Assembly (NCBI RefSeq): GCF_037975245.1
Contig: NC_092574.1
Span: 26,952,713 to 27,016,712 of the forward strand
Length of the DNA stretch: 64,000 nt
Direction of reading: 5' to 3'
DNA from: Apostichopus japonicus
Lineage: Eukaryota; Echinodermata; Holothuroidea; Aspidochirotida; Stichopodidae
Below, in pieces: positions 1 through 64,000 of the stretch. A program made the translations under genes and the position numbers. The notes below the pieces were generated by a model that did not search any database, was not told where the DNA came from, and saw nothing but the letters and a program-made list of their open reading frames with translations. How positions within the stretch are numbered: the stretch's first letter is position 1; each line of letters starts with the position of its first letter.

Positions 1-1818
1 ATTCAATTATTCTACATGGGTTTGAAATGTTTCAGCCAACACACATCTTAATTCCTACTTCTGAATAAATGTTTAAATAACAAACTATTAAACTATTTAA
101 GAATGGTTATTTAATGATATAAGACAACAAGTTCATATTACTGATATATACATGAAAAAAAAGACGACAAACTGTAAAGTACTCTTTAAGAATCTTCTCT
201 CTCTCTTTTTATTTTTCTCTGAAAAAAATTGTGCAATTCTTCTCTGAACCTCTGCTTATATTTGTGCTATGACAAAGGTTATATGACGTAACATACATAC
301 AAAAAGTGAGTTGGATATAATAAATTAAAAGTACATGATTGGAAGGTTGTTACCTATAAGTGGTTTAATAACAAGGAGTACAAGGACATATACATGTATA
401 TTATATAAGTTGTATCAATAGGAATTACACAAAAACCACCTACAAGGAGTGGTGTCTTTTGTATTGTACAGTACCACATGCAACTTCCAACCAGATTCAC
501 CCATTTTCCTAAATCCATGTTCTCTACAAAGTTTATACAGTGTTTTTATTCTTCTTCTTCAAGAAACAAGATTTGGCCAGTAGTCAGTCTTAATATTTAA
601 TGACAATAGCAGATTCAGCCCTGATTTAGCTATGCAAAGAAGAGACTAGCCACATGCACTTTTCAACTATGTTCGCCAAAACAAAAACAAAAAACTTCAG
701 GCACCAAATTTCCTTTTCTTAGAGGCAAAAGACTTTCTCATGAACTTAAACATTTGATGTGAAATGGCATAGGATCTACTTCACAATTTTATGAGCACAA
801 AGATCTCTTTAAAACAATTGCAATGACGATACCCTTCACATTGATCCATGGCTTAGTTTGGTCTTTCTGCAAACATGCAACAATTTCACAATTTGTGTGC
901 ACTTTATGTGTGCAGGACAGAATTAGTTAAAGTTCACTGTATAAATGGCATAAATCAGGGTGCCTCAGGATACAAATACAGGTTTCCTTCCTTTACTTTA
1001 TCAATCTGTTACATGAAGAACATGTTGACTACCTTAACATTATTGAAACTAAAATGTTTGCATCTCAAAGGATATTGGACAGCAAGAACAAATAAGACCT
1101 GTTAAAACAGCTGCATGCTTTTGTTTACTGCTAGATCTAGAGTAATATCAGATTCAAGACAGATAAAGGAAGAAATAAGCCTCAATAATTAGATATTATA
1201 TATTAACTTTAACAGAGGTTGCAAACTCACAGGCCCACTGAGCACCGCTTTGGGACTCATGACCTTTTGACCTAAAAATGTGAATTAAAACTGGCTGATG
1301 TAAATATATTAAGAAAGTGTATTGATTACAGATGTATACACAACACAATTTTATAAAATACAATGGATATAGGTGAACACATATATATTAGTTATCAAAT
1401 AGTACCTTTTGTTCAAACAGCTTAGAAATAATATAGCAAACACACACACAAAGTTAAACGTGATAAAATCTTCTACATATTGCATAATAAACAGGGAATA
1501 ATAGGCCTATCCCTTCTAAAACACTCTCTCCTTCATTTAGCAGAGCAAGATAACGGCATTTTCATACTGAGTTTTATTGACCAAAGTGTACTAGTTGATG
1601 TAAAATTCATTACATCTAAATATTGCTTCAAATGAGGAAAAGTGAAAAATATTGTCATTTTCATATGGGATTTCATTTCACTAGTGAGTTTAATTTAAAA
1701 AATCATTTTAAAACTAAGAAAGGTATTGGGTAATTTTATTCAATTCATTCGCAAGAGATAACGCTTTGTGCGTAGTTGAAGAAATCCCTAGTGAAATCTA
1801 GAAATCTAGTGAGGTAAT
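1..1818. other. AT-rich non-coding stretch
   Basis: No open frame with convincing composition, splice context or family motif was seen on either strand. It lies downstream of the minus-strand URAD-like gene, beyond its likely 3' end, and ends at the 46-bp tandem array. Confidence 0.5.
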
Positions 1819-2600
1819 TATAACAAGTTTAGAGATGTTCTGGTACAGAAATGGTTTGTAAGTGTATAACAAGTTTAGAGATGTTCTGGTACAGAAATGG
1901 TTTGTAAGTTTATAACAAGTTTAGAGATGTTCTGGTACAGAAATGGTTTGTAAGTTTATAACAAGTTTAGAGATGTTCTGGTACAGAAATGGTTTGTAAG
2001 TTTATAACAAGTTTAGAGATGTTCTGGTACTGAAATGGTTTGTAAGTTTATGACAAGTTTAGAGATGTTCTGGTACAGAAATGGTTTGTAAGTTTATAAC
2101 AAGTTTAGAGATGTTCTGGTACAGAAATGGTTTGTAAGTTTATAACAAGTTTAGAGATGTTCTGGTACAGAAATGGTTTGTAAGTTTATAACAAGTTTAG
2201 AGATGTTCTGGTACAGAAATGGTTTGTAAGTTTATAACAAGTTTAGAGATGTTCTGGTACAGAAATGGTTTGTAAGTTTATAACAAGTTTAGAGATGTTC
2301 TGGTACTGAAATGGTTTGTAAGTTTATAACAAGTTTAGAGATGTTCTGGTACAAAAATGGTTTGTAAGTTTGTAACAAGTTTAGAGATGTTCTGGTACTG
2401 AAATGGTTTGTAAGTTTATAACAAGTTTAGAGATGTTCTGGTACAGAAATGGTTTGTAAGTTTGTAACAAGTTTAGAGATGTTCTGGTTCTGAAATGGTT
2501 TGTAAGTTTATAACAAGTTTAGAGATGTTCTGGTACTGAAATGGTTTGTAAGTTTATGACAAGTTTAGAGATGTTCTGGTACTGAAATGGTTTGTAAGTT
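1819..2600. repeat. 46-bp minisatellite, 17 copies
   Basis: A very regular tandem array. The unit begins TATAACAAGTTTAGAGATGT and ends GGTTTGTAAGTT. The span of 782 bp is exactly 17 x 46. Copies differ mostly by single substitutions (for example GGTACAG against GGTACTG, TATAAC against TATGAC or TGTAAC), so the array is young or well homogenised. No coding role is visible. Confidence 0.95.
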
Positions 2601-3344
2601 TATTCATAAAGGATGTAACAGATTTCTTAGATTATTATAAAGGTTTTATCTCTACTAAAGGATATATCCAGTGCATCAGATATTTCAAGAATTTTTCTAT
2701 TTTATTTAAATAGGTTCTTCCTGCCCCCCCCCCCTCTCAAAAAGCACTTGTCCATCCTCACAGAAGAAGTCTAGCCAAACCTCTGTCTTGTACTCTCATG
2801 GTAACTGATTTTCATCCTCAACATTTATGACCAAAAGGCAAACAGAATCAATGTCTTCCTAAGATTTCCCTTCTTTTTCTTTATTGTATCACTACTGTCT
2901 AAGAATTAAATGCTGAAATGGCTGTTTCTCAGAAAAGTTGCGGCCACTTAAACAGCATTTCTAGCAGACATTTCTGTGTGACTGCACAGTTCCTTTCACT
3001 ATTAAGAAGGTTTGTAATCATTTTTCTCCTAAAAAGAGCAAACCAGGAGGTTGTAAATGGGAAACAGCATGAACAAAATTTAATCTGTGTTGGACTATGA
3101 AATATAAATACGAAATATTTGCCAAAAGTTACACTTTAAATAATTACCATTGTAAATTAAAAGTTATCCAAGGGGGCTGAAATAGGGCTATGTGTTGTAC
3201 CCATCTTCTTCCCTTGTTTGGCAAAATTGTCAAAGTGCTTCTCGGCCGCTTAGCCATAATCATTTATGACCTCTCAGCATCTCCTTCGGTCATCTCTTTA
3301 AACGTCAACCAGCCTCCTCATGATCAATTGTTCGGGTACCGTCC
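2601..3344. other. Likely 3' UTR and flank of the URAD-like gene
   Basis: Non-coding. It lies immediately downstream (minus strand) of the URAD-like stop codon. A minus-strand AATAAA (plus-strand TTTATT at 2880-2885) about 460 bp past the stop could be the poly(A) signal. A poly-C run sits near 2725-2737. Confidence 0.35.
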
Positions 3345-4422
3345 TCAAAAGGCACTTGAATCTTCTGTGGTATCTTGAACCAACTTGAATAATTCATACC
3401 AAATAATCTGTTTAACATTTGCTATTCCCATAAGAACTTCCTCTTGTCGTGAATGTTTCAATCTCAACTGCAAACCTTGCACTATTGCATGCCTCTTACT
3501 CTCATTGACGCAGATCACAAACGGAAAGCCAAACTTACGAGTATACTTATCGTTCAAGTCTGTGATGAGTTCAAGGTCATCCGAGGATAACGTTAGAAGA
3601 CCTGCTCTTCTGCTTGGTTCGTTAATGTCTCTAAAACTATTACTGGATATGGCAAGTCTGGAGGGCAGATCAGGGTAGCATCTTAACAATCCTTCCTTAC
3701 CTATTTCACAAGAAGAGAAATGAGCATTTGCAAAACATAGCTATATTAAGTCTGTATCAAATTGAAAGGTTTGAGAAAGTTTTGAAGGTTTGTTGATGAA
3801 AAATTTCAATTTTGGACACCACAAGAGGATGGCAGGGAGAGTAATTCTATTTGTAAAACCATCATTAAACCTGATTCGTGGCATGGAGTCAAATTTGTCT
3901 GTATTTTTGGTATTCCAATGGTGTCGAGAGATAGGGTGACTCAGTTTCGCTTCATTCTTTAAATTCCCCTGGATGAGGAAGCTATAAACAGCTTAGTGGC
4001 TTTTAAAATGGTCATACAACCACCCAGTCAGTGCATAAGTTTTATGATTTACATGGAGTGTACGACACACCCTGTTTCAGCCTTTGTAATTTTGTGTTAA
4101 TACGATTTACTTTCTCATAACTTCCTACATGGGTGAGACACTTTCATCCAAAAAGCTTTTCATTTGACTTCTAATACTTGACACTTGTGTACACTTGACA
4201 CAACTTTAGTAGTAGTATGCTAAATGGAGACTCACCCTGAAAAGGAAGATGATCCAGAAACTTACAGAGAGTTGCGTGTAAATCCCTTACGCTACAGAAT
4301 GGTCTATCAGACCAGGCTGCTAATGGTATCATGGGAGTCTTAGCAACAACATTTGCCAGATAGTCACCAAACTCTTTGTAGCCTAAATTGTTGATGTCTT
4401 CAAGAGATTTCACTTTAGCCAT
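3345..4422 (-). CDS. URAD: OHCU decarboxylase-like protein (URAD), catalytic His replaced by Tyr
   Basis: Two coding exons, 4236-4422 (ATG at 4422) and 3345-3700, join in phase (62 codons plus 1 nt, then 2 nt) to 180 residues; family members are about 170-180. A GTGAGT donor follows 4236, a pyrimidine-rich AG acceptor precedes 3700, and a second acceptor (AG at 4436-4437) lies just upstream of the ATG, so a 5' UTR exon exists. The family decarboxylates OHCU to S-allantoin, the third step of urate breakdown, usually in peroxisomes. Visible signatures are RPF at 40-42, KEGLLRCYPDL at 64-74, and NDKYTRKFGFPFVICV at 112-127. The family's catalytic His in the HPDL motif is Tyr71 here. The segment around residues 84-97 (S...E...AGL) is also longer than usual, and no SKL-like peroxisomal tail is present (ends SSAF). 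Family assignment is firm. Whether it is a working enzyme is doubtful. Confidence 0.9.
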
Positions 4423-4974
4423 GGCAACAATTCCCCTATATGCACAAAGAAAGAAAGACAGAAACACCAACATATAGTACTGAAACAGCACAAGCATAAT
4501 ATATTCAAAATTGAGCAGCAAGCATACAGTTTAACTAGATTCACCGGCATGAACTGAGTTTATTAAACTCAAACTGGATTGATCATTCCAAGGTTTACTG
4601 GTAATAGTTTCCTTTAGGTACAAATTAATGTTTGACTGAAAGTTTGTTTTTGCACCATCAGCAACCAGAGCTGAGAAGATATTAATACAACTTACAAAAT
4701 CATACTGTACAATACCACTATCCCTGTTTTGTTGTACTTAGCAAATTTGCAAACAAGAGATTATGTTCTTGAATCAATGTTCTTGAATCTTGAATCCAAA
4801 GAAACATAATGTTGCATCAACTTTGAGTAAATCTGAAGCTTAATAAAAGACATTGGAACCAAGAGACATTTTTCCCATGACATGTACTTTTTTCAAAATA
4901 TTCCTTCAATACTTGAATGTTTAAGACAGCAGGTTTGAGTAGTGCCAAGAAACCTCCCATAAGCAAGACTTACC
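4423..4974 (-). other. 5' UTR intron and non-coding first-exon donor of the URAD-like gene
   Basis: On the minus strand a TTTCTTTCTTTG tract and AG precede 4435, 13 nt above the ATG. Further upstream a perfect CAG/GTAAGT donor follows 4974. Together they define an intron in the 5' UTR. The same donor and acceptor positions are kept in the partial copy at 23.4-24.3 kb, which supports them. Confidence 0.6.
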
Positions 4975-6749
4975 TGTACCTTCAAAATACATGCAAGGAT
5001 ACAAGCCGTGGTTCAGTACATTCATGAAATATAAATTATCATTTCTAAAAATTGACTCCACAAACTTACAAATTACAGTACAAAAGTAATGATTTCCAAA
5101 AAGCCATTTTTGTACCTAAATCGTTGCTTTAGGCATACTGTACTTATTCATTGTTAAGTAGGCTACTTAAAAAATATATTTGCTACCTACTGTTACTATG
5201 AAGTATACAACATATCACCAACTTTGTATAATTTTGTAAGCCTACTATAGAGGCAAAAACTGCATCATTGAAGTTTAAGAAAACTAGGAAAGGGAAATTC
5301 CAAAGATTTTTCAAAACAATTAGGAAACAATTTAGATACGGTACCTTTAAATTATACCCCCTTGATATTGGGTATGAATATTATATTTGTATAATTTCTG
5401 AAAGCTTTATGGATAATGTTTCAGACATTTCATGTTAACCTACATTATAGCCTACCAAGCACTGAAGATGAGGTGCAATGAATTTAGCACGCAAACTCTT
5501 GTCATACATTCTCAGTTTAACTTTAAAGGCATTGAAGACTCGCCCAAACAGCGTGCGGCCATCTGGAAAAAGTTAACTTTCCATTGCTTGCAAGTGACGT
5601 TTTGTTTGTGTTGCTACAAAATGCAGACAGTAATGAAACATGATACCTTGTTATCTTTAGCTGGACCTGAGATGTCGGTTGCTGTATTGTTTGTACCAGA
5701 GCCAAATATACGACTCTGGTTTGTACACTGTGCTGTGGGTTTTGACTGCAGCTGTATGTACTGACTATACACTAGTGTCTATGTGCTGATGGTAGCAAGC
5801 TGTGTGTGTGTATTTTCTGGGATAGATGGTGGTGTCTAACACTTCTGTTACAACTCATTCGAAACTAGGTCAGATTACCGGCATTAGGTGTTTCTTTTTG
5901 CGCCAGTCTTCACACCCTTTAATTGTATCTTTTACTGACATTACTGTGTTCTCACAATCTCTGTAACCATTTCATTGTTTCAAGTTTACAAGATGTTTTA
6001 GGAATAAGATATGGCTCAATATGTGAACATTTAGGTTTACGGACATGCTATCATGATGTAAACAACAATGGCTTATCTGACTAAATTATGGCCTACACTA
6101 GCCGTATACTGGCATAGGACTAAGGTAGGTCTTGACTAAATTGAGGCCTACGCTATAGTAGTAGGCTGGCCTAAGTTAGCTTATCATCATGGCACAATGA
6201 AGTTACGAATTACGGCCTGGTAATGAATAAACTAATCCACTCCTAAGTAAGGCCGATATCTAACAATATGACTGATTAAAAAACCATTATATAAAACCCA
6301 ACCTACAGCACAATTACCACGAATAGGCAAAACTCGTATCGCCAGGCCGAAACTGGGAAATTACAGTCATGAGTAACACTAACAGCTATCGACTTTTACA
6401 TTGTGTGTCTACGTGACTGATCTACACTAGTTTACGTACGTACCAGGGCACAGATATCATCGGAACGGTCCCAAAGGACTTGAAACCAAGTGACCATTTT
6501 GCCGCATCGAAGTAAGCTAATTTTAGAAAATTTCGTATCCAGTTAGTAGTTGGGGTGTTACTGTGGATATAAGTACTTTGATGCTGTTGAGATTGGGCTA
6601 GGTGGGAAAGAGGGTATGGAAAGACCGAGGAAGATGCGGAAAAGGTTTGGAAGGGAAAGGAATGGGTTTGGACGGGTGTAAGGCCGGGCGTGTCAGAGTT
6701 TTTGGATGGATCCTTACTCGCTATTCAACACTGACATGTTAGCTATACT
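4975..6749. other. Upstream flank of the URAD-like gene
   Basis: No coding exon recognised. Sequence near 6615-6720 (AAAAGGTTTGGAAGG and neighbours) recurs at 24345-24440 in the partial locus copy, so it belongs to the old host locus. The TE island begins just beyond it. Confidence 0.45.
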
Positions 6750-7106
6750 CAAGGGCGTAGGAACCGGGGGGGGGGGGAGCTGTAAAAAATAAAGAGGGGC
6801 GGAAGTATCATTCCGCCCCCCCCCCTGCTTCGCAAGTCAGAAAACCCCTTTTTCATTTCCAAATGCGAAAAAAATCTCATTTGGAGCACCAACTTGCATA
6901 TAAGGCCAGGTGAAAATGCAAAATTATATACAAAAAGGAGTGGGTGGGTTGAAGTGTGCTATATTGCACCAAATTGCATCTGAGGCCACCTAGAAATGCA
7001 AATAAAAAGCAAAAGGGAAGGAGGACACCCCCTCCCCTTAGACCCCTCCCCCAGACCGGCCATCAGTCTTCAGCCCCCCACTCAAAAGTACCTTCCTACG
7101 CCACTG
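6750..7106. mobile_element. hAT-type MITE, family 1, copy 1
   Basis: Ends are CAAGGGCGTAGGAACCGG on the left and GGTACC-like TTCCTACGCCACTG on the right, forming terminal inverted repeats. It is flanked by a perfect 8-bp target duplication GCTATACT (6742-6749 and 7107-7114). Length 357 bp, no transposase. The interior has poly-G/poly-C blocks and repeats of the form TGCAAATTGG. The same family lies inverted at 43536-43900. Confidence 0.9.
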
Positions 7107-7119
7107 GCTATACTGTTGA

Positions 7120-7260
7120 CAGTGGCGTAACCAGCGGGGGAGGGTACAAAGGGATACCCAATCAAATGTCTTGCACCCCCACTTGCTCCGAAAATGACAT
7201 TGGTGATCCAAAGAAATGGACGAAATTTACCAGTGCATTTATAGGTCTTAGATCTGTATA
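7120..7260. mobile_element. hAT-like left terminus (partner end unclear)
   Basis: CAGTGGCGTAACCAGCGGGG starts 5 bp after the target duplication of the preceding MITE and is preceded by ACTGTTGA. The only matching right end is at 13959 (CTGGTTACTCCACTG followed by ACTATTGA). Either this is a truncated MITE or the two ends belong to one element split by later insertions. Confidence 0.45.
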
Positions 7261-8499
7261 GACCCCGACTATAGCACGTTATCATGGCAGAGTTTCTTGA
7301 GATTACGTTATCGACCTGCCTTGGTCGTATGTCGTAACATCACCTCTTTTCACTCATTGGTCTGCAACGCTTGCCACATATTTTTCTTGCATGAGGTTCT
7401 TTGTGTGAACGCTGTGTGATTATAACTACATTATAGACATAGGACATACTTCCACACAGTGTTTACACAAAGAGCCTAATGGTGTTAAGAAGCTATACAG
7501 GCAAATTGTAGAGCATGAGGTTGATTTACGAACGTGGCAGGTCGATTACGTAATCACAAAACTTTCCTAGCTATAGCGTGCTATAATTGGAGCAGGGAGT
7601 TGTTATTAACTCCCTGGTTTAACCAGTTCGCGGTTGACGTTAATTCGTAATTGATGGGTATTCTCAATCTATACCAGCCAATTGCGTCTCAAGTTAAATA
7701 TTATCCTTTTCATTTTGCTTTCTGTCTTCGCCATTCGCCCCCCCCCCCCTTCGCCACAAACTCTACCCTACGAGATAACCAGCTACCATGCTACTTGTAT
7801 CTTGTATCAGGGAGATAACAACTCCCTGCTTGTATTTTGTGTATGTTTATAACCTTATACCATTGCTTTATCATCCGAAACTAATCCGATATAAGTTGTT
7901 ATTGGAAGCTGCAGCATGATATATTACGTAATTTCAAGATGGCACAGGTGAATTCACACAGAATGATCATTCGTTAGAATATGCCTAACCGAAATATTGT
8001 TTCCAACGACTTTACAGATTTCAGTCGATTAATGTAATAAAACCAATGGACTATGGCCCTGGACAAACACTTTTGTAAAGGCTGAATGAATGAAGCCTAA
8101 TTCGATGAAACTGACATTCATATACACATTTATTTAAACCATAGTTAGAGTAAATCATAGACAATGGGATAGCTTAAAATGTACTGATGAAAGAATAGTA
8201 CAGAAAAAAAGACGACAAAACAATTGAAAAGACGAAAAAATGAACCTAATTGTCAAAATCCCATCGCTATACCATGTATTCTAATTTTTAAGTTTATCCA
8301 AATTCTAAATTAGATTGGGCCAATTAAAAGTATTACTGAAACCAGAATGAAAACGCATTGAGGTTTCGATGGCTTCATTGCACTAGACTTCTGCTTGTCA
8401 ACCAGAAACAGCTGTTACAATATTAATTAATGTCCCGAACCACTATGTTGATGTACAATTACACTAAGGCATGGTAAACCCAGGTCAGTCTATTGTACG
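7261..8499. other. Non-coding stretch within the TE island
   Basis: No gene, no transposase motif and no clear repeat structure, apart from a poly-C run near 7739-7750. Confidence 0.4.
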
Positions 8500-8670
8500 T
8501 GGCAATACACACCTCCACCAAAAACAATACGATTATTGTACTCAATGTGATGCATCCACACACCAAATATTAGAATTATCAACGATTCCCATCGTTAGAT
8601 TTCATGTAAAAGGCTTTTCAAAGTTTGACCTCTGGTGACCTCAAATGACATTTGACAAGCAACAGGATTC
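8500..8670. repeat. Dispersed repeat with 'ACCAAAAACAATA...GACCTCTGGTGACC' blocks
   Basis: Holds CCACCAAAAACAATA, then TTTGACCTCTGGTGACCTCA and AATGACATTTGACAAGC. The same ordered blocks occur at 47270-47415, so it is a dispersed repeat family rather than unique DNA. Similar blocks are common in marine invertebrate genomes; that is recollection, not checked. Confidence 0.55.
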
Positions 8671-8691
8671 TTGTACACAGTATGGCAAATC

Positions 8692-10221
8692 TGTAATATT
8701 CGTGATGATAATTATACAAGAGATGACTCAAAGAGGAGTTGTTATAGATTTGACTTCTGTATTCAGAGTGTCTCATTATACACACTCTTAACTACTTCTA
8801 CTAACATGCGTCATATACAAACATTCCAAAGAGTGACCACAGCCCCATGCTTTTTAGGGTAGGTTGGTGGTTACAACAGGACATATTGTGGTTGCTAAAG
8901 GGTGGTGTAAAATACAATACTGTAGAATGAGTACAATATGTTACATCTCCCTTTTTTCAGTTAAAATAAATTTAAGGATGTGGATGAGAAACAATTTACT
9001 TATCCAGAAATATACTTGAATGATAATGACCTAAAACTGCATAAATATATACTCAATCTCTAGCAAAGATTCGACTACTGGTTCTAGGTTACCAAATAAC
9101 TACCGATTCACTACCAAATTAAATTCTTTTGGTCACATTTCTTAGTCACTGTGCCAACGTGGTTTTGTCTTTGCTCTAATACTTCTTCGAAAATCAGTGT
9201 TCGTGGTTTGGTTCTGTGAAGAGGTTTGTTCATTGTCAGAATTAACTATGTCATTGTCGTCATGTCTGTCATAACTAAATGTTTCACCAGTTTTAAGTAA
9301 ATGTTTGCGGTTGCGTCTATACTGCACACCTTCAGCTGTCTCTACATAGTATGATCTGGGCTGATCAGCCTTAGATACAATAGTGGCTGGTTTCCAACCT
9401 TTGTCAGTCTGTAGGCGAATATTATCTCCTGGTTGCAATTCTGGTAATTTCTTTGTCTGTCGGTCGTAATATGTTTTTTGTGTTTGTCTCTTCTCTACCA
9501 GTCTTTTGTGTACTGTCTCTGGCTTCAGTATTTTCGGCTTGAGTAAATGTTCAGTCACTGGAAGTAGGGTATTTGTCCTTCGTCCAAACAGTCGTTGTAC
9601 AGGTGATCCGAGAATATTATCTCTTGGTGTATTCCTGTAGACCAATAAAGCTAGGTATGGATCTTGTCCACTCTTCTTTGCCTTCATTAGCAAAGCCTTT
9701 GCAATCTGCACCCCTTTCTCTACCATGCCGTTAGACTGAGGATGGTATAGACCAGACTTAATATGATGAAATTTATAAAGATTCGAAAAACTGTCAAATT
9801 GCCAACTTTTGAATTGGGGTCCATTATCTGTGATAAGAACATCTGGAATACCATGGCGTGCAAATTTTGATTTACAAATTACTATAACAGTTTCACTCTT
9901 TTTACTAGGTAAATGTGAAATTTCAAAGTACCCAGAGAAATAATCAATTAAAATCAAATAGTTATTTCTATTCCACTCAAAGAGATCAGCACCCAGCTTC
10001 TGCCAAGGTCTTTGAGGAATCTCATGAGATGTTAGAGGTTCCTTTTGATTCTGCCTTCTGTGTGTGTTACAGATGGAACACTTTGGAATTAAATCTTCAA
10101 TTTCAGCACTCATTTGAGGCCAAAACATAATGTCCCTTGCTCTTCGTTTACATTTTTCAACACCAAGGTGAGCATTGTGGACTTGACTTAAAATACTGTA
10201 GAATGAGTACAATATGTTACA
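8692..10221 (-). mobile_element. Fossil Ty3/Gypsy (Metaviridae-type) LTR element, broken and mostly missing
   Basis: The element reads on the minus strand. Parts: a 254-bp LTR at 8692-8945 (starts TGTAACATATTG and ends TTACA in element sense), a purine-rich tract next to it at about 8946-8958, an integrase region within 9142-10190, and a stub of the other LTR at the upper edge. The integrase region shows the H-H-C-C zinc-binding head, a retroviral-type catalytic core and a C-terminal tail, of Ty3/Gypsy type. A 5-bp target duplication AAATC flanks it (8687-8691 and 10222-10226), so both outer ends are original. Gag and most of pol are absent; it cannot be autonomous. Age cannot be read from LTR divergence because only one LTR is complete. 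Confidence 0.88.
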
Positions 10222-10226
10222 AAATC

Positions 10227-10530
10227 CATATACCATGTAGCCTATATATGAAAAGTATAAGTTCTACCACGAGAAATCATGTTTTAAAGGTTTTCAGGCC
10301 TGACAATTGTTTTAAATGTACTCGTTATTTTGCGACCGTGACTAAAAGTTTACTAGCCAAAACGCAAAATTCACTCGCCATTATGACTGCCTTTCAAATC
10401 TCCATAGTACAGAGCTGCAACATCAATACTTTTTATGAACAAATTGTGCTACGTAATTGCACATTGGAAAATTATGTTTCTGTGAAGTATGAAATTTAAA
10501 CTTTGTTCCACCAGAAGTAAGTGATGAACA
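10227..10530. other. Spacer between LTR fossil and LINE
   Basis: AT-rich. No feature recognised. Confidence 0.4.
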
Positions 10531-13085
10531 AAGTAAAAGATGTCGCAGAATTGTAAAACATTTGCAAAAATACCAACGAAGATAGCTTGGCTTCTGTTAC
10601 ATTCGCGCGTTTTCTGTGCCTTAGTGTATTCGTTATATATAGATGTGCCCGATCGTTTAGTTTGCTGTAATGAGTATAATATGTGGATCGAGTTTGAGGT
10701 TTCTGGCTTGGAATGTGATTTTAATTCAGCTTCAAGTCAAGATATTGTGTTTGTGTGCGATAAGTGATTGAAATTTAAGGAATTAGAGGAGCTATTGAAT
10801 AGCTGTAACTGTGAATGGACTGAAGTCAGGTATAGTAGTAGGACTGTAACTAGTGCAGTTGTAGGAAGGGAGTTTTGTGAAGATGTTCCAAATTGCAATG
10901 GATTCGAGGTGTTACCTGTGGAGGAGTGCGTGAGGTTTGTGATGGGAATGAATTCTCCCAGGAGGGAAATGTGTGTGGTTAGTAGTGGACGAATTACGTG
11001 GTGATTGTGATGTGATTGACGATGGAAGTGTGTTTGAAAACAACAGTCAGTGGGACGGGAGAAGTCAAAAGGAAGAATGGTCTTGTGTGAAGATTCACTG
11101 AAGCGGTATGTGGACCGAGAGTTCTTCAGGGCGGATAAATCAAAAAGGGTCAGGGTATATTTGCCATGTGCCAAATTCTAGGATGTCAGTGAAGGGGTAA
11201 ACAAAATCGTGTCAGATGAGGAGGTGGTTGTGTAGGCACCAATAATATGCAGAAGGAGTCACTCGACAAATTCGGTCAAGGTATCACGAATGGTTGTGTC
11301 GCCTAGCATCAACTCGTGCTAAAGTTGTCATCTGTAGTCTATTGCCAAGATTTGACAACAAGGTTCAGTCACATAAGATGGTAAATTGGAATAGTTTCTT
11401 TCATAATCTGTGTTCTGACTTCGGCTTCACAGTTGTGACATGTGGTCATGTTTCCAGGGTAGAAGGGATTTGTTTGCCAAGGATGGGTTGCACTTAGCTA
11501 ATACTGGGGCCTTGATGTTTGGTAGGATGGTGAATTACTCTGTTGAACAGCTATGTTTAAACAAATGTTAAATTGGGGGGGGGGGGGGGCGATGGGCAGG
11601 CATAAATTTGGATAAGGATTATATTTCTGTGGAGGTGCTTAAAGGCATTTTCAAAGCAAGGAAAGTGATAGTCATAGTTCTAACATTATCAGGAGGCATG
11701 CTAAGGTACATAGTTTCAGGATAGGCTGAAGATTGTCTTTACCAATGCTAGAAGTAATCGTTAAATTTTGCTGAATTTACTATTCTTCTTGAAGATCTGA
11801 AACCTGATGTGTTTGGTATCACATAATCTTGGTAAAGAGGGGACCTTGATAGTGCTGAAGTTTCCTACCGGGGGTATGTTGTATCAGGCGCGTAGCCAGG
11901 AATTTGCCAAGGGAGGGGCGAAATTGTAGATTCGGCATTGCAAACTATCTAAGCGTAGCGCCACCATGTTTGGGGCGAGGCCTCCAGATCGCTGGAAATG
12001 GCACTTCCCAGGCCTTGTAAGTTGCATCTTAGCATTTTCTCTTTTGAAAATACTAGCGATATCATAAAAACATTAAAACAATTTTTTATTAAATATGCTC
12101 AAGGGAGGGTGGGGCGGCTGCCCCCTTCGCCCCCCTTGGCTACGCGCCTGTGTTGTGTATCGTCAGGACAGAAGGGATACTCATAATAGTATATATGGGG
12201 GAGTTTTACTGTATGCTAGGGTGATATTGTAAGTGTTGAGAAATCTCAGTTGCAAGGTTCTTTGTAAATTCTGTCTTGTGCGAGTTGTCCACTCTAAGAG
12301 GTCCGGTGATGTTATAACTATTGGCGTTGTTTACCGTTCTCTTAACAGCAGCGAAGATAACAATGTCTTGCTGTTTGATTCAATTAGAGAGGCTGCTAAA
12401 GGTGATGTTGTTATAATGGGCGACTTTAATTTTCCTGACATTAATTGGATAGATGGTTCCAGTAGTAGGAAGGGGAATAACTTCCTAGATGTTTTTCAAA
12501 ATTGCTTTTTACATCAGCATGTTACTTTCCCTACTAGGGGGGGGTAACATCCTGGATCTTGTTTTGAGTTCTGATCCAAGTAATGTTGTTGATTTGACGG
12601 GTTAAGGAAAACTAGGAACTAGCGATCATGATAAACTAGCCTTTAATATTGTTTGAGAGGTCGTAAATTCTGTTAACAAGGAAAAAGTCCCTGATTTTCG
12701 AGATCAGATACAGAGGCAATTGAAACTTTACGAAAGGGTACAGATTTGATTAATTTGTTTACAGAATTGAGTGCTTCTCAGTCTTGGAGTTGTTTAGCTG
12801 ATTCGGTCATTATTGAAAATCATGTTCCGTGGAAGAATATTTGTCGTAAAAGCAGTATGCCTTCCTGGATGAATAAGAAAGTTATATGTGCAATTAGGCA
12901 AATATGTAGAATGTGGAAGTTGTTTAGGAGGACTAATTCTGAGCTTAAATTCATCTGCTGAAGGTAAAACGCTTAGTCTCTGATGCGATATGGAATTTCG
13001 AAAATAGCATTGCCTTAAATATTAAGGAAAACCCAAAGGCCTTCTTTTCTTATGTCAGGTCAAAGCAGAAATATACTTGATAGGA
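10530..13085 (+). mobile_element. CR1-like LINE, 5' half (ORF1 with PHD-like and SGNH esterase parts, endonuclease), decayed
   Basis: ORF1 remnants at about 10540-11570 show a Cys-rich PHD-like patch (CCNEY...C...FVCDK) and then an SGNH-esterase-like region. The esterase block 'VVICSLLPRFDN' is near 11309, and a DGLHLANTG-like block appears in another frame near 11485. ORF1 ends at TAA near 11570. ORF2 begins with an APE-type endonuclease: LKPDVFGIT near 11800, VVIMGDFNFPDINW near 12400, and GTSDHDKLAFNIV near 12620 (other frame). The linker before the reverse transcriptase ends at NIKENPKAFFSYVRSKQK near 13070. Several frameshifts and stops are present and the reverse transcriptase is missing. 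A 266-bp MITE is inserted in the endonuclease region. PHD plus esterase in ORF1 is typical of the CR1 group. Confidence 0.8.
11885..12150. mobile_element. hAT-type MITE inserted in the LINE endonuclease
   Basis: Terminal inverted repeats CAGGCGCGTAGCCAGG and CCTTGGCTACGCGCCTG. Flanks are TGTTGTAT (11877-11884) and TGTTGTGT (12151-12158), an 8-bp target duplication with one change. The interior has ACTATCTAAGCG.AGCGCCACC, shared with copies near 48618, 50430, 57440 and 63615. Being inside the LINE, it is younger than the LINE insertion. Confidence 0.88.
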
Positions 13086-13691
13086 TAGCGGTATGTTTAA
13101 GCGTTTTGCCCATACACTTTTGAAAGGTTATCAGCCTACATAGAGTCACCCTATCGAAAAGGAATGCAAACTACCAAATTGTAAGCACTGAAGCCACATT
13201 GTAGGCCACCTATACAGGTGCAGAAATCGAAGAAAATACCCTTTTTTGCCTTTATTCACTCGATTTGTTCGATAAATTCTCTTAATATGATCGGCTGTGT
13301 TACCGAAAAACTGGAAACCCTGCTGTGTCGGCTGTAAACGTCAAACTGGTATCACACCGTAACACCACTAGTTGTTGTTTCGTATTACTACTGTCTCAGT
13401 GCCACGAATTTGAATAGGCCACCCTTGAATTAGCTTCTCTTTTTGAGTGAGTTATTACCTATTTGAATTATTTCTACCCAACGAATCACGGTTAGGCTAA
13501 TCATATGCAGTATTTCAGTAATATTACATGGCTAAAATCTGGACCGAATAGCTAAAACATGAAAACTCTGAAGTATCTAAAGTTTTTCACATTGTACCCC
13601 ACGCAGATAGCACAAAGCGCGCTCGCGTTGACAGGTAAATATTATACCCACCCCACCTCCCCCTCAAGATGAAGTCCTGGCTACGCCCTTG
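13086..13691. other. Non-coding stretch ending in a hAT-like right terminus
   Basis: No gene seen. The last 40 bp end CCTGGCTACGCCCTTG at 13691, the right end of a hAT-type MITE. No matching left end or target duplication was found, so the element is truncated or too diverged to delimit. Confidence 0.4.
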
Positions 13692-13859
13692 ACTCTCGCT
13701 ACAACATATCAAGTTCATATTATTAGTTGGACTATCCATTCAAGAATTTTAGCGTATGGAATTCAGGAATAAACTGTTCATTCTGGGGTAAAGAAATATT
13801 CATAACACTACCGTTACAATGGTTTCAAGTGTTTGGAATGGGGCATATAGAAAAAGTAA

Positions 13860-13959
13860 CTAAATTTACCAAACTTCCCTCGCGCGAAACCCCCCCCCCT
13901 CACTCGAACTCTTTGCCCCCTCCCTCAGCCACCAGATGAAAGGTCTGGTTACTCCACTG
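13860..13959. mobile_element. hAT-like right terminus, possible partner of 7120
   Basis: Ends CTGGTTACTCCACTG at 13959. Its reverse complement matches the terminus at 7120 in 14 of 15 bases, and both ends carry similar G-rich and CAAAG subterminal blocks. The following ACTATTGA differs by one base from ACTGTTGA before 7120. Confidence 0.45.
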
Positions 13960-14215
13960 ACTATTGATGACCTTGTAAAGTATTCACGGTACTTTACTCT
14001 CAAGGTCAGTTTGACAAACTTAGCTACAAGAATCATGGCCAACAAACATGGGGTATGCCACGGACTCGATTCGTGAAAGCTTGGATTCGACTCGTATTGC
14101 ATGGTAACTCCGCATGACAATCGTTTCCAATTTTACTGATAACCGGTGAGAAAAGTCAATTCAAGTCCCGAGTCCTGACATGACTAGTACATATACATAC
14201 CAAGCACTGTACAGT

Positions 14216-14452
14216 CAGGTGCGTAGCCCGCGAGGGGTGGGGGTGTTGGATGATGTTCGTCCTGGGAAGGGTCCCCTCTATGAGATATTTTCGTTTGAGT
14301 ATGGTAAGTATATAAACGGAAATGGTGCTATCATTTGCATCATAACTTTACTGAGCACAAGTTTGGGATTTTTTTCAGCATTTGCTATTACATGCAAGTC
14401 ATTTCACGTACATTCACCCCCTCCTCCTCACCCCGCCCGTCGCTACGACCTG
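14216..14452. mobile_element. Probable hAT-like MITE, diverged
   Basis: Left end CAGGTGCGTAGCCCGCG and right end CGCTACGACCTG are near-inverted repeats, with G-rich and C-rich subterminal blocks typical of the other MITEs here. The flanking 8-mers (TGTACAGT and CCACAATT) do not match, so the limits are uncertain. Confidence 0.4.
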
Positions 14453-15340
14453 CCACAATTTTTACACATCCGGTTAAGTTAATCGAGAGATGGACTTCAC
14501 GAAATTCCCGGAATTGATATGAAACTAAGATATGATTACACCCGGCAGTACGGTTGCTAATTTTAGTAATGCGGACGAGGAAGTTTGGCTTTTTGGCGGA
14601 CGAGGAAGACTCAAGTACGCTTGAGCTTGAGTGTCATCTACAACGCTAGTCCCGTAGTACCAGAATAGTTTGGTGTCCCCAGGGTACGTGGTCTAACGAG
14701 GCTTTATATCCTGACGATATAAAAGAAAAATATATTGTTTATTCAAATGAAAACAGTTTCACAAACTGAGTGAAAACAACAGCTACATGTAAAACTTGGC
14801 CAAAGGTTTGTAAATAAACAACAACACATCTCTATAAATTCGTGAGATTCACAATTTTTCTAGGTTGAATAAAGAACATGAAAGAACTTATAACTTTAAA
14901 CTTCATCATTATATATAGCTATGTTCACTTCAGCTGATTTTTAATACGACGTAAATATTAAGTATAGCTTATTCAGAATGAAGCCAAATTACGACTAACC
15001 ACAAAATTAAAGTTTGAATATTATGATATAGAAATATTATATTATTGGCTGACCATTTCGTATTATTCTAGGTTGCTGTTTGATTGCTTTAGCGAATTCA
15101 ATTAAACAGTCTCGAAATTGTAAAACAGGAATACGAGTGACGCCATGAAACATGGTTACCCGAATTAGAGTTACTCAATGCAAAGCGCGCCTACAATTTT
15201 AAGCTTCGGTAAACAAACACACACAAACTTATAATAGTCAAAACCCCCATTTTATTTCAGCTCAATAATAATAGGTATCCTATTGCGTGCAGTTTGCATG
15301 ATAAACAAATGAGGTCACGTTAGGCCTATACTGATTCCAG
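14453..15340. other. Upstream flank of the membrane-protein gene
   Basis: AT-rich and non-coding. Similarity to the partial locus copy begins near 15310-15323 and covers the promoter-proximal region and exon 1, so the core promoter probably lies within about 15320-15533. No individual regulatory site can be named with confidence. Confidence 0.4.
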
Positions 15341-15533
15341 CTTCACGGTTAGTTATTGGTGAACAAGTATCAGGAAAGAAGCAGTCAGTGTGATACGGTG
15401 CGATGCGTTGGACGTATGCATAGTGGTTTATTGTACGATTTGTGGTTTGAACACTTTTAGTTTATTTTTGTTAGTTTTAGTGAACACTCTATAGTTTTCT
15501 CCTTTTGAATGTGACGAGAGGCCAATATCAAGG

Positions 15534-18500
15534 ATGGCATCGACACAAGAAAATACCGGTAAGTTTGTATCGCTACATAAGGTAAATTGTATAAGATTTA
15601 AACTATATCCGAATTAACCCAAGTACGTTACTGTTGTACATGGAATATTGTTCCATGAGTCATTTCGTTAAATTTGTTGTGTAATGGTTCTGTTTGTGTT
15701 ACTGATAGCTATAGTGCAGCAGTAGTTTGTACGGATATCATTATAAAGAACAAGTCAGTGATAACTTTTGTCCATGTCGTTTATATGATATGCGTGGATA
15801 TACCTATCCAGGTAGTTTTAAAAGGGGAACAATAAATATGTGTGAAGTGAATCAAGAAACACCAAAGATTGTTTGTGGGCGATTTGATTTACAAATTGAG
15901 AAAGAAAAAATCAAACTCCAATGCAGACAGCATTCTTTGGTAAATACTTTTGGATACTTGCATGTACCCTGCGACATCATAAACGCAAGATTATCGAGGC
16001 TGAAATTGTTATTTTTTAAAACCCTCAGCCTGAAAAATATTCATGTGCGATTGATGTATATTTTAAGACATTGTGGCCCAATTTAGCTTATTTAAAAATA
16101 GTAGGTTATGACGTAACGTCATTGGTATTGGCATATGGGTGACACAGGCTATCATCCGATGATGCTCTGTTGTTTCCATGAATAAATATAATATTTGGTT
16201 AAGTTATTAGAATTTATAACATAATGGATGAAAATTGATAAAAGCCTGTATCGAGTAGTCGACGTCATCATCACTTTAGCCTTAAAGGAGAATTCCAGAG
16301 ATTTAGCATATTTTGAATATCTTAAAAACCGGAATAGCTTGGAAATATTGCATTTTTATTTGACTATTATATATCAAGACAAAAATTATGCTTAAAGCTG
16401 GATATACTCAGTATATACAGTATATCAATGAGGATTGACTCAAATATGAAATAGCCAATCTTTCTTCCACAACATTTAAAGTTGACAAGTAAATTTGATA
16501 GCTGTTATGTCATATTCATGCATTTTGTTTTACTTGCAAATTTCTCAGTAATGCATTCATTGGTTTTATTGTTAAGTTCACATCCACCTTAGGTAGTAGG
16601 CATTATTATTATTTGGAAGTTTATCCAATTCAATCCAGGTCAAAAAACACAAACCAGATTTTATGGGGGGTCAGTGGAGTAACTGTCAAATAATACCTTT
16701 GTTTGGTATAAACAGTGACACCTTTAACTATTAATATCTCAAATCATTATACAATTTTGTCGGAATTGTAATCAAATTTCCGGCGGATATTTAGAATATG
16801 TTCCTCTTTCATAATTCAAAACGTCCCCTAGACTATTAAGAACAGGAAACCTTCCACTGGTGCTTGTTTTCTTGTTTTCTATTCCTGCCCCCAGTATTTG
16901 ACTAGGTTTAGTTGCTTGTGGTCTGTCCCAAGTTCGCTTTGTCAAAGTTCAGACGGGACGTACATGGAAACATCATGGTTAACTTGATGAATACAAATAT
17001 AAGCTAGTGTATATAGTTGGTGTGAAAGACGATATGGGGAAGAGAAGGTGAGTTGGGGTGAATCGAGACACATATGTCATGTATAGTTTTCCTCACACCA
17101 TCTAACGAACACTTATATTGAAAGATACGTGATGATCGGCAAAGAGAAATTTACCATAGACAATTTACACCATAACACATATACAGCGGAAATTTGACTC
17201 TGTGTTTCTGTTGTAACTTAATAGTGTAATCTCCGGTACATAATATACAAACTAAAGTAAATATTTGAACACGATGATCCTTGTTCACTACTTTCAACAA
17301 CTATAAAAGTTCACATATTTGTAATGCATAGTCCAGAATCCATTGAGTCACCACACAACAAACACTACACATTCTATAATTATTGACGTTTTGACGACAC
17401 TAACGTATGATATGTTTTTATTTCATAAAATTGTCTTATATTGTGAACTCCTCGAACTTTATTGCTTAGTGGGTAAACACATTCATATACAGAAAGTTTC
17501 AAGCAAATAGCTGCGATTGTGATGCAGATAACGTCTCTCACCAACGAAAACACATATAATATATGTTGTTCCGAGGTGTACTATGTTAATGGCACAAGAG
17601 ATCGCTATGCTATCATAAGAACTTCTGTATCTAAACGAAACAGCAAGTAACTATTGACACCCATGGAGCTTACGTAAAGGAACCGATGTAGCTTGACGCA
17701 AGGACTAAAATGAAATCTGTACCAATGCTTGTTTAAGAAAAAACCTTAATTTCTTTGACCAAGGAGGGCCAAATTTGAACAGTCTAACACCCGCCAAACA
17801 AAAAGGAAAAAAATCTGATGTCGTACTCTGATGGCTTGGAGTATTTCCTAATATGTGTGTGCAGTGTTTGTCCCTTAAAAAATTTCAAGCAGTGTTTTAA
17901 AAGGCCACGTAACACTTTCAATCGACATCAATCAATCGATATGTAAATCAACATATACCATTGCAATTGAAATCGTCATATACCAATTTAAATCAATGTT
18001 ATAAGTCAATAAGTTTAAACTGACATCGATCGATTTAGATTGCATGAATCGATTTAAACTAGTATAATATATTAGAAACTATCAGATGTCGACTCAAAGT
18101 GATCGTTAGTGAATGAAAATTGCATCTGTTCCTACTGTTCGCACTTCCACCGATGGGGAAAGTTGCTTTGCTAGATCAGCTCCACAGCTCTAGAACAGTC
18201 TCCCCTAACATCTGAAAACAATCCAGCATGTGTCAACATTCCAGAAAGAACTCAAGACGCTCTTATTCATCAATACGTATCCATTTGTTTGATAACTGTT
18301 GTATCCATTTTGGGTACTTTGCTCCTGCAGCGCTTCTGAGCAGTTTTTTTTAACTGGATAAAAGCGCTTTACAAATTCTTATATTATTATGATTATGAAA
18401 ATGCCGAAAACATATAGTTTTAGATTTCCCGTGATCTGATAAAATATGGCCGCCATGTTCCTAGAACATGAGTAGTATCAATTTAACAGAGATATAATGG

Positions 18501-21500
18501 CTGGAAGCGACAAAATATACAAAATATACCAAAAAGGTAATATCCTGAAGTTAAAATGTGGTGAGAGAGGGTGAAGGGGAGGGTGGTGACGATGTAGAAA
18601 ACTGTGTCCAATCCCGTACAGAGTTGCCGAGTAATGTATTATAATGCTAACTAAGATATGCAAATGCAATTGTATTTAAACTATTAATGGTTTACTTTAT
18701 CGGCTTGAGCTATAGGGCAAAGTTGACTACGACGTAGTTTGATATTGCTAAAATTTGTCAAGTTGGAATTGGATGGGACCGTCTGTTATCAAATACAGTT
18801 TGAAATTCATCCTAGAAGTATTCCAACTGTGATCAGTTTATCCATGGTTGTAATTTATCTTCATATCTATGATGTGTTAATTTACTTTAAAAGTAGAGCT
18901 ATATTTAGTGCACAGACCAAAAGAGGCATACATCAACCTTGAATGAAAATTACAATTTCTAAGCAAACTGTGGTGCCAAATATCTATTAAAATTGAGATT
19001 ACCCGAAGATCGTGAGATTTTTGAAACTCTAGAATCGCATCATATCATATTCTGTTCTTTGGCAATCATTGGTTTTAGTTTCCATTCGGAATCATCACAA
19101 CAACTGTGCTGTTTAATCGAATTGTCAAGTTTGGTGGTAAACTGAGTTTTTTGTTATCAGTTTTAATATATTAACGTTACATTAATCATAAAGTACACCA
19201 CTTATATGTTTTATGTGTTATTACTGATTTTGCAGAGTCAAATGTTTACTACGAAATTGCTGAAAATCGGGACCAGATCCCGGAGTACATAGAAGTCACT
19301 GGAGATGCAGAATATATGAGGGTAATTCCACCGCCATCAAACACGACAGTGGCATCTGCACCACCTGCAGGAAATGTGATGTTAACACCTAACATTGCGA
19401 ATCAACAACTTCAAGGATCGCAACCACCGGTTAACCCGAATTACCAGTCTACGTCCCAGCCACAGCAGCTTCCACCACAACCACAACCTCAGCAGCCGTA
19501 CCTTCAACCCCAGATGCCTCCTCACCAACAACAAACAGCCGACAATCAACCCCAGCAAAACCCTGTCACATATCCCGCTCCTCCGCCATATCAACAATAC
19601 GACCAAAAAGGATCTTTACCTCCTCCTCCCTACCAGCCACAAGAGATACAGACTATTCAGCCGCAACCGATTCACGCAATGCCGTACAATATGTCACAAC
19701 AAGGTCAGGGGGTAGTTATTCAGCAGCCTCAACAGTTTCAGCAAATGGTATGCAGTTTTGTGTGTTGCAGTTGTTATTAAGAATGTAACATATAATGTTA
19801 TCCATGTTGAGAGGTGTTGACGTTACATGGCTTGGGAATTGGTTTCATTTCTATTGTATAAGAAATATGTATGCGTGAAATAGAATCCCACTTATACAAT
19901 CACCATAATTCTGAAACGAGGAGGATAAGGGAAATATATCAAAGATAATATTGCGAGATAGTCTTTATTATTTTCAATGAACGGCTGGTTCATGACATTC
20001 ATATACTCGGTTTTATGGATGGTTGTTTCAACTCGTCATCGCCCTCCTCATAGTATGCATACATAATCAATGGAATATCACATTGTACACGTTGATATGT
20101 TCATAGGTTCGTCCATACTTCATTGTTTTTCAAATGGTGTAAATCGAATTGGGGATCGGCTAGCTCTTTTGAGATCGAATAAAGTGACAGGTAGAGTAAG
20201 TTGGGCCATCGAAACCGGTTTTTGTCTAACATTAATTACTGTCTACTGCGAGGCGTATAGGAGGGTAGTTCGGGTTGGTTGTCGACTGGAGGTGTATATT
20301 TATTCGTAATCGACTTTGTCGGGGTCCAGGGACAGATCTCTGGTTCTCCCTTAAGCTGCAGCATTTTCAGATATTGTCAGGCTTTGCTTGTTCTCTCAGA
20401 GCCATGTTGATCAAAGAAAGAACAATCTCCTACATTTGTTCAGCACTTGAAACGATTAGTGATGGTGAAATGAACAGTTATCTTTGGATCTCACCATGTC
20501 GTCATGCACACGGGCAATTTGTCAAAATTAGTGTTAAAAGCAAATTAATATTTGTCTTTTTACTTTATTTCCTTTAAAAAAAAATTCTCCAGTAAGGTTT
20601 ATCTGCAATATATTTTCTTAATGATATGTTCAATATCTACAACTATCGGAAATGTCAATATCAAAATCAACTCAAAAATCTGCCTTAGTCCCCAAGGAGA
20701 AGAAGAAGAAGAAGAACATTAATAAATAATATCATGGTACACACCTGAAAGATCGTAAAATTTCCATTTGGTATTCTGAAGGTTACCTTTACATAACGTG
20801 CACAGACACCATTCTCGTAATTTATTAAATACGAAGTGGCGGATTCCAGATAAATTTGATACCAATCCGTCAATCTGTTCTCCTGTTCCGGGAAAGTGTC
20901 AAAAAGCAACAAGAGAACATTTTTGGATATATGCTATTAAATAACATTTTGGGTTTTTCTATTTTGTGGCTTGTACGAATGGAATTACATGTGTTGCCAA
21001 CCTTCAACTGAGGCAACTTAGGACTTGGTTTTACCGGTTAGTAAAGGTTACTTGATAACAAGCGACGAAAAACTTAGAGGCTGGTCGAAATATTCTACAT
21101 GCTAATGATGGAAAATTTAAGATACCGTGATGACCAACGCGTCAACTGTAATAATATGGGATACAATGCCATTAAAGTGAACATATAGTATGGTATGTTA
21201 TTAATATAATAACCCGTTTGTAACATTTGTGCACACGAGTGAGGTAGTGTTAGATATATGCTGATAATTTTGTTCTTGCTTTATATTCTCAGCCATTCCA
21301 ACCTGTCACGGTAATAAATACATCGGATGCAGGTCAAAGTAACTTAATACAAGGAATGGCTATAACCTCCATAGTGCTGTCAGCGATTGCAACAGTGTGT
21401 GTTCTTGGATGCCTTTTTACCATACCAGCAATAGTTCTTGGTTCACTGGTGAGTTATAATGTGTTAATCTATGTAAATGGCTCACACAGACAATATGACA

Positions 21501-22385
21501 TGATTGTCGTTCAAGGTGTTTTGCCCCAAGATGTCATTTTGCAAATCTCAATTGATTTGTAGCATCGCTGATATTCTAAAGTTAAGTTTACTGCCTTTGA
21601 CAGGCAATTCATCCAGGCCAATCAAGCTAGGCGTCTCTATGTATTTTCGAGGCTATGTATGTCTGTGTTGTGCGCGTGTATAGCCCTATACCGTGTAAAC
21701 ACGATATATAAAGACTTCACGTGGTCCAAGAATCTGAACTTGGAAAAGTCGGCACATGAATGATAGATTGATCATACGACTTCACAAATTCGCTGTTTCC
21801 CATAGAATTACAGGAATCCTTGTATACCTCTCCTTCTTCGGGTAATCATGTGTATTCTTAGCTACTCAATTCATAACTCGAATGCTTGAATGTTTTATGG
21901 TAAGAAACTACTCGGAGCCTGGTTGTGAGTCTGTTCTTTCTATAATAATAAAAGTAGAGACTTCTTCATGTGTTCAGCTGACAAACACAGCGGAGAACAG
22001 TTAGCGATGAGATATCATACTTAGCCTTGTTCAAGTCTACAACCTATAGCCTAGTGGGAAGGAAAGTTTCGTCATTTTATCTCCCAAAAGGAATCAAATT
22101 ATTCTTAGTTGCATGTGGTTCATAATTCATTACTACGCATCCCTATCACATATATAAGTTTATATTTTAATCTGATAAATAATCTGAAAATTGTAACGTT
22201 TCGCAGCCAGTCGAAATGCTATACTTTCAGTTACTCATAACGTTTCTCCTAAATCTCTCCTTCAGGCTTTAAACAGATCCGCGGCGGAAGACACAAGGAA
22301 AAAATTCGCTATCACTTCTATGGTTTTGACAGTTACAGTATGGATCATATATGTTGCCTTATTATTGATTTTAATATTTCAATAA
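15534..22385 (+). CDS. Pro/Gln-rich membrane protein with two C-terminal transmembrane helices
   Basis: Four coding exons inferred from GT-AG signals and matching phase: 15534-15558, 19236-19747, 21293-21448 and 22266-22385, giving 270 residues. Exon 1 (MASTQENT) ends in a GTAAGT donor. Exon 2 encodes a short Tyr-rich N terminus (NVYYEIAENRDQIPEYIEV) and then a long low-complexity Pro/Gln/Tyr region with two PPPY motifs, the type bound by WW domains (for example NEDD4-family ligases). Exon 3 holds hydrophobic helix 1 (about residues 201-231), and exon 4 a charged loop (NRSAAEDTRKK) and helix 2 (about 245-270). There is no signal peptide. The Pro-rich cytosolic N terminus plus two helices resembles CD225/dispanin or DUF4190-type proteins in layout, but I cannot show homology to either. 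It lies head-to-head with the URAD-like gene, and its first exon is duplicated at 24.7 kb. Confidence 0.8.
15559..19235 (+). other. Intron 1 of the membrane-protein gene
   Basis: 3.7-kb intron. About 16130-16450 recurs at 27416-27745 in the partial locus copy (shared blocks include GTCGACGTCATCATCACTTT). It also carries an AT-rich ATCGATTTAAA-type patch (17920-18060) and a LINE 3' end (separate entry). No exon is recognised inside it. Confidence 0.65.
18115..18400 (+). mobile_element. LINE 3' end (CR1/L2-like), 5'-truncated
   Basis: Reads as the extreme C terminus of a non-LTR reverse transcriptase: GESCFARSAPQL.NSLP, then FQKELKTLLF, both common endings of L2/CR1-group ORF2. A 3' tail with GGATAAAAGCGCTTTACAAA and a TTATTAT run follows. 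In-frame stops are present. It is inserted in sense within intron 1 of the membrane-protein gene. Confidence 0.72.
19748..21292 (+). other. Intron 2 of the membrane-protein gene
   Basis: 1.5-kb intron; no repeat recognised. On the minus strand, 20740-20912 is open and reads ...NGVCARYVKVTFRIPNG..., ending at a CAG/GTGTGT splice donor. That is weakly like the end of a discoidin or F-type lectin fold, but a single short open frame is not enough to call an exon. Confidence 0.45.
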
Positions 22386-22477
22386 TTTCAATAATAGGAG
22401 GCTAGGAGGCTGTGGTGCAGAGGCTGCGCTGAAGTAACCCGCTGGTTTCAACTCGAGGAAGGAACCATATAGCGGGC

Positions 22478-22483
22478 AATAAA
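22478..22483 (+). terminator. Poly(A) signal AATAAA
   Basis: AATAAA lies 93 bp past the stop codon of the membrane-protein gene, a typical distance in a 3' UTR. Confidence 0.5.
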
Positions 22484-22555
22484 CGTTGAAATAGATATCT
22501 ATACATTAACTTAGCAATTAAAAGGAATATTTTACTCTTATGTAAATGGTGGTCA

Positions 22556-22680
22556 GGTATTAAACTCAGCCTGTGGTTGTTCGCCAACAGCCTCAACATT
22601 ATCAACAAATTGTACAGTTTTGTATGCTGCAGTTGTCATTAAGTATGTAACATATAATATTATTCATGTTGATATCTATT
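22556..22680 (+). pseudogene. Fragment of exon 2 / intron 2 of the membrane-protein gene
   Basis: About 120 bp matches 19700-19820: CAGCCTCAACA..., then GTTTTGTATGCTGCAGTTGT and GTAACATATAATATTATTCA, covering the end of exon 2 and the start of intron 2. It lies 170 bp past the gene's own stop, with no further exon. A broken piece left by local duplication. Confidence 0.65.
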
Positions 22681-23391
22681 TGTCAGAGATAGCTAGAGAA
22701 TACGCATCAGAAAGCTGAGTTATTTACAGCCTGTTGCTTCAAACAAATTGTTCTCTCTACAAGAGTATAACAGAGACTGAGGATAAACTGTACAGTACAT
22801 ATATACAGAAACAAGATTACTTTAAGGTAACAAACTAACAATACAACTTGATTAACCTATATAGTCTGAAGCAGAGCTGTAAAAAAAGACACTTAACTTT
22901 TCCACAAACGGCCTTCTTTCTGAATACATATAATAGAGCTAGGAACTTAAAGGTATATAAAGAGTATTAAATAGAATGTCAGACTACACTTAGCAACAGT
23001 ATTCCTCAACTTTCTAACAAAAAATCTAAGCATAGCTGATTTTCAAGCATGGGTTTACAAAGGAATATTCCATCTACAGGTATGGTCATTTCACAAACTG
23101 GTATGCTGCTAAACAGATTACTTCAAGAACTTTTGTGCATATTAGTACTAGATTAAAGTACCCGTGTACAATCCGAGAGATTTACACGTCTTACATCCTT
23201 CAACCTCAAGAGACTTACATCCTTCAACCCCATTCCCCCCACTCCCTCCCCTCCCATGCCTGGTATCCATTCCTGTTCCTGTGCAGGTGTCATAGATCTA
23301 AGAACACCGTACTTGATCAAACTCTTCTATTTTTTCTCGTTCTCAGTTGTGTCCTTGACAATAAGTAGTAGTATGCTAAATGGAGACTCAC
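22681..23391. other. Spacer before the URAD exon copy
   Basis: No gene found. C-rich patch near 23225-23260. No equivalent of the second URAD coding exon is seen here, where it would be expected on the minus strand. Confidence 0.45.
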
Positions 23392-23578
23392 CCTGAAAAA
23401 GAAGTTGATCCAGAAACTTACAGAGAGTTGCGTGTAAATCCCTTACGCTACAGAATGGTCTATCAGACCAGGCTGCTAACGGTATCATGGGAGTCTTAGC
23501 AACAACATTTGCCAGATAGTCACCAAACTCATTGTAGCCTAAATTGTTGATGTCTTCAAGAGATTTCACTTTAGCCAT
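23392..23578 (-). pseudogene. Orphan copy of URAD first coding exon
   Basis: 187-nt exon, the same length as 4236-4422. ATG at 23578 and a GTGAGT donor after 23392. The 62 codons differ from the full gene at only three residues (K16N, H58Q and P60L by visual count), with no stop or frameshift. An acceptor (TTACAG) precedes the ATG, and a 5' UTR exon donor (GTAAGT) follows 24320. The exon with YPDL and FGFPFVICV is absent. It is either a dead fragment or an alternative upstream exon whose transcript splices about 20 kb downstream to 3700; both lie on the same strand in the right order, so the second option is possible. Confidence 0.75.
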
Positions 23579-24460
23579 GGCAACAATTCTCTGTAAGCAC
23601 AAAGAAAGAAAGACAGAAACACCAACATATTATACTGAAACCTCACATGCATAATGTATTCAAAATTGAGCTGCAAGCATACAGTTTAACTATATTCATT
23701 GGCATGAAATGAGTATATTAAAATCAAACTGGATTGATCATTCCAAGGTTTACTGGTAATAGTTTCCGTAATATATCTGTCAAGAGCCCTGTATCACGAT
23801 TAATCTGCATGGTTGCGTACTCCTTCTTTGATGTAGTCTCTGATCTCTTTTTTATTTTCCTTCATTGGTGTTTTATATTACAAGCAAGGACAAGCTGAGG
23901 GTGGAAATTGAATCTTTTGTAGCAAAGTAATGTTTGACTGGAACTGCTTACCTGAGATGGCATGTTAACCCTGTTTTTGCCCAGGAATTGTTTGCTCCTT
24001 CAACAAACCAAGCAAATTGTTATATTTCACCATCAGCAACCAGAGGTGAGAGATATTAGTACAAGAACATACTGTTAAGTACTCCTAGCCCTGTTGTGTA
24101 TACCTGGCAAGTTTACAAACAAGCGATTATGTTCTTGAATTGAAAGAAACATAATGATTCATCGACGTTGAGTTAATATGGAGGTGACTAACGGACATTG
24201 GAACAAAAAGATGCTTTTTCTTATGACCTGTATATTTCTAAATATTCCTTCAGTACTTGAATACATTTAAGAGAGCAGGTTTGAGTTGTGCCAAGATACC
24301 TTCCATCATCTAAACTTACCTTCAAATATATTCAGGAATAAAACATCAAGAAAGAGGAAAAGGTTTGGAAGGGGAATGGTATGCGATGAGAGAGGGGAAG
24401 GTTTGGACGGTTGTAGGGGTGTGTTTCGGAGTGTTGGGGTGGTTGGCATGGACGTTTACA
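23579..24460. repeat. Copy of the URAD upstream region
   Basis: Blocks of 4430-4975 and 6615-6720 recur here in the same order and orientation, including CATTCCAAGGTTTACTGGTA and the GA-rich patch near 24345-24440. This shows that the whole inter-gene region was duplicated, not only the exons. Confidence 0.65.
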
Positions 24461-25052
24461 TGATATACAAGTAAGGTGTATTGGCCTATACTGATTCCAT
24501 CTTCATTGTTAGTTATTGGTAAACAAGTATCAGAAAAGAAGCAGTAAATGTAATATACGGTGAGATACATTGCACGTATGAATAAATATGTGTTATGTGT
24601 ACAATTTTGAGTTTTGAATTGTTTTAGTGTTTTTAGTTTTATTGAACAATTCATGTTTTTCATCTTTTGAATTTGACGAGAGGCCAATATCAAGGATGGC
24701 ATCGACGCAAGAAAATACCGGTAAGTTGGTATCGCTACATAAGGTAAATTGTATAGGATTTAGACTATATCCGAATTAACCCAAACACGTTACTGTTGTA
24801 CACGGAATATTGTTCCATGAGTCATTTCGTTAAATTTGTTGTGTAATGGTTCAGTTTGTGTTACTGATAGCCATAATAAAGCTGTAGTTTTTACGGATAT
24901 CATTACAAAGAACAAGTCAATATTAACTTTTGTCCATGCCGTGTATATGATATGCGTGGATATATCTATCCGTGCAGTTTTAAAGGAACTATACAAATAT
25001 ATGATGTAATTCAAGAAAACACCACAGATCGTTTGTGGGCGATTTGATTTGT
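24460..25052 (+). pseudogene. Copy of promoter region and exon 1 of the membrane-protein gene
   Basis: Matches 15310-15900. ATG at 24696, coding exon 24696-24720 (MASTQENT plus one base) with one silent change, followed by the same GTAAG donor. Similarity ends at 25052, where other DNA (with a LINE further on) follows. No copies of exons 2-4 follow within the window, so it encodes nothing complete. Confidence 0.75.
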
Positions 25053-25164
25053 TTCGTTTATTTTCTGTCATTAAATCACAATGAAGTACATTTATTAATA
25101 CTTAGTTATAGTAAATATATATAGGTTGAATTTAGAAAAGCTGTCGAAATCGAAAGAAAGAAAT

Positions 25165-25386
25165 TTATTTTCTGCTGCCCTTATAGCGCGAACGATTTAC
25201 CGTAAAATCACTGCGACCGCCCATATCAACATGTTCACTACACAAATGTAACCTATATATATATTTACTCGTACCGTCCACTTTTCTTACCCGATTCCAC
25301 TGAGAAAACGTCTGGGAACAGCCTTCATTTATTGCAATGGAAGGAAATGACACAATTTTGCAAGCTACATCGGTAAGACCAAACAA
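25165..25386 (-). other. Open stretch faintly like a THAP zinc finger
   Basis: A 73-codon minus-strand frame contains CKIVSFPSI, then QWNRVRKVDGTSKY and HLCSEHV. In THAP domains a conserved FP is followed by a Trp and, about 18-19 residues later, C-S-E-H; that order and the final spacing are present here. The N-terminal C-x(2-4)-C pair is not complete, and no downstream THAP AVPTIF-like motif was seen. It could be a decayed exon or a transposase remnant, or chance. Confidence 0.25.
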
Positions 25387-25779
25387 AGATACTATTCATA
25401 AGAAGAAACCGACCACAGGCTAGCCACGAAAGTGAAAGTAATCATATTCCTAACGGTTCCAAAACAAAACAAGGATTTGATTTGCACATGATCTGTTGGG
25501 CGGGGCTTGCAAATTTTGATTGAAGATTGTAGAATCTACGAACTCGTTAATAAATCTGGCAAATTTGATTCAGCTCAAAATTTTTAAAACAGATAAACTG
25601 AATAAAAATAATGAAAATTAAAATGTAAATTCATATAACGGTGTCTTTTTCACTGAGCTTTTAGGGCAGTTAGCTGGAAAGAGCGAACTTTAAATTTGGC
25701 AAACACACATTGATACTTTAAGCGACAATCTATTTGATTTTAGCCAATCAAAATTTTGAGAAATTCGTTACTAATATTT

Positions 25780-27060
25780 TGTAGAGCATTCTCCTCATGT
25801 TTGTGTTGGATAAAAAACAGTACTGTCATCAGCAAACGTAATAAAGGAAACCTTATCATTTATATAAATATCATTTATATACATGATAAAAAGTAGTGGT
25901 CCTAAAATGGAACCTTGTGGAACGCCAATATTGCAAGAAATACGTGATGCTTATACCATTATACGACACAAAGTGATAACGAACACTGGAACAAATTTAA
26001 AGTAACCAACCTACACGTACCCCATAACAATAAGTGTTTGTAGAATAATGTGGTGGTCAATGTTATCAACAGTTTTTGAAAGACTAAGGAAGAGTGCAGC
26101 TGTACATATCTTCTTACCCAATCCTTCAGAGATTTGAGTGCCGCCATACTTGTTGAGTGCTTTTAACGGAAACTCTATTGATTTGGATACAATAAGTCGT
26201 GTTTAAGTATCAAGTTGTATAATCAGTTGTGAAAAAGTCGTTCAATAATTATAAATATTGAAGGTAAACAGATATTGGTCTATAGTCAAACATCAGTTGT
26301 TCATTACCAGATTTAAAAATAGGAATAATTTTTGCGATCTTAAGTTCAGATGGGAAATACCTTTCGCAAAAGGTAGATTAGTAATATGTGTTAGCCGAAC
26401 TGTGAAAGAATGTCCAACTTTCTAAAGAATGGCATTCAGGATTTTATCGAAACCATGACGTTTACCATTTTTTAGCTTAGAAATAACATGAAGGACTTCA
26501 TAATGCGTATAATAGGAAACAAAACAAAAGAGTTTTGTATTTTTGCGTCGATGTAGCTTAAAGTATTTTTAGTTCCCATTGGTTAGTCTGACTGCCAAAG
26601 ACTTGGTAACTGTAGAAAATTACATCATAAAATTATTAGCAATTGTACGAGAACATCATTACAAATAAAGGCTTTACTACAATCAGTTTCACTTTTTTTG
26701 TTGACAATACTGTTGATACTTTCCACACTATAGCACTATCGTTCTTGTTAAAGTCAATGAGGTTGCTTTAGTACATTTTCTTTTCCTATCTGATAACATA
26801 TGTAAGCTTATTTTATAATTGGAGATAACCTTTGTGATCACATGAATGTATTTGCTAATATTTTTTATAGAGTTTATTTTTATATTTAATAGAAACAATG
26901 ATTGCAAGTGTAATCCATGGTGATTTTTGATTGTTTATTCTTAGTTTAACTTTGGTGATCGGACAGCAACTGTTGAAGCTTTGACGGAAAATTTGAAACA
27001 ATTGGGAGTAAGCAATATCTACATTATTATTTAACAAGACTTACAGTTCAGTCGACAGCT
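25780..27060 (-). mobile_element. Decayed LINE (Jockey/CR1-like), linker and reverse transcriptase
   Basis: On the minus strand, going down from 27037: FFxIFRQSFNSCCPI...KSPWIT (pre-RT linker), then YFPSELKIAKIIPIFKSG near 26350, DYRPISV near 26285, LSKTVDNVDHH near 26080, [20 protein letters not shown] near 25900 and FADDSTVF near 25830. This is the conserved order of non-LTR reverse transcriptase blocks. Frames change several times and stops are present; the 5' endonuclease and 3' end are missing or unrecognisable. It lies between two blocks of the duplicated host locus (24460-25052 and 27416-27745) that are nearly contiguous in the other copy, so it inserted after the duplication, or was lost from the other copy. 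Confidence 0.82.
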
Positions 27061-27415
27061 GCAAGCTTTGTAATAAGCCTAGCGATGTTACAATTGTCAA
27101 TAGTCAATTATTTGCAAGGACTAAAATGTGGTAAAACGAAGATTATTTCATTTTGATATGAAGTAGACCACTAAAAGCCACTTCTACCAGTCCAGGTTCT
27201 AACATATATAACAGGTTTAGTTCTTGAGAAATTATCCCTTTAACTTCAGATGAGGTTCATCAGTTCAAGTGACTGGCCTGTGTAGTCTAACGCACAGAGC
27301 ATTAGGTCAGCAACTCAGATGCAACACAAAACCCAGTGGGAAAGCATATGACTCTGATGACCTCAAATGACATGTTTATAATTTGTTACAAATATCTCAA
27401 CAACAAATGCTGTTG

Positions 27416-27745
27416 GATATCATCCAACGATGCTATATATTGTTTACATGAAATTAAAATAACATATATTTGGTTGAGTTATATAACATAATGGATGAAC
27501 ATCTAACATTAAAGCCTGTATCGAGTAGTCGACGTCATCATCACTTTAGCCTTAAAGGACCATTCCATAGATTTAGCATATTTTAAAGGTGGATATCTAA
27601 AAACCCGGAATAGCTTGGAAATATTGCATTTTTTTTTGGACAAAACACATCAAGACAAAAATTATGCTTAAAGCTGAATATACTCAGTATATACAGTATA
27701 CCAAGGAGAAGTGACTCATCTATGAAATAGCCAATGTTTAACCCC
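27416..27745 (+). repeat. Copy of part of intron 1 of the membrane-protein gene
   Basis: Matches 16130-16450: ATAACATAATGGATGAA, GCCTGTATCGAGTAGTCGAC and TCACTTTAGCCTTAAAGGA are shared in the same order. It is the right-hand end of the partial locus copy. Confidence 0.75.
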
Positions 27746-30149
27746 CCCCCCACCCACCCGACGAACTTTTAGATCAACAGATTAATGATCACACAAACAT
27801 TTTAGTTTAGATTTTACCTCGTGGTAATAACTTTACCTCTGGGATAACTTTAGTTTGGATTGCTTCGCTGGATCGATTATCTTCTTAGCCTAATGCTCCA
27901 TCTCCAGTAAACATCTGTATTTATTTGTATCTGAAACAGAAAATGGACGTCCACGGGGGTGGGGAAATTGCCCCCCACAAGAAAATAGATGTCTTATTGG
28001 AAAAACTTGACCTCTCTTTCTTACCAAATGGGGGCGGGGGGGGGGGACTGAATACATATCACTCATACACATTAGCTTATAAGGTTTAGTTAATGATTTT
28101 AGATTATAAGAAAACTATATATATCGAAAAGAAAAATATTCGGTTTGGTTCTCGCATCATCTTCTTATCGGGTAATCCGGCACTGGTAGCTGTAATACCT
28201 TCACGGCAGACACACACACGTATAGGGATGACCACGAATTGTAAAAAATATTATGATTAATCATCAATAACTGATTAAAACTGTCGGATAATCGCAACCC
28301 TTTGGGACCAAGAAACAGTCATATTGATATGTTATTTCATTTATGGTACAAACTATAGTAAACACAGTCTGGTAAAACATTTGCATGAATGACAACGTAA
28401 AAGCAATTTGATATGAGGAAGGCTACTTCAGATTTATTCAAATGATAAATCTCAACAGATCTCTTTTTAAATGGAAAAATCCACATATAAAAACATAAGC
28501 CAATATAGCGCAAGGTATGAATTATGAGACTATACACGATTCACATAAATACGTAAATGACTAAAGCGTCTCTTGAGTGTAAGAAAGTCCATACGGTGCA
28601 CCCGTTTTAACTAATGACGTCATTGTGGCGAAATCCGAATTTTCTTCATCTTCCAAAGGAGAGAGATCAGAAGTAAACTAATATAATTTGTTGTGTTCCG
28701 TGTATACATATTCATCATTATAATCAGTTGCAGTTTGTTGTCTGCTCTCCAAACATGACCTATAGTAGCCAGCAAAATGTCTTCTGAAATCATTTTCCCT
28801 GAAAGGAGAAACAAAAAAGATATGTACTGGAATTAATCTATTCTAGTTTAACCGCATCCGTAAGTTTCAATTTAATTTTCATTAAGTATTAACCGATCTC
28901 AATACATTTAATAAATATATTTGATTGGCTCCCAATAAATTCAAAGTCAACACATGAAGGCTGTGTTACGTCACCATACAGGCATTGTCGGTCTTACAGT
29001 CATATCTTTCCAAACTCGTCGTTATCTGCCGTGACGTCAGATGCAAATCCAACTAAAGAATTCTGAACAAATGTATGTAATGTAAGACTAATCTATTCAA
29101 ATCTGTGCAAGAATTTCATTAGATATGACTTGATCGTTTTGATACGAGATGAATAAAGTGTACCGGGATATTTCTAATGTTACGGGAATGTAAGTTTGTT
29201 AAGCGCTCACAATTAATTAGTGTAAATACAATATAGCCAATATAAAGCTAAATCATCTTTTTTCCCCCTCTTTTCCTTGGCGACGGAACATGGGTATTCA
29301 TGCAGTCTGTTGCATGATGCTTCCATCCAAACTGTTGTAAAAGGCTTTACTCTTTGTGTTTCTGTTATCAGTGGTCAGATTAAGCGCATCAGGGTAAGTA
29401 TACCTTCATCCAGATAATCACGAATGTCGTGACCATCAGCTATTCATCAAAGTATGCAGGAATTTAACTGCTATATTGTTATTTAAATTCATAGCTATAC
29501 TCCAATACGGAAAAGATAAAAGACTGCTTTATCTGATCTATCGATGCACGTGCAGGCCTGTCTGTGTACACCTGTACGTGGGCTTTCAGTATATAGCCTT
29601 TATAAGCAGACGTTAACTTCACCACTATACCTTCAATGAGACTGGGGTTGAGTGTGGAACAAGTTGTTTGTTACACAGGCTGTATTTTGGGTGACCTTTC
29701 TTAAATAGTAACTTCATTTGCAAACTTCGGGATGGATTATCTTCTCCACAGTTTTGGTACTGAATTATCTTCATGTTACTACCAATAATATTTACGGACA
29801 CATGTACCTTATCGCGGTTTTCAATGGAACAATATTACATATATTATCCTTGACAGATAATATAACCGGAAAAACTCGCGTTTATTCCACATGAACAAGC
29901 TGTTGGAGAATTAGTCTGGTATAAGTCAATGCGAACAATTCAAACTCGTGTAACAATATGGAGCGCATGATACCAAAATTTGGACATACCGGAGATTTCG
30001 GCAATATTATGGTTTCATACACCAAAAATGTTGACAACAATATTCTCGTAATGTTACTTTCATTGCAGCATAACAATTGGTCTCGAACTGAAAAACGAAT
30101 CTATATATATTTTTGATACCCACTTTACCGTAATTCGGAAGTAAATGCA
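27746..30149. other. Non-coding stretch
   Basis: No gene, transposon terminus or family motif recognised. Poly-C (27742-27750) and poly-G (28032-28047) runs. Several minus-strand frames of 60-66 codons are present, none with splice context or recognisable composition. Confidence 0.45.
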
Positions 30150-30419
30150 GGATTTCTTGCGTTCTCGGAGGCTAATTGGATTCGAAAGGAATTAAAAACA
30201 GGATTTTTGGAACTAACAAAGATTTTTGGAACTGAATACAACATTTTTGGAACGAAATTCAACATTTTCGTAACTAAATTCAGGATTTTGGAACTAGTTA
30301 CGTGATTTTCTTGCGTTCTCAGAGTGATTGAATTTATAACGAAACTTGCGTAGATCAAAGAGCTGCTTATGGAGACCCTTTGTCCAGAGTGTGAGGCTCT
30401 CTGCTCATTTTGTAAGTAG

Positions 30420-30990
30420 ATTTTTTTACAAGTTAGATTAGGCCTGTTTCGTATATGTATACATAATATTCAATGATACATCAACTTTGTAAGTGATGTA
30501 AGCCACATATATTCATGATAAGTTAACCCTTTCAATCATAAGGTCCCGAGTTCGAGTCACTCCAAGATGGACGTATGTCGTCCAGTTACAGAGTTGTTGA
30601 CAATTGACAACTCATAATCATGGACGTTTAATATGAATCTAAGTAACTGACTTCGGTCAGCTTGCGGCTTTGATAAGCCAATGATGGCTTCTTCGCGAGT
30701 TCCTGCTTGCAGGAGGATATAAAAATACATACATATGTACATAAATACATACATATAAACAAACATAAAAGTTTTCTTAGCTACACATATTCATCTACGT
30801 AAAAATACTATGTAATTGATGTAATACACACACATATTCATAAATAGATTAGCTATGTCAGTTGTCTTATCCACAGATATAATAGGCTAAACGTGTTTCG
30901 TATGTACTTTACACCACAGATATTCATAGACTCATCTATTATTGAAGGGATGTAAGCCATAGATTTTCATAGATAATTGTTATTCGTGTG
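30420..30990. repeat. Outlying monomers of the 43-bp satellite
   Basis: Several units of the GTAAGCCACATATATTCATA type, the same family as the main array at 32.64-37.76 kb, are spread over this interval and interrupted by a SINE-like insertion. Confidence 0.7.
30540..30775 (+). mobile_element. SINE-like element with tRNA B-box and ATACAT tail
   Basis: Starts near AAGGTCCCGAGTTCGAGTCA, which holds a Pol III B-box-like GTTCGAGTC. It then has a unique body (GGACGTATGTCGTCCAG, GCTTCTTCGCGAGTTCCTGC) and ends in an ATACATAC-rich tail. No clear A-box precedes it, so it may be 5'-truncated. It splits the outlying satellite monomers. Confidence 0.55.
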
Positions 30991-31120
30991 TATTTGCAGG
31001 ATTTTTGGAACGAAACACAGGATTTCCGTGCATTCTCGGAGTGATTGGATTAAAAACTAACCTGCGTAGATCAATGAACTGCTTTTGTCAAACCTCTGCC
31101 CCGGATAAGGAGGCTCTCTG

Positions 31121-32396
31121 CTTATACGCCGTACCGAACACAAACAATCAAACGGCGTCATTTTGAATTCCCTTGCCCTGGATACATGCAAGAGATATCT
31201 TTATTTCCAATCTAAGTTGTGTCGGATTCAATTTGTCAATAGTGGTGATCGACTGATCTTTTACTTTGTCGGTCCGTGGTAAGTATCAAGGGGACAGTAA
31301 GGGGACCAAGGGAAGGAAGGGAACAGATGAAGAAGAAAAACAGTGAGTACACTTTTTCTATACTAAATGTTCTGGATCGTCTTACTAACACTGGAAGAAG
31401 TTGCACTCAAACAATTTTATTGACGTGCATTGAGACCCCATTTGAGACTCATTTAAACCATTTATTTAACAGGTACCAAACAAACCGTAATGAATTACAA
31501 ATCCCAACGTAATTATAAATAATTATTTGTAATTCTAAACTAACTACGCATAGTCAATATAAGCCATTTATTTTATCGATGAAAAACGTGTACTCAAAAC
31601 TCGGACTTATTTAAATAATTTTTAAAAATCTAATTACAAATGGGAAATTAAACAAATTTTAATCGATACAAAACGTGCTCAATAATTTAACTTAATTCTC
31701 ATCACAAATCTATATAACTTATCTCGCCGATAAGTGGATCAACTACAAACAGCGATTAAAAGAAATCTGACATTTCATTCTCCTTTAAGAGAGAACAATA
31801 TTTAGCGAATGCCTCTACGTTCTCTCCACGTTCTTCAAATTTGAAGACCACGAAAGTATCCATTCTTTCTTTTTCCTCGTAGCTCACTTGTATCTTCATC
31901 GATGATGGCGAAAAGAACAGATTTAGTATTTTGCTGTACACCACTTTTCAATTTTGATTTACAGCGAGCGGACGTTTGTAAAGAATTATTTTGGGGGAAC
32001 ATTATTATGCAGCTGAAGGCGTTACAATGACATAACACTTGCATTTAAAGTTGAGTAATACATTTTGTTTTAAATATCTTATTCATTTAGAACACCTACT
32101 ATTCAGCGAAAGAGTACATAATTTTGCTTTCATGAAAGTATGTCGCTTGAGTACAAGCATTTCACCCAATTATTCACACCGTGCCTCGCTAGGAAATATC
32201 TCAATGTTCTAGATATTAGCTCGTTTGGTTTTACTTTTCCAACCACATACAATACTTTGGCACTCGCCCACACCTTATCTTCCCTTCCCGAAAAGGTACG
32301 ACTTAGATTTAACTTATGCACTTGTACAAAGTGTCGCGAACGGAAGACCACGAAAGGTTATGTACAAACGCACTATACCGAACGGCAGTTCCGTAC
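31121..32396. other. Non-coding stretch
   Basis: AT-rich. No supported gene or repeat. It is the downstream side of the isolated cyclase exon, and no further cyclase exon (for example a KGKG-containing one) was recognised on the minus strand. Confidence 0.4.
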
Positions 32397-32498
32397 CTGC
32401 CGATGTCGATTCAATTCTCGATGCGGTATTGACGGTATCGCCAAAAGAGAGGCCAAAGCGAGGCATTCTGGAACCGGTTACACCAGCTGCAACCAATC
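32397..32498 (-). CDS. Isolated guanylyl cyclase catalytic-domain exon
   Basis: A 102-nt minus-strand exon bounded by a TTTTATTTTCAG acceptor and a GCAG/GTACGG donor, with phase 1 at both ends. It encodes [15 protein letters not shown], then [16 protein letters not shown]. [12 protein letters not shown] is the signature of class III nucleotidyl cyclases, and the preceding GxVAAGVxGxxMPR is as in receptor guanylyl cyclases (NPR/GC family), whose genes also break near this ES(T/N)G point. There is one extra residue between PRF and FGD compared with the usual PRYCLFGD. No neighbouring cyclase exon was found within the window; the upstream side is satellite. It could be one exon of a gene with very long introns, or a stray copy. 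Confidence 0.6.
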
Positions 32499-32639
32499 CT
32501 GAAAATAAAACCGTGATTGGTGCATTTTTCGGTGAGGTCCTACTGTAATTTATTTAATTATCACAACGTTGTTTTACGCTGTCACAAGTTGTTTGTATTT
32601 ATGTAAAAAATGTGGGCATATTAATGCTCTATTGTTGAA

Positions 32640-35600
32640 GTGTATATATTCATAAAGTTTGTTTTGTTCTGTTTTGTTAGTGTTGTAAGCCACATATATT
32701 CATAGATACAGCTGCTTTGTTAGTGTTGTAGGCCACACATATTCATAGATACAGCTGTTTTGTTAGTGTTGTAGGCCACATGTTTCATAGATACATATGT
32801 TATGTTAACGTTGGCGGCCACATATATTCATAGTTACATCTATTATGTTAGAGTTGCAGGCCACATTTATTCATAGATACAGCTGTTATGTTAGTGTTGT
32901 AGGCCACAGATATTCATAGATACAGCTGTTATGTTAATTTTGTAGGGCACATATATTCATAGATAGGGACCTACATCAATTATATGTTAGTATTGTAGGC
33001 CACATATATTCATAGATACAGCTGCTTTGTTAGTGTTGTAGGCCACATGTTTCATAGATACATATGTTATGGTAGTGTTGGAGGCCGCATATATTCATGG
33101 TTACATCTATTATGTTAGAATTGAAGGCCACATTGATTCATATATACAGCTATTATATTAGTGTTGTAGACCACAGATATTCATAGATACATATGTGATG
33201 TTAATTTGCAGGCCACATATATTCATAGATAGGGACCTACATCAATTATATGTTAGTATTTTAGGCCACATATATTCATAGATACAGCTGTTATGATAGT
33301 GTTTAAGGCCACATATATTCATAGATACAGCTGTTATGTTAGTAATGTAGGCTACATATATTCATAGATACAGCTGTTATGTTAGAGTTGCAGGCCACAT
33401 ATATTCATAGATACAGCTGTTATATTAGTGTTGTAGGCAATATATATTCATAGATACAGCTGTTATGTTAGAGTTGCAGGCCACATATATTCATAGATAC
33501 AGCTGTTATATTAGTGTTTAAGGCCACATATATCCATAGATACAGCTGTTATATTAGTGTTGTAGGCAACATAAATTCATAGATACAGCTGTTATGTTAG
33601 TTTAATCATAGTTTAATCCTATCCGTAGGTATTCTAAGCCACAAATATTCATAGTTTAAACCTATTCGTAAGTTTTCACTGTCACAGATATTCATAGTTT
33701 AAGCTTATTCGCAAGTACTCTAAGCCACCGATATTCATATATTAAGCCTATTCGTAAGAACTTAAGCCACAAATATTGATAGATTAAGCCTATTTGTAAG
33801 TATTCTAAGCCACGTTTATTTAAGAGTTCACTCCTATCGTAAGTATTCGAAGCCACAAATATTCATAGTTTATGGCTATTTTTAAGTTTTCTATGCCACA
33901 GATACTCATAGTTTAATTATATTCTTAAGTATTCTCAGCCACAGATATTCATAGCTTTAACCTATTCGTTAGTAATGTAAGCTATTGTTATTCAAAGATT
34001 AAGCCTATTCGTAAGTTTTCTAAGCCACAGATATTCATAATATAATCCTATTCGTAAGCCCCATATATTCATAGCTATATCCTATTTGTAAGTATTCTCA
34101 GCCACAGATATTCAAAGCTTAAGCCTATTCGTAAGAATTCTAAGCCACAGGTATCCATAAATAAAGCCGATTCTTTAGTATTCTAAGCCACAGATATTCA
34201 AAGATTAAGCCTATTCGTTAGTATTCTAAGTAATCCTATACGTAAGTATTCTAAGTATTCTAAGTCACAGATATTCATAGTTTAAATTCTCCGAAAGTAT
34301 TCTAAGCACAAATATTCATAGTTTATGCCTATTTGTAACTTTTCTAAGCCACATATATTGATAGTTTAAGCATATTCGTAAGTATTCATAGCCACCGATA
34401 TCCATAGTTGAAGCTTAATCGTAAGTATTCTAAGCAACATATATTAATAGTTTCATACTATTAGTGAGTATTTTAAGCCACATATATCCATAGATTAATC
34501 CTTATAGAAGGATTCTAAGCCACAGTTATCATAGCTTAATCCTATTTGTAACTTTTCTAAGCCACATATATTCATAGTTTAAACCTATTCGTTAGTATTC
34601 TAAGTAACATATATTCATAGTTATGCCTATTTGTAACTTTTCTAAGCCACATATGTTTATAGCTTAAACCTATTTGTAAGTATTCTAAGCAACAGATATT
34701 CATAGTTTATGCCTCATTCGTAAGTATTCTAAGCCACAGGTATCCATAGATTAAGCATATTCTTAAGTATTCTAAGTCACAGATATTCAAAGATTAAGCC
34801 TATTCGTAAGTATTCTAAGCCACATATATTCATAGCTTAATCATATTTGTAAGTATTCTAAGTTACAAATATTCATAGTTCAATCCCATAAGTAAGTATT
34901 CTAAGCCACAGATATTCATAGTTTAAACCTATTCAAAAGTATTCTAAGCCACACATATTCATAGTTTATGCCCATTTGTAAATTTTCTAAGCCAAATTTA
35001 TTTATAGTTCAATCCTATCGTAAGTATTTTAAGAAACAGATATTCATGTTTTAGTTCCATTCGTAAGTATTGAAAGCCACAGATTTTCATAGATTAATTC
35101 TATTCGTAATTACTTAGCCCCAGATATTCATAGTTTAATCTTAATCGAATGTATTCTAAGCCACATATATTCATAGTTAATTCCTTCGTAAGTATTCTAA
35201 GCCACAGATATTCATAGTTTAATCTTATTCTTAAGTATTCTCAGCCACAGATATTCATAGCTTTAACCTATTCTTAAGTAATGTAAGCTACAGATATTCA
35301 AAGCTTAAACATATACGTATGATTGTTAGCTCTAGATATTCATTGATCAATCCTATTCGTAAACCACAGATTCGTAAGTTTTCGAAGCCACAGATATGCG
35401 TAGTTTAATCCTGTTCGTAAGTATTGTAAGCTACAGTTATTCAAAGATTAAGCCTATTCGTAAGTATTCTAAGCCACAGATATTCATAGCTATAGCCTAT
35501 TTGTAAATTATATCAGCCACAGATATTTATAGCTACGCATATTCATAAGTATTCTAAGCCACATATGTTCATAGCTTAAACCTATTCGTAAGTATTCGAA

Positions 35601-37760
35601 GCAACAGATATTCATCGTTTATGCATATTCGTAAGTATTCTAAGCCACATACATTCAAACAATAAGCCAATTCGAAAGTATTCAAAGCCACAGATATTCA
35701 TAGTTTATGCCTATTTGTAACTTGTCTAATCCACATATATTGATAGTTTCAGCCTATTATAAAGTATTCTTAGCCATATATATTCATAGATTAGTCCTAA
35801 TGGAAGGATTCTAAGCCACAGTAATCATAGCTTAATCCTGTTTGTAACTTTTCTAATCCACATATATTCATAGTTTAAACCTATTCGTAAGTAATTTAAG
35901 CCACAGATATTCATAATTTAAACCTATTCGTAAGTTTTCTGAGCCACATATATTCATAGCTTATTCCTATTCTTAAGTATTCTCAGCCACAGATATTCAT
36001 AGTTTAAACCTATTTGTAAGTAATGTAAGCTACAGATATTGAAAGCTTTAACATATAAGATGTATTGTTAGCTACAGATATTCATAGATCAATCCTATTT
36101 GTAAGGTCCAAGCCAGAGATATTCGTAATTTAATCCTATTCGTAAGTATTGTTAGCTACAGTTATTCAAAGATTAAGCCTTTTCGTAAGTGTTCTAAGCC
36201 ACAGATATTCATAGTATAATCATATTCGTAAGTATTCTAAGCCCCATTTATTCATAGCTATAGCCTATTTGTAAATTATCTCAGCCACAGATATTCATAG
36301 CTTACGTCTATTTGTAAGTATTCTAAGCCACATATGTTCATAGCCTAAAGGTATTCATAAGTATTCGAAGCAACAGATATTCATAGTTTATGCATATTCG
36401 TAAGTATTCTAATCCACATATATTCATAGCTTAAACCTATTCGTAACTTTTCTAAGCCACATATATTCATAGTTCAATCCTATCTTAAGTATTTTAAGGA
36501 ACAGATATTCATGTTTTAGTTCTGTTTGTAAGTATTCTTAAGGCCCGGTCACACTATACCGATTTTTTATCGGAATACTATCCAATTTTCCCGGAGGAAT
36601 CGAAACAGCCAGTTTTTCGTTCGGGTCTTCTAGCCACAGTGATATAGGACCTGATTTGCTATCTGTTGAGCCATTCAGATGTGGAATAGCCCTCTCCTAA
36701 CTTTTGATATTGACTCCGTTTCCTTTTATCGGATAGCTATCCGATTTCTCTTCCGATTTTTATCGTTTTTCGATGTGACGTCACTTTAGAATGTAGTCCG
36801 TTCCAGAACCCCTCAGATTTGGAGTAGGTATTCGAATATTCCACTGCATTCATTACATTCACTACTACAAACCTCACTCTTCGGCCTAAAATCGGAAAAA
36901 TCGGACCGTACTCCGATAAAATATCGCTGTAGTGTGACCGGGCCTTAAGCCACAGATTTTCATAGTTTATGCCTATTTTTACTTTTTCTAATCCACATAA
37001 ATTGATAGTTTCAGCCTATAAGTAAGTATTCTAAGCCACATATATTCATAGATTAGTCCTAATGGAAGGATTCTAAGCCACAGTAATCATAGCTTAATCC
37101 TATTTGTAAGTATTCTAAGCCACATATATTCAACGATTAAGCCTATTCGTTAGTATTCTAAGCCACGGATATTCATAGTTTAATCCTATTTGTAAGTATT
37201 CGAAACCACAGATATTCATAAGGAAATGAGCTATGTAACTATTGTAAGCCACATATATTCATGAATAGGTTAACTGTGTTAATATTTTAAGTCACAAATA
37301 TTAATAGATACACCATTTTGTAAACGATGTAGCCACATATGTTTATAGATTAATCCTATTCTTTAGTATTCTAAGCCACATATGTTGGTAGATTACTCTG
37401 CCATGCAGGTCTTACATACCCATATATAAATATGATTCATATGTATTCTAAGCCATAGAAATTATTAGATTAACAAAAGTAAATTTGTTCAAGTCACAGA
37501 TATTCATAGATAGATCCATAATGTAAAGTGGTGTAATCCACAGATATTCATTGATTAATCTATTATTTAGGTCATAGATATATATAGATAAATATGATTC
37601 GTATGTATTCTAAGTCACAGATACTGCTAGATAAATCCATAATGTAAAGTGGTGTTAGCCACATATATTCATAGATAAGTGAACTATGTTAGTTTTGTAA
37701 TCCACATATATTCATTGATAAATCTGTTTCACGTAATTTGTGTAAACTACACATATTCCT
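32640..37760. repeat. 5.1-kb array of a 43-bp satellite, three subfamilies
   Basis: The core is AAGCCACAGATATTCATAG. Subfamily A (32640-33600) ends GATACAGCTGTTATGTTAG. Subfamily B (33600-37230) reads TAAGTATTCTAAGCCACAGA with TTTAATCCTATTCG. A diverged subfamily C runs to 37760. Both A and B consensus units are 43 bp. A marked variant (AATGGAAGGATTCTAAGCCA or a close form) recurs near 34505, 35793 and 37051, showing higher-order periods of about 0.85-1.3 kb once the inserted MITE is discounted. Confidence 0.93.
36542..36944. mobile_element. MITE with TTAA target duplication inside the satellite
   Basis: Terminal inverted repeats GGCCCGGTCACACTA and TAGTGTGACCGGGCC, flanked by TTAA at 36538-36541 and 36945-36948. 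Subterminal CCGATTTTTTATCGG and CCGATAAAATATCG extend the symmetry. 403 bp, no coding capacity. TTAA targets are used by piggyBac and Kolobok families; the GG start fits Kolobok-like better, but no transposase is present to decide. Confidence 0.9.
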
Positions 37761-38039
37761 AGATTAGTCTGCACACTAACAAAATAATGCTTTGTTTATT
37801 TTGCATTAGGATTAGTTAGGGATGTGGTTAATTGTCTAAGGTGGTTAATTGTCTGTTTGCTTCAAGTTCACTTCTACTGCCAAAAGTGTTAGCATTACAA
37901 GTTGTTATCTCGAGAAAAAAAAAACTGGTTCTGAGGAATTGAATGAACATTTCAATTGAATGTCCTTGTTAATTATTCCAAAGTAGTAATAACATAGTAC
38001 ATAGGCTTCCGCTCATGTATGCTTTCAAGTCTAGCATGA
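37761..38039. other. Junction between the two satellites
   Basis: Unique AT-rich DNA of under 300 bp. Nothing recognised. Confidence 0.4.
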
Positions 38040-41000
38040 CTCTGTCTCTAAGTGTCTGATTGTCTGCGTGTCTGATTGTCTGCCTGTCTGATTTTCTGCG
38101 TATCAGATTGTCTGCGTGTATGATTGTCTGCAGGTATGATTGTCTGCGTGCATGATTGTCTGCTTGTCTGCGTATCTGATTGTCTGCGTATCTGATTGTC
38201 CACGTGTCTGATTGTCTGCGTTTCTGCATGTCTGATTGTCTTGCATGTCTGTGTGTCTGGTTGTCTTGCATGTCTGACTGTCCGCGTGTCTGCGTGTCTG
38301 GTTGTCTGACTGTCTGCGTGTCTGATTATCCGCGTGTCTGATTGTCTGATTGTCTGCGTGTTTGCATGTCTGATTGTCTGCGTGTGATTGTCTGCGTGTC
38401 TGCGTGTCTGATTGTCTGCATGTCTGATTGTCTGCGTATCTAATTGTCTTGCGTGTCTGCGTGTCTGATGGTGCATGTCGGCGTATTTGATGTCTGCGTT
38501 GTCTGATTGTATGTGTGTCTGCGTACCTGCTTTTCTGCGTGTCTGCATGTTTGATTGTCTGTGTGTCAGATTTAATAGGTTTTGAATGTATGCGTATCAG
38601 ATTGTATGATTGTCTGCGTGTCTGCTTGTCTGCGTTTCGGATTGTCGTGTCTGTTTGTCTGATTTTCTGCGTGTTTTCGAGGCTGAATGTCTATGTGTTT
38701 GATTGCCTGCGTGTCTGATTATCTGAGTCCCAGATTGTCTGCGAGTGTGATTGTCTGCATGTCTGCGTATCTGCGTGTCTGATTGTTTTATTTTCTGCGT
38801 GGATGATTGTCTGATTGACTGATTGTCTGCGTGTCTGATTGTCTACATGTCTGTTTGTCTGAGTGTCTGCGTGTTTTGGTGTTTGACTGTCTGATTGTCA
38901 GCATGTCCACGTGTCCGCGTGTCTGCGTCTGTGATGGTCTGATGGTCTGTTTGTCTGTTTGTCACCGTGTCTGATTGTCCATGTCTCTGCGTGTCTGGTT
39001 GTCTGCTTCTCTGGTTGTCTGCGTGTCTGGTTGTCTGCGTGTCTGGTTGTCTGCGTGTCTGGTTGTCTGCGTGTCTGTGTATCTGATTGTCTGCAGGTCT
39101 GATTGTCTGATTGTCGGTGTGTCTGATTTTCTGATTGTCTGTGTGTCTGATTGTCTGCGTGTCTGATTGTCTTGCGTTGCGTGCGTGTCTAATGGTCTTG
39201 CGTGTCTGCGTATCTGAGTCTGATTGTTTGATTATTTTATTGTCTGCGTGGATGATTGTCTGATTGTATGATTGTCTGCATGTCTGATTGTCTGCTTGCT
39301 CTTTGTCTGATTGTCCACGTGTGTGATTGTCTGTTTTTGTGTTTTTCTGTTTGTGTGTTTGTCTGTTTGTCTACGCGTCTGATTTTCCGCGTCTCTGCGT
39401 GTCTGATTGTCTGAGTGTTGCGTGTCTGAGTGTCTGCATGTCTGTGTGTCTGATTGTCTACGTGTTTGCGTGTCTGATTGTCTGCGTGTCTGATGGTACA
39501 TGTCGGCGTATCTGATGTCTCCGTTGTCTGATTGTAGGTGTGTCTGCGTACCTGCTTTTCTGCGTGTCTGCATATCTGATTGTCTCCATGTCTGATTGTC
39601 TACGTGTCTGATTGTCTCCGTGTCTGATTGTCTGATTGTCTGCATGTCTGCTTGTCTAATTGTCTGCATATTCTATTATCTGATTATCCACGTGTCTGAT
39701 TGTCTGCGTGTCTGACTGTATGAGTGTCTGATTGTCTTGCGTGTCTGAATGTCCTGGGTGTCTGCGTCACTGATGTTCTTGCGTGTCTGACTGCATGCGT
39801 GTCTGATTGTCGTGGGTGTCTGCGTGTCTGATGGTCTTGTGTGTCTGCCTGTCCGTGTGTCTGATTGTCCGCGAGGCTGATTGTCTGCATGTCTTATTGT
39901 ATGCGTGTCTGATTGTCTTCTTTTCCGTGTCTGCGTGTCTGATGGTCTTGCGTGTTTGAGTGTCTGATTGTTTGATTGTTTTATTGTCTGCGTGGATGAT
40001 TGTCTGATTATCTTGCATGTCTGATTGTCTGCCTGCTCTTAGTCTGATTGTCTGCGTGTATGCGTGTTTACGTGTGTGATTGTGTATGCATGTCTGATTG
40101 TCTTGCGTGTCTGATTGTCCTGGGTGTCTGCGTGTCTGATTGTCCTGGGTGTCTGCGTGTCTGATGGTCTTGCGTCTCTGCCTGTCTGCGTGTCTGATGG
40201 TCTTGCGTCTCTGCCTGTCTGCGTGTCTGATTGTCTGCGTGTCTGACTGTATGCGTGTCTGACTGTATGCGTGTCTGATTGATCTGCGTGTCTGATTGTC
40301 CTGAGTGTTTGATTGTCCTGAGTGTCTGCGTGTCTGATGGTCTTGCGTGTCTGCCTGTCTGCATATTTGCTTTTCTGCGTGTCTGATTGTCTTGTGTGTC
40401 TTGCGTGTTTTATTGTCTGCCTATCTGATTGTATGCGTGCCTGATTGTCTGCGTGTCTGATTGTCTTGCGTGTCTGCGTGTCTAATGGTCTTCCGTGTTT
40501 GAGTGTCTGATTGTTTTATTGTCTGTGTGGATGATTGTCTGATTGTCTGCATGTCTGATTGTCTGCTTGCTCTTTGTCTGATTGTCTGCGTGTCCACGTG
40601 TTAACGTGTGTGATTGTATGATTGCCTGATTGTGTGATTGTCTGTTTGTCTGTTTGTTTGCGTGTCTGATTGTACGCGTCTCTGCGTGTCTGATTGTCTG
40701 AGTGTTGTGTGTCTGAGTATTTGCGTGCCTGATTGTCTGCGTGTCTGCATGTCTGCGTGTCTGATGGTCTTGCGTGTCTGCCTGTCTGCCTGTCTCATTG
40801 TCTGCGTATCTGATTGTCTGCGTGTCTGATTGACCGCGTGTCTGATTGTCTACGTGTGTCTGATTGTCCACGGGTCTGATTGTCTGCGTGTCTGATTGTC
40901 TGTGTATCTGATTGTTTGCGTGTCTGATTGACCGCGTGTCTGATTGTCTACGTGTGTCTGATTGTCCGCGGGTCTGATTGTCTGCGTGTCTGATTGTTTT

Positions 41001-42690
41001 TGTATCTGATTTTCTGCTTATCTTATTTTCTGCGTGTCTGATTGTGTGCGCGTCTACGTGTCTGATTGTCTGCGTGTATGATTGTCTGCATGTTTGATTG
41101 TCTGCGTGCATGATTAGCTAGGTTTTGATTGAATGCGTATCAGATTGTATGATTGTCTGCGTGTCTGCGTGTCCGCGTGGGTGCGTGTGTGATGGTCTGA
41201 TTTTCTGTTTGTCTGATTGTCTGCGTGTCTGATTGTCTGATTGTCTGCGTGTCTGAGTGTCTGATTGTCTGGTGTGTCTTGCCTGTCTTATTGTCTTGCG
41301 TGTCTGCGTATCTGTGTGTCTGATTGTTTTATTGTCTGCGTGGATGATAGTCTGATTGTCTGCATGTCTGATTGTCTGCTTGCTCTTTGTCTTATTGTCT
41401 GACTGCCCACGTGTATGATTGTGTGATTGTCTGTTTTTGTGTTTGTCTGTATGTTTGCGTGTGTGTTTGTCTGCGGGTCTGATTGTCCGCGTTTCAGCGT
41501 GTCTGATTGTCTGCGTGTCTAATTGTCTGCGTGTTTGCATGTCTGATTGTCTGCGTGTCTGATTGTGTGCGTGTCTGATTGTCTGCATGTCTGATTGTCT
41601 GCGTGTCTGATTGACCGCGTGTGTGATTGTCTGCGTGTCTGATTTTCTGCGTGTCTGATTGTCTGCATGTCTGATTGTCTTGCGTGTCTGCGTGTCTGAT
41701 TGTCTGCGTGTCTACGTGTCTAAGTGTCTAATTGTCTGCGTGTCTGCATCTCTGATTGTCTGATCGTCTGTGTGTCCGATTGTCTGATTGTCTGAGTCTC
41801 TGCGTGTCTGATTGTCTTGCGTGTGTTATTGTCTGCGTGTTTGATTGTCTGCGTATCTGATTGTCTGCGTGTCTGATTGTCTGCGTATCTGATTATCTGA
41901 TTGCCTACGTGTATGATTGTCTTCATGTCTGATTGTCAGATTGTTTGATTGTCTGTGTGTCCGATTTTCTGATTGTCTGAGTCTGTGCGTGTCTATTTGT
42001 CCGCGTGTCTGATTGTGTGCGTGTCTTTTTGTCCACGTGTCTGATTGTCCGCGTGTCTGATTGTCCGCGTGTCTGATTGTCTTGCGTGTCTGCGTTTCTG
42101 ATGCTCTTGCGTGTTCTGCTTATATGCGTGTCTGTTTGTCTGATTGTTTAATTGTCTGCGTGGATGATTGTCTGATGGCTTGCGTGTCTGATTGTCTGTT
42201 TGTCTGATTGTCTGCGTGTCTGCGTGTGTGATTGTCTGATTGTCTGTTTGTCCGTGTCTCTGCCTGCCTGAGTATCTGTGTTTCTGATTGTCTGACAGTC
42301 TGATTGTCTGCGTGTCTGATTGTCTGCGTGTCTGATTGTCTGCGTGTCTGATTGTGCGTGTCTGATTGTCTGTGTGTCTGATTGTCTGCGTGTCTGATTG
42401 TCTGCGTGTCTGATTGTTTGCGTGTCTGATTGTCTGATTGTCTGTTTGTCTGTTTGTCCGAGTGTCTGATTTTTCGCGTCTCTGTGTCTGATTGTCTGTG
42501 TGTCTGATTGTCTGCGTGCCTGATTGTCTGCGTATCTGATTGTCTGCGCATCTGATTGATCTGCGCGTCTGATTGATCTACGTGTCTGATTGTCTGCGTG
42601 TTTGGTTGACCTGGCTGTTTTCGCGTCTGGTTGCTCTGGTTGTCTTCGCGTCGGCTTGATCTGATTGTCTAAGCGTCTGGTTGATCTGAT
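38040..42690. repeat. 4.6-kb satellite built on a 16-bp unit, with higher-order repeats
   Basis: The base unit is two 8-mers, GTCTGATT and GTCTGCGT. Longer variants mark higher-order units: a TGTCTGCGTGGATGATTGTC block recurs near 38795, 39238, 39985, 40520, 41335 and 42150. A block with CATGTCGGCGTAT recurs at about 38473 and 39496, and one with GCGTATCAGATTGTATGATT at about 38590 and 41134. The minus strand stays open over long runs (for example 40482-41111, 209 codons of QSDTQTIRHADN-like repeats) because 16 nt is prime to 3 and the unit lacks stops in all three phases on that strand. I see no sign that it is a gene. Confidence 0.93.
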
Positions 42691-43535
42691 TGATCAATTA
42701 AAACCGCTTTTGTGCAAGAATAAATTGTTAATTATGAATGAGATATGTAGGTGTGTATTCAATGTTGCGTTGCAATCAAGTTTCCAACTGCAAATGAAGG
42801 TTGACAATCCATATACAGGCTAGACTGTCTAGGTGCTGGGATGGGTACGAGACCGGAACAAGACCAAACGGACAGACTGCTGAGGGCTGTTTTCAAACTG
42901 TTTGGAAACCCGATGTGTAACCTATTTAGAAGGTATAAATGGAACTAACTCCTCGCCAGGTCCTACGGGACGAAAAGAGGGCATGGGCAGGGCCTCGGGG
43001 GGCAGTTCCCCAGGCGCTCAACCATGATTTCTTTAACTTTTTTTCTTTGCCATTCAAAATCAAACATGTTATTATGGAACTAACTACACACGTGTACAAC
43101 ATGGCGCAAAGTGCACAATTTCTATGGCGGAAAGTACCGATGGCGGAATAACACGGACCCTGGCACAGTACAGTGTTTTTTAAAGGAACACCATTGTAAT
43201 CAATTTACAGTAGTCCCAGTTGTTAATTAGTACATAATGGTGCACTGTAAATGTTCTTTTATCTTCTTTTTTAGCTTTGCCTTTCAGATTTTACAATGCC
43301 CATCCGCAATATCTGCAAGACGTATTTGAGCTAGTCGTTGCTCTGTTACGGTTTAATGAACATTGCCAAATTTGGAATTTCCAGAAGACCATACAAACTG
43401 ACAATACAAACTGACAATACAAACTGACTAAACAAAGCAAACAACCGATAATTGCACAAGCCATGTAGACAACAAACCTTGACACATTTACTGCAACGTG
43501 CAAATTAGTTGTTGGAAAGAATATGAAATATTACA
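42691..43535. other. Non-coding stretch
   Basis: No gene or repeat recognised. Short frames at 42939-43151 and 43291-43503 (minus) have no supporting context. Confidence 0.4.
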
Positions 43536-43900
43536 CAGTGGCGTAGGAAGGTACTTTTGAGTGGGGGGGCTGAAGACTGATGGCCGGCCTGGGGGAGGGG
43601 TCTAAGGGGAGGGGGTTCCCCCTCCCCTTTGGAATTTTTTGCATTTCCAGGTGGCCTCAGATGCAATTTGGTGCAATATAGCACACTTCAACACCCACTC
43701 CATTTTGTTAACTTAATTTTGTATTTTCACCTGGCCTTAGATGCAATTTGGTGCTCCAAATGAGATTTTTTTCTCATTTGGAAATGAAACAGGGGTTTTC
43801 TGACTTGCGGAGCGGGGGGGCGGAATGATACTTCCGCCCCTCCACATTTTTCACTGGGGGGGCTGGCGCCCCCCCAGCCCCCCCGGTTCCTACGCCCTTG
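43536..43900. mobile_element. hAT-type MITE, family 1, copy 2 (inverted)
   Basis: Starts CAGTGGCGTAGGAAGGTAC and ends GGTTCCTACGCCCTTG, flanked by a perfect 8-bp duplication ATATTACA (43528-43535 and 43901-43908). Read on the minus strand it matches 6750-7106 through most of its length. 365 bp, no transposase. Confidence 0.92.
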
Positions 43901-43908
43901 ATATTACA

Positions 43909-44384
43909 CATTAATATCTAAGATCTATGTATGGTTTTTTCGCAGGTGACGTTTTCTCCATGAAATGAATCACAGTAGGCTATGTGATCTGCTATTTGCT
44001 CATGATGCATGCATGTTCTTCTAAGCCCTTTACTATGCTTTGTTAACCTGAGGCTCAGATTGTGACAAGCTCCGAAACTTTAAATATATCATAATGTTTT
44101 CACTCTATATTCCATCAAATCTTAAGAATGTTATTTTACACTCTGAATACATGGTTTGTACATACTAGATTAAACAAGTACGTCTTGATCTCTATTGCCA
44201 ATGACGATTTCACTCACTCTGATATTTTCCGACACATATTTCATAATAGCGCAATGAATATGTAATGGTATCCCATGTCCCCGCTGTAATGATGGGCTGC
44301 TCAATTGTACGTCCAACAGAACATTTTGCAGGCAATTTCACGAGAATACCGGTTGCTGCTCGTAATATTTAGATTATATTCTGT
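43909..44384. other. Non-coding spacer
   Basis: AT-rich. Nothing recognised. Confidence 0.4.
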
Positions 44385-44393
44385 GTCCCGCCT

Positions 44394-45752
44394 GCGAATT
44401 TTTTTGCCCAAACAGGTTCTCAATTACGGAGTTTTCAGCCAATCAGATTGCTCGGGACGTCAGCATCAAACGCTTGATAGTTCGAAGACATACACTGAGT
44501 TACACACTGACACTTAATAAAGTCTTGTTACGCGGTTTCCCTGCAAACGCCCTAACTTTTACTTTTAATGCTTGGATAACATGTTGACCTTACTTATGAA
44601 ACATACGCTACATTCTATCGGTTTCGTGTTTACGCCATCCAAGATTCGTCAGCCGTTCTATTGAAATCGGAATTCGTTTCGTGGAATGGGTAGGCCTACA
44701 CCAAAATCAACTTCACGACGCGAGTTCAGCCTTGAATGAATATACACAAAACAGTTTAGTGTATAGTCAAGGGTTCATAATTGACGCACCCCCGTAATTG
44801 ACGCACCTTCAATTATTACTAGCAACGATAGAGCAGGCCACCTAAACTTTTTGCAGTCAAGCAGAATTACATATTTCATGAGTTTGAATCCATTTCAGCT
44901 ATTTGATGACTAAATTGTGGAATTTTTAAGCTTTTAACACCCTTCCCCCGGTTTTGTACGTTCAGTTTTTGGGCATTTGGAAATCTTGCACCCTACAAAT
45001 AACCAACATTTCCTCAATATCATGGACAACACTACTCTCTGGGACCTGATCTGTCTAAACTTAGAGGCTCAAAGTATAGCCAACAGCATCTAAAGTCAAT
45101 GGATGTATACTAAAGCCTTCACTACTGTTAGCTTATCGACGAATGTGTCAATTTAGGCCGGTATGGAAGAACTTGACACGGCAGACATTTTGTGGTCAAG
45201 TTCTGCTCAATTGTACGTTGCATATGCACAGAACAATAAATATATTGAGATCATTACATTTCTGAGGAACCACACATATGAAAAACACATACAGTTGAGT
45301 GATTTTGATTTTTCCTTGATAGAAATCGTTGATCAAATCCTTAAGTGCGTCAATTATGAGCCCACCATGCTACAGTATGATGTATTTCCGTCACTGCACT
45401 GTGTACACAGTTATAATACATATAGGCCTATATCGCATGTGTTATGTACCCCTGTACGAAACTTTCACTGTGCGATGTTATCGATAAATGCCTTCACAGA
45501 AATCTTCGATCAAAGTAGATCATACAATACTAGTGTGCTCACTATGTCTAAACCAATTCCAAACACATCTACATATATTTACGAAAAGCTGCGGGTAATT
45601 TTGAACGGGTATATCTTCGTTGCAACGAATGGATGCAGACATATTGATAACCTCGAAGTGAAGGGTTTTATTGTTATGACGTAACTTTTCCGACCAATCA
45701 TGAGCGACTATTTATACACAATTGAGAACCTGTTTGGGAAAAAAAAATTCGC
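44394..45752. mobile_element. 1.36-kb TIR transposon with 9-bp target duplication (Mutator-like)
   Basis: Left end GCGAATTTTTTTGCCCAAAC continuing AGGTTCTCAATT; right end AATTGAGAACCTGTTTGGG continuing to AATTCGC. These form imperfect terminal inverted repeats of about 32 bp. The flanks GTCCCGCCT (44385-44393 and 45753-45761) are identical 9-mers. A 9-bp duplication and a G start are usual for Mutator-like elements. Subterminal regions both carry a CCAATCA-type motif, and the right one has TATAAATAG reading inward on the minus strand. The only substantial frame is the 173-codon one described separately; no transposase motif was recognised. Confidence 0.85.
45163..45684 (+). CDS. Unrecognised 173-aa ORF inside the Mutator-like element
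   Basis: ATG at 45163 to TAA at 45684, wholly between the terminal repeats. I do not recognise the protein. The N-terminal part (MEELDTADILWSSSAQLYVA) looks amphipathic and helical. The middle (SLHCVHSYNTYRP, HVLCTPVRNFHC) has a few Cys and His but no zinc-finger spacing, and there is no long hydrophobic segment. 173 codons without a stop is unusual for sequence this AT-rich, yet chance is not excluded. If real it would be a passenger or accessory protein of the element, or the remnant of a gene the element picked up. No second copy lies in this window to test conservation. Confidence 0.35.
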   Translation: MEELDTADILWSSSAQLYVAYAQNNKYIEIITFLRNHTYEKHIQLSDFDFSLIEIVDQILKCVNYEPTMLQYDVFPSLHCVHSYNTYRPISHVLCTPVRNFHCAMLSINAFTEIFDQSRSYNTSVLTMSKPIPNTSTYIYEKLRVILNGYIFVATNGCRHIDNLEVKGFIVMT

Positions 45753-45761
45753 GTCCCGCCT

Positions 45762-46317
45762 ACCCATTATTTTAGAGCAAGGAAACTATCGTTTAAGATC
45801 TCAGGTAATTTAGCCATTTTAATAATATCCCACAATGTTGAATTTCTCTTGAAAAACAGGGAAACACACAACTCCATTTCATTGATTTATTTTCCGCAGT
45901 CAGATGAACTATTTCACATTATTGACTACATTAATATATCACATAGTTCAGAAACTAAGGAAGTGTTCTAGGAAGCATCGCCGCCTACCTAACTACAGTG
46001 ATTCAGTAACACATGTATAAATACCAAAAATCGAGGAAGTACTTTGACAAGCTATCGACTGTTTAATGAAACATTCCATCTCAATCGTGGGGTTTGCGTA
46101 CTTCTTTTTCAAGTCATCTATTTTGTTAACATTGATTAAAGGATATATCAAGTTCACTGTTAGAGTCTCAGAGAAGATCATTTCAGTTATGTGGATTGCA
46201 AAAACGGTTTTGGCTATTTACCTTTTTGTTCTGTTAGAACTATAGTCTTGTGTATATAAACGAGGTTACTTTGCCATGTTCTGTGTATGTGTTTTCGTAC
46301 GTGTGTATATAGTTTAG
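45762..46317. other. Non-coding spacer
   Basis: No supported feature. Confidence 0.4.
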
Positions 46318-46760
46318 TTTAGTAGAAAAAAGGATCAGGAGGGACACTTAAGTCCCCATCAAGGACCCTTTACAGAGAGGAAAAAAAAAACTGAAGACAG
46401 AAACACTCAGACCCGATTACAATGCTTAAAGTGCTTGTCCAAAGCATTCTTAAACCCATTGACACTACTTGCAAGTACAACTTTCTCAGGCAAACCATTC
46501 CACCCATGCACAACCCTATTAGAAAAAAAGTTATGCCGAATATTAATCCAACTATGCGACTTTTGGAGTTTAAGACAATGACCTCTAGTACAGCTAATAT
46601 ATTTGTATATCATGAAACTTTGAATGCTTAACGTTGCATTAGCAAACATTTGGTGCAAATCCCTCGACTAATCTCCAGATCAATTTTAATTAACAATATT
46701 CTAAATAGGCACTATGTGGGAAGCCTCATTGTAACAAGGCTAAACTAGCTCACATCACAC
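46318..46760 (-). mobile_element. LINE 3' end (CR1-group-like), 5'-truncated
   Basis: On the minus strand, 46658-46407 reads TRGHCLKLQKSHSWINIRHN (with C before TRGH), FFSNRVVHGWNGLPEKVV and FKNALDKHFKHC, the conserved end of ORF2 in many CR1/Rex/L2-type LINEs (RGHs.KL.k...n.R..fFs.RVv..WN.LP..VV). A short 3' UTR follows to 46318 (GTCCTTGATGGGGACTTAAG). The rest of the element is absent. Confidence 0.8.
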
Positions 46761-47189
46761 CCACATACAATTCAAAGATATTATTCACATCGGCATGTTT
46801 TAATGTACTGTTCTTGAGCTTCGTTAGAAACAGCTACAATAACAGATGGTCGGTTGTGTTCATCAATACTATTGTAACTCAGTATCCTTGAGCTAACCAT
46901 TTAACACCTGACAAAGCCTACAGAGATTAACAATAGAACAACAGGTGTAATGATACAACGCTACCATCATTATGCAAAGAAAAGGTTTATTTTATTAGTT
47001 AGCTTATAAATGCACAGAGTGCAAGGAATCATAACTAACTAATTATGCTTCTCAAGAGAAAAAAATATAACAGAAAACAATATTATGCGCAAAGAAGATT
47101 TGTCAGTAATGAAGAGCACATCATTAACTATATAACAACTGGCTAAAAGCAACTAGGAACTGACCATTATCTTTAATAAACAAATATAA
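46761..47189. other. Non-coding spacer
   Basis: AT-rich. Nothing recognised. Confidence 0.4.
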
Positions 47190-47580
47190 ACACAGGAGAG
47201 GTCCTGTGCAATTTGTGCAACAGGTACCTAAAACACAATTTGACCCCTACTGTGACCCCAAAACCTTTGACTTCCACCAAAAACAATAGGGATCATGAAC
47301 TCAACGTTCTACAACTACATATTAAATATGAGATTAGTCCAAATTTCCCTTCTTGAGATATCGTGTTTACAAGGTGTACACAATTTGACCCCTGGTGATC
47401 CCAAATAACATTAATGCTTCAATAGGCTTCTTCTACTCAACGTGTTACTCCTACACACGAACTATGAGATTCAGTTTCAAGCTTCCTTTCTTGAGATATC
47501 GTGTTTACAAGCAAGGCGTCACACACATACACACACACACACGCACACTCACACACACGCGCGCACATACACCCTTATCC
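47190..47580. repeat. Dispersed repeat plus (CA)n microsatellite
   Basis: Blocks CCACCAAAAACAATAGGGAT, TTTGACCCCTGGTGATCCCA and two copies of CTTGAGATATCGTGTTTACA (near 47350 and 47492) form a local repeat of the same family as 8500-8670. It runs into an imperfect CA/CG dinucleotide tract (47518-47575). Confidence 0.65.
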
Positions 47581-48183
47581 GCATGCGTGACTGCAATTAT
47601 CAACGGAACCAAAAAGAGGATAAATTACAATATTAGTTACCAGCACTTAGCCTAGGAGTGTCTGCTGATAAAAAAATTAATACATTCTGATTTTAAAATC
47701 TTCGAAATCAGCTTGTAGTAACTGTTTAGCAGTGTAACGAGAAGTGTAACAATACTAGTACGTTGAGACGTGGACATACTGCCTATTTTGAAAATGTCGT
47801 AAAATCATCGAGGAGGTCTTGGCCCAAAATATCTAGAAAAGAGGAATAAAATTAATGTGATAGAACGTCGATACCCGGGACCTGTTATTACAATGATTGT
47901 AATGTATTGGCATGATCCCCGTTTTGTGTGCGCGATGTCCCGGGTTCGATTCCCCGTCAACTTTTTGTTTTGCTTTTCTTGTTTTTCTTGCGTAGAGAAT
48001 ATTTCGATTTGCACGATTGTTGAACATGCAGCATTTGAATCTGGTGCACTCTAACTACTAAATATGTATAATTTGTTTCCATGTATCCACGATCTGAATA
48101 CTTTAGGTCAACGGAATCTGGTTCCTGGTGAGGTTGAGAACAGGGAAACTATATAGATAGTGAGGGTGACACTCGAATCACTA
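47581..48183. other. Non-coding spacer with a Pol III B-box-like site
   Basis: GGGTTCGATTCCCC at about 47941-47954 resembles a tRNA T-arm, but no full cloverleaf can be folded upstream, so no tRNA is called. Confidence 0.35.
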
Positions 48184-48191
48184 CACAGACC

Positions 48192-48844
48192 CAAGGGCGG
48201 CGGAAGCACTTTTAATCTGGGGGGGGGGCACCGACATCAAAGGGCACTTTGCAGAAATTCGATTGGACTGATGCAGCCTTATATTTAGTACCCTTTATAA
48301 CTCTTATTGTATTATCTTATTTGCGTATACACATCACGCCATCAACGCCCCCCCCCCGACCGCAAGGAAATATGCATATAGCACTGCAATATCCAATGTG
48401 CAAATAGGGAAACAAGGAACAAGTTTTGTTTTGAGACAAAATGAGGTGAAATCAAGCTAGTTGCTAATGCAGGAATCTTCCAAAACAGAGTTTATTTCTT
48501 GTTAATGTCTTAACAATTTTTTCCATTCGAAATAGCTTTGAGTTTGACCCACAGAAATTCATTAAAAGTCAGGGGCGTAGCCAGGGTTTGCAAATGTGTA
48601 TGCACGACTATCTGAGCGGAGCGCCACCATTAGTTGGCGCGGAGCGTACAATAAAATTTTTGGTTTTACAAACCCCTCAGATGGCCGGAAACGGCCCTTC
48701 CCGAGTGTTCATTCTGGTTCCCTGGCCTCTAATTGCTAACTTGAGACACCTCAATTTTTATGTAGAAAAAGGGCACAATTTTAACCTGAGGAAAAGTGGG
48801 GGGGGGCACGCGCCTCCTGTGCCCACCCGGTTCCGCCGCCTTTG
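48192..48844. mobile_element. hAT-type element, family 2, with a second MITE piece inside
   Basis: Termini CAAGGGCGGCGGAAGCAC and GGTTCCGCCGCCTTTG are inverted repeats. Flanks are identical 8-mers CACAGACC (48184-48191 and 48845-48852). 653 bp, no transposase. Confidence 0.88.
48570..48720. mobile_element. One-ended MITE of the CAGGGGCGTAGCC family
   Basis: Starts CAGGGGCGTAGCCAGGG and carries CTGAGCGGAGCGCCACCA and GGCGCGGAGCGTAC, shared with the elements at 11885, 50358, 57368 and 63549. No right terminus or target duplication was found, so it is truncated or fused into the surrounding element. Confidence 0.6.
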
Positions 48845-49068
48845 CACAGACCTTCACATTATATCCATGGTGATGGTGCATTTCATTTAGATTATTAAAA
48901 AGAAAAGAACAATAAGTCAATTCCCTGCTGAATTAACAGACAATAGAATTCAAAACGGGGATATACATTTGATAATAACCTTTGATTTTCTTTTAAACAA
49001 ACAGCGGAATTCTGGTTAAGTTGCTGAGTTTCCCAAGCAGGAAAAATTCAAACATAGTTATACATTTA

Positions 49069-49265
49069 TCAGGCGCGTATCCAGGGGGGCGTTGGGGAGC
49101 GCGCTCCCCCCCCCGGGTTAGAAAAAGAGGAGAGAAAAAAAGAAGGAAAAGGAAAAAAGAGGGGGAAAAAAGAGGAGAGGAAGGAAGGGAAAAGAAAAGA
49201 AGAAAGAGAAAAAGGAGAAAAGGAGGGAGAAGAAGAAAACGCCAAGACACCGGGAAGAGAAAGAG
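49069..49265. repeat. MITE-like left end followed by GA-rich low-complexity tract
   Basis: CAGGCGCGTATCCAGGGGG resembles a hAT-type terminus. From about 49120 to 49262 the sequence is almost only G and A. Open frames here on both strands are composition artefacts. Confidence 0.6.
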
Positions 49266-50357
49266 GAACAGTGACATCATTACAGCGTTGATCCCTACAT
49301 ACACAGGGTAGCCAATGACGGATGAAGGATTTCGGAAGGGGCGTGTGCCTCACCCTACCCCTCCATTTTTGACGTTTCCATTTCCCCTCTCTCACTAATT
49401 ATCTATATATATACTATATATGGTCTATCATAACGCGTGTATATATATATATATATATACCCCTGTTGTGAAGGTCAACTCCCTAGTTCAACTGCCATAG
49501 ACAATCTACACAAATCAAGCATGGTGTTGTATTACGCATTGGCCATTGACGTTCGTACACTTTTAAATATTCATATTATGGGCGCGGTTAATTTGGATCC
49601 CATCGGAAAAATATCTACGAGAAAAACAAAGTTGAAAGTTGTCAATTTTTCGACTTTTATGCCACCATTAGAAGTAAGATTTGCATAGATAAGCTAGTTA
49701 TGTATGTCGTTATAGTATCGTGGAATCAGTGAGGTTGTGAAAAACCATAGAAAAGGACGCAAAATGCTGTTATAAGGATACAGCCCTTATGCATGCATGC
49801 ATATCAATACAACCATTCATTAAACTTAAACTTCCTGATTCTTAAAATAGGAACAAAGCAAAATGACTTTGTCCTCCCATGAATGGCTACGCAGCCATAC
49901 CAAGCTAGTTATGCAGGTTATGGCTGTATATAGGTTGCACGGATTACTTCATTCATGGTCTTTATAGCGATGACGAACGTATGCACGGATCAGTAAAGCA
50001 TTGCAGTGGTGTTATATTACGGGGGTGACTATAAGCTTTGCTGTCGTCAGTTGTATTTAGCACTACACAAAACCTGCAATATAAAGCATTCATTGAAATT
50101 ACTGGTGAGTACGTCTAGTTTTGTCTTTTGCTTTTTTATAACCATCTTCAGCTTTTAAGCCAAATTTTAATTTGACTTGATTAAAATAGATTAGATTTGA
50201 CTATTCAATCGATTAAATTGAAGTTATTTGCGACTAACATCTTACAAGATCCACAAAATTCAACCTGTGCCATTGCCCGTGTTGGGTCGTAGACAAAGTT
50301 TACATTCAAACAATTGTACATTAGCACTGTTCTGATTGATTGATATACCCTCATTAG

Positions 50358-51002
50358 CAGGGGCGTCAAACTGATTTGAAACGTGGGGGGGGGGCGTAAT
50401 CGATTGGAGTTTTCCGGCCGTAAGTACTATCTAAGCGGACCGCCATCATCGATCAGCGCGCAGCGTACCAAGAAAATTTTCAGATTTCAATACCTGCCAG
50501 ATCGCTCGAGGTGGCACTTGCCAAGCTGGATAGCAGCCATCTAGTTGCGTGATTCCGGGAGAAAATGACAAATTCGTCACTCAGGAAATCTGCAATAAAG
50601 TTCATGCGGCCTTAATTTTTGGTGGATTATTTCTTTTTTTAGTGAATCATATTGACATGAGCATATGAAGTGCAAGTTGACGAATAATGCGGCGAACTAG
50701 AAACCCCAGCCCCATTTTGCCCTATGTTTCAGGATAGAATACCCCTCATTTGTTCGAACCCATGACAACTAACAATCTTTGAATAAAATCTCGGTCACTT
50801 TTCATAGAACTGAACTTCTAATATTCGATGATATGAATCCTGAGATGTGTAAGCCCTAAAAAAATAGAGCCACGACACTACTCTTTCCCCAAATGTGTTT
50901 GTGTGTGTCGGGGGGGGGGGGGTAGCGTTCATAGTGTGTCCTCCAGCCATCGAAATGTGGGGGCGTGTCCCCCGTCCCCTAACCCTAGGATGGACGCCCA
51001 TG
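50358..51002. mobile_element. hAT-type MITE in unit A
   Basis: Left end CAGGGGCGTCAAACTG and right end GGATGGACGCCCATG. Flanks CTCATTAG (50350-50357) and CTCATAAG (51003-51010) match at 7 of 8. The orthologous copy in B is 57368-57993, so insertion predates the duplication. Confidence 0.8.
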
Positions 51003-51702
51003 CTCATAAGATCCGTTTTGATGTAGCCATAAAAATTATATAGAAGCGTACAAAGATTCTAAATCTAAAGGGTTCTATTACCTCATATCCCTACATGTAA
51101 TATAGGCCTAAAGGGAAATGTGAGGAAGTTCATGTGTGGGTGCGTGCGTATGTGTGTAAGTGGGTGATGAGTGAGTGAAGGAGTGGCCCAGCGGAGACAT
51201 TGGAAATACTATAAAGTGTATTGTCATGTCATAATCTCTACTGTCTTCATCACTGAATTTCATCTTTTCTTGCGAATTCTCTTGAAATTTCCACATTTAA
51301 CATCTAAATGTCGAGTTTTCATCTCAAATTATGGACGTTTTAATATGTCGATATTCCGGAGTTTTATATCAAAATTTCGACGTTTTATTTAGAAATGTTG
51401 AACATTTCGTCTGGGAATTTCAGTTTTATCTAACATTTACGACATTGATCTCAAAAACTCGACAATACGGCTCATGTTTTGTGGCTATGCTGTTTATTTA
51501 AACTCGTCACAAAATACGAAAATGTTGAAAGTTTGACCCAATTTTTCCTCATTTGGCTTCCGAACTTGATTTATTTTTTATTTTCCGGAAAGAACACACT
51601 GATTTATTTCTCGGGAGAGCTCTCTCTCTCACTCACTCTAAAAAAAAATTTATGGATGTTCATATTTTGCATTTTTACGCTCCTTTTTCTCAGCCGACTG
51701 CC

Positions 51703-52398
51703 ATGTATTCCTTCGGAAATATCATCTTTTTTGCAATAACGCTGGTTTCTCCGATCAACCTTGACGCAGGAAATGTGTGCACGGATGGGACAAGATTTAC
51801 CCAGTGTGGAGCTCTTCAATTGACGGCCGAACAGATTGCGAACATTGACACAGACAGAGTGAACCAGCTTAGAAATACTATGATGAACTTACCGGGTGGC
51901 AGAGGTCCATTGGTGGAGAATCACCCTGGTATTCCAACAAACTTACTTCAACCGATCGTCAATTTCACGGACGAGCAGCTAGCGGTATACGAATCCAAGT
52001 ACCCGCCGTACGTATTATAAACATCGAAAATGGTGATATTAAATAATGATACGACGGTTTACTATGATTAAGAATAATCGTTTGTAGTGTCTATTTTACG
52101 GACATTCAGCTGCAGGTCGGTATGTATGATTTATAGCTAACTTACAAGTAAAAAATAATCATAATAATAATGATAATAAATAAGGAAAAAACCCCGCAAG
52201 ACGTTAACATTATGCATATGAGTGGAATTAAAAAAAAATAATCATAATAAGATGAACAACTGGAGATCAGAATATCCCAATAAAGTAACGCTACGCCGAT
52301 CGTTGCATTATGTAATGCTGTAAAACTCATTTTGCAAGTGTAAAACAAGAAACATTACAAGTTGACTACACATAGCCTGAGAAAAGAGGAACATCTAC

Positions 52399-52480
<82 letters not shown>

Positions 52481-52766
52481 CATTAACCTCTTTCGAGATC
52501 CGGCTTTAGGAATCACAAATGATTTTCGAGTTGGTTAGCATCATGTTTGATCCTTAGAGTAAGGCAAAATATGTCACCAAAACAGAACTAGTATTGTTCG
52601 ATACAGGTGACAAACGCCTAAAGTGGAATTACGACTTTCCTTACCGGTTTCGAACCTCTGGACATACAATCAGCGTCCATGGCCTAGTGGTTAGGGTGTC
52701 CGCGTACAGAGCGGAAGGCCCGTGGTTCGAATCCCGGTGGAGGCTGAAAGTTTTTCACTGTTCATG

Positions 52767-52851
<85 letters not shown>

Positions 52852-54112
52852 CCTGTTGGTCAAAATATATTCTTCACTGGAAGCACTGTAGACTGTTCTT
52901 CAACAGTTCCATTTTGCAATTGATCATTACAGCAGAAACTGTGAAGGTCGCACATGCCTAGCTCGAAAAAAACGAAGCACTGGATCCGCGATATGCAACG
53001 GAAATGGATATCAAACGGTGTTATTCGCTTTAACAACATCTGGTGGCGTTTTGCAATTTATCTCAGTAAGTATAGAAAAAGTTATAGAAACGCTTAAAAT
53101 TAAAGTTCGCTAACAATTGCTTGATATATTTTCTTCTTCTTAGCGGCTACGATCCGCCCCCAAATTAGTTACAGCCATTGATGAAGAAGAAGCACGCACG
53201 ACTGACTACTGCATGTTATGTTAACTCCGGGGCACTACTCCCAACTCACATCTTCAGTCAGGGGCAAATGGTCCTGCCGGAAGGTTTTATTTACATTAAG
53301 CCTGGGGGAATTAGGCTGCATACTTACGGGTGTACCCCTTCCCCAACATCACACACAATACCTATCAGCACAACCTTGCATTCACAGCTGCCTAGGTAGA
53401 TCTACATTGTCTTAATATGCCTCAGAATGCCCCCGTTAGACGTCTCACACTTACTTCATTCTGGGGGAGATCCCCAGACCCACAGCATGGGGAATCTACT
53501 CTAAAGACCAGAGGACCCACACTTCTTTGAAAAGTCTTTCCTGTGCTCCTTCTATACAGGTTCTGCCTCTGCCCATACCTAAATCAGTCGGGGGGGGGTA
53601 AATTTTCTTCCCCTCCCTCACCACCACCTCTGGAATCCTGGGCACACAAATGATCGACAGACAACGATGCATTTACTTACATAGCTGCTGATAATAAGAC
53701 ACTCATGTGTTGCAGTGCCACATCGTCACCCGCAAACTTCAATTTTGTTAAATAATGTTATACATGGTTTTCTCTTCTTCAACTATCAGTTGGTAAATAA
53801 TAATTACAGAGAGTTCTTCTAAGACCTGATCTTTCCCTGAGATCATGATAAAAATCGACCCACAATGGGCATCTTTAAGGGACATTAAGCCAGACCATTA
53901 AGGACTCGTCCAGCATGACAATGTTTGCCTTTCTTTTTACTTCATATCTTCAGGTTGATTTGTATTTTTCCCTTGGTTGTACCGGTGCTAGTCTCTGCTG
54001 CCAAGAAGAAATATGTCTACCACTCTTCGGCTACAGTGTCAGTCCTCCCTACGTAGCGAGAACTTTCGAAATTATCCTAAGGAGATGCACACTTTGTAGG
54101 CCTACCAATTAG
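51703..54112 (+). CDS. Putative secreted cystine-knot-like cytokine/growth-factor precursor, copy A
   Basis: Three exons inferred: 51703-52007, 52933-53065 and 53954-54112, giving 198 aa. Splice phases agree (2, then 0), with acceptors TTACAG and ATATCTTCAG and donors GTACGT and GTAAGT. A CTCAG acceptor lies 9 nt before the ATG, so a 5' UTR exon is likely. Order of parts: signal peptide (MYSFGNIIFFAITLV, about 1-22); propeptide with C26, C35, C105, C110 and one N-glycosylation site (N87); furin-type site RKKR at 113-116; mature domain with seven Cys at 123, 155, 161, 162, 167, 191 and 194, ending FEIILRRCTLC. A furin site before a short Cys-rich, strand-like domain ending in a Cys pair is the layout of Spaetzle/neurotrophin-type cystine knots; I do not see decisive homology. 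If exon 1 is read without splicing it stops at 52020, giving a 105-aa secreted protein. Copy B keeps every signal. Confidence 0.6.
52402..52848. repeat. Two (AT)n microsatellites in intron 1 of copy A
   Basis: Pure AT runs at 52402-52478 and 52771-52848. The first is shorter in unit B (59822-59874) and the second is absent there. Confidence 0.95.
52673..52745 (+). tRNA. tRNA-like sequence (probably pseudogene or SINE head), unit A
   Basis: 73 nt that fold with tRNA arm lengths: acceptor GCGTCCA/TGGAGGC (one mismatch), D arm with AGTGGTTA loop, perfect anticodon stem TCCGC/GCGGA with loop GTACAGA (anticodon would be ACA), and T loop TTCGAAT. The T stem has two mismatches. A-box and B-box motifs are intact. 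ACA is not a usual anticodon for Cys, which argues against a working tRNA. It lies inside intron 1 of the secreted-protein gene. Confidence 0.4.
53144..53224 (+). other. Alternative terminal exon of copy A
   Basis: A strong acceptor (TTTTCTTCTTCTTAG) 78 nt after the exon-2 donor, in phase 0, opens a frame of 26 codons (RLRSAPKLVTAIDEEEARTT, then DYCMLC) and a stop. Using it gives a 172-aa protein with the furin site but without the second half of the Cys-rich domain. The exon is identical in unit B. It could be an alternative 3' exon or retained-intron by-product. Confidence 0.4.
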
Positions 54113-54197
54113 CCTGTAGTTATAGCTGGTACCTGGATGAAAGCATAGAAATATAAGTAATCATTGTAGTGAGATACAGTGTTCTGTTATAATATGA

Positions 54198-54203
54198 AAT
54201 AAA
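54198..54203 (+). terminator. Poly(A) signal AATAAA, copy A
   Basis: AATAAA 86 bp past the stop at 54112. The matching site in unit B reads AATATA, so copy B would need a later signal (AATAAA near 61712). Confidence 0.45.
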
Positions 54204-55708
54204 TATCTCCTAGCTATATAACTACAACGGTTCGCACACTCCATTGTAAAGAACTTGTTTAAATAATCTTACTTACTATTTCTACATATATATCTGAAGT
54301 GTTTTATCACATTCTGCTTTCTTTTTGATATTTGATAGATCTTTGATCGCCTTTTTATAAATATTTGCTACTTATACTGGTTTTAATAAATTAAATAAAA
54401 GAAGAAGTAAATCAATTGTATTGTTGAAATGATCTAAAATCAACTTCGATTTCAGATGCGATAGATGGTCTGTTGTTTTCTCATTTGTCTCTTGTAATTG
54501 GTTCTTTGCAGCTACTTGCTAATTGGGCTTACTATACTAGTAATAATTAATTAATTAATTAATTTAAAGGTGTGATTAATCCCATCAATAACCACTATGT
54601 AACTTACAATATATCCACTCGAGTTTTGCAGTGAGTGAGTTTCGCGATCACAGGAGACTCTTGTAAAGTCTAAATTATCACTTGTATGGTTCGGTGTACG
54701 TAATCCTTGTTTTCGTTACCTGCATGTTTATTTCTGCATGTGATTTAACTATTTTCATCGATTTAATTCCAGATTAATTAACTAAGCGAAGAAGAAAAAG
54801 ACAAATAAACCGATGCAAAATCAACTCGAAATTTGTATTTCGTTTTTTTTTCTCGGAATGATCAAGGCGATAACTTTTAAGTTTCGTAGCCTAACATTTA
54901 ATCAACTCTATGGACTGTACCTATTCGCATTCACCCGACGCGATCGGGAGCCCCATCCCGTACATAATATTAAAAATTGGCTTATTTTATGGACGATATG
55001 TATATAAACAAATAGTAGATAGTTTTGCAACTTGTAAGAGGTATTTTGTTCAGGTTTAAGCCTATAAATATATATGACATGAGTATTTTGAAGACGACCA
55101 GCATTACAGCTCAGTGAAACACCATGCATTATCACTCTAATATTAAAATGATATTCCTTATAGCCGCTGTAACGCCCCCCCCCCCACTCCCCATCTCTCC
55201 CACAATCTGAACAATGCGAATTGCATGCACTTGATCCAGGGAGTGTGGAGTGTACATTCCCACTGATAGGAGGGGGTGGAAAACCCACTCCTTATCACTT
55301 AGTTTCAACCGCACAAAAAGTAGCTATTGTCACAACCGTTCGTGTAGATCTGTTTACAAAGACCTAACTAATAGCCTTAATATGCCCCACAATGCACCAT
55401 TTCATGTCTCAAATTTAAATAATTAAGTTCCTAGAGAATACCCCCCCCCCCCAGACCCCCTGAATGAATAGTCGGCTTCAACGACCTCAAAGCCACACTC
55501 CTCTCCTAAAAATGAAATCCTGCACCCACAGTTGGCTGTATCTCTCTAAGCTGTGTTGTCTATATTTTCTATCGAGGTGATCCAAAACGTCGAGTTGGTA
55601 ACTTGGTACAACCATGGAGGTAACCTCCATGGTACAACCAGCCAGCAAGCTGAACTCTAACTGCTCCCTGGTACAACTGCCATAGACAATCTACACAAAT
55701 CACGCATG
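54204..55708. other. 3' flank of copy A within the duplication
   Basis: No further gene is supported. A frame at 54813-55007 and its longer partner in unit B (62009-62335) differ in start and length between the units and lack a family signature. A perfect palindrome, CCATGGAGGTAACCTCCATGG (interrupted here as CCATGGAGG / TAA / CCTCCATGG in description), lies near 55612-55632; poly-C runs occur near 55176 and 55441. Confidence 0.45.
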
Positions 55709-55717
55709 GTGTTGTAT

Positions 55718-56521
55718 GGAAGCAGTTCACTTCGCCCAACAACCATTTCGCCCAACTGCCATTTCACCCAACCTTACCATTTCGCCCAACCAGCCTGGTC
55801 ATTTCGCCCAACCAGCCTGGTCATTTCGCCCAACCGGCCTGGTCATTTCGCCCAACCAGCATGGTCATTTCGCCCAACCGTGTTGGTCATTTCGCCCAAC
55901 CTTATTTTTACTAATATTCTATTCCACTAGTGCAATATGATTTATTTTGGGTTATATTATTGGAAGTTATATTATTATCATATGGAAGTTAATTATTATA
56001 CAAGCAAAGTGGAATCGGTGTGGAATAATATAACCGTTTCTATTTCACTAGTTCAATTTTTTTAACCACGACTTCAAGTTTCCTTAATACTCGGTTCGTA
56101 TCCCGTAACGTTAACAATTCTCGAACGTTTACTATCAAACCTATCAAACTAACCCCTAAAACACTGATCCATCCTCAAGATTCCTTAATATTCGGTTCGT
56201 ATCCTGTAACGTTAACAATTCCCGAACGTTTCCCTACTAAAGTAATACAAAGTAAAGGACTTCAGTTTCCTTAATATTCCTTAATATTCGAACGTTTACT
56301 ATCAAACCTAACCCCTAACACACTGATCCATCCTCGGTTCGTATCCTGTAACGTTAACAATTCCCGAACGTTTCCTTTTGAAGTATCTTATTTAATCAAG
56401 GTTGGGCGAAATGACCAGGCTGGTTGTGCGAAATGACCAGGCTGGTTGGGCGAAATGACCAGGCTGGTCGAGCGAAATGGCAGTTGGGCGAAATGGTTGT
56501 TGGGCGAAGTGACTAGAAAGC
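55718..56521. mobile_element. Mutator-like element with subterminal tandem repeats at the unit junction
   Basis: Long inverted arms: GGAAGCAGTTCACTTCGCCC on the left, GGGCGAAGTGACTAGAAAGC on the right. Each arm carries tandem 22-bp units (CCAGCCTGGTCATTTCGCCC type): about five full and several shorter units on the left, three on the right. The 9-bp flanks GTGTTGTAT (55709-55717 and 56522-56530) are identical. The centre has three diverged copies of a GTAACGTTAACAATTCCCGA block. 804 bp, no coding capacity. Confidence 0.85.
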
Positions 56522-57367
56522 GTGTTGTATTACGATTGGCCATTGACGTTCGTAAACTTTTAAATATTCATATTGTGGGCGAGGTTTATTTGGATCCCAT
56601 CGGAAAATATCTTCGAGAAAAACAAAGTTGAAAGTTGTTAATTTTTCGACTTTTATGCCACCATTTGAAGTAAGATTTGCATAGATAAGCTAGTTATGTA
56701 TGTCGTTATGGCATCGTGGAATCAGTGAGGTTGTGAAAAACCATAGAAAAGGACGCAAAATGCTGTTATAAAGGATACAGCCCTTATGCATGCATGCATA
56801 TCAATACAACCATTCATTAAACTTAAACTTCCTGACTCTTATAGGGACAAAACAAATGACTTTGTCCTCCCAGGACTGGCTAAGCAGCCATACCAAGCTA
56901 GTTATGCAGGTTATGGCTGTATATATATAGATTAATGGCTACAGTTGCACGGATTACTTCATGCATGGTCGTTATGGCGATGACGAACGTTATACGGATC
57001 ATTAAGCATTGCAAGTGCTGTTAAATTACGGGGGTGACTATAAGCTTTGCTGTCGTCAGTTGTATTTAGCACTACACAGAACCTGCAATATAAAACATTC
57101 ATTGAAATTACTGGTGAGTACGTCTATTTTTTTATATATATATTTTTTTAACCATCTTCAGCTATTAAGCCAACATTTAATTTGATTTGATTTAAATAGA
57201 TTAGATTTGACTATTCAATCGATTAAATTGAAATTATTTGCGACTAACATCTTACAAGATCCACAAAATTCAATCTTTGGCACTGGTTGTGTTGGGTCGT
57301 AGACAAAGTTTGCATTCAAACAATTGGACATTAGCGCTGTTCTGATTAATTGATATACCCTCATTAG

Positions 57368-57993
57368 CAGGGGCGTCAATCGGATTTGAAACGTGGGGGG
57401 GGGGGGGTCGTAATCGATTGGAGTATTCCGGCCGTAAGTACTATCTAAGCGGAGTGCCATCATCGGTTAGCGCGCAGCGTACCAAGAAAAATGTCAGATT
57501 TCAATACATGCCAGATCGTTGGAGATGGCACTTGCCAGGCTGGATACCAGCCATCTAGTTGCGTGATTTCGGGAGAAAATTGCAAATTCGTCACTCATGA
57601 AATCTGCAATAATGTTCATGCGGCCTTAAATTTTGGTGGATTATTTCTTTTATTAGTGATTCTAATTGACATGAACATTAGAACCCAGTGCAAGTTGACA
57701 AATGATGCGGCGAACTAGAAACCCCAGCCCCATTTTGCCCTATGTTTCAGGATAGAATACCCCTCATTTGTTCGAACCCATGAAAACTAACAATCTCGGT
57801 CACTTTTCATAGAACTGAACTTCTAATATTTGATGATATTAATCCTGAGATGTGTAAGCCCTAAAGAAATAGAGCCACGACACTACTCTTTCCCAAATGT
57901 GTGTGTGTGTGGGGGGGGGGGATAGTGTGTCCTCCGCCCATCGAAATGTGGGGGAGTGTCCCCCCGTCCCTTCCCCCAGGATTGACGCCTATG
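57368..57993. mobile_element. hAT-type MITE in unit B
   Basis: Left end CAGGGGCGTCAATCGG, right end GGATTGACGCCTATG. Flanks CTCATTAG (57360-57367) and CTCATTTG (57994-58001) match at 7 of 8. Same insertion as 50358-51002. Its inverted ends (GGCGTCAATC) are better preserved here than in unit A. Confidence 0.82.
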
Positions 57994-59123
57994 CTCATTT
58001 GATCCGTTTTGATGTAACCATAAAAATTAGATAGTAGCGTACGAAGATTCTAAATCTAAAGGAATCTATATTTTACCTCATATCCCTACATGTAATATAG
58101 GCCTATAGGGAAATGTGAGGAAGTTAATGTGTGTGTGTGGGTACGTGCGTTCGTATGTGTGTAAGTGGGTGATGAGTGAGTGAAGGAGTGGCCCAGCGGA
58201 GACATTGGAAATACTATAAAATGTATTGTCATGTCATAATCTCTACTGTCTTCATCACGGAATTTCATCTTTTCTTGCGAATTCTCTTAAAATTTCCACA
58301 TTAAATATCTAAATTTCGAGTTTTCATCTCAAATTATGGGCGTTTTTATATGTCGATATTCCGGAGTTTTATATAAAAAAAAAAAACATTTCGTCTGGGA
58401 ATTTTATTTTTATCTAACATTAACGACATTTATCTCGAAATTTCGACAATACGGCTAATAATTCAGTGTGACAATTTATTTCGATTGTTCGAGAAAAGTC
58501 CTGACGTTGCTAGGGAATGTGAGATTTTCGTCAGGACGAACATATATTGTTGTGGGACAGAAAAGTCAGTACTGCCACAAACGGCGTTCAACAGTATTGA
58601 TATACCCTTGTGAACGACTAATACTCTTTCTTCTCCCGTAAGTCTTCAAGTTTTCCCCAGGGTCAGTTTTTGTTTTATATTTGAGTAATATTCTTCACAT
58701 TAATTTATTTCATTCTATGAATCAATTTATTTCTCTGATCCCTCTGTCAAATTAAAAACATTTCCCGTAAGTTAGTCCTCCTCGAAGTTCCTGCTTAAGG
58801 ATCGAACTTGATTTCCGCGATGCTTTCTAAAACTTTGACAATATTCCTACACTGCAGGCTCCTTGCAATAGCTAAGATATCGATAAGTTTTATTTTTCTT
58901 CTGTTTTTGTGGTTAAGCTGTCAATATAAACTCGTCACAAAATACGAAAATGTTGAAAGTTTGACCCAATTCTTCCTCATTTGGCTTCTGAACTTGATTT
59001 ATTTTTTATTTTCGGGAAAGAACACATTTATTTCTCGGTAGAGCTCTCTCCGCTCTCACTCTAAGTCTTTTTATCGATTTTCGTATTTTGCATTTTTACG
59101 CTCCTTTTTCTCAGCCGACTACC

Positions 59124-59818
59124 ATGTATTCCTTCGGCAATATCATCTTTTTCGCAATAACGCTGGTTTCTCCGATCAGCCTTGACGCAGGAAATGTGTG
59201 CACGGATGGGACAAGATTTACCCAGTGTGGAGCTCCTCCCTTGACCGCCGAACAGATTGCGAACATTGACACAGACAGAGTGAACCAGCTTAGAAATACT
59301 ATGATGAACTTACCGGGTGGCAGAGGTCCATTGGTGGAGAATCACCCTGGTATTCCAACAAACTTACTTCAACCGATCGTCAATTTCACGGACGAGCAGC
59401 TAGCGGTATACGAATCCAAGTACCCGCCGTACGTATTATAAACATCGAAAATGGTGATATTAAATAATGATACGACGGTTTACTATGATTAAGAATAATC
59501 GTTTGTAGTGTCTATTTTACGGACATTCAGCTGCAGGTCGGTATGTATGATTTATAGCTAACTTACAAGTAAACAATAATCATAATAATAATGATAATAA
59601 ATAAGGAAAATACCCGCAAGTTGTTAACATTATGCATATGAGTGGAATTAAAAAAAATTAATCATAATAAGATGAACAACTGGAGATCGGAATATCCAAA
59701 TAAACTAACGCTACGCCGTTCGTTGCATTATGTAATGCTGTAAAACTCATTTTGCAAGTGTAAAACAAGAAACATTACAAGTTGACTACACATAGCCTGA
59801 GAAAAGAGGAACATCTGC

Positions 59819-59876
<58 letters not shown>

Positions 59877-61439
59877 CATTAACATAAAGTCTGTTCAAAG
59901 TATCTCTTTCGAGATCCGGCTTTAGGAATCACAAATGATTTTCGAGTTGGTTAGCATCATGTTTGATCCTTAGAGTAAGGCAAAATATGTCACCAAAACA
60001 GAACTAGTATTGTTCGATACAGGTGACAAACGCCTAAAGTGGAATTACGACTTTCCTTACCGGTTTCGAACCTCTGGACATACAATCAGCGTCCATGGCC
60101 TATTGGTTAGGGTGTCCGCGTACAGAGCGGAAGGCCCGTGGTTCGAATCCCGGTGGAGGCTGAAAGTTTTTCACTGTTCTTGATTTATTGGTCAAAATAT
60201 ATTCTTCACTGGAAGCACTGTAGACTGTTCTTCAACAGTTACATTTTGCAATTGATCATTACAGCAGAAACTGTGAAGGTCGCACATGCCTAGCTCGAAA
60301 AAAACGAAGCACTGGATCCGCGATATGCAACGGAAATGGATTTCAAACGGTGTTATTCGCTTTAACAACATCTGGTGGCGTTTTGCAATTTAACTCAGTA
60401 AGTATAGAAAAAGTTATAGAAACGCTTAAAATTAAAGTTCGCTAACAATTGCTTGATATTTTTTCTTCTTCTTAGCGGCTACGATCCGCCCCCAAATTAG
60501 TTACAGCCATTGATGAAGAAGAAGCACGCACGACTGACTACTGCATGTTATGTTAACTCCGGGGCACTACTCCCAACTCACATCTTCAGTCAGGGGCAAA
60601 TGGTCCTGCCGGAAGGTTTTATTTACATTAAGCCTGGGGGAATTAGGCTGCATACTTACGGGTGTACCCCTTCCCCAACATCACACACAATACCTATCAG
60701 CACAACCTTGTATTCACAGCTGCCTAGGTAGATCTACATTGTCTTAATATGCCTCAGAATGCCCCCGTTAGACGTCTCACACTTACTTCATTCTGGGGGA
60801 GATCCCCAGACCCACTGCATGGGGAATCTACTCTAAAGACCAGAGGACCCACACTTCTTTGAATAGTCTTTCCTGTGCTCCTTCTATACAGGTTCTGCCT
60901 CTGCCCATACCTAAATCAGTCGGGGGGGGGGTAAATTTTCTTCCCCTCCCTCACCACCACCTCTGGAATCCTGGGCACACAAATGATCGACAGACAACGA
61001 TGCATTTACTTACATAGCTGCTGATAATAAGACACTCATGTGTTGCAGTGCCACATCGTCACCCGCAAACTTCAATTTTGTTAAATAATGTTATACATGG
61101 TTTTCTCTTCTTCAACTATCAGTTGGTAAATAATAATTACAGAGAGTTCTTCTAAGACCTGATCTTTCCCTGAGATCATGATAAAATTCGACCCACAATG
61201 GGCATCTTTAAGGGACATTAAGCCAGACCATTAAGGACTCGTCCAGCATGACAATGTTTGCCTTTTTTTTTACTTCATATCTTCAGGTTGATTTGTATTT
61301 TTCCCTTGGTTGTACCGGTGCTAGTCTCTGCTGCCAAGAAGAAATATGTCTACCACTCTTCGGCTACAGTGTCAGTCCTCCCTACGTAGCGGGAACTTTC
61401 GAAATTATCCTCAAGAGATGCACACTTTGTGACGAATAG
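59124..61439 (+). CDS. Putative secreted cystine-knot-like cytokine/growth-factor precursor, copy B
   Basis: Exons 59124-59428, 60265-60397 and 61287-61439, 196 aa, with the same phases and splice sites as copy A. Signal peptide, four propeptide Cys, RKKR and all seven mature Cys are kept. Differences from A: N19S, L38P, Q39P, Y129F, I145N, R182G, R190K and a changed tail (RPTN against DE); about four silent changes accompany about eight replacements. That ratio is near neutral for so young a pair, so conservation between the units is weak evidence for coding, though no disabling change has arisen. The upstream flank contains about 420 bp absent from unit A, which may change its 5' UTR or promoter. 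Confidence 0.6.
59822..59874. repeat. (AT)n microsatellite in intron 1 of copy B
   Basis: Pure AT dinucleotide run, the counterpart of 52402-52478. Confidence 0.95.
60089..60161 (+). tRNA. tRNA-like sequence, unit B
   Basis: Same 73-nt sequence as 52673-52745 except for one change in the D loop (TAGTGG against TATTGG). Same reservations: two T-stem mismatches and an ACA anticodon. Confidence 0.38.
60476..60556 (+). other. Alternative terminal exon of copy B
   Basis: Identical in sequence and phase to 53144-53224, with the same polypyrimidine acceptor. Confidence 0.4.
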
Positions 61440-63043
61440 CTTGTAGTTATAGTTGGTACCTGGATGAAAGCATAGAAATATATGTAATCATTGTAATGAG
61501 ATACAGTGTTCTGTTATAATATGAAATATATAGCTCCTAGCTATATAACTACAACGGTTCGCACACTCCATTGTAAAGAACTTGTTTAAATAATCTTACT
61601 TACTATTTATACATATATATCTGAAGTGTTTTATCACATTCTGCTTTCTTTTTGATATTTGATAGATCTTTGATCGCCTTTTTATAAATATTTGCTACTT
61701 ATACTGGTTTTAATAAATTAATTAAGAAAAGAAGTAAATCAATTGTATTGTTGAAATGATCTAAAATCAACTTCGATTTCAGATGCGATAGATGGTCTGT
61801 TGTTTTCTCATTCGTCTCTTGTAATTGGTTCTTTGCAGCTACTTGCTAATTAGGCTTACTATACTAGTAATAATTAATTAATTAATTAATTTAAAGGTGT
61901 GATTAATCCCATCAATAACCACTATGTAACTTACAATATATCCTCTCGAGTTTTGCAGTGAGTGAGTTTCGCGATCACAGGAGACTCTTGTAAAGTCTAA
62001 ATTATCACTTGTATGGTTCGGTGTACTTAATCCTTGTTTTCGTTACCTGCATGTTTATTTCTGCATGTGATTTAACTATTTTCATCGATTTAATTCCAGA
62101 TTTATTAACTAAGCGAAGAAGAAAAAGACAAATAAACCGATGCAAAATCAACTCGAAATTTGTATTTCGTTTTTTTTTTCTCGGAATGATCAAGGCGATA
62201 ACTTTTAAGTTTCGTAGCCTAACATTTAATCAACTCTATGGACTGTACCTATTCGCATTCACCCGACGCGATCGGGAGCCCCATCCCGTACATAATATTA
62301 AAAATTGGCTTATTTTATGGACGATATGTATATAAACAAATAGTAGATAGTTTTGCAACTTGTAAGAGGTATTTTGTTCAGGTTTAAGCCTATAAATATA
62401 TAATATGACGAGTATTTTGAAGACGACCAGCATTACAGCTCAGTGAAACACCATGCATTATCACTCTAATATTAAAATGATATTCCTTAGCCGCTGTAAC
62501 GCCCCCCCCCCCACTCCCCATCTCTCCCACCATCTGAACAATGCAAATTGCATGCACTTGATCCAGGGAGTGTGGAGTGTACATTCCCACTGATAGGAGG
62601 GGGTGGAAAACCCACTCCTTATCCCTTAGTTTCAACCGCACAAAAAGTAGCTATTGTCACAACCGTTCGTGTAGATCTGTTTACAAAGACCTAACTAATA
62701 GCCTTAATATGCCCCACAATGCACCATTTCATGTCTCAAATTTAAATAATTAAGTTCCTAGAGAATACCCCCCCCCCCAGACCCCCTGAATGAATAGTCG
62801 GCTTCAACGACCTCAAGGCCACACCCCTCTCCTTAAAATGAAATCCTGCATCCACAGTTGGCTGTATCTCTCTAAGCTGTGTTGTCTATATTTTCTATCG
62901 AGGTGATCAAAAACGTCGAGTTGGTAACTTGGTACAACCATGGAGGTAACCTCCATGGTACAACCAGCCAGCAAGCTGAACTCTAACTGCTCCCTGGTAC
63001 AACTGCCATAGACAATCTACACAAATCACGCATGGTGTTGTAT

Positions 63044-63295
63044 GGAAGCAGGTCACTTCGCCCAACAACCATTTCGCCCAACTGCCATATCACCCAACCT
63101 TACCATTTCGCCCAACCAGCCTGGTCATTTCGCCCAACCAGCCTGGTCATTTCGCCCAACCGGCCTGGTCATTTCGCCCAACCAGCATGGTCATTTCGCC
63201 CAACCAGCCTGGTCATTTCGCCCAACCTTATTTTTACTAATATTCTATTCCACTAGTGCAATATGATTTATTTTGGGTTATATTATTGGAAGTTA
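63044..63295. mobile_element. Left part of the Mutator-like element at the end of unit B
   Basis: Repeats 55718-55970 (GGAAGCAGGTCACTTCGCCC and the 22-bp units) directly after GTGTTGTAT, then changes to unrelated sequence. The right arm is missing, so this copy cannot be mobilised. Confidence 0.85.
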
Positions 63296-63548
63296 TAATT
63301 TATTTCCAATAAATCATGTATTCATGGTTTGCCGAGCATATATTTGCAATGAGCTGGGATTTACGTCTTTGGGGAGTAGGTGGTGATGCAAACTACTTTT
63401 TACCAGGCTACTCCAGTCCATTTCATCTTGGATGCCCCCTTCCAGATGGAGACTATTGATGCAGTCAGAGTGCCCCTCTCACCTTCACTTTTTATCAGAA
63501 TGATGGTGTACTCTTTTCGCAAATTTATTTTACAAAAAAATACACGCA

Positions 63549-63720
63549 CAGTGGCGTAGCTAGGAATTTTTTGAGTGGGGGGCCATGGGGGGCTGTTCTT
63601 TCTTGTGGGGGGCCGGAGGTTACTATCTAAGCGGAGCGCCACCTTGGTTGGCGCGGAGCGTACAGAGAAAATTTGAGATTTCAGCACCCCCAGATCACAG
63701 GAGATGGCACCTGTGAGGCA
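63549..63720. mobile_element. hAT-type MITE, left end
   Basis: CAGTGGCGTAGCTAGGAATT, then ACTATCTAAGCGGAGCGCCA, GGCGCGGAGCGTACAGAG and CAGATCACAGGAGATGGCAC, the same internal blocks as the elements at 11885, 48570, 50358 and 57368. No right end was found before the window stops. Confidence 0.65.
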
Positions 63721-64000
63721 AAATAGCAACCATGCTGACTGGCCTTGCCAACTCAGCCAGACTTTGACCTTGAGGGAAGTTGGCATCATTTGTCGTTTCA
63801 AGCTGTCAAGGCCTTTCTTCCAACTCAAACCCCTGTGGGCTACCGGTAGATTTGCAGGATATGCCCACATGTGGACTTAAATAGCATTATAGAGGAAGGG
63901 GATGGAAGACTAACACGCATCGATGTTTCGGTAATGGTCCACATTGGTGGCTCGGTGCTAATTAGGCCATTAATTGGGTTTCTTGAGGCAGCTGTCATCA
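63721..64000. other. Window edge, nothing recognised
   Basis: No gene or repeat identified. It could be the interior of the MITE that starts at 63549, or a passenger. Confidence 0.3.

Follow-up and report, generated by a model that had tools for sequence, protein, structure and literature searches.

A direct tandem duplication with a predicted three-exon gene in both units

The window, by which we mean the whole 64-kb stretch of DNA analysed, contains two tandem repeat units, A and B, that lie in direct orientation and each hold one plus-strand gene of three exons (Table 1). Over the three matching blocks, taken in order, the units are 88.7%, 94.9% and 98.05% identical by self-BLAST, which bears out the description of a duplicated tandem pair in the first-pass annotation. 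Nothing in unit A matches 58460-58904 of unit B, a 445-base segment that lies some 220-665 bases 5' of the B ATG. No third copy of the gene was detected in the window by tblastn. The segment at 63611-63733 is similar to 50416-50540 and 57430-57554; it is a shared repeat, present at 48607 and 11944 too. The window is recognisable as animal DNA by its introns, a Gypsy-type integrase, a LINE-type endonuclease fragment (Table 1) and OHCU decarboxylase exons. With immune regulation in mind, sites matching GGGRNWYYCC were counted: there are 9 in the window (2.4 expected), several being two-strand readings of one palindrome or copies in intron 2 of both genes. Only the site at 57953, roughly 1.2 kb before the ATG of B, falls in the 2 kb upstream of either gene, and the sites were given no weight as evidence.

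Table 1. Positions of features in the window
Feature	Position	Strand	Description	Basis
Repeat unit 1 (copy A)	49524..56521	.	matching blocks 49524-51475, 51477-52772, 52856-55976	self-BLAST
Repeat unit 2 (copy B)	56522..63304	.	matching blocks 56522-58459, 58905-60188, 60188-63304	self-BLAST
Gene A exon 1	51703..52007	+	hydrophobic N-terminus and most of propeptide (Cys 26, 35)	splice model, translation, hydropathy
Gene A hydrophobic N-terminus	51703-51768	+	residues 1-22	hydropathy
Gene A intron 1	52008..52932	+	phase 2; contains two TA runs and a tRNA-like (SINE-like) element	
Gene A exon 2	52933..53065	+	propeptide Cys 105, 110; RKKR; mature-domain Cys 1	
RKKR of A, predicted furin-type site	52964..52975	+	residues 113-116	translation; cleavage inferred
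Gene A intron 2	53066..53953	+	phase 0	
Gene A exon 3	53954..54112	+	mature-domain Cys 2-7, tail RPTN, stop	
AATAAA motifs 3' of A, possible polyadenylation signals	54198..54399	+	starts 54198, 54385, 54394	
Gene B exon 1	59124..59428	+		splice model
Gene B exon 2	60265..60397	+	RKKR at 60296-60307	
Gene B exon 3	61287..61439	+	tail DE, stop	
AATAAA 3' of B	61712			
Gypsy-type integrase	9145-10263	-		
LINE-type endonuclease fragment	12233-12544			

Gene A (51703-54112) would encode 198 amino acids and gene B (59124-61439) 196. The introns of both copies have GT-AG ends and phases of 2 and then 0, and the junctions proposed earlier (52007/52933, 53065/53954, 59428/60265 and 60397/61287) are all present and of compatible phase in A and B. 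The earlier description of the splice signals as good holds for intron 2, whose donor and acceptor rank at the 95th and 98th percentiles among the GT and AG dinucleotides of the window, and not for intron 1, where the ranks are middling (88th and 82nd), as scored with generic matrices. The exon 2 acceptor is a NAGNAG pair with an alternative 3 bases on (52933/52936 in A, 60265/60268 in B). Read without splicing, exon 1 runs to a stop that is kept in both copies (after 52017 and 59438) and would yield a product of 105 residues.

Predicted anatomy of the protein

A hydrophobic stretch opens the product. The propeptide starts near residue 23 and is some 90 residues long; behind it stand RKKR (113-116) and a domain of about 80 residues with seven Cys. 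The most hydrophobic 9-mer, IIFFAITLV, scores 3.13, compared to at most 1.72 elsewhere in the protein, and on hydropathy alone the N-terminus appears to be a signal peptide. Four Cys (26, 35, 105 and 110) and the sequon NFT lie in the propeptide. The mature domain has the order C-x31-C-x5-CC-x4-C-x23-C-x2-C, beyond which a 6-base indel makes the copies diverge (RPTN in A, DE in B). Its net charge is zero (4 K+R, 4 D+E) and 33% of its residues are V/I/F/Y/W/T, and the whole protein contains no Trp. An antimicrobial-peptide reading was considered and dropped for want of a net positive charge in the mature part. Structure prediction with exon 3 alone (two sequences) gave a mean pLDDT of 47.7, which is low confidence. 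The layout reported in the first pass, with predicted signal peptide, propeptide of 80-90 residues, RKKR and seven Cys ending in C-x2-C, is present in A and B, and a hydrophobic N-terminus with R-x-[KR]-R ahead of a C-terminal domain is what would be predicted of a secreted, furin-processed proprotein.

Chance, coding potential and divergence of the copies

Exon 1 by itself is within chance, since an ATG open reading frame of at least 100 codons arose 40 times when the 3-kb region was Markov-shuffled 500 times. The full anatomy was defined as three exons, a hydrophobic start, R-x-[KR]-R and at least six Cys behind it. A three-exon chain with a hydrophobic start occurred in 214 of 10,000 order-1 Markov shuffles and the full anatomy in none, a figure that overstates the case because the thresholds were picked with the gene already in view; the full anatomy was likewise absent from the 400 shuffles of a previous run. 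Of 176 overlapping tiles drawn from both strands of the window, 9 held a three-exon chain of some kind that opened with a hydrophobic stretch. B alone, through its two acceptor variants, supplied chains with the full set of features, every tile being too short to take in the whole of A. Scanned directly, A and B gave two such chains apiece. The 44 non-overlapping tiles, whose borders cut the real genes, gave none.

The Fickett score is 0.777 for the coding sequence of A and 0.741 for that of B; the background median is 0.448, and 8 of 300 background stretches equalled or exceeded the value of A. It is a rough guide only, because control reading frames with Pfam-supported domains rank below both genes (integrase, 0.651; OHCU decarboxylase exon, 0.637). 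The GC content of coding sequence A is 45.6% (background median 37.2%) and was equalled or exceeded in 13 of 300 stretches.

Substitutions between the copies were found at 7 of 305 positions in exon 1, 2 of 133 in exon 2 and 9 of 150 in exon 3, where six of the nine fall in the realigned tail past the last Cys and 3 in the 144 bases up to it. The introns differ at 28 of 836 (intron 1) and 6 of 888 positions (intron 2) and the flanks at 15 of 891 (3'), 23 of 219 (the 225 bases before the ATG) and 140 of 1897 (far upstream). Counted across 582 coding bases, silent differences come to 4.5 and amino-acid-changing ones to 7.5 (pN/pS 0.51; p 0.29 by Fisher's test), and neither purifying selection nor its absence is demonstrable from these substitutions. 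Nine indels separate the copies. The coding exons are free of them as far as the last Cys codon, and the tail has one. The 5' regions are the most divergent part, and because of this and the 445 extra bases upstream of B, the two genes may be regulated differently.

A real spliced gene in each unit is, in our judgement, very probable. The gene model would be wrong if exon 1 were left unspliced, giving the 105-residue protein or a chance reading frame, and exons 2 and 3 belonged elsewhere or were pseudogenic remnants carried along in the duplication. The stop kept in both copies, the chance length of exon 1, the middling signals of intron 1 and the lack of demonstrable selection would fit such an error, yet joining the exons brings the preproprotein features into register, as happened in none of the 10,000 shuffles, and both copies are intact; we consider a faulty model quite improbable.

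Searches for a known family

The first-pass annotation had found no family that was a clear match, and this stands: Pfam, NCBIfam and PDB gave no credible match. The HGWP repeat was the sole report from Pfam at an E value of 10; at E 0.04-0.13 and 12.3-13.9 bits (cut-off 21.9 bits) it was taken as noise. The Pfam models of PDGF/VEGF, TGF-beta, IL-17 and Spaetzle/neurotrophin did not report the protein. NCBIfam gave no match, and PDB sequences gave none whether the query was the mature domain or the full-length protein. Scans of prokaryote genome contigs picked up 28 and 44 pattern stretches, and those of viral contigs 5 and 19. No relative was confirmed among them, and an animal gene is not expected in such collections. 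Full-text literature searches returned no description of the protein recognisable by title or abstract, which is no proof of its absence from print.

Pairwise comparison was made with a panel of 18 ligand sequences. The positive controls gave z values of 18.8 (Drosophila and Aedes Spaetzle), 13.4 (VEGF and PDGF), 3.6 (Spaetzle and NGF) and 2.9 (IL-17A and VEGF). With our protein, z was -0.1 for Drosophila Spaetzle, 1.2 for Aedes Spaetzle and 0.0 for NGF, and the seven sequences of the first set besides TGF-beta 1 ranged from -0.1 to 1.2. TGF-beta 1 gave 4.4 (3 of 2000 shuffles as high) as the best of the 18 tried, TGF-beta 2 and 3 gave 2.4 and 2.5, and other superfamily members, among them BMP2, BMP7, activin A, GDF8, GDF15 and GDNF, gave -1.6 to 1.0. 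When the best of 11 comparisons was taken for each shuffle, z reached 4.8 in 17 of 2000, and 3.8 in 64 of 2000 with Cys fixed (about 1-3%), 4.8 and 3.8 being the z values initially obtained.

The profiles, small sets of one to six sequences with little power, scored -0.6 bits for TGF-beta (equalled or exceeded by 209 of 400 shuffles with Cys fixed), -1.3 for NGF/Spaetzle (137 of 400), -2.7 for PDGF/VEGF (368 of 400) and -0.5 for IL-17 (87 of 400). The pairwise lead to TGF-beta vanished against its profile. The suggestion that the domain is Spaetzle/neurotrophin-like or IL-17-like fell, as pairwise scores against both Spaetzle sequences, IL-17A and NGF lay within 1.2 s.d. of shuffles and the profiles did no better than Cys-fixed shuffles. 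Probabilities from hhalign were 0.1-0.7% for the query, values that are uninformative because control pairs known to share a superfamily reached just 0.7 and 1.5%, and a remote relation may exist all the same.

Comparison with cystine-knot ligands

Proteins of the cystine-knot superfamily usually have C-x-G-x-C and a final C-x-C, and NGF members are without the C-x-G-x-C spacing. Both motifs are absent here, where C-x-G-x3-C(C) and C-x2-C are found instead. The missing C-x-G-x-C is not decisive because NGF members depart from the spacing too, and superfamily membership is not claimed because of the departures at C-x-G-x3-C and C-x2-C. As set out in PMC4079206, the growth-factor cystine knot has six knot Cys bonded 1-4, 2-5 and 3-6, the 1-4 bond penetrating the ring. 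The seven Cys present here could be assigned to such a knot.

Judged on Cys order only, the layout, with its CC doublet at Cys 3-4, appears nearer to PDGF/VEGF than to Spaetzle/neurotrophin or IL-17. The order is the same once one interchain Cys is dropped: the doublet is followed by a short gap to Cys 5, and a closing pair stands behind a long loop. With that extra interchain Cys dropped, the distance from Cys 1 to Cys 2 is 31 here, 30 in VEGF-A and 32 in PDGF-B. In contrast, the loop from Cys 5 to Cys 6 is 23 here and 33 and 36 in VEGF-A and PDGF-B, C-x5-CC replaces C-x2-CC, the end is C-x2-C and there is no sequence similarity. The family signature is P-x-C-x4-R-C-x-G-C-C. Neither this nor the eight-Cys family pattern is found in our protein, which has seven Cys and C-x5-CC; the account in PMC10328876 gives eight Cys as the pattern and loss of the interchain Cys as common in invertebrate members.

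Spaetzle/neurotrophin proteins are likewise preproproteins with a basic cleavage site, and mature Drosophila Spaetzle also has seven Cys. The spacings are 36-6-13-29-0-1 in Spaetzle and 31-5-0-4-23-2 here, so that the doublet is Cys 5-6 in one and Cys 3-4 in the other, and we found neither similarity over the NGF-type domain nor its Cys spacing. TGF-beta ligands share the furin-type cleavage, the C-terminal ligand domain and a CC about 28-30 residues ahead of the last Cys pair. They differ in that our protein lacks C-x-G-x-C and ends in C-x2-C, and in the propeptide, which is about 250 residues in the TGF-beta superfamily and about 90 here.

IL-17 proteins are small, secreted, Cys-rich ligands, found in tandem in sea urchin, where the genes are described as having one to three exons and lying mostly in tandem arrays (PMC5457136). 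The domain is characterized by a CPW/SPW motif (PMC8353272) and four conserved knot Cys (PMC5457136, PMC8353272). Our protein, having no Trp, lacks the motif, and there was no Pfam match at E 10. Marine invertebrates, sea urchins included, are described as expanding such ligands in tandem (PMC5457136, PMC8353272). By analogy this is a parallel, and it is no evidence for cytokine identity here.

Interpretation

An orphan gene for a secreted, processed, Cys-rich protein, present as a young tandem pair, is a well-founded reading of the sequence. For the fold, taken from the order of the Cys, we put forward a growth-factor-type cystine-knot ligand of an orphan family, released by furin and probably forming a disulfide dimer, at somewhat less than an even chance; a cystine-knot ligand of any kind, inside or outside a known family, is marginally better than even. 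For the ligand we counted the intact phases and GT-AG ends, the absence of the full anatomy from 10,000 shuffles, the coding composition, the lack of indels before the last Cys codon, the odd number of Cys, the Cys 1 to Cys 2 distance and CC doublet that resemble VEGF-A and PDGF-B, and the zero net charge and 33% V/I/F/Y/W/T, unlike a cationic antimicrobial peptide. Against it were counted the lack of any cystine-knot sequence match, the departures in motif spacing and the loop of 23, together with pN/pS (0.51, p 0.29), the chance length of exon 1 and the low pLDDT of exon 3 (47.7).

A secreted, processed, Cys-rich protein that is no ligand, such as a lineage-restricted component of mucus, matrix, egg coat or seminal fluid, or else an inhibitor, folded around disulfides in a way of its own, is a plausible though minority reading. 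It would agree with the lack of a signalling-family match, with the absence of a recognised receptor or partner gene within the window, and with a young duplication whose differences as far as the last Cys, 7-8 of them changing and 4-5 silent, recall fast-evolving secreted proteins, but the kept RKKR ahead of the Cys-rich part, the odd Cys and two beta-prone stretches would fit a proprotein ligand better. It is unlikely that the protein belongs to PDGF/VEGF, TGF-beta, IL-17 or Spaetzle/neurotrophin and has diverged too far for the present methods to recognise it. The Cys order closest to PDGF/VEGF, the TGF-beta 1 to 3 scores and the low power of hhalign, with which known superfamily pairs come out near zero, lend it something; yet TGF-beta 1 was the top scorer among 18 sequences, its lead did not extend to BMP2, BMP7, activin A, GDF8, GDF15 or GDNF, best-of-11 shuffles reached comparable z values in about 1-3%, over half of the Cys-fixed shuffles matched the profile score and the Pfam models were silent. 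A more specific claim, an undescribed cystine-knot ligand family with its own geometry (C-x-G-x3-CC ... C-x2-C), recently duplicated and with the mature domain diverging in one animal lineage, is doubtful.

Under the orphan cystine-knot ligand model, the three-exon gene of each unit would be transcribed and its product would enter the secretory pathway. The propeptide would keep the domain folded and inactive until a furin-type protease cut after RKKR, freeing an overall uncharged, beta-prone domain of about 80 residues with seven Cys. Hairpin 1 would be YQTVLFALTT-SGG-VLQFISVDLYFSLGC, followed by a short centre, C-T-G-A-S-L-CC-QEEIC, and by hairpin 2, ending FEIILRRC-TL-C. Because the Cys order is PDGF/VEGF-like, we infer a knot of Cys 1-5, 2-6 and 3 or 4 to 7 with one Cys left free, and because the number of Cys is odd, the leftover Cys would probably link two chains.

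Immune and developmental ligands of this animal group are known mostly by their resemblance to those of other phyla. If the pair encodes a cystine-knot ligand, the short list of dimeric secreted signals would gain a family, and the duplication would be recent enough for the early divergence of the pair to be read. If not, the protein would be one among many orphan secreted proteins. Short multi-exon, Cys-rich genes are missed by unspecific homology searches, and a checked gene model would therefore be useful either way.

Other features of the window

Intron 1 of both gene A and gene B, the tandem genes predicted to encode secreted Cys-rich proteins, contains a tRNA-Cys(ACA)-like sequence that is probably the head of a SINE. 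Upstream of gene B, a stretch of 445 bases (58460-58904) stops approximately 220 bases 5' of the ATG and had no counterpart in unit A, the repeat unit carrying gene A, by self-BLAST of the window.

An OHCU decarboxylase (URAD-like) gene is represented by exons on the (-) strand. The regions around the two copies of its N-terminal exon, 23364-23767 and 4208-4612, share 94.8% identity by the same self-comparison, which also showed that 24454-25050 is a direct duplicate of 15292-15890 (84.9%) and revealed an additional pair, 16147-16463 and 27415-27739 (82.3%). A Pfam search with the two ORFs listed below returned no families at the cut-off; the ORF with a hydrophobic stretch gave a sub-cut-off match to DUF4190 (E 0.066). 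Large satellite arrays are also present, and the A/T strand skew is strong in the array with the 8/16-base unit.

Coordinates of features in the window
Feature	Position	Strand	Details
tRNA-Cys(ACA)-like sequence	52672-52746		Gene A intron 1; Rfam tRNA 48.7 bits
tRNA-Cys(ACA)-like sequence	60088-60162		Gene B intron 1; Rfam tRNA 46.6 bits
Gln/Pro-rich ORF	19175-19777	+	201 aa
ORF with hydrophobic stretch	21254-21559	+	1.5 kb beyond Gln/Pro-rich ORF
Satellite array	38052-42601		8/16-base unit related to TGTCTGAT
Satellite array	32669-37395		43-base units
Satellite array	1818-2603		46-base unit, 17 copies, 97%
OHCU decarboxylase exon, C-terminal part	3348-3740	-	PF09349 E 2.3e-18
OHCU decarboxylase exon, N-terminal part	4174-4530	-	PF09349 E 1.1e-3
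OHCU decarboxylase N-terminal exon, second copy	23330-23629	-	PF09349 E 8.8e-4
Element with 22-base-unit arrays	55731-56508		Unit A
Element with 22-base-unit arrays	63057-63304		Unit B

The element at the ends of the repeat units carries arrays of a 22-base unit, CATTTCGCCCAACCAGCCTGGT, at both of its ends in opposite orientations; at the end of unit B, only the first arm is present. Judging from the sequence, the surroundings of 49455-49523 look like the same site without this element.
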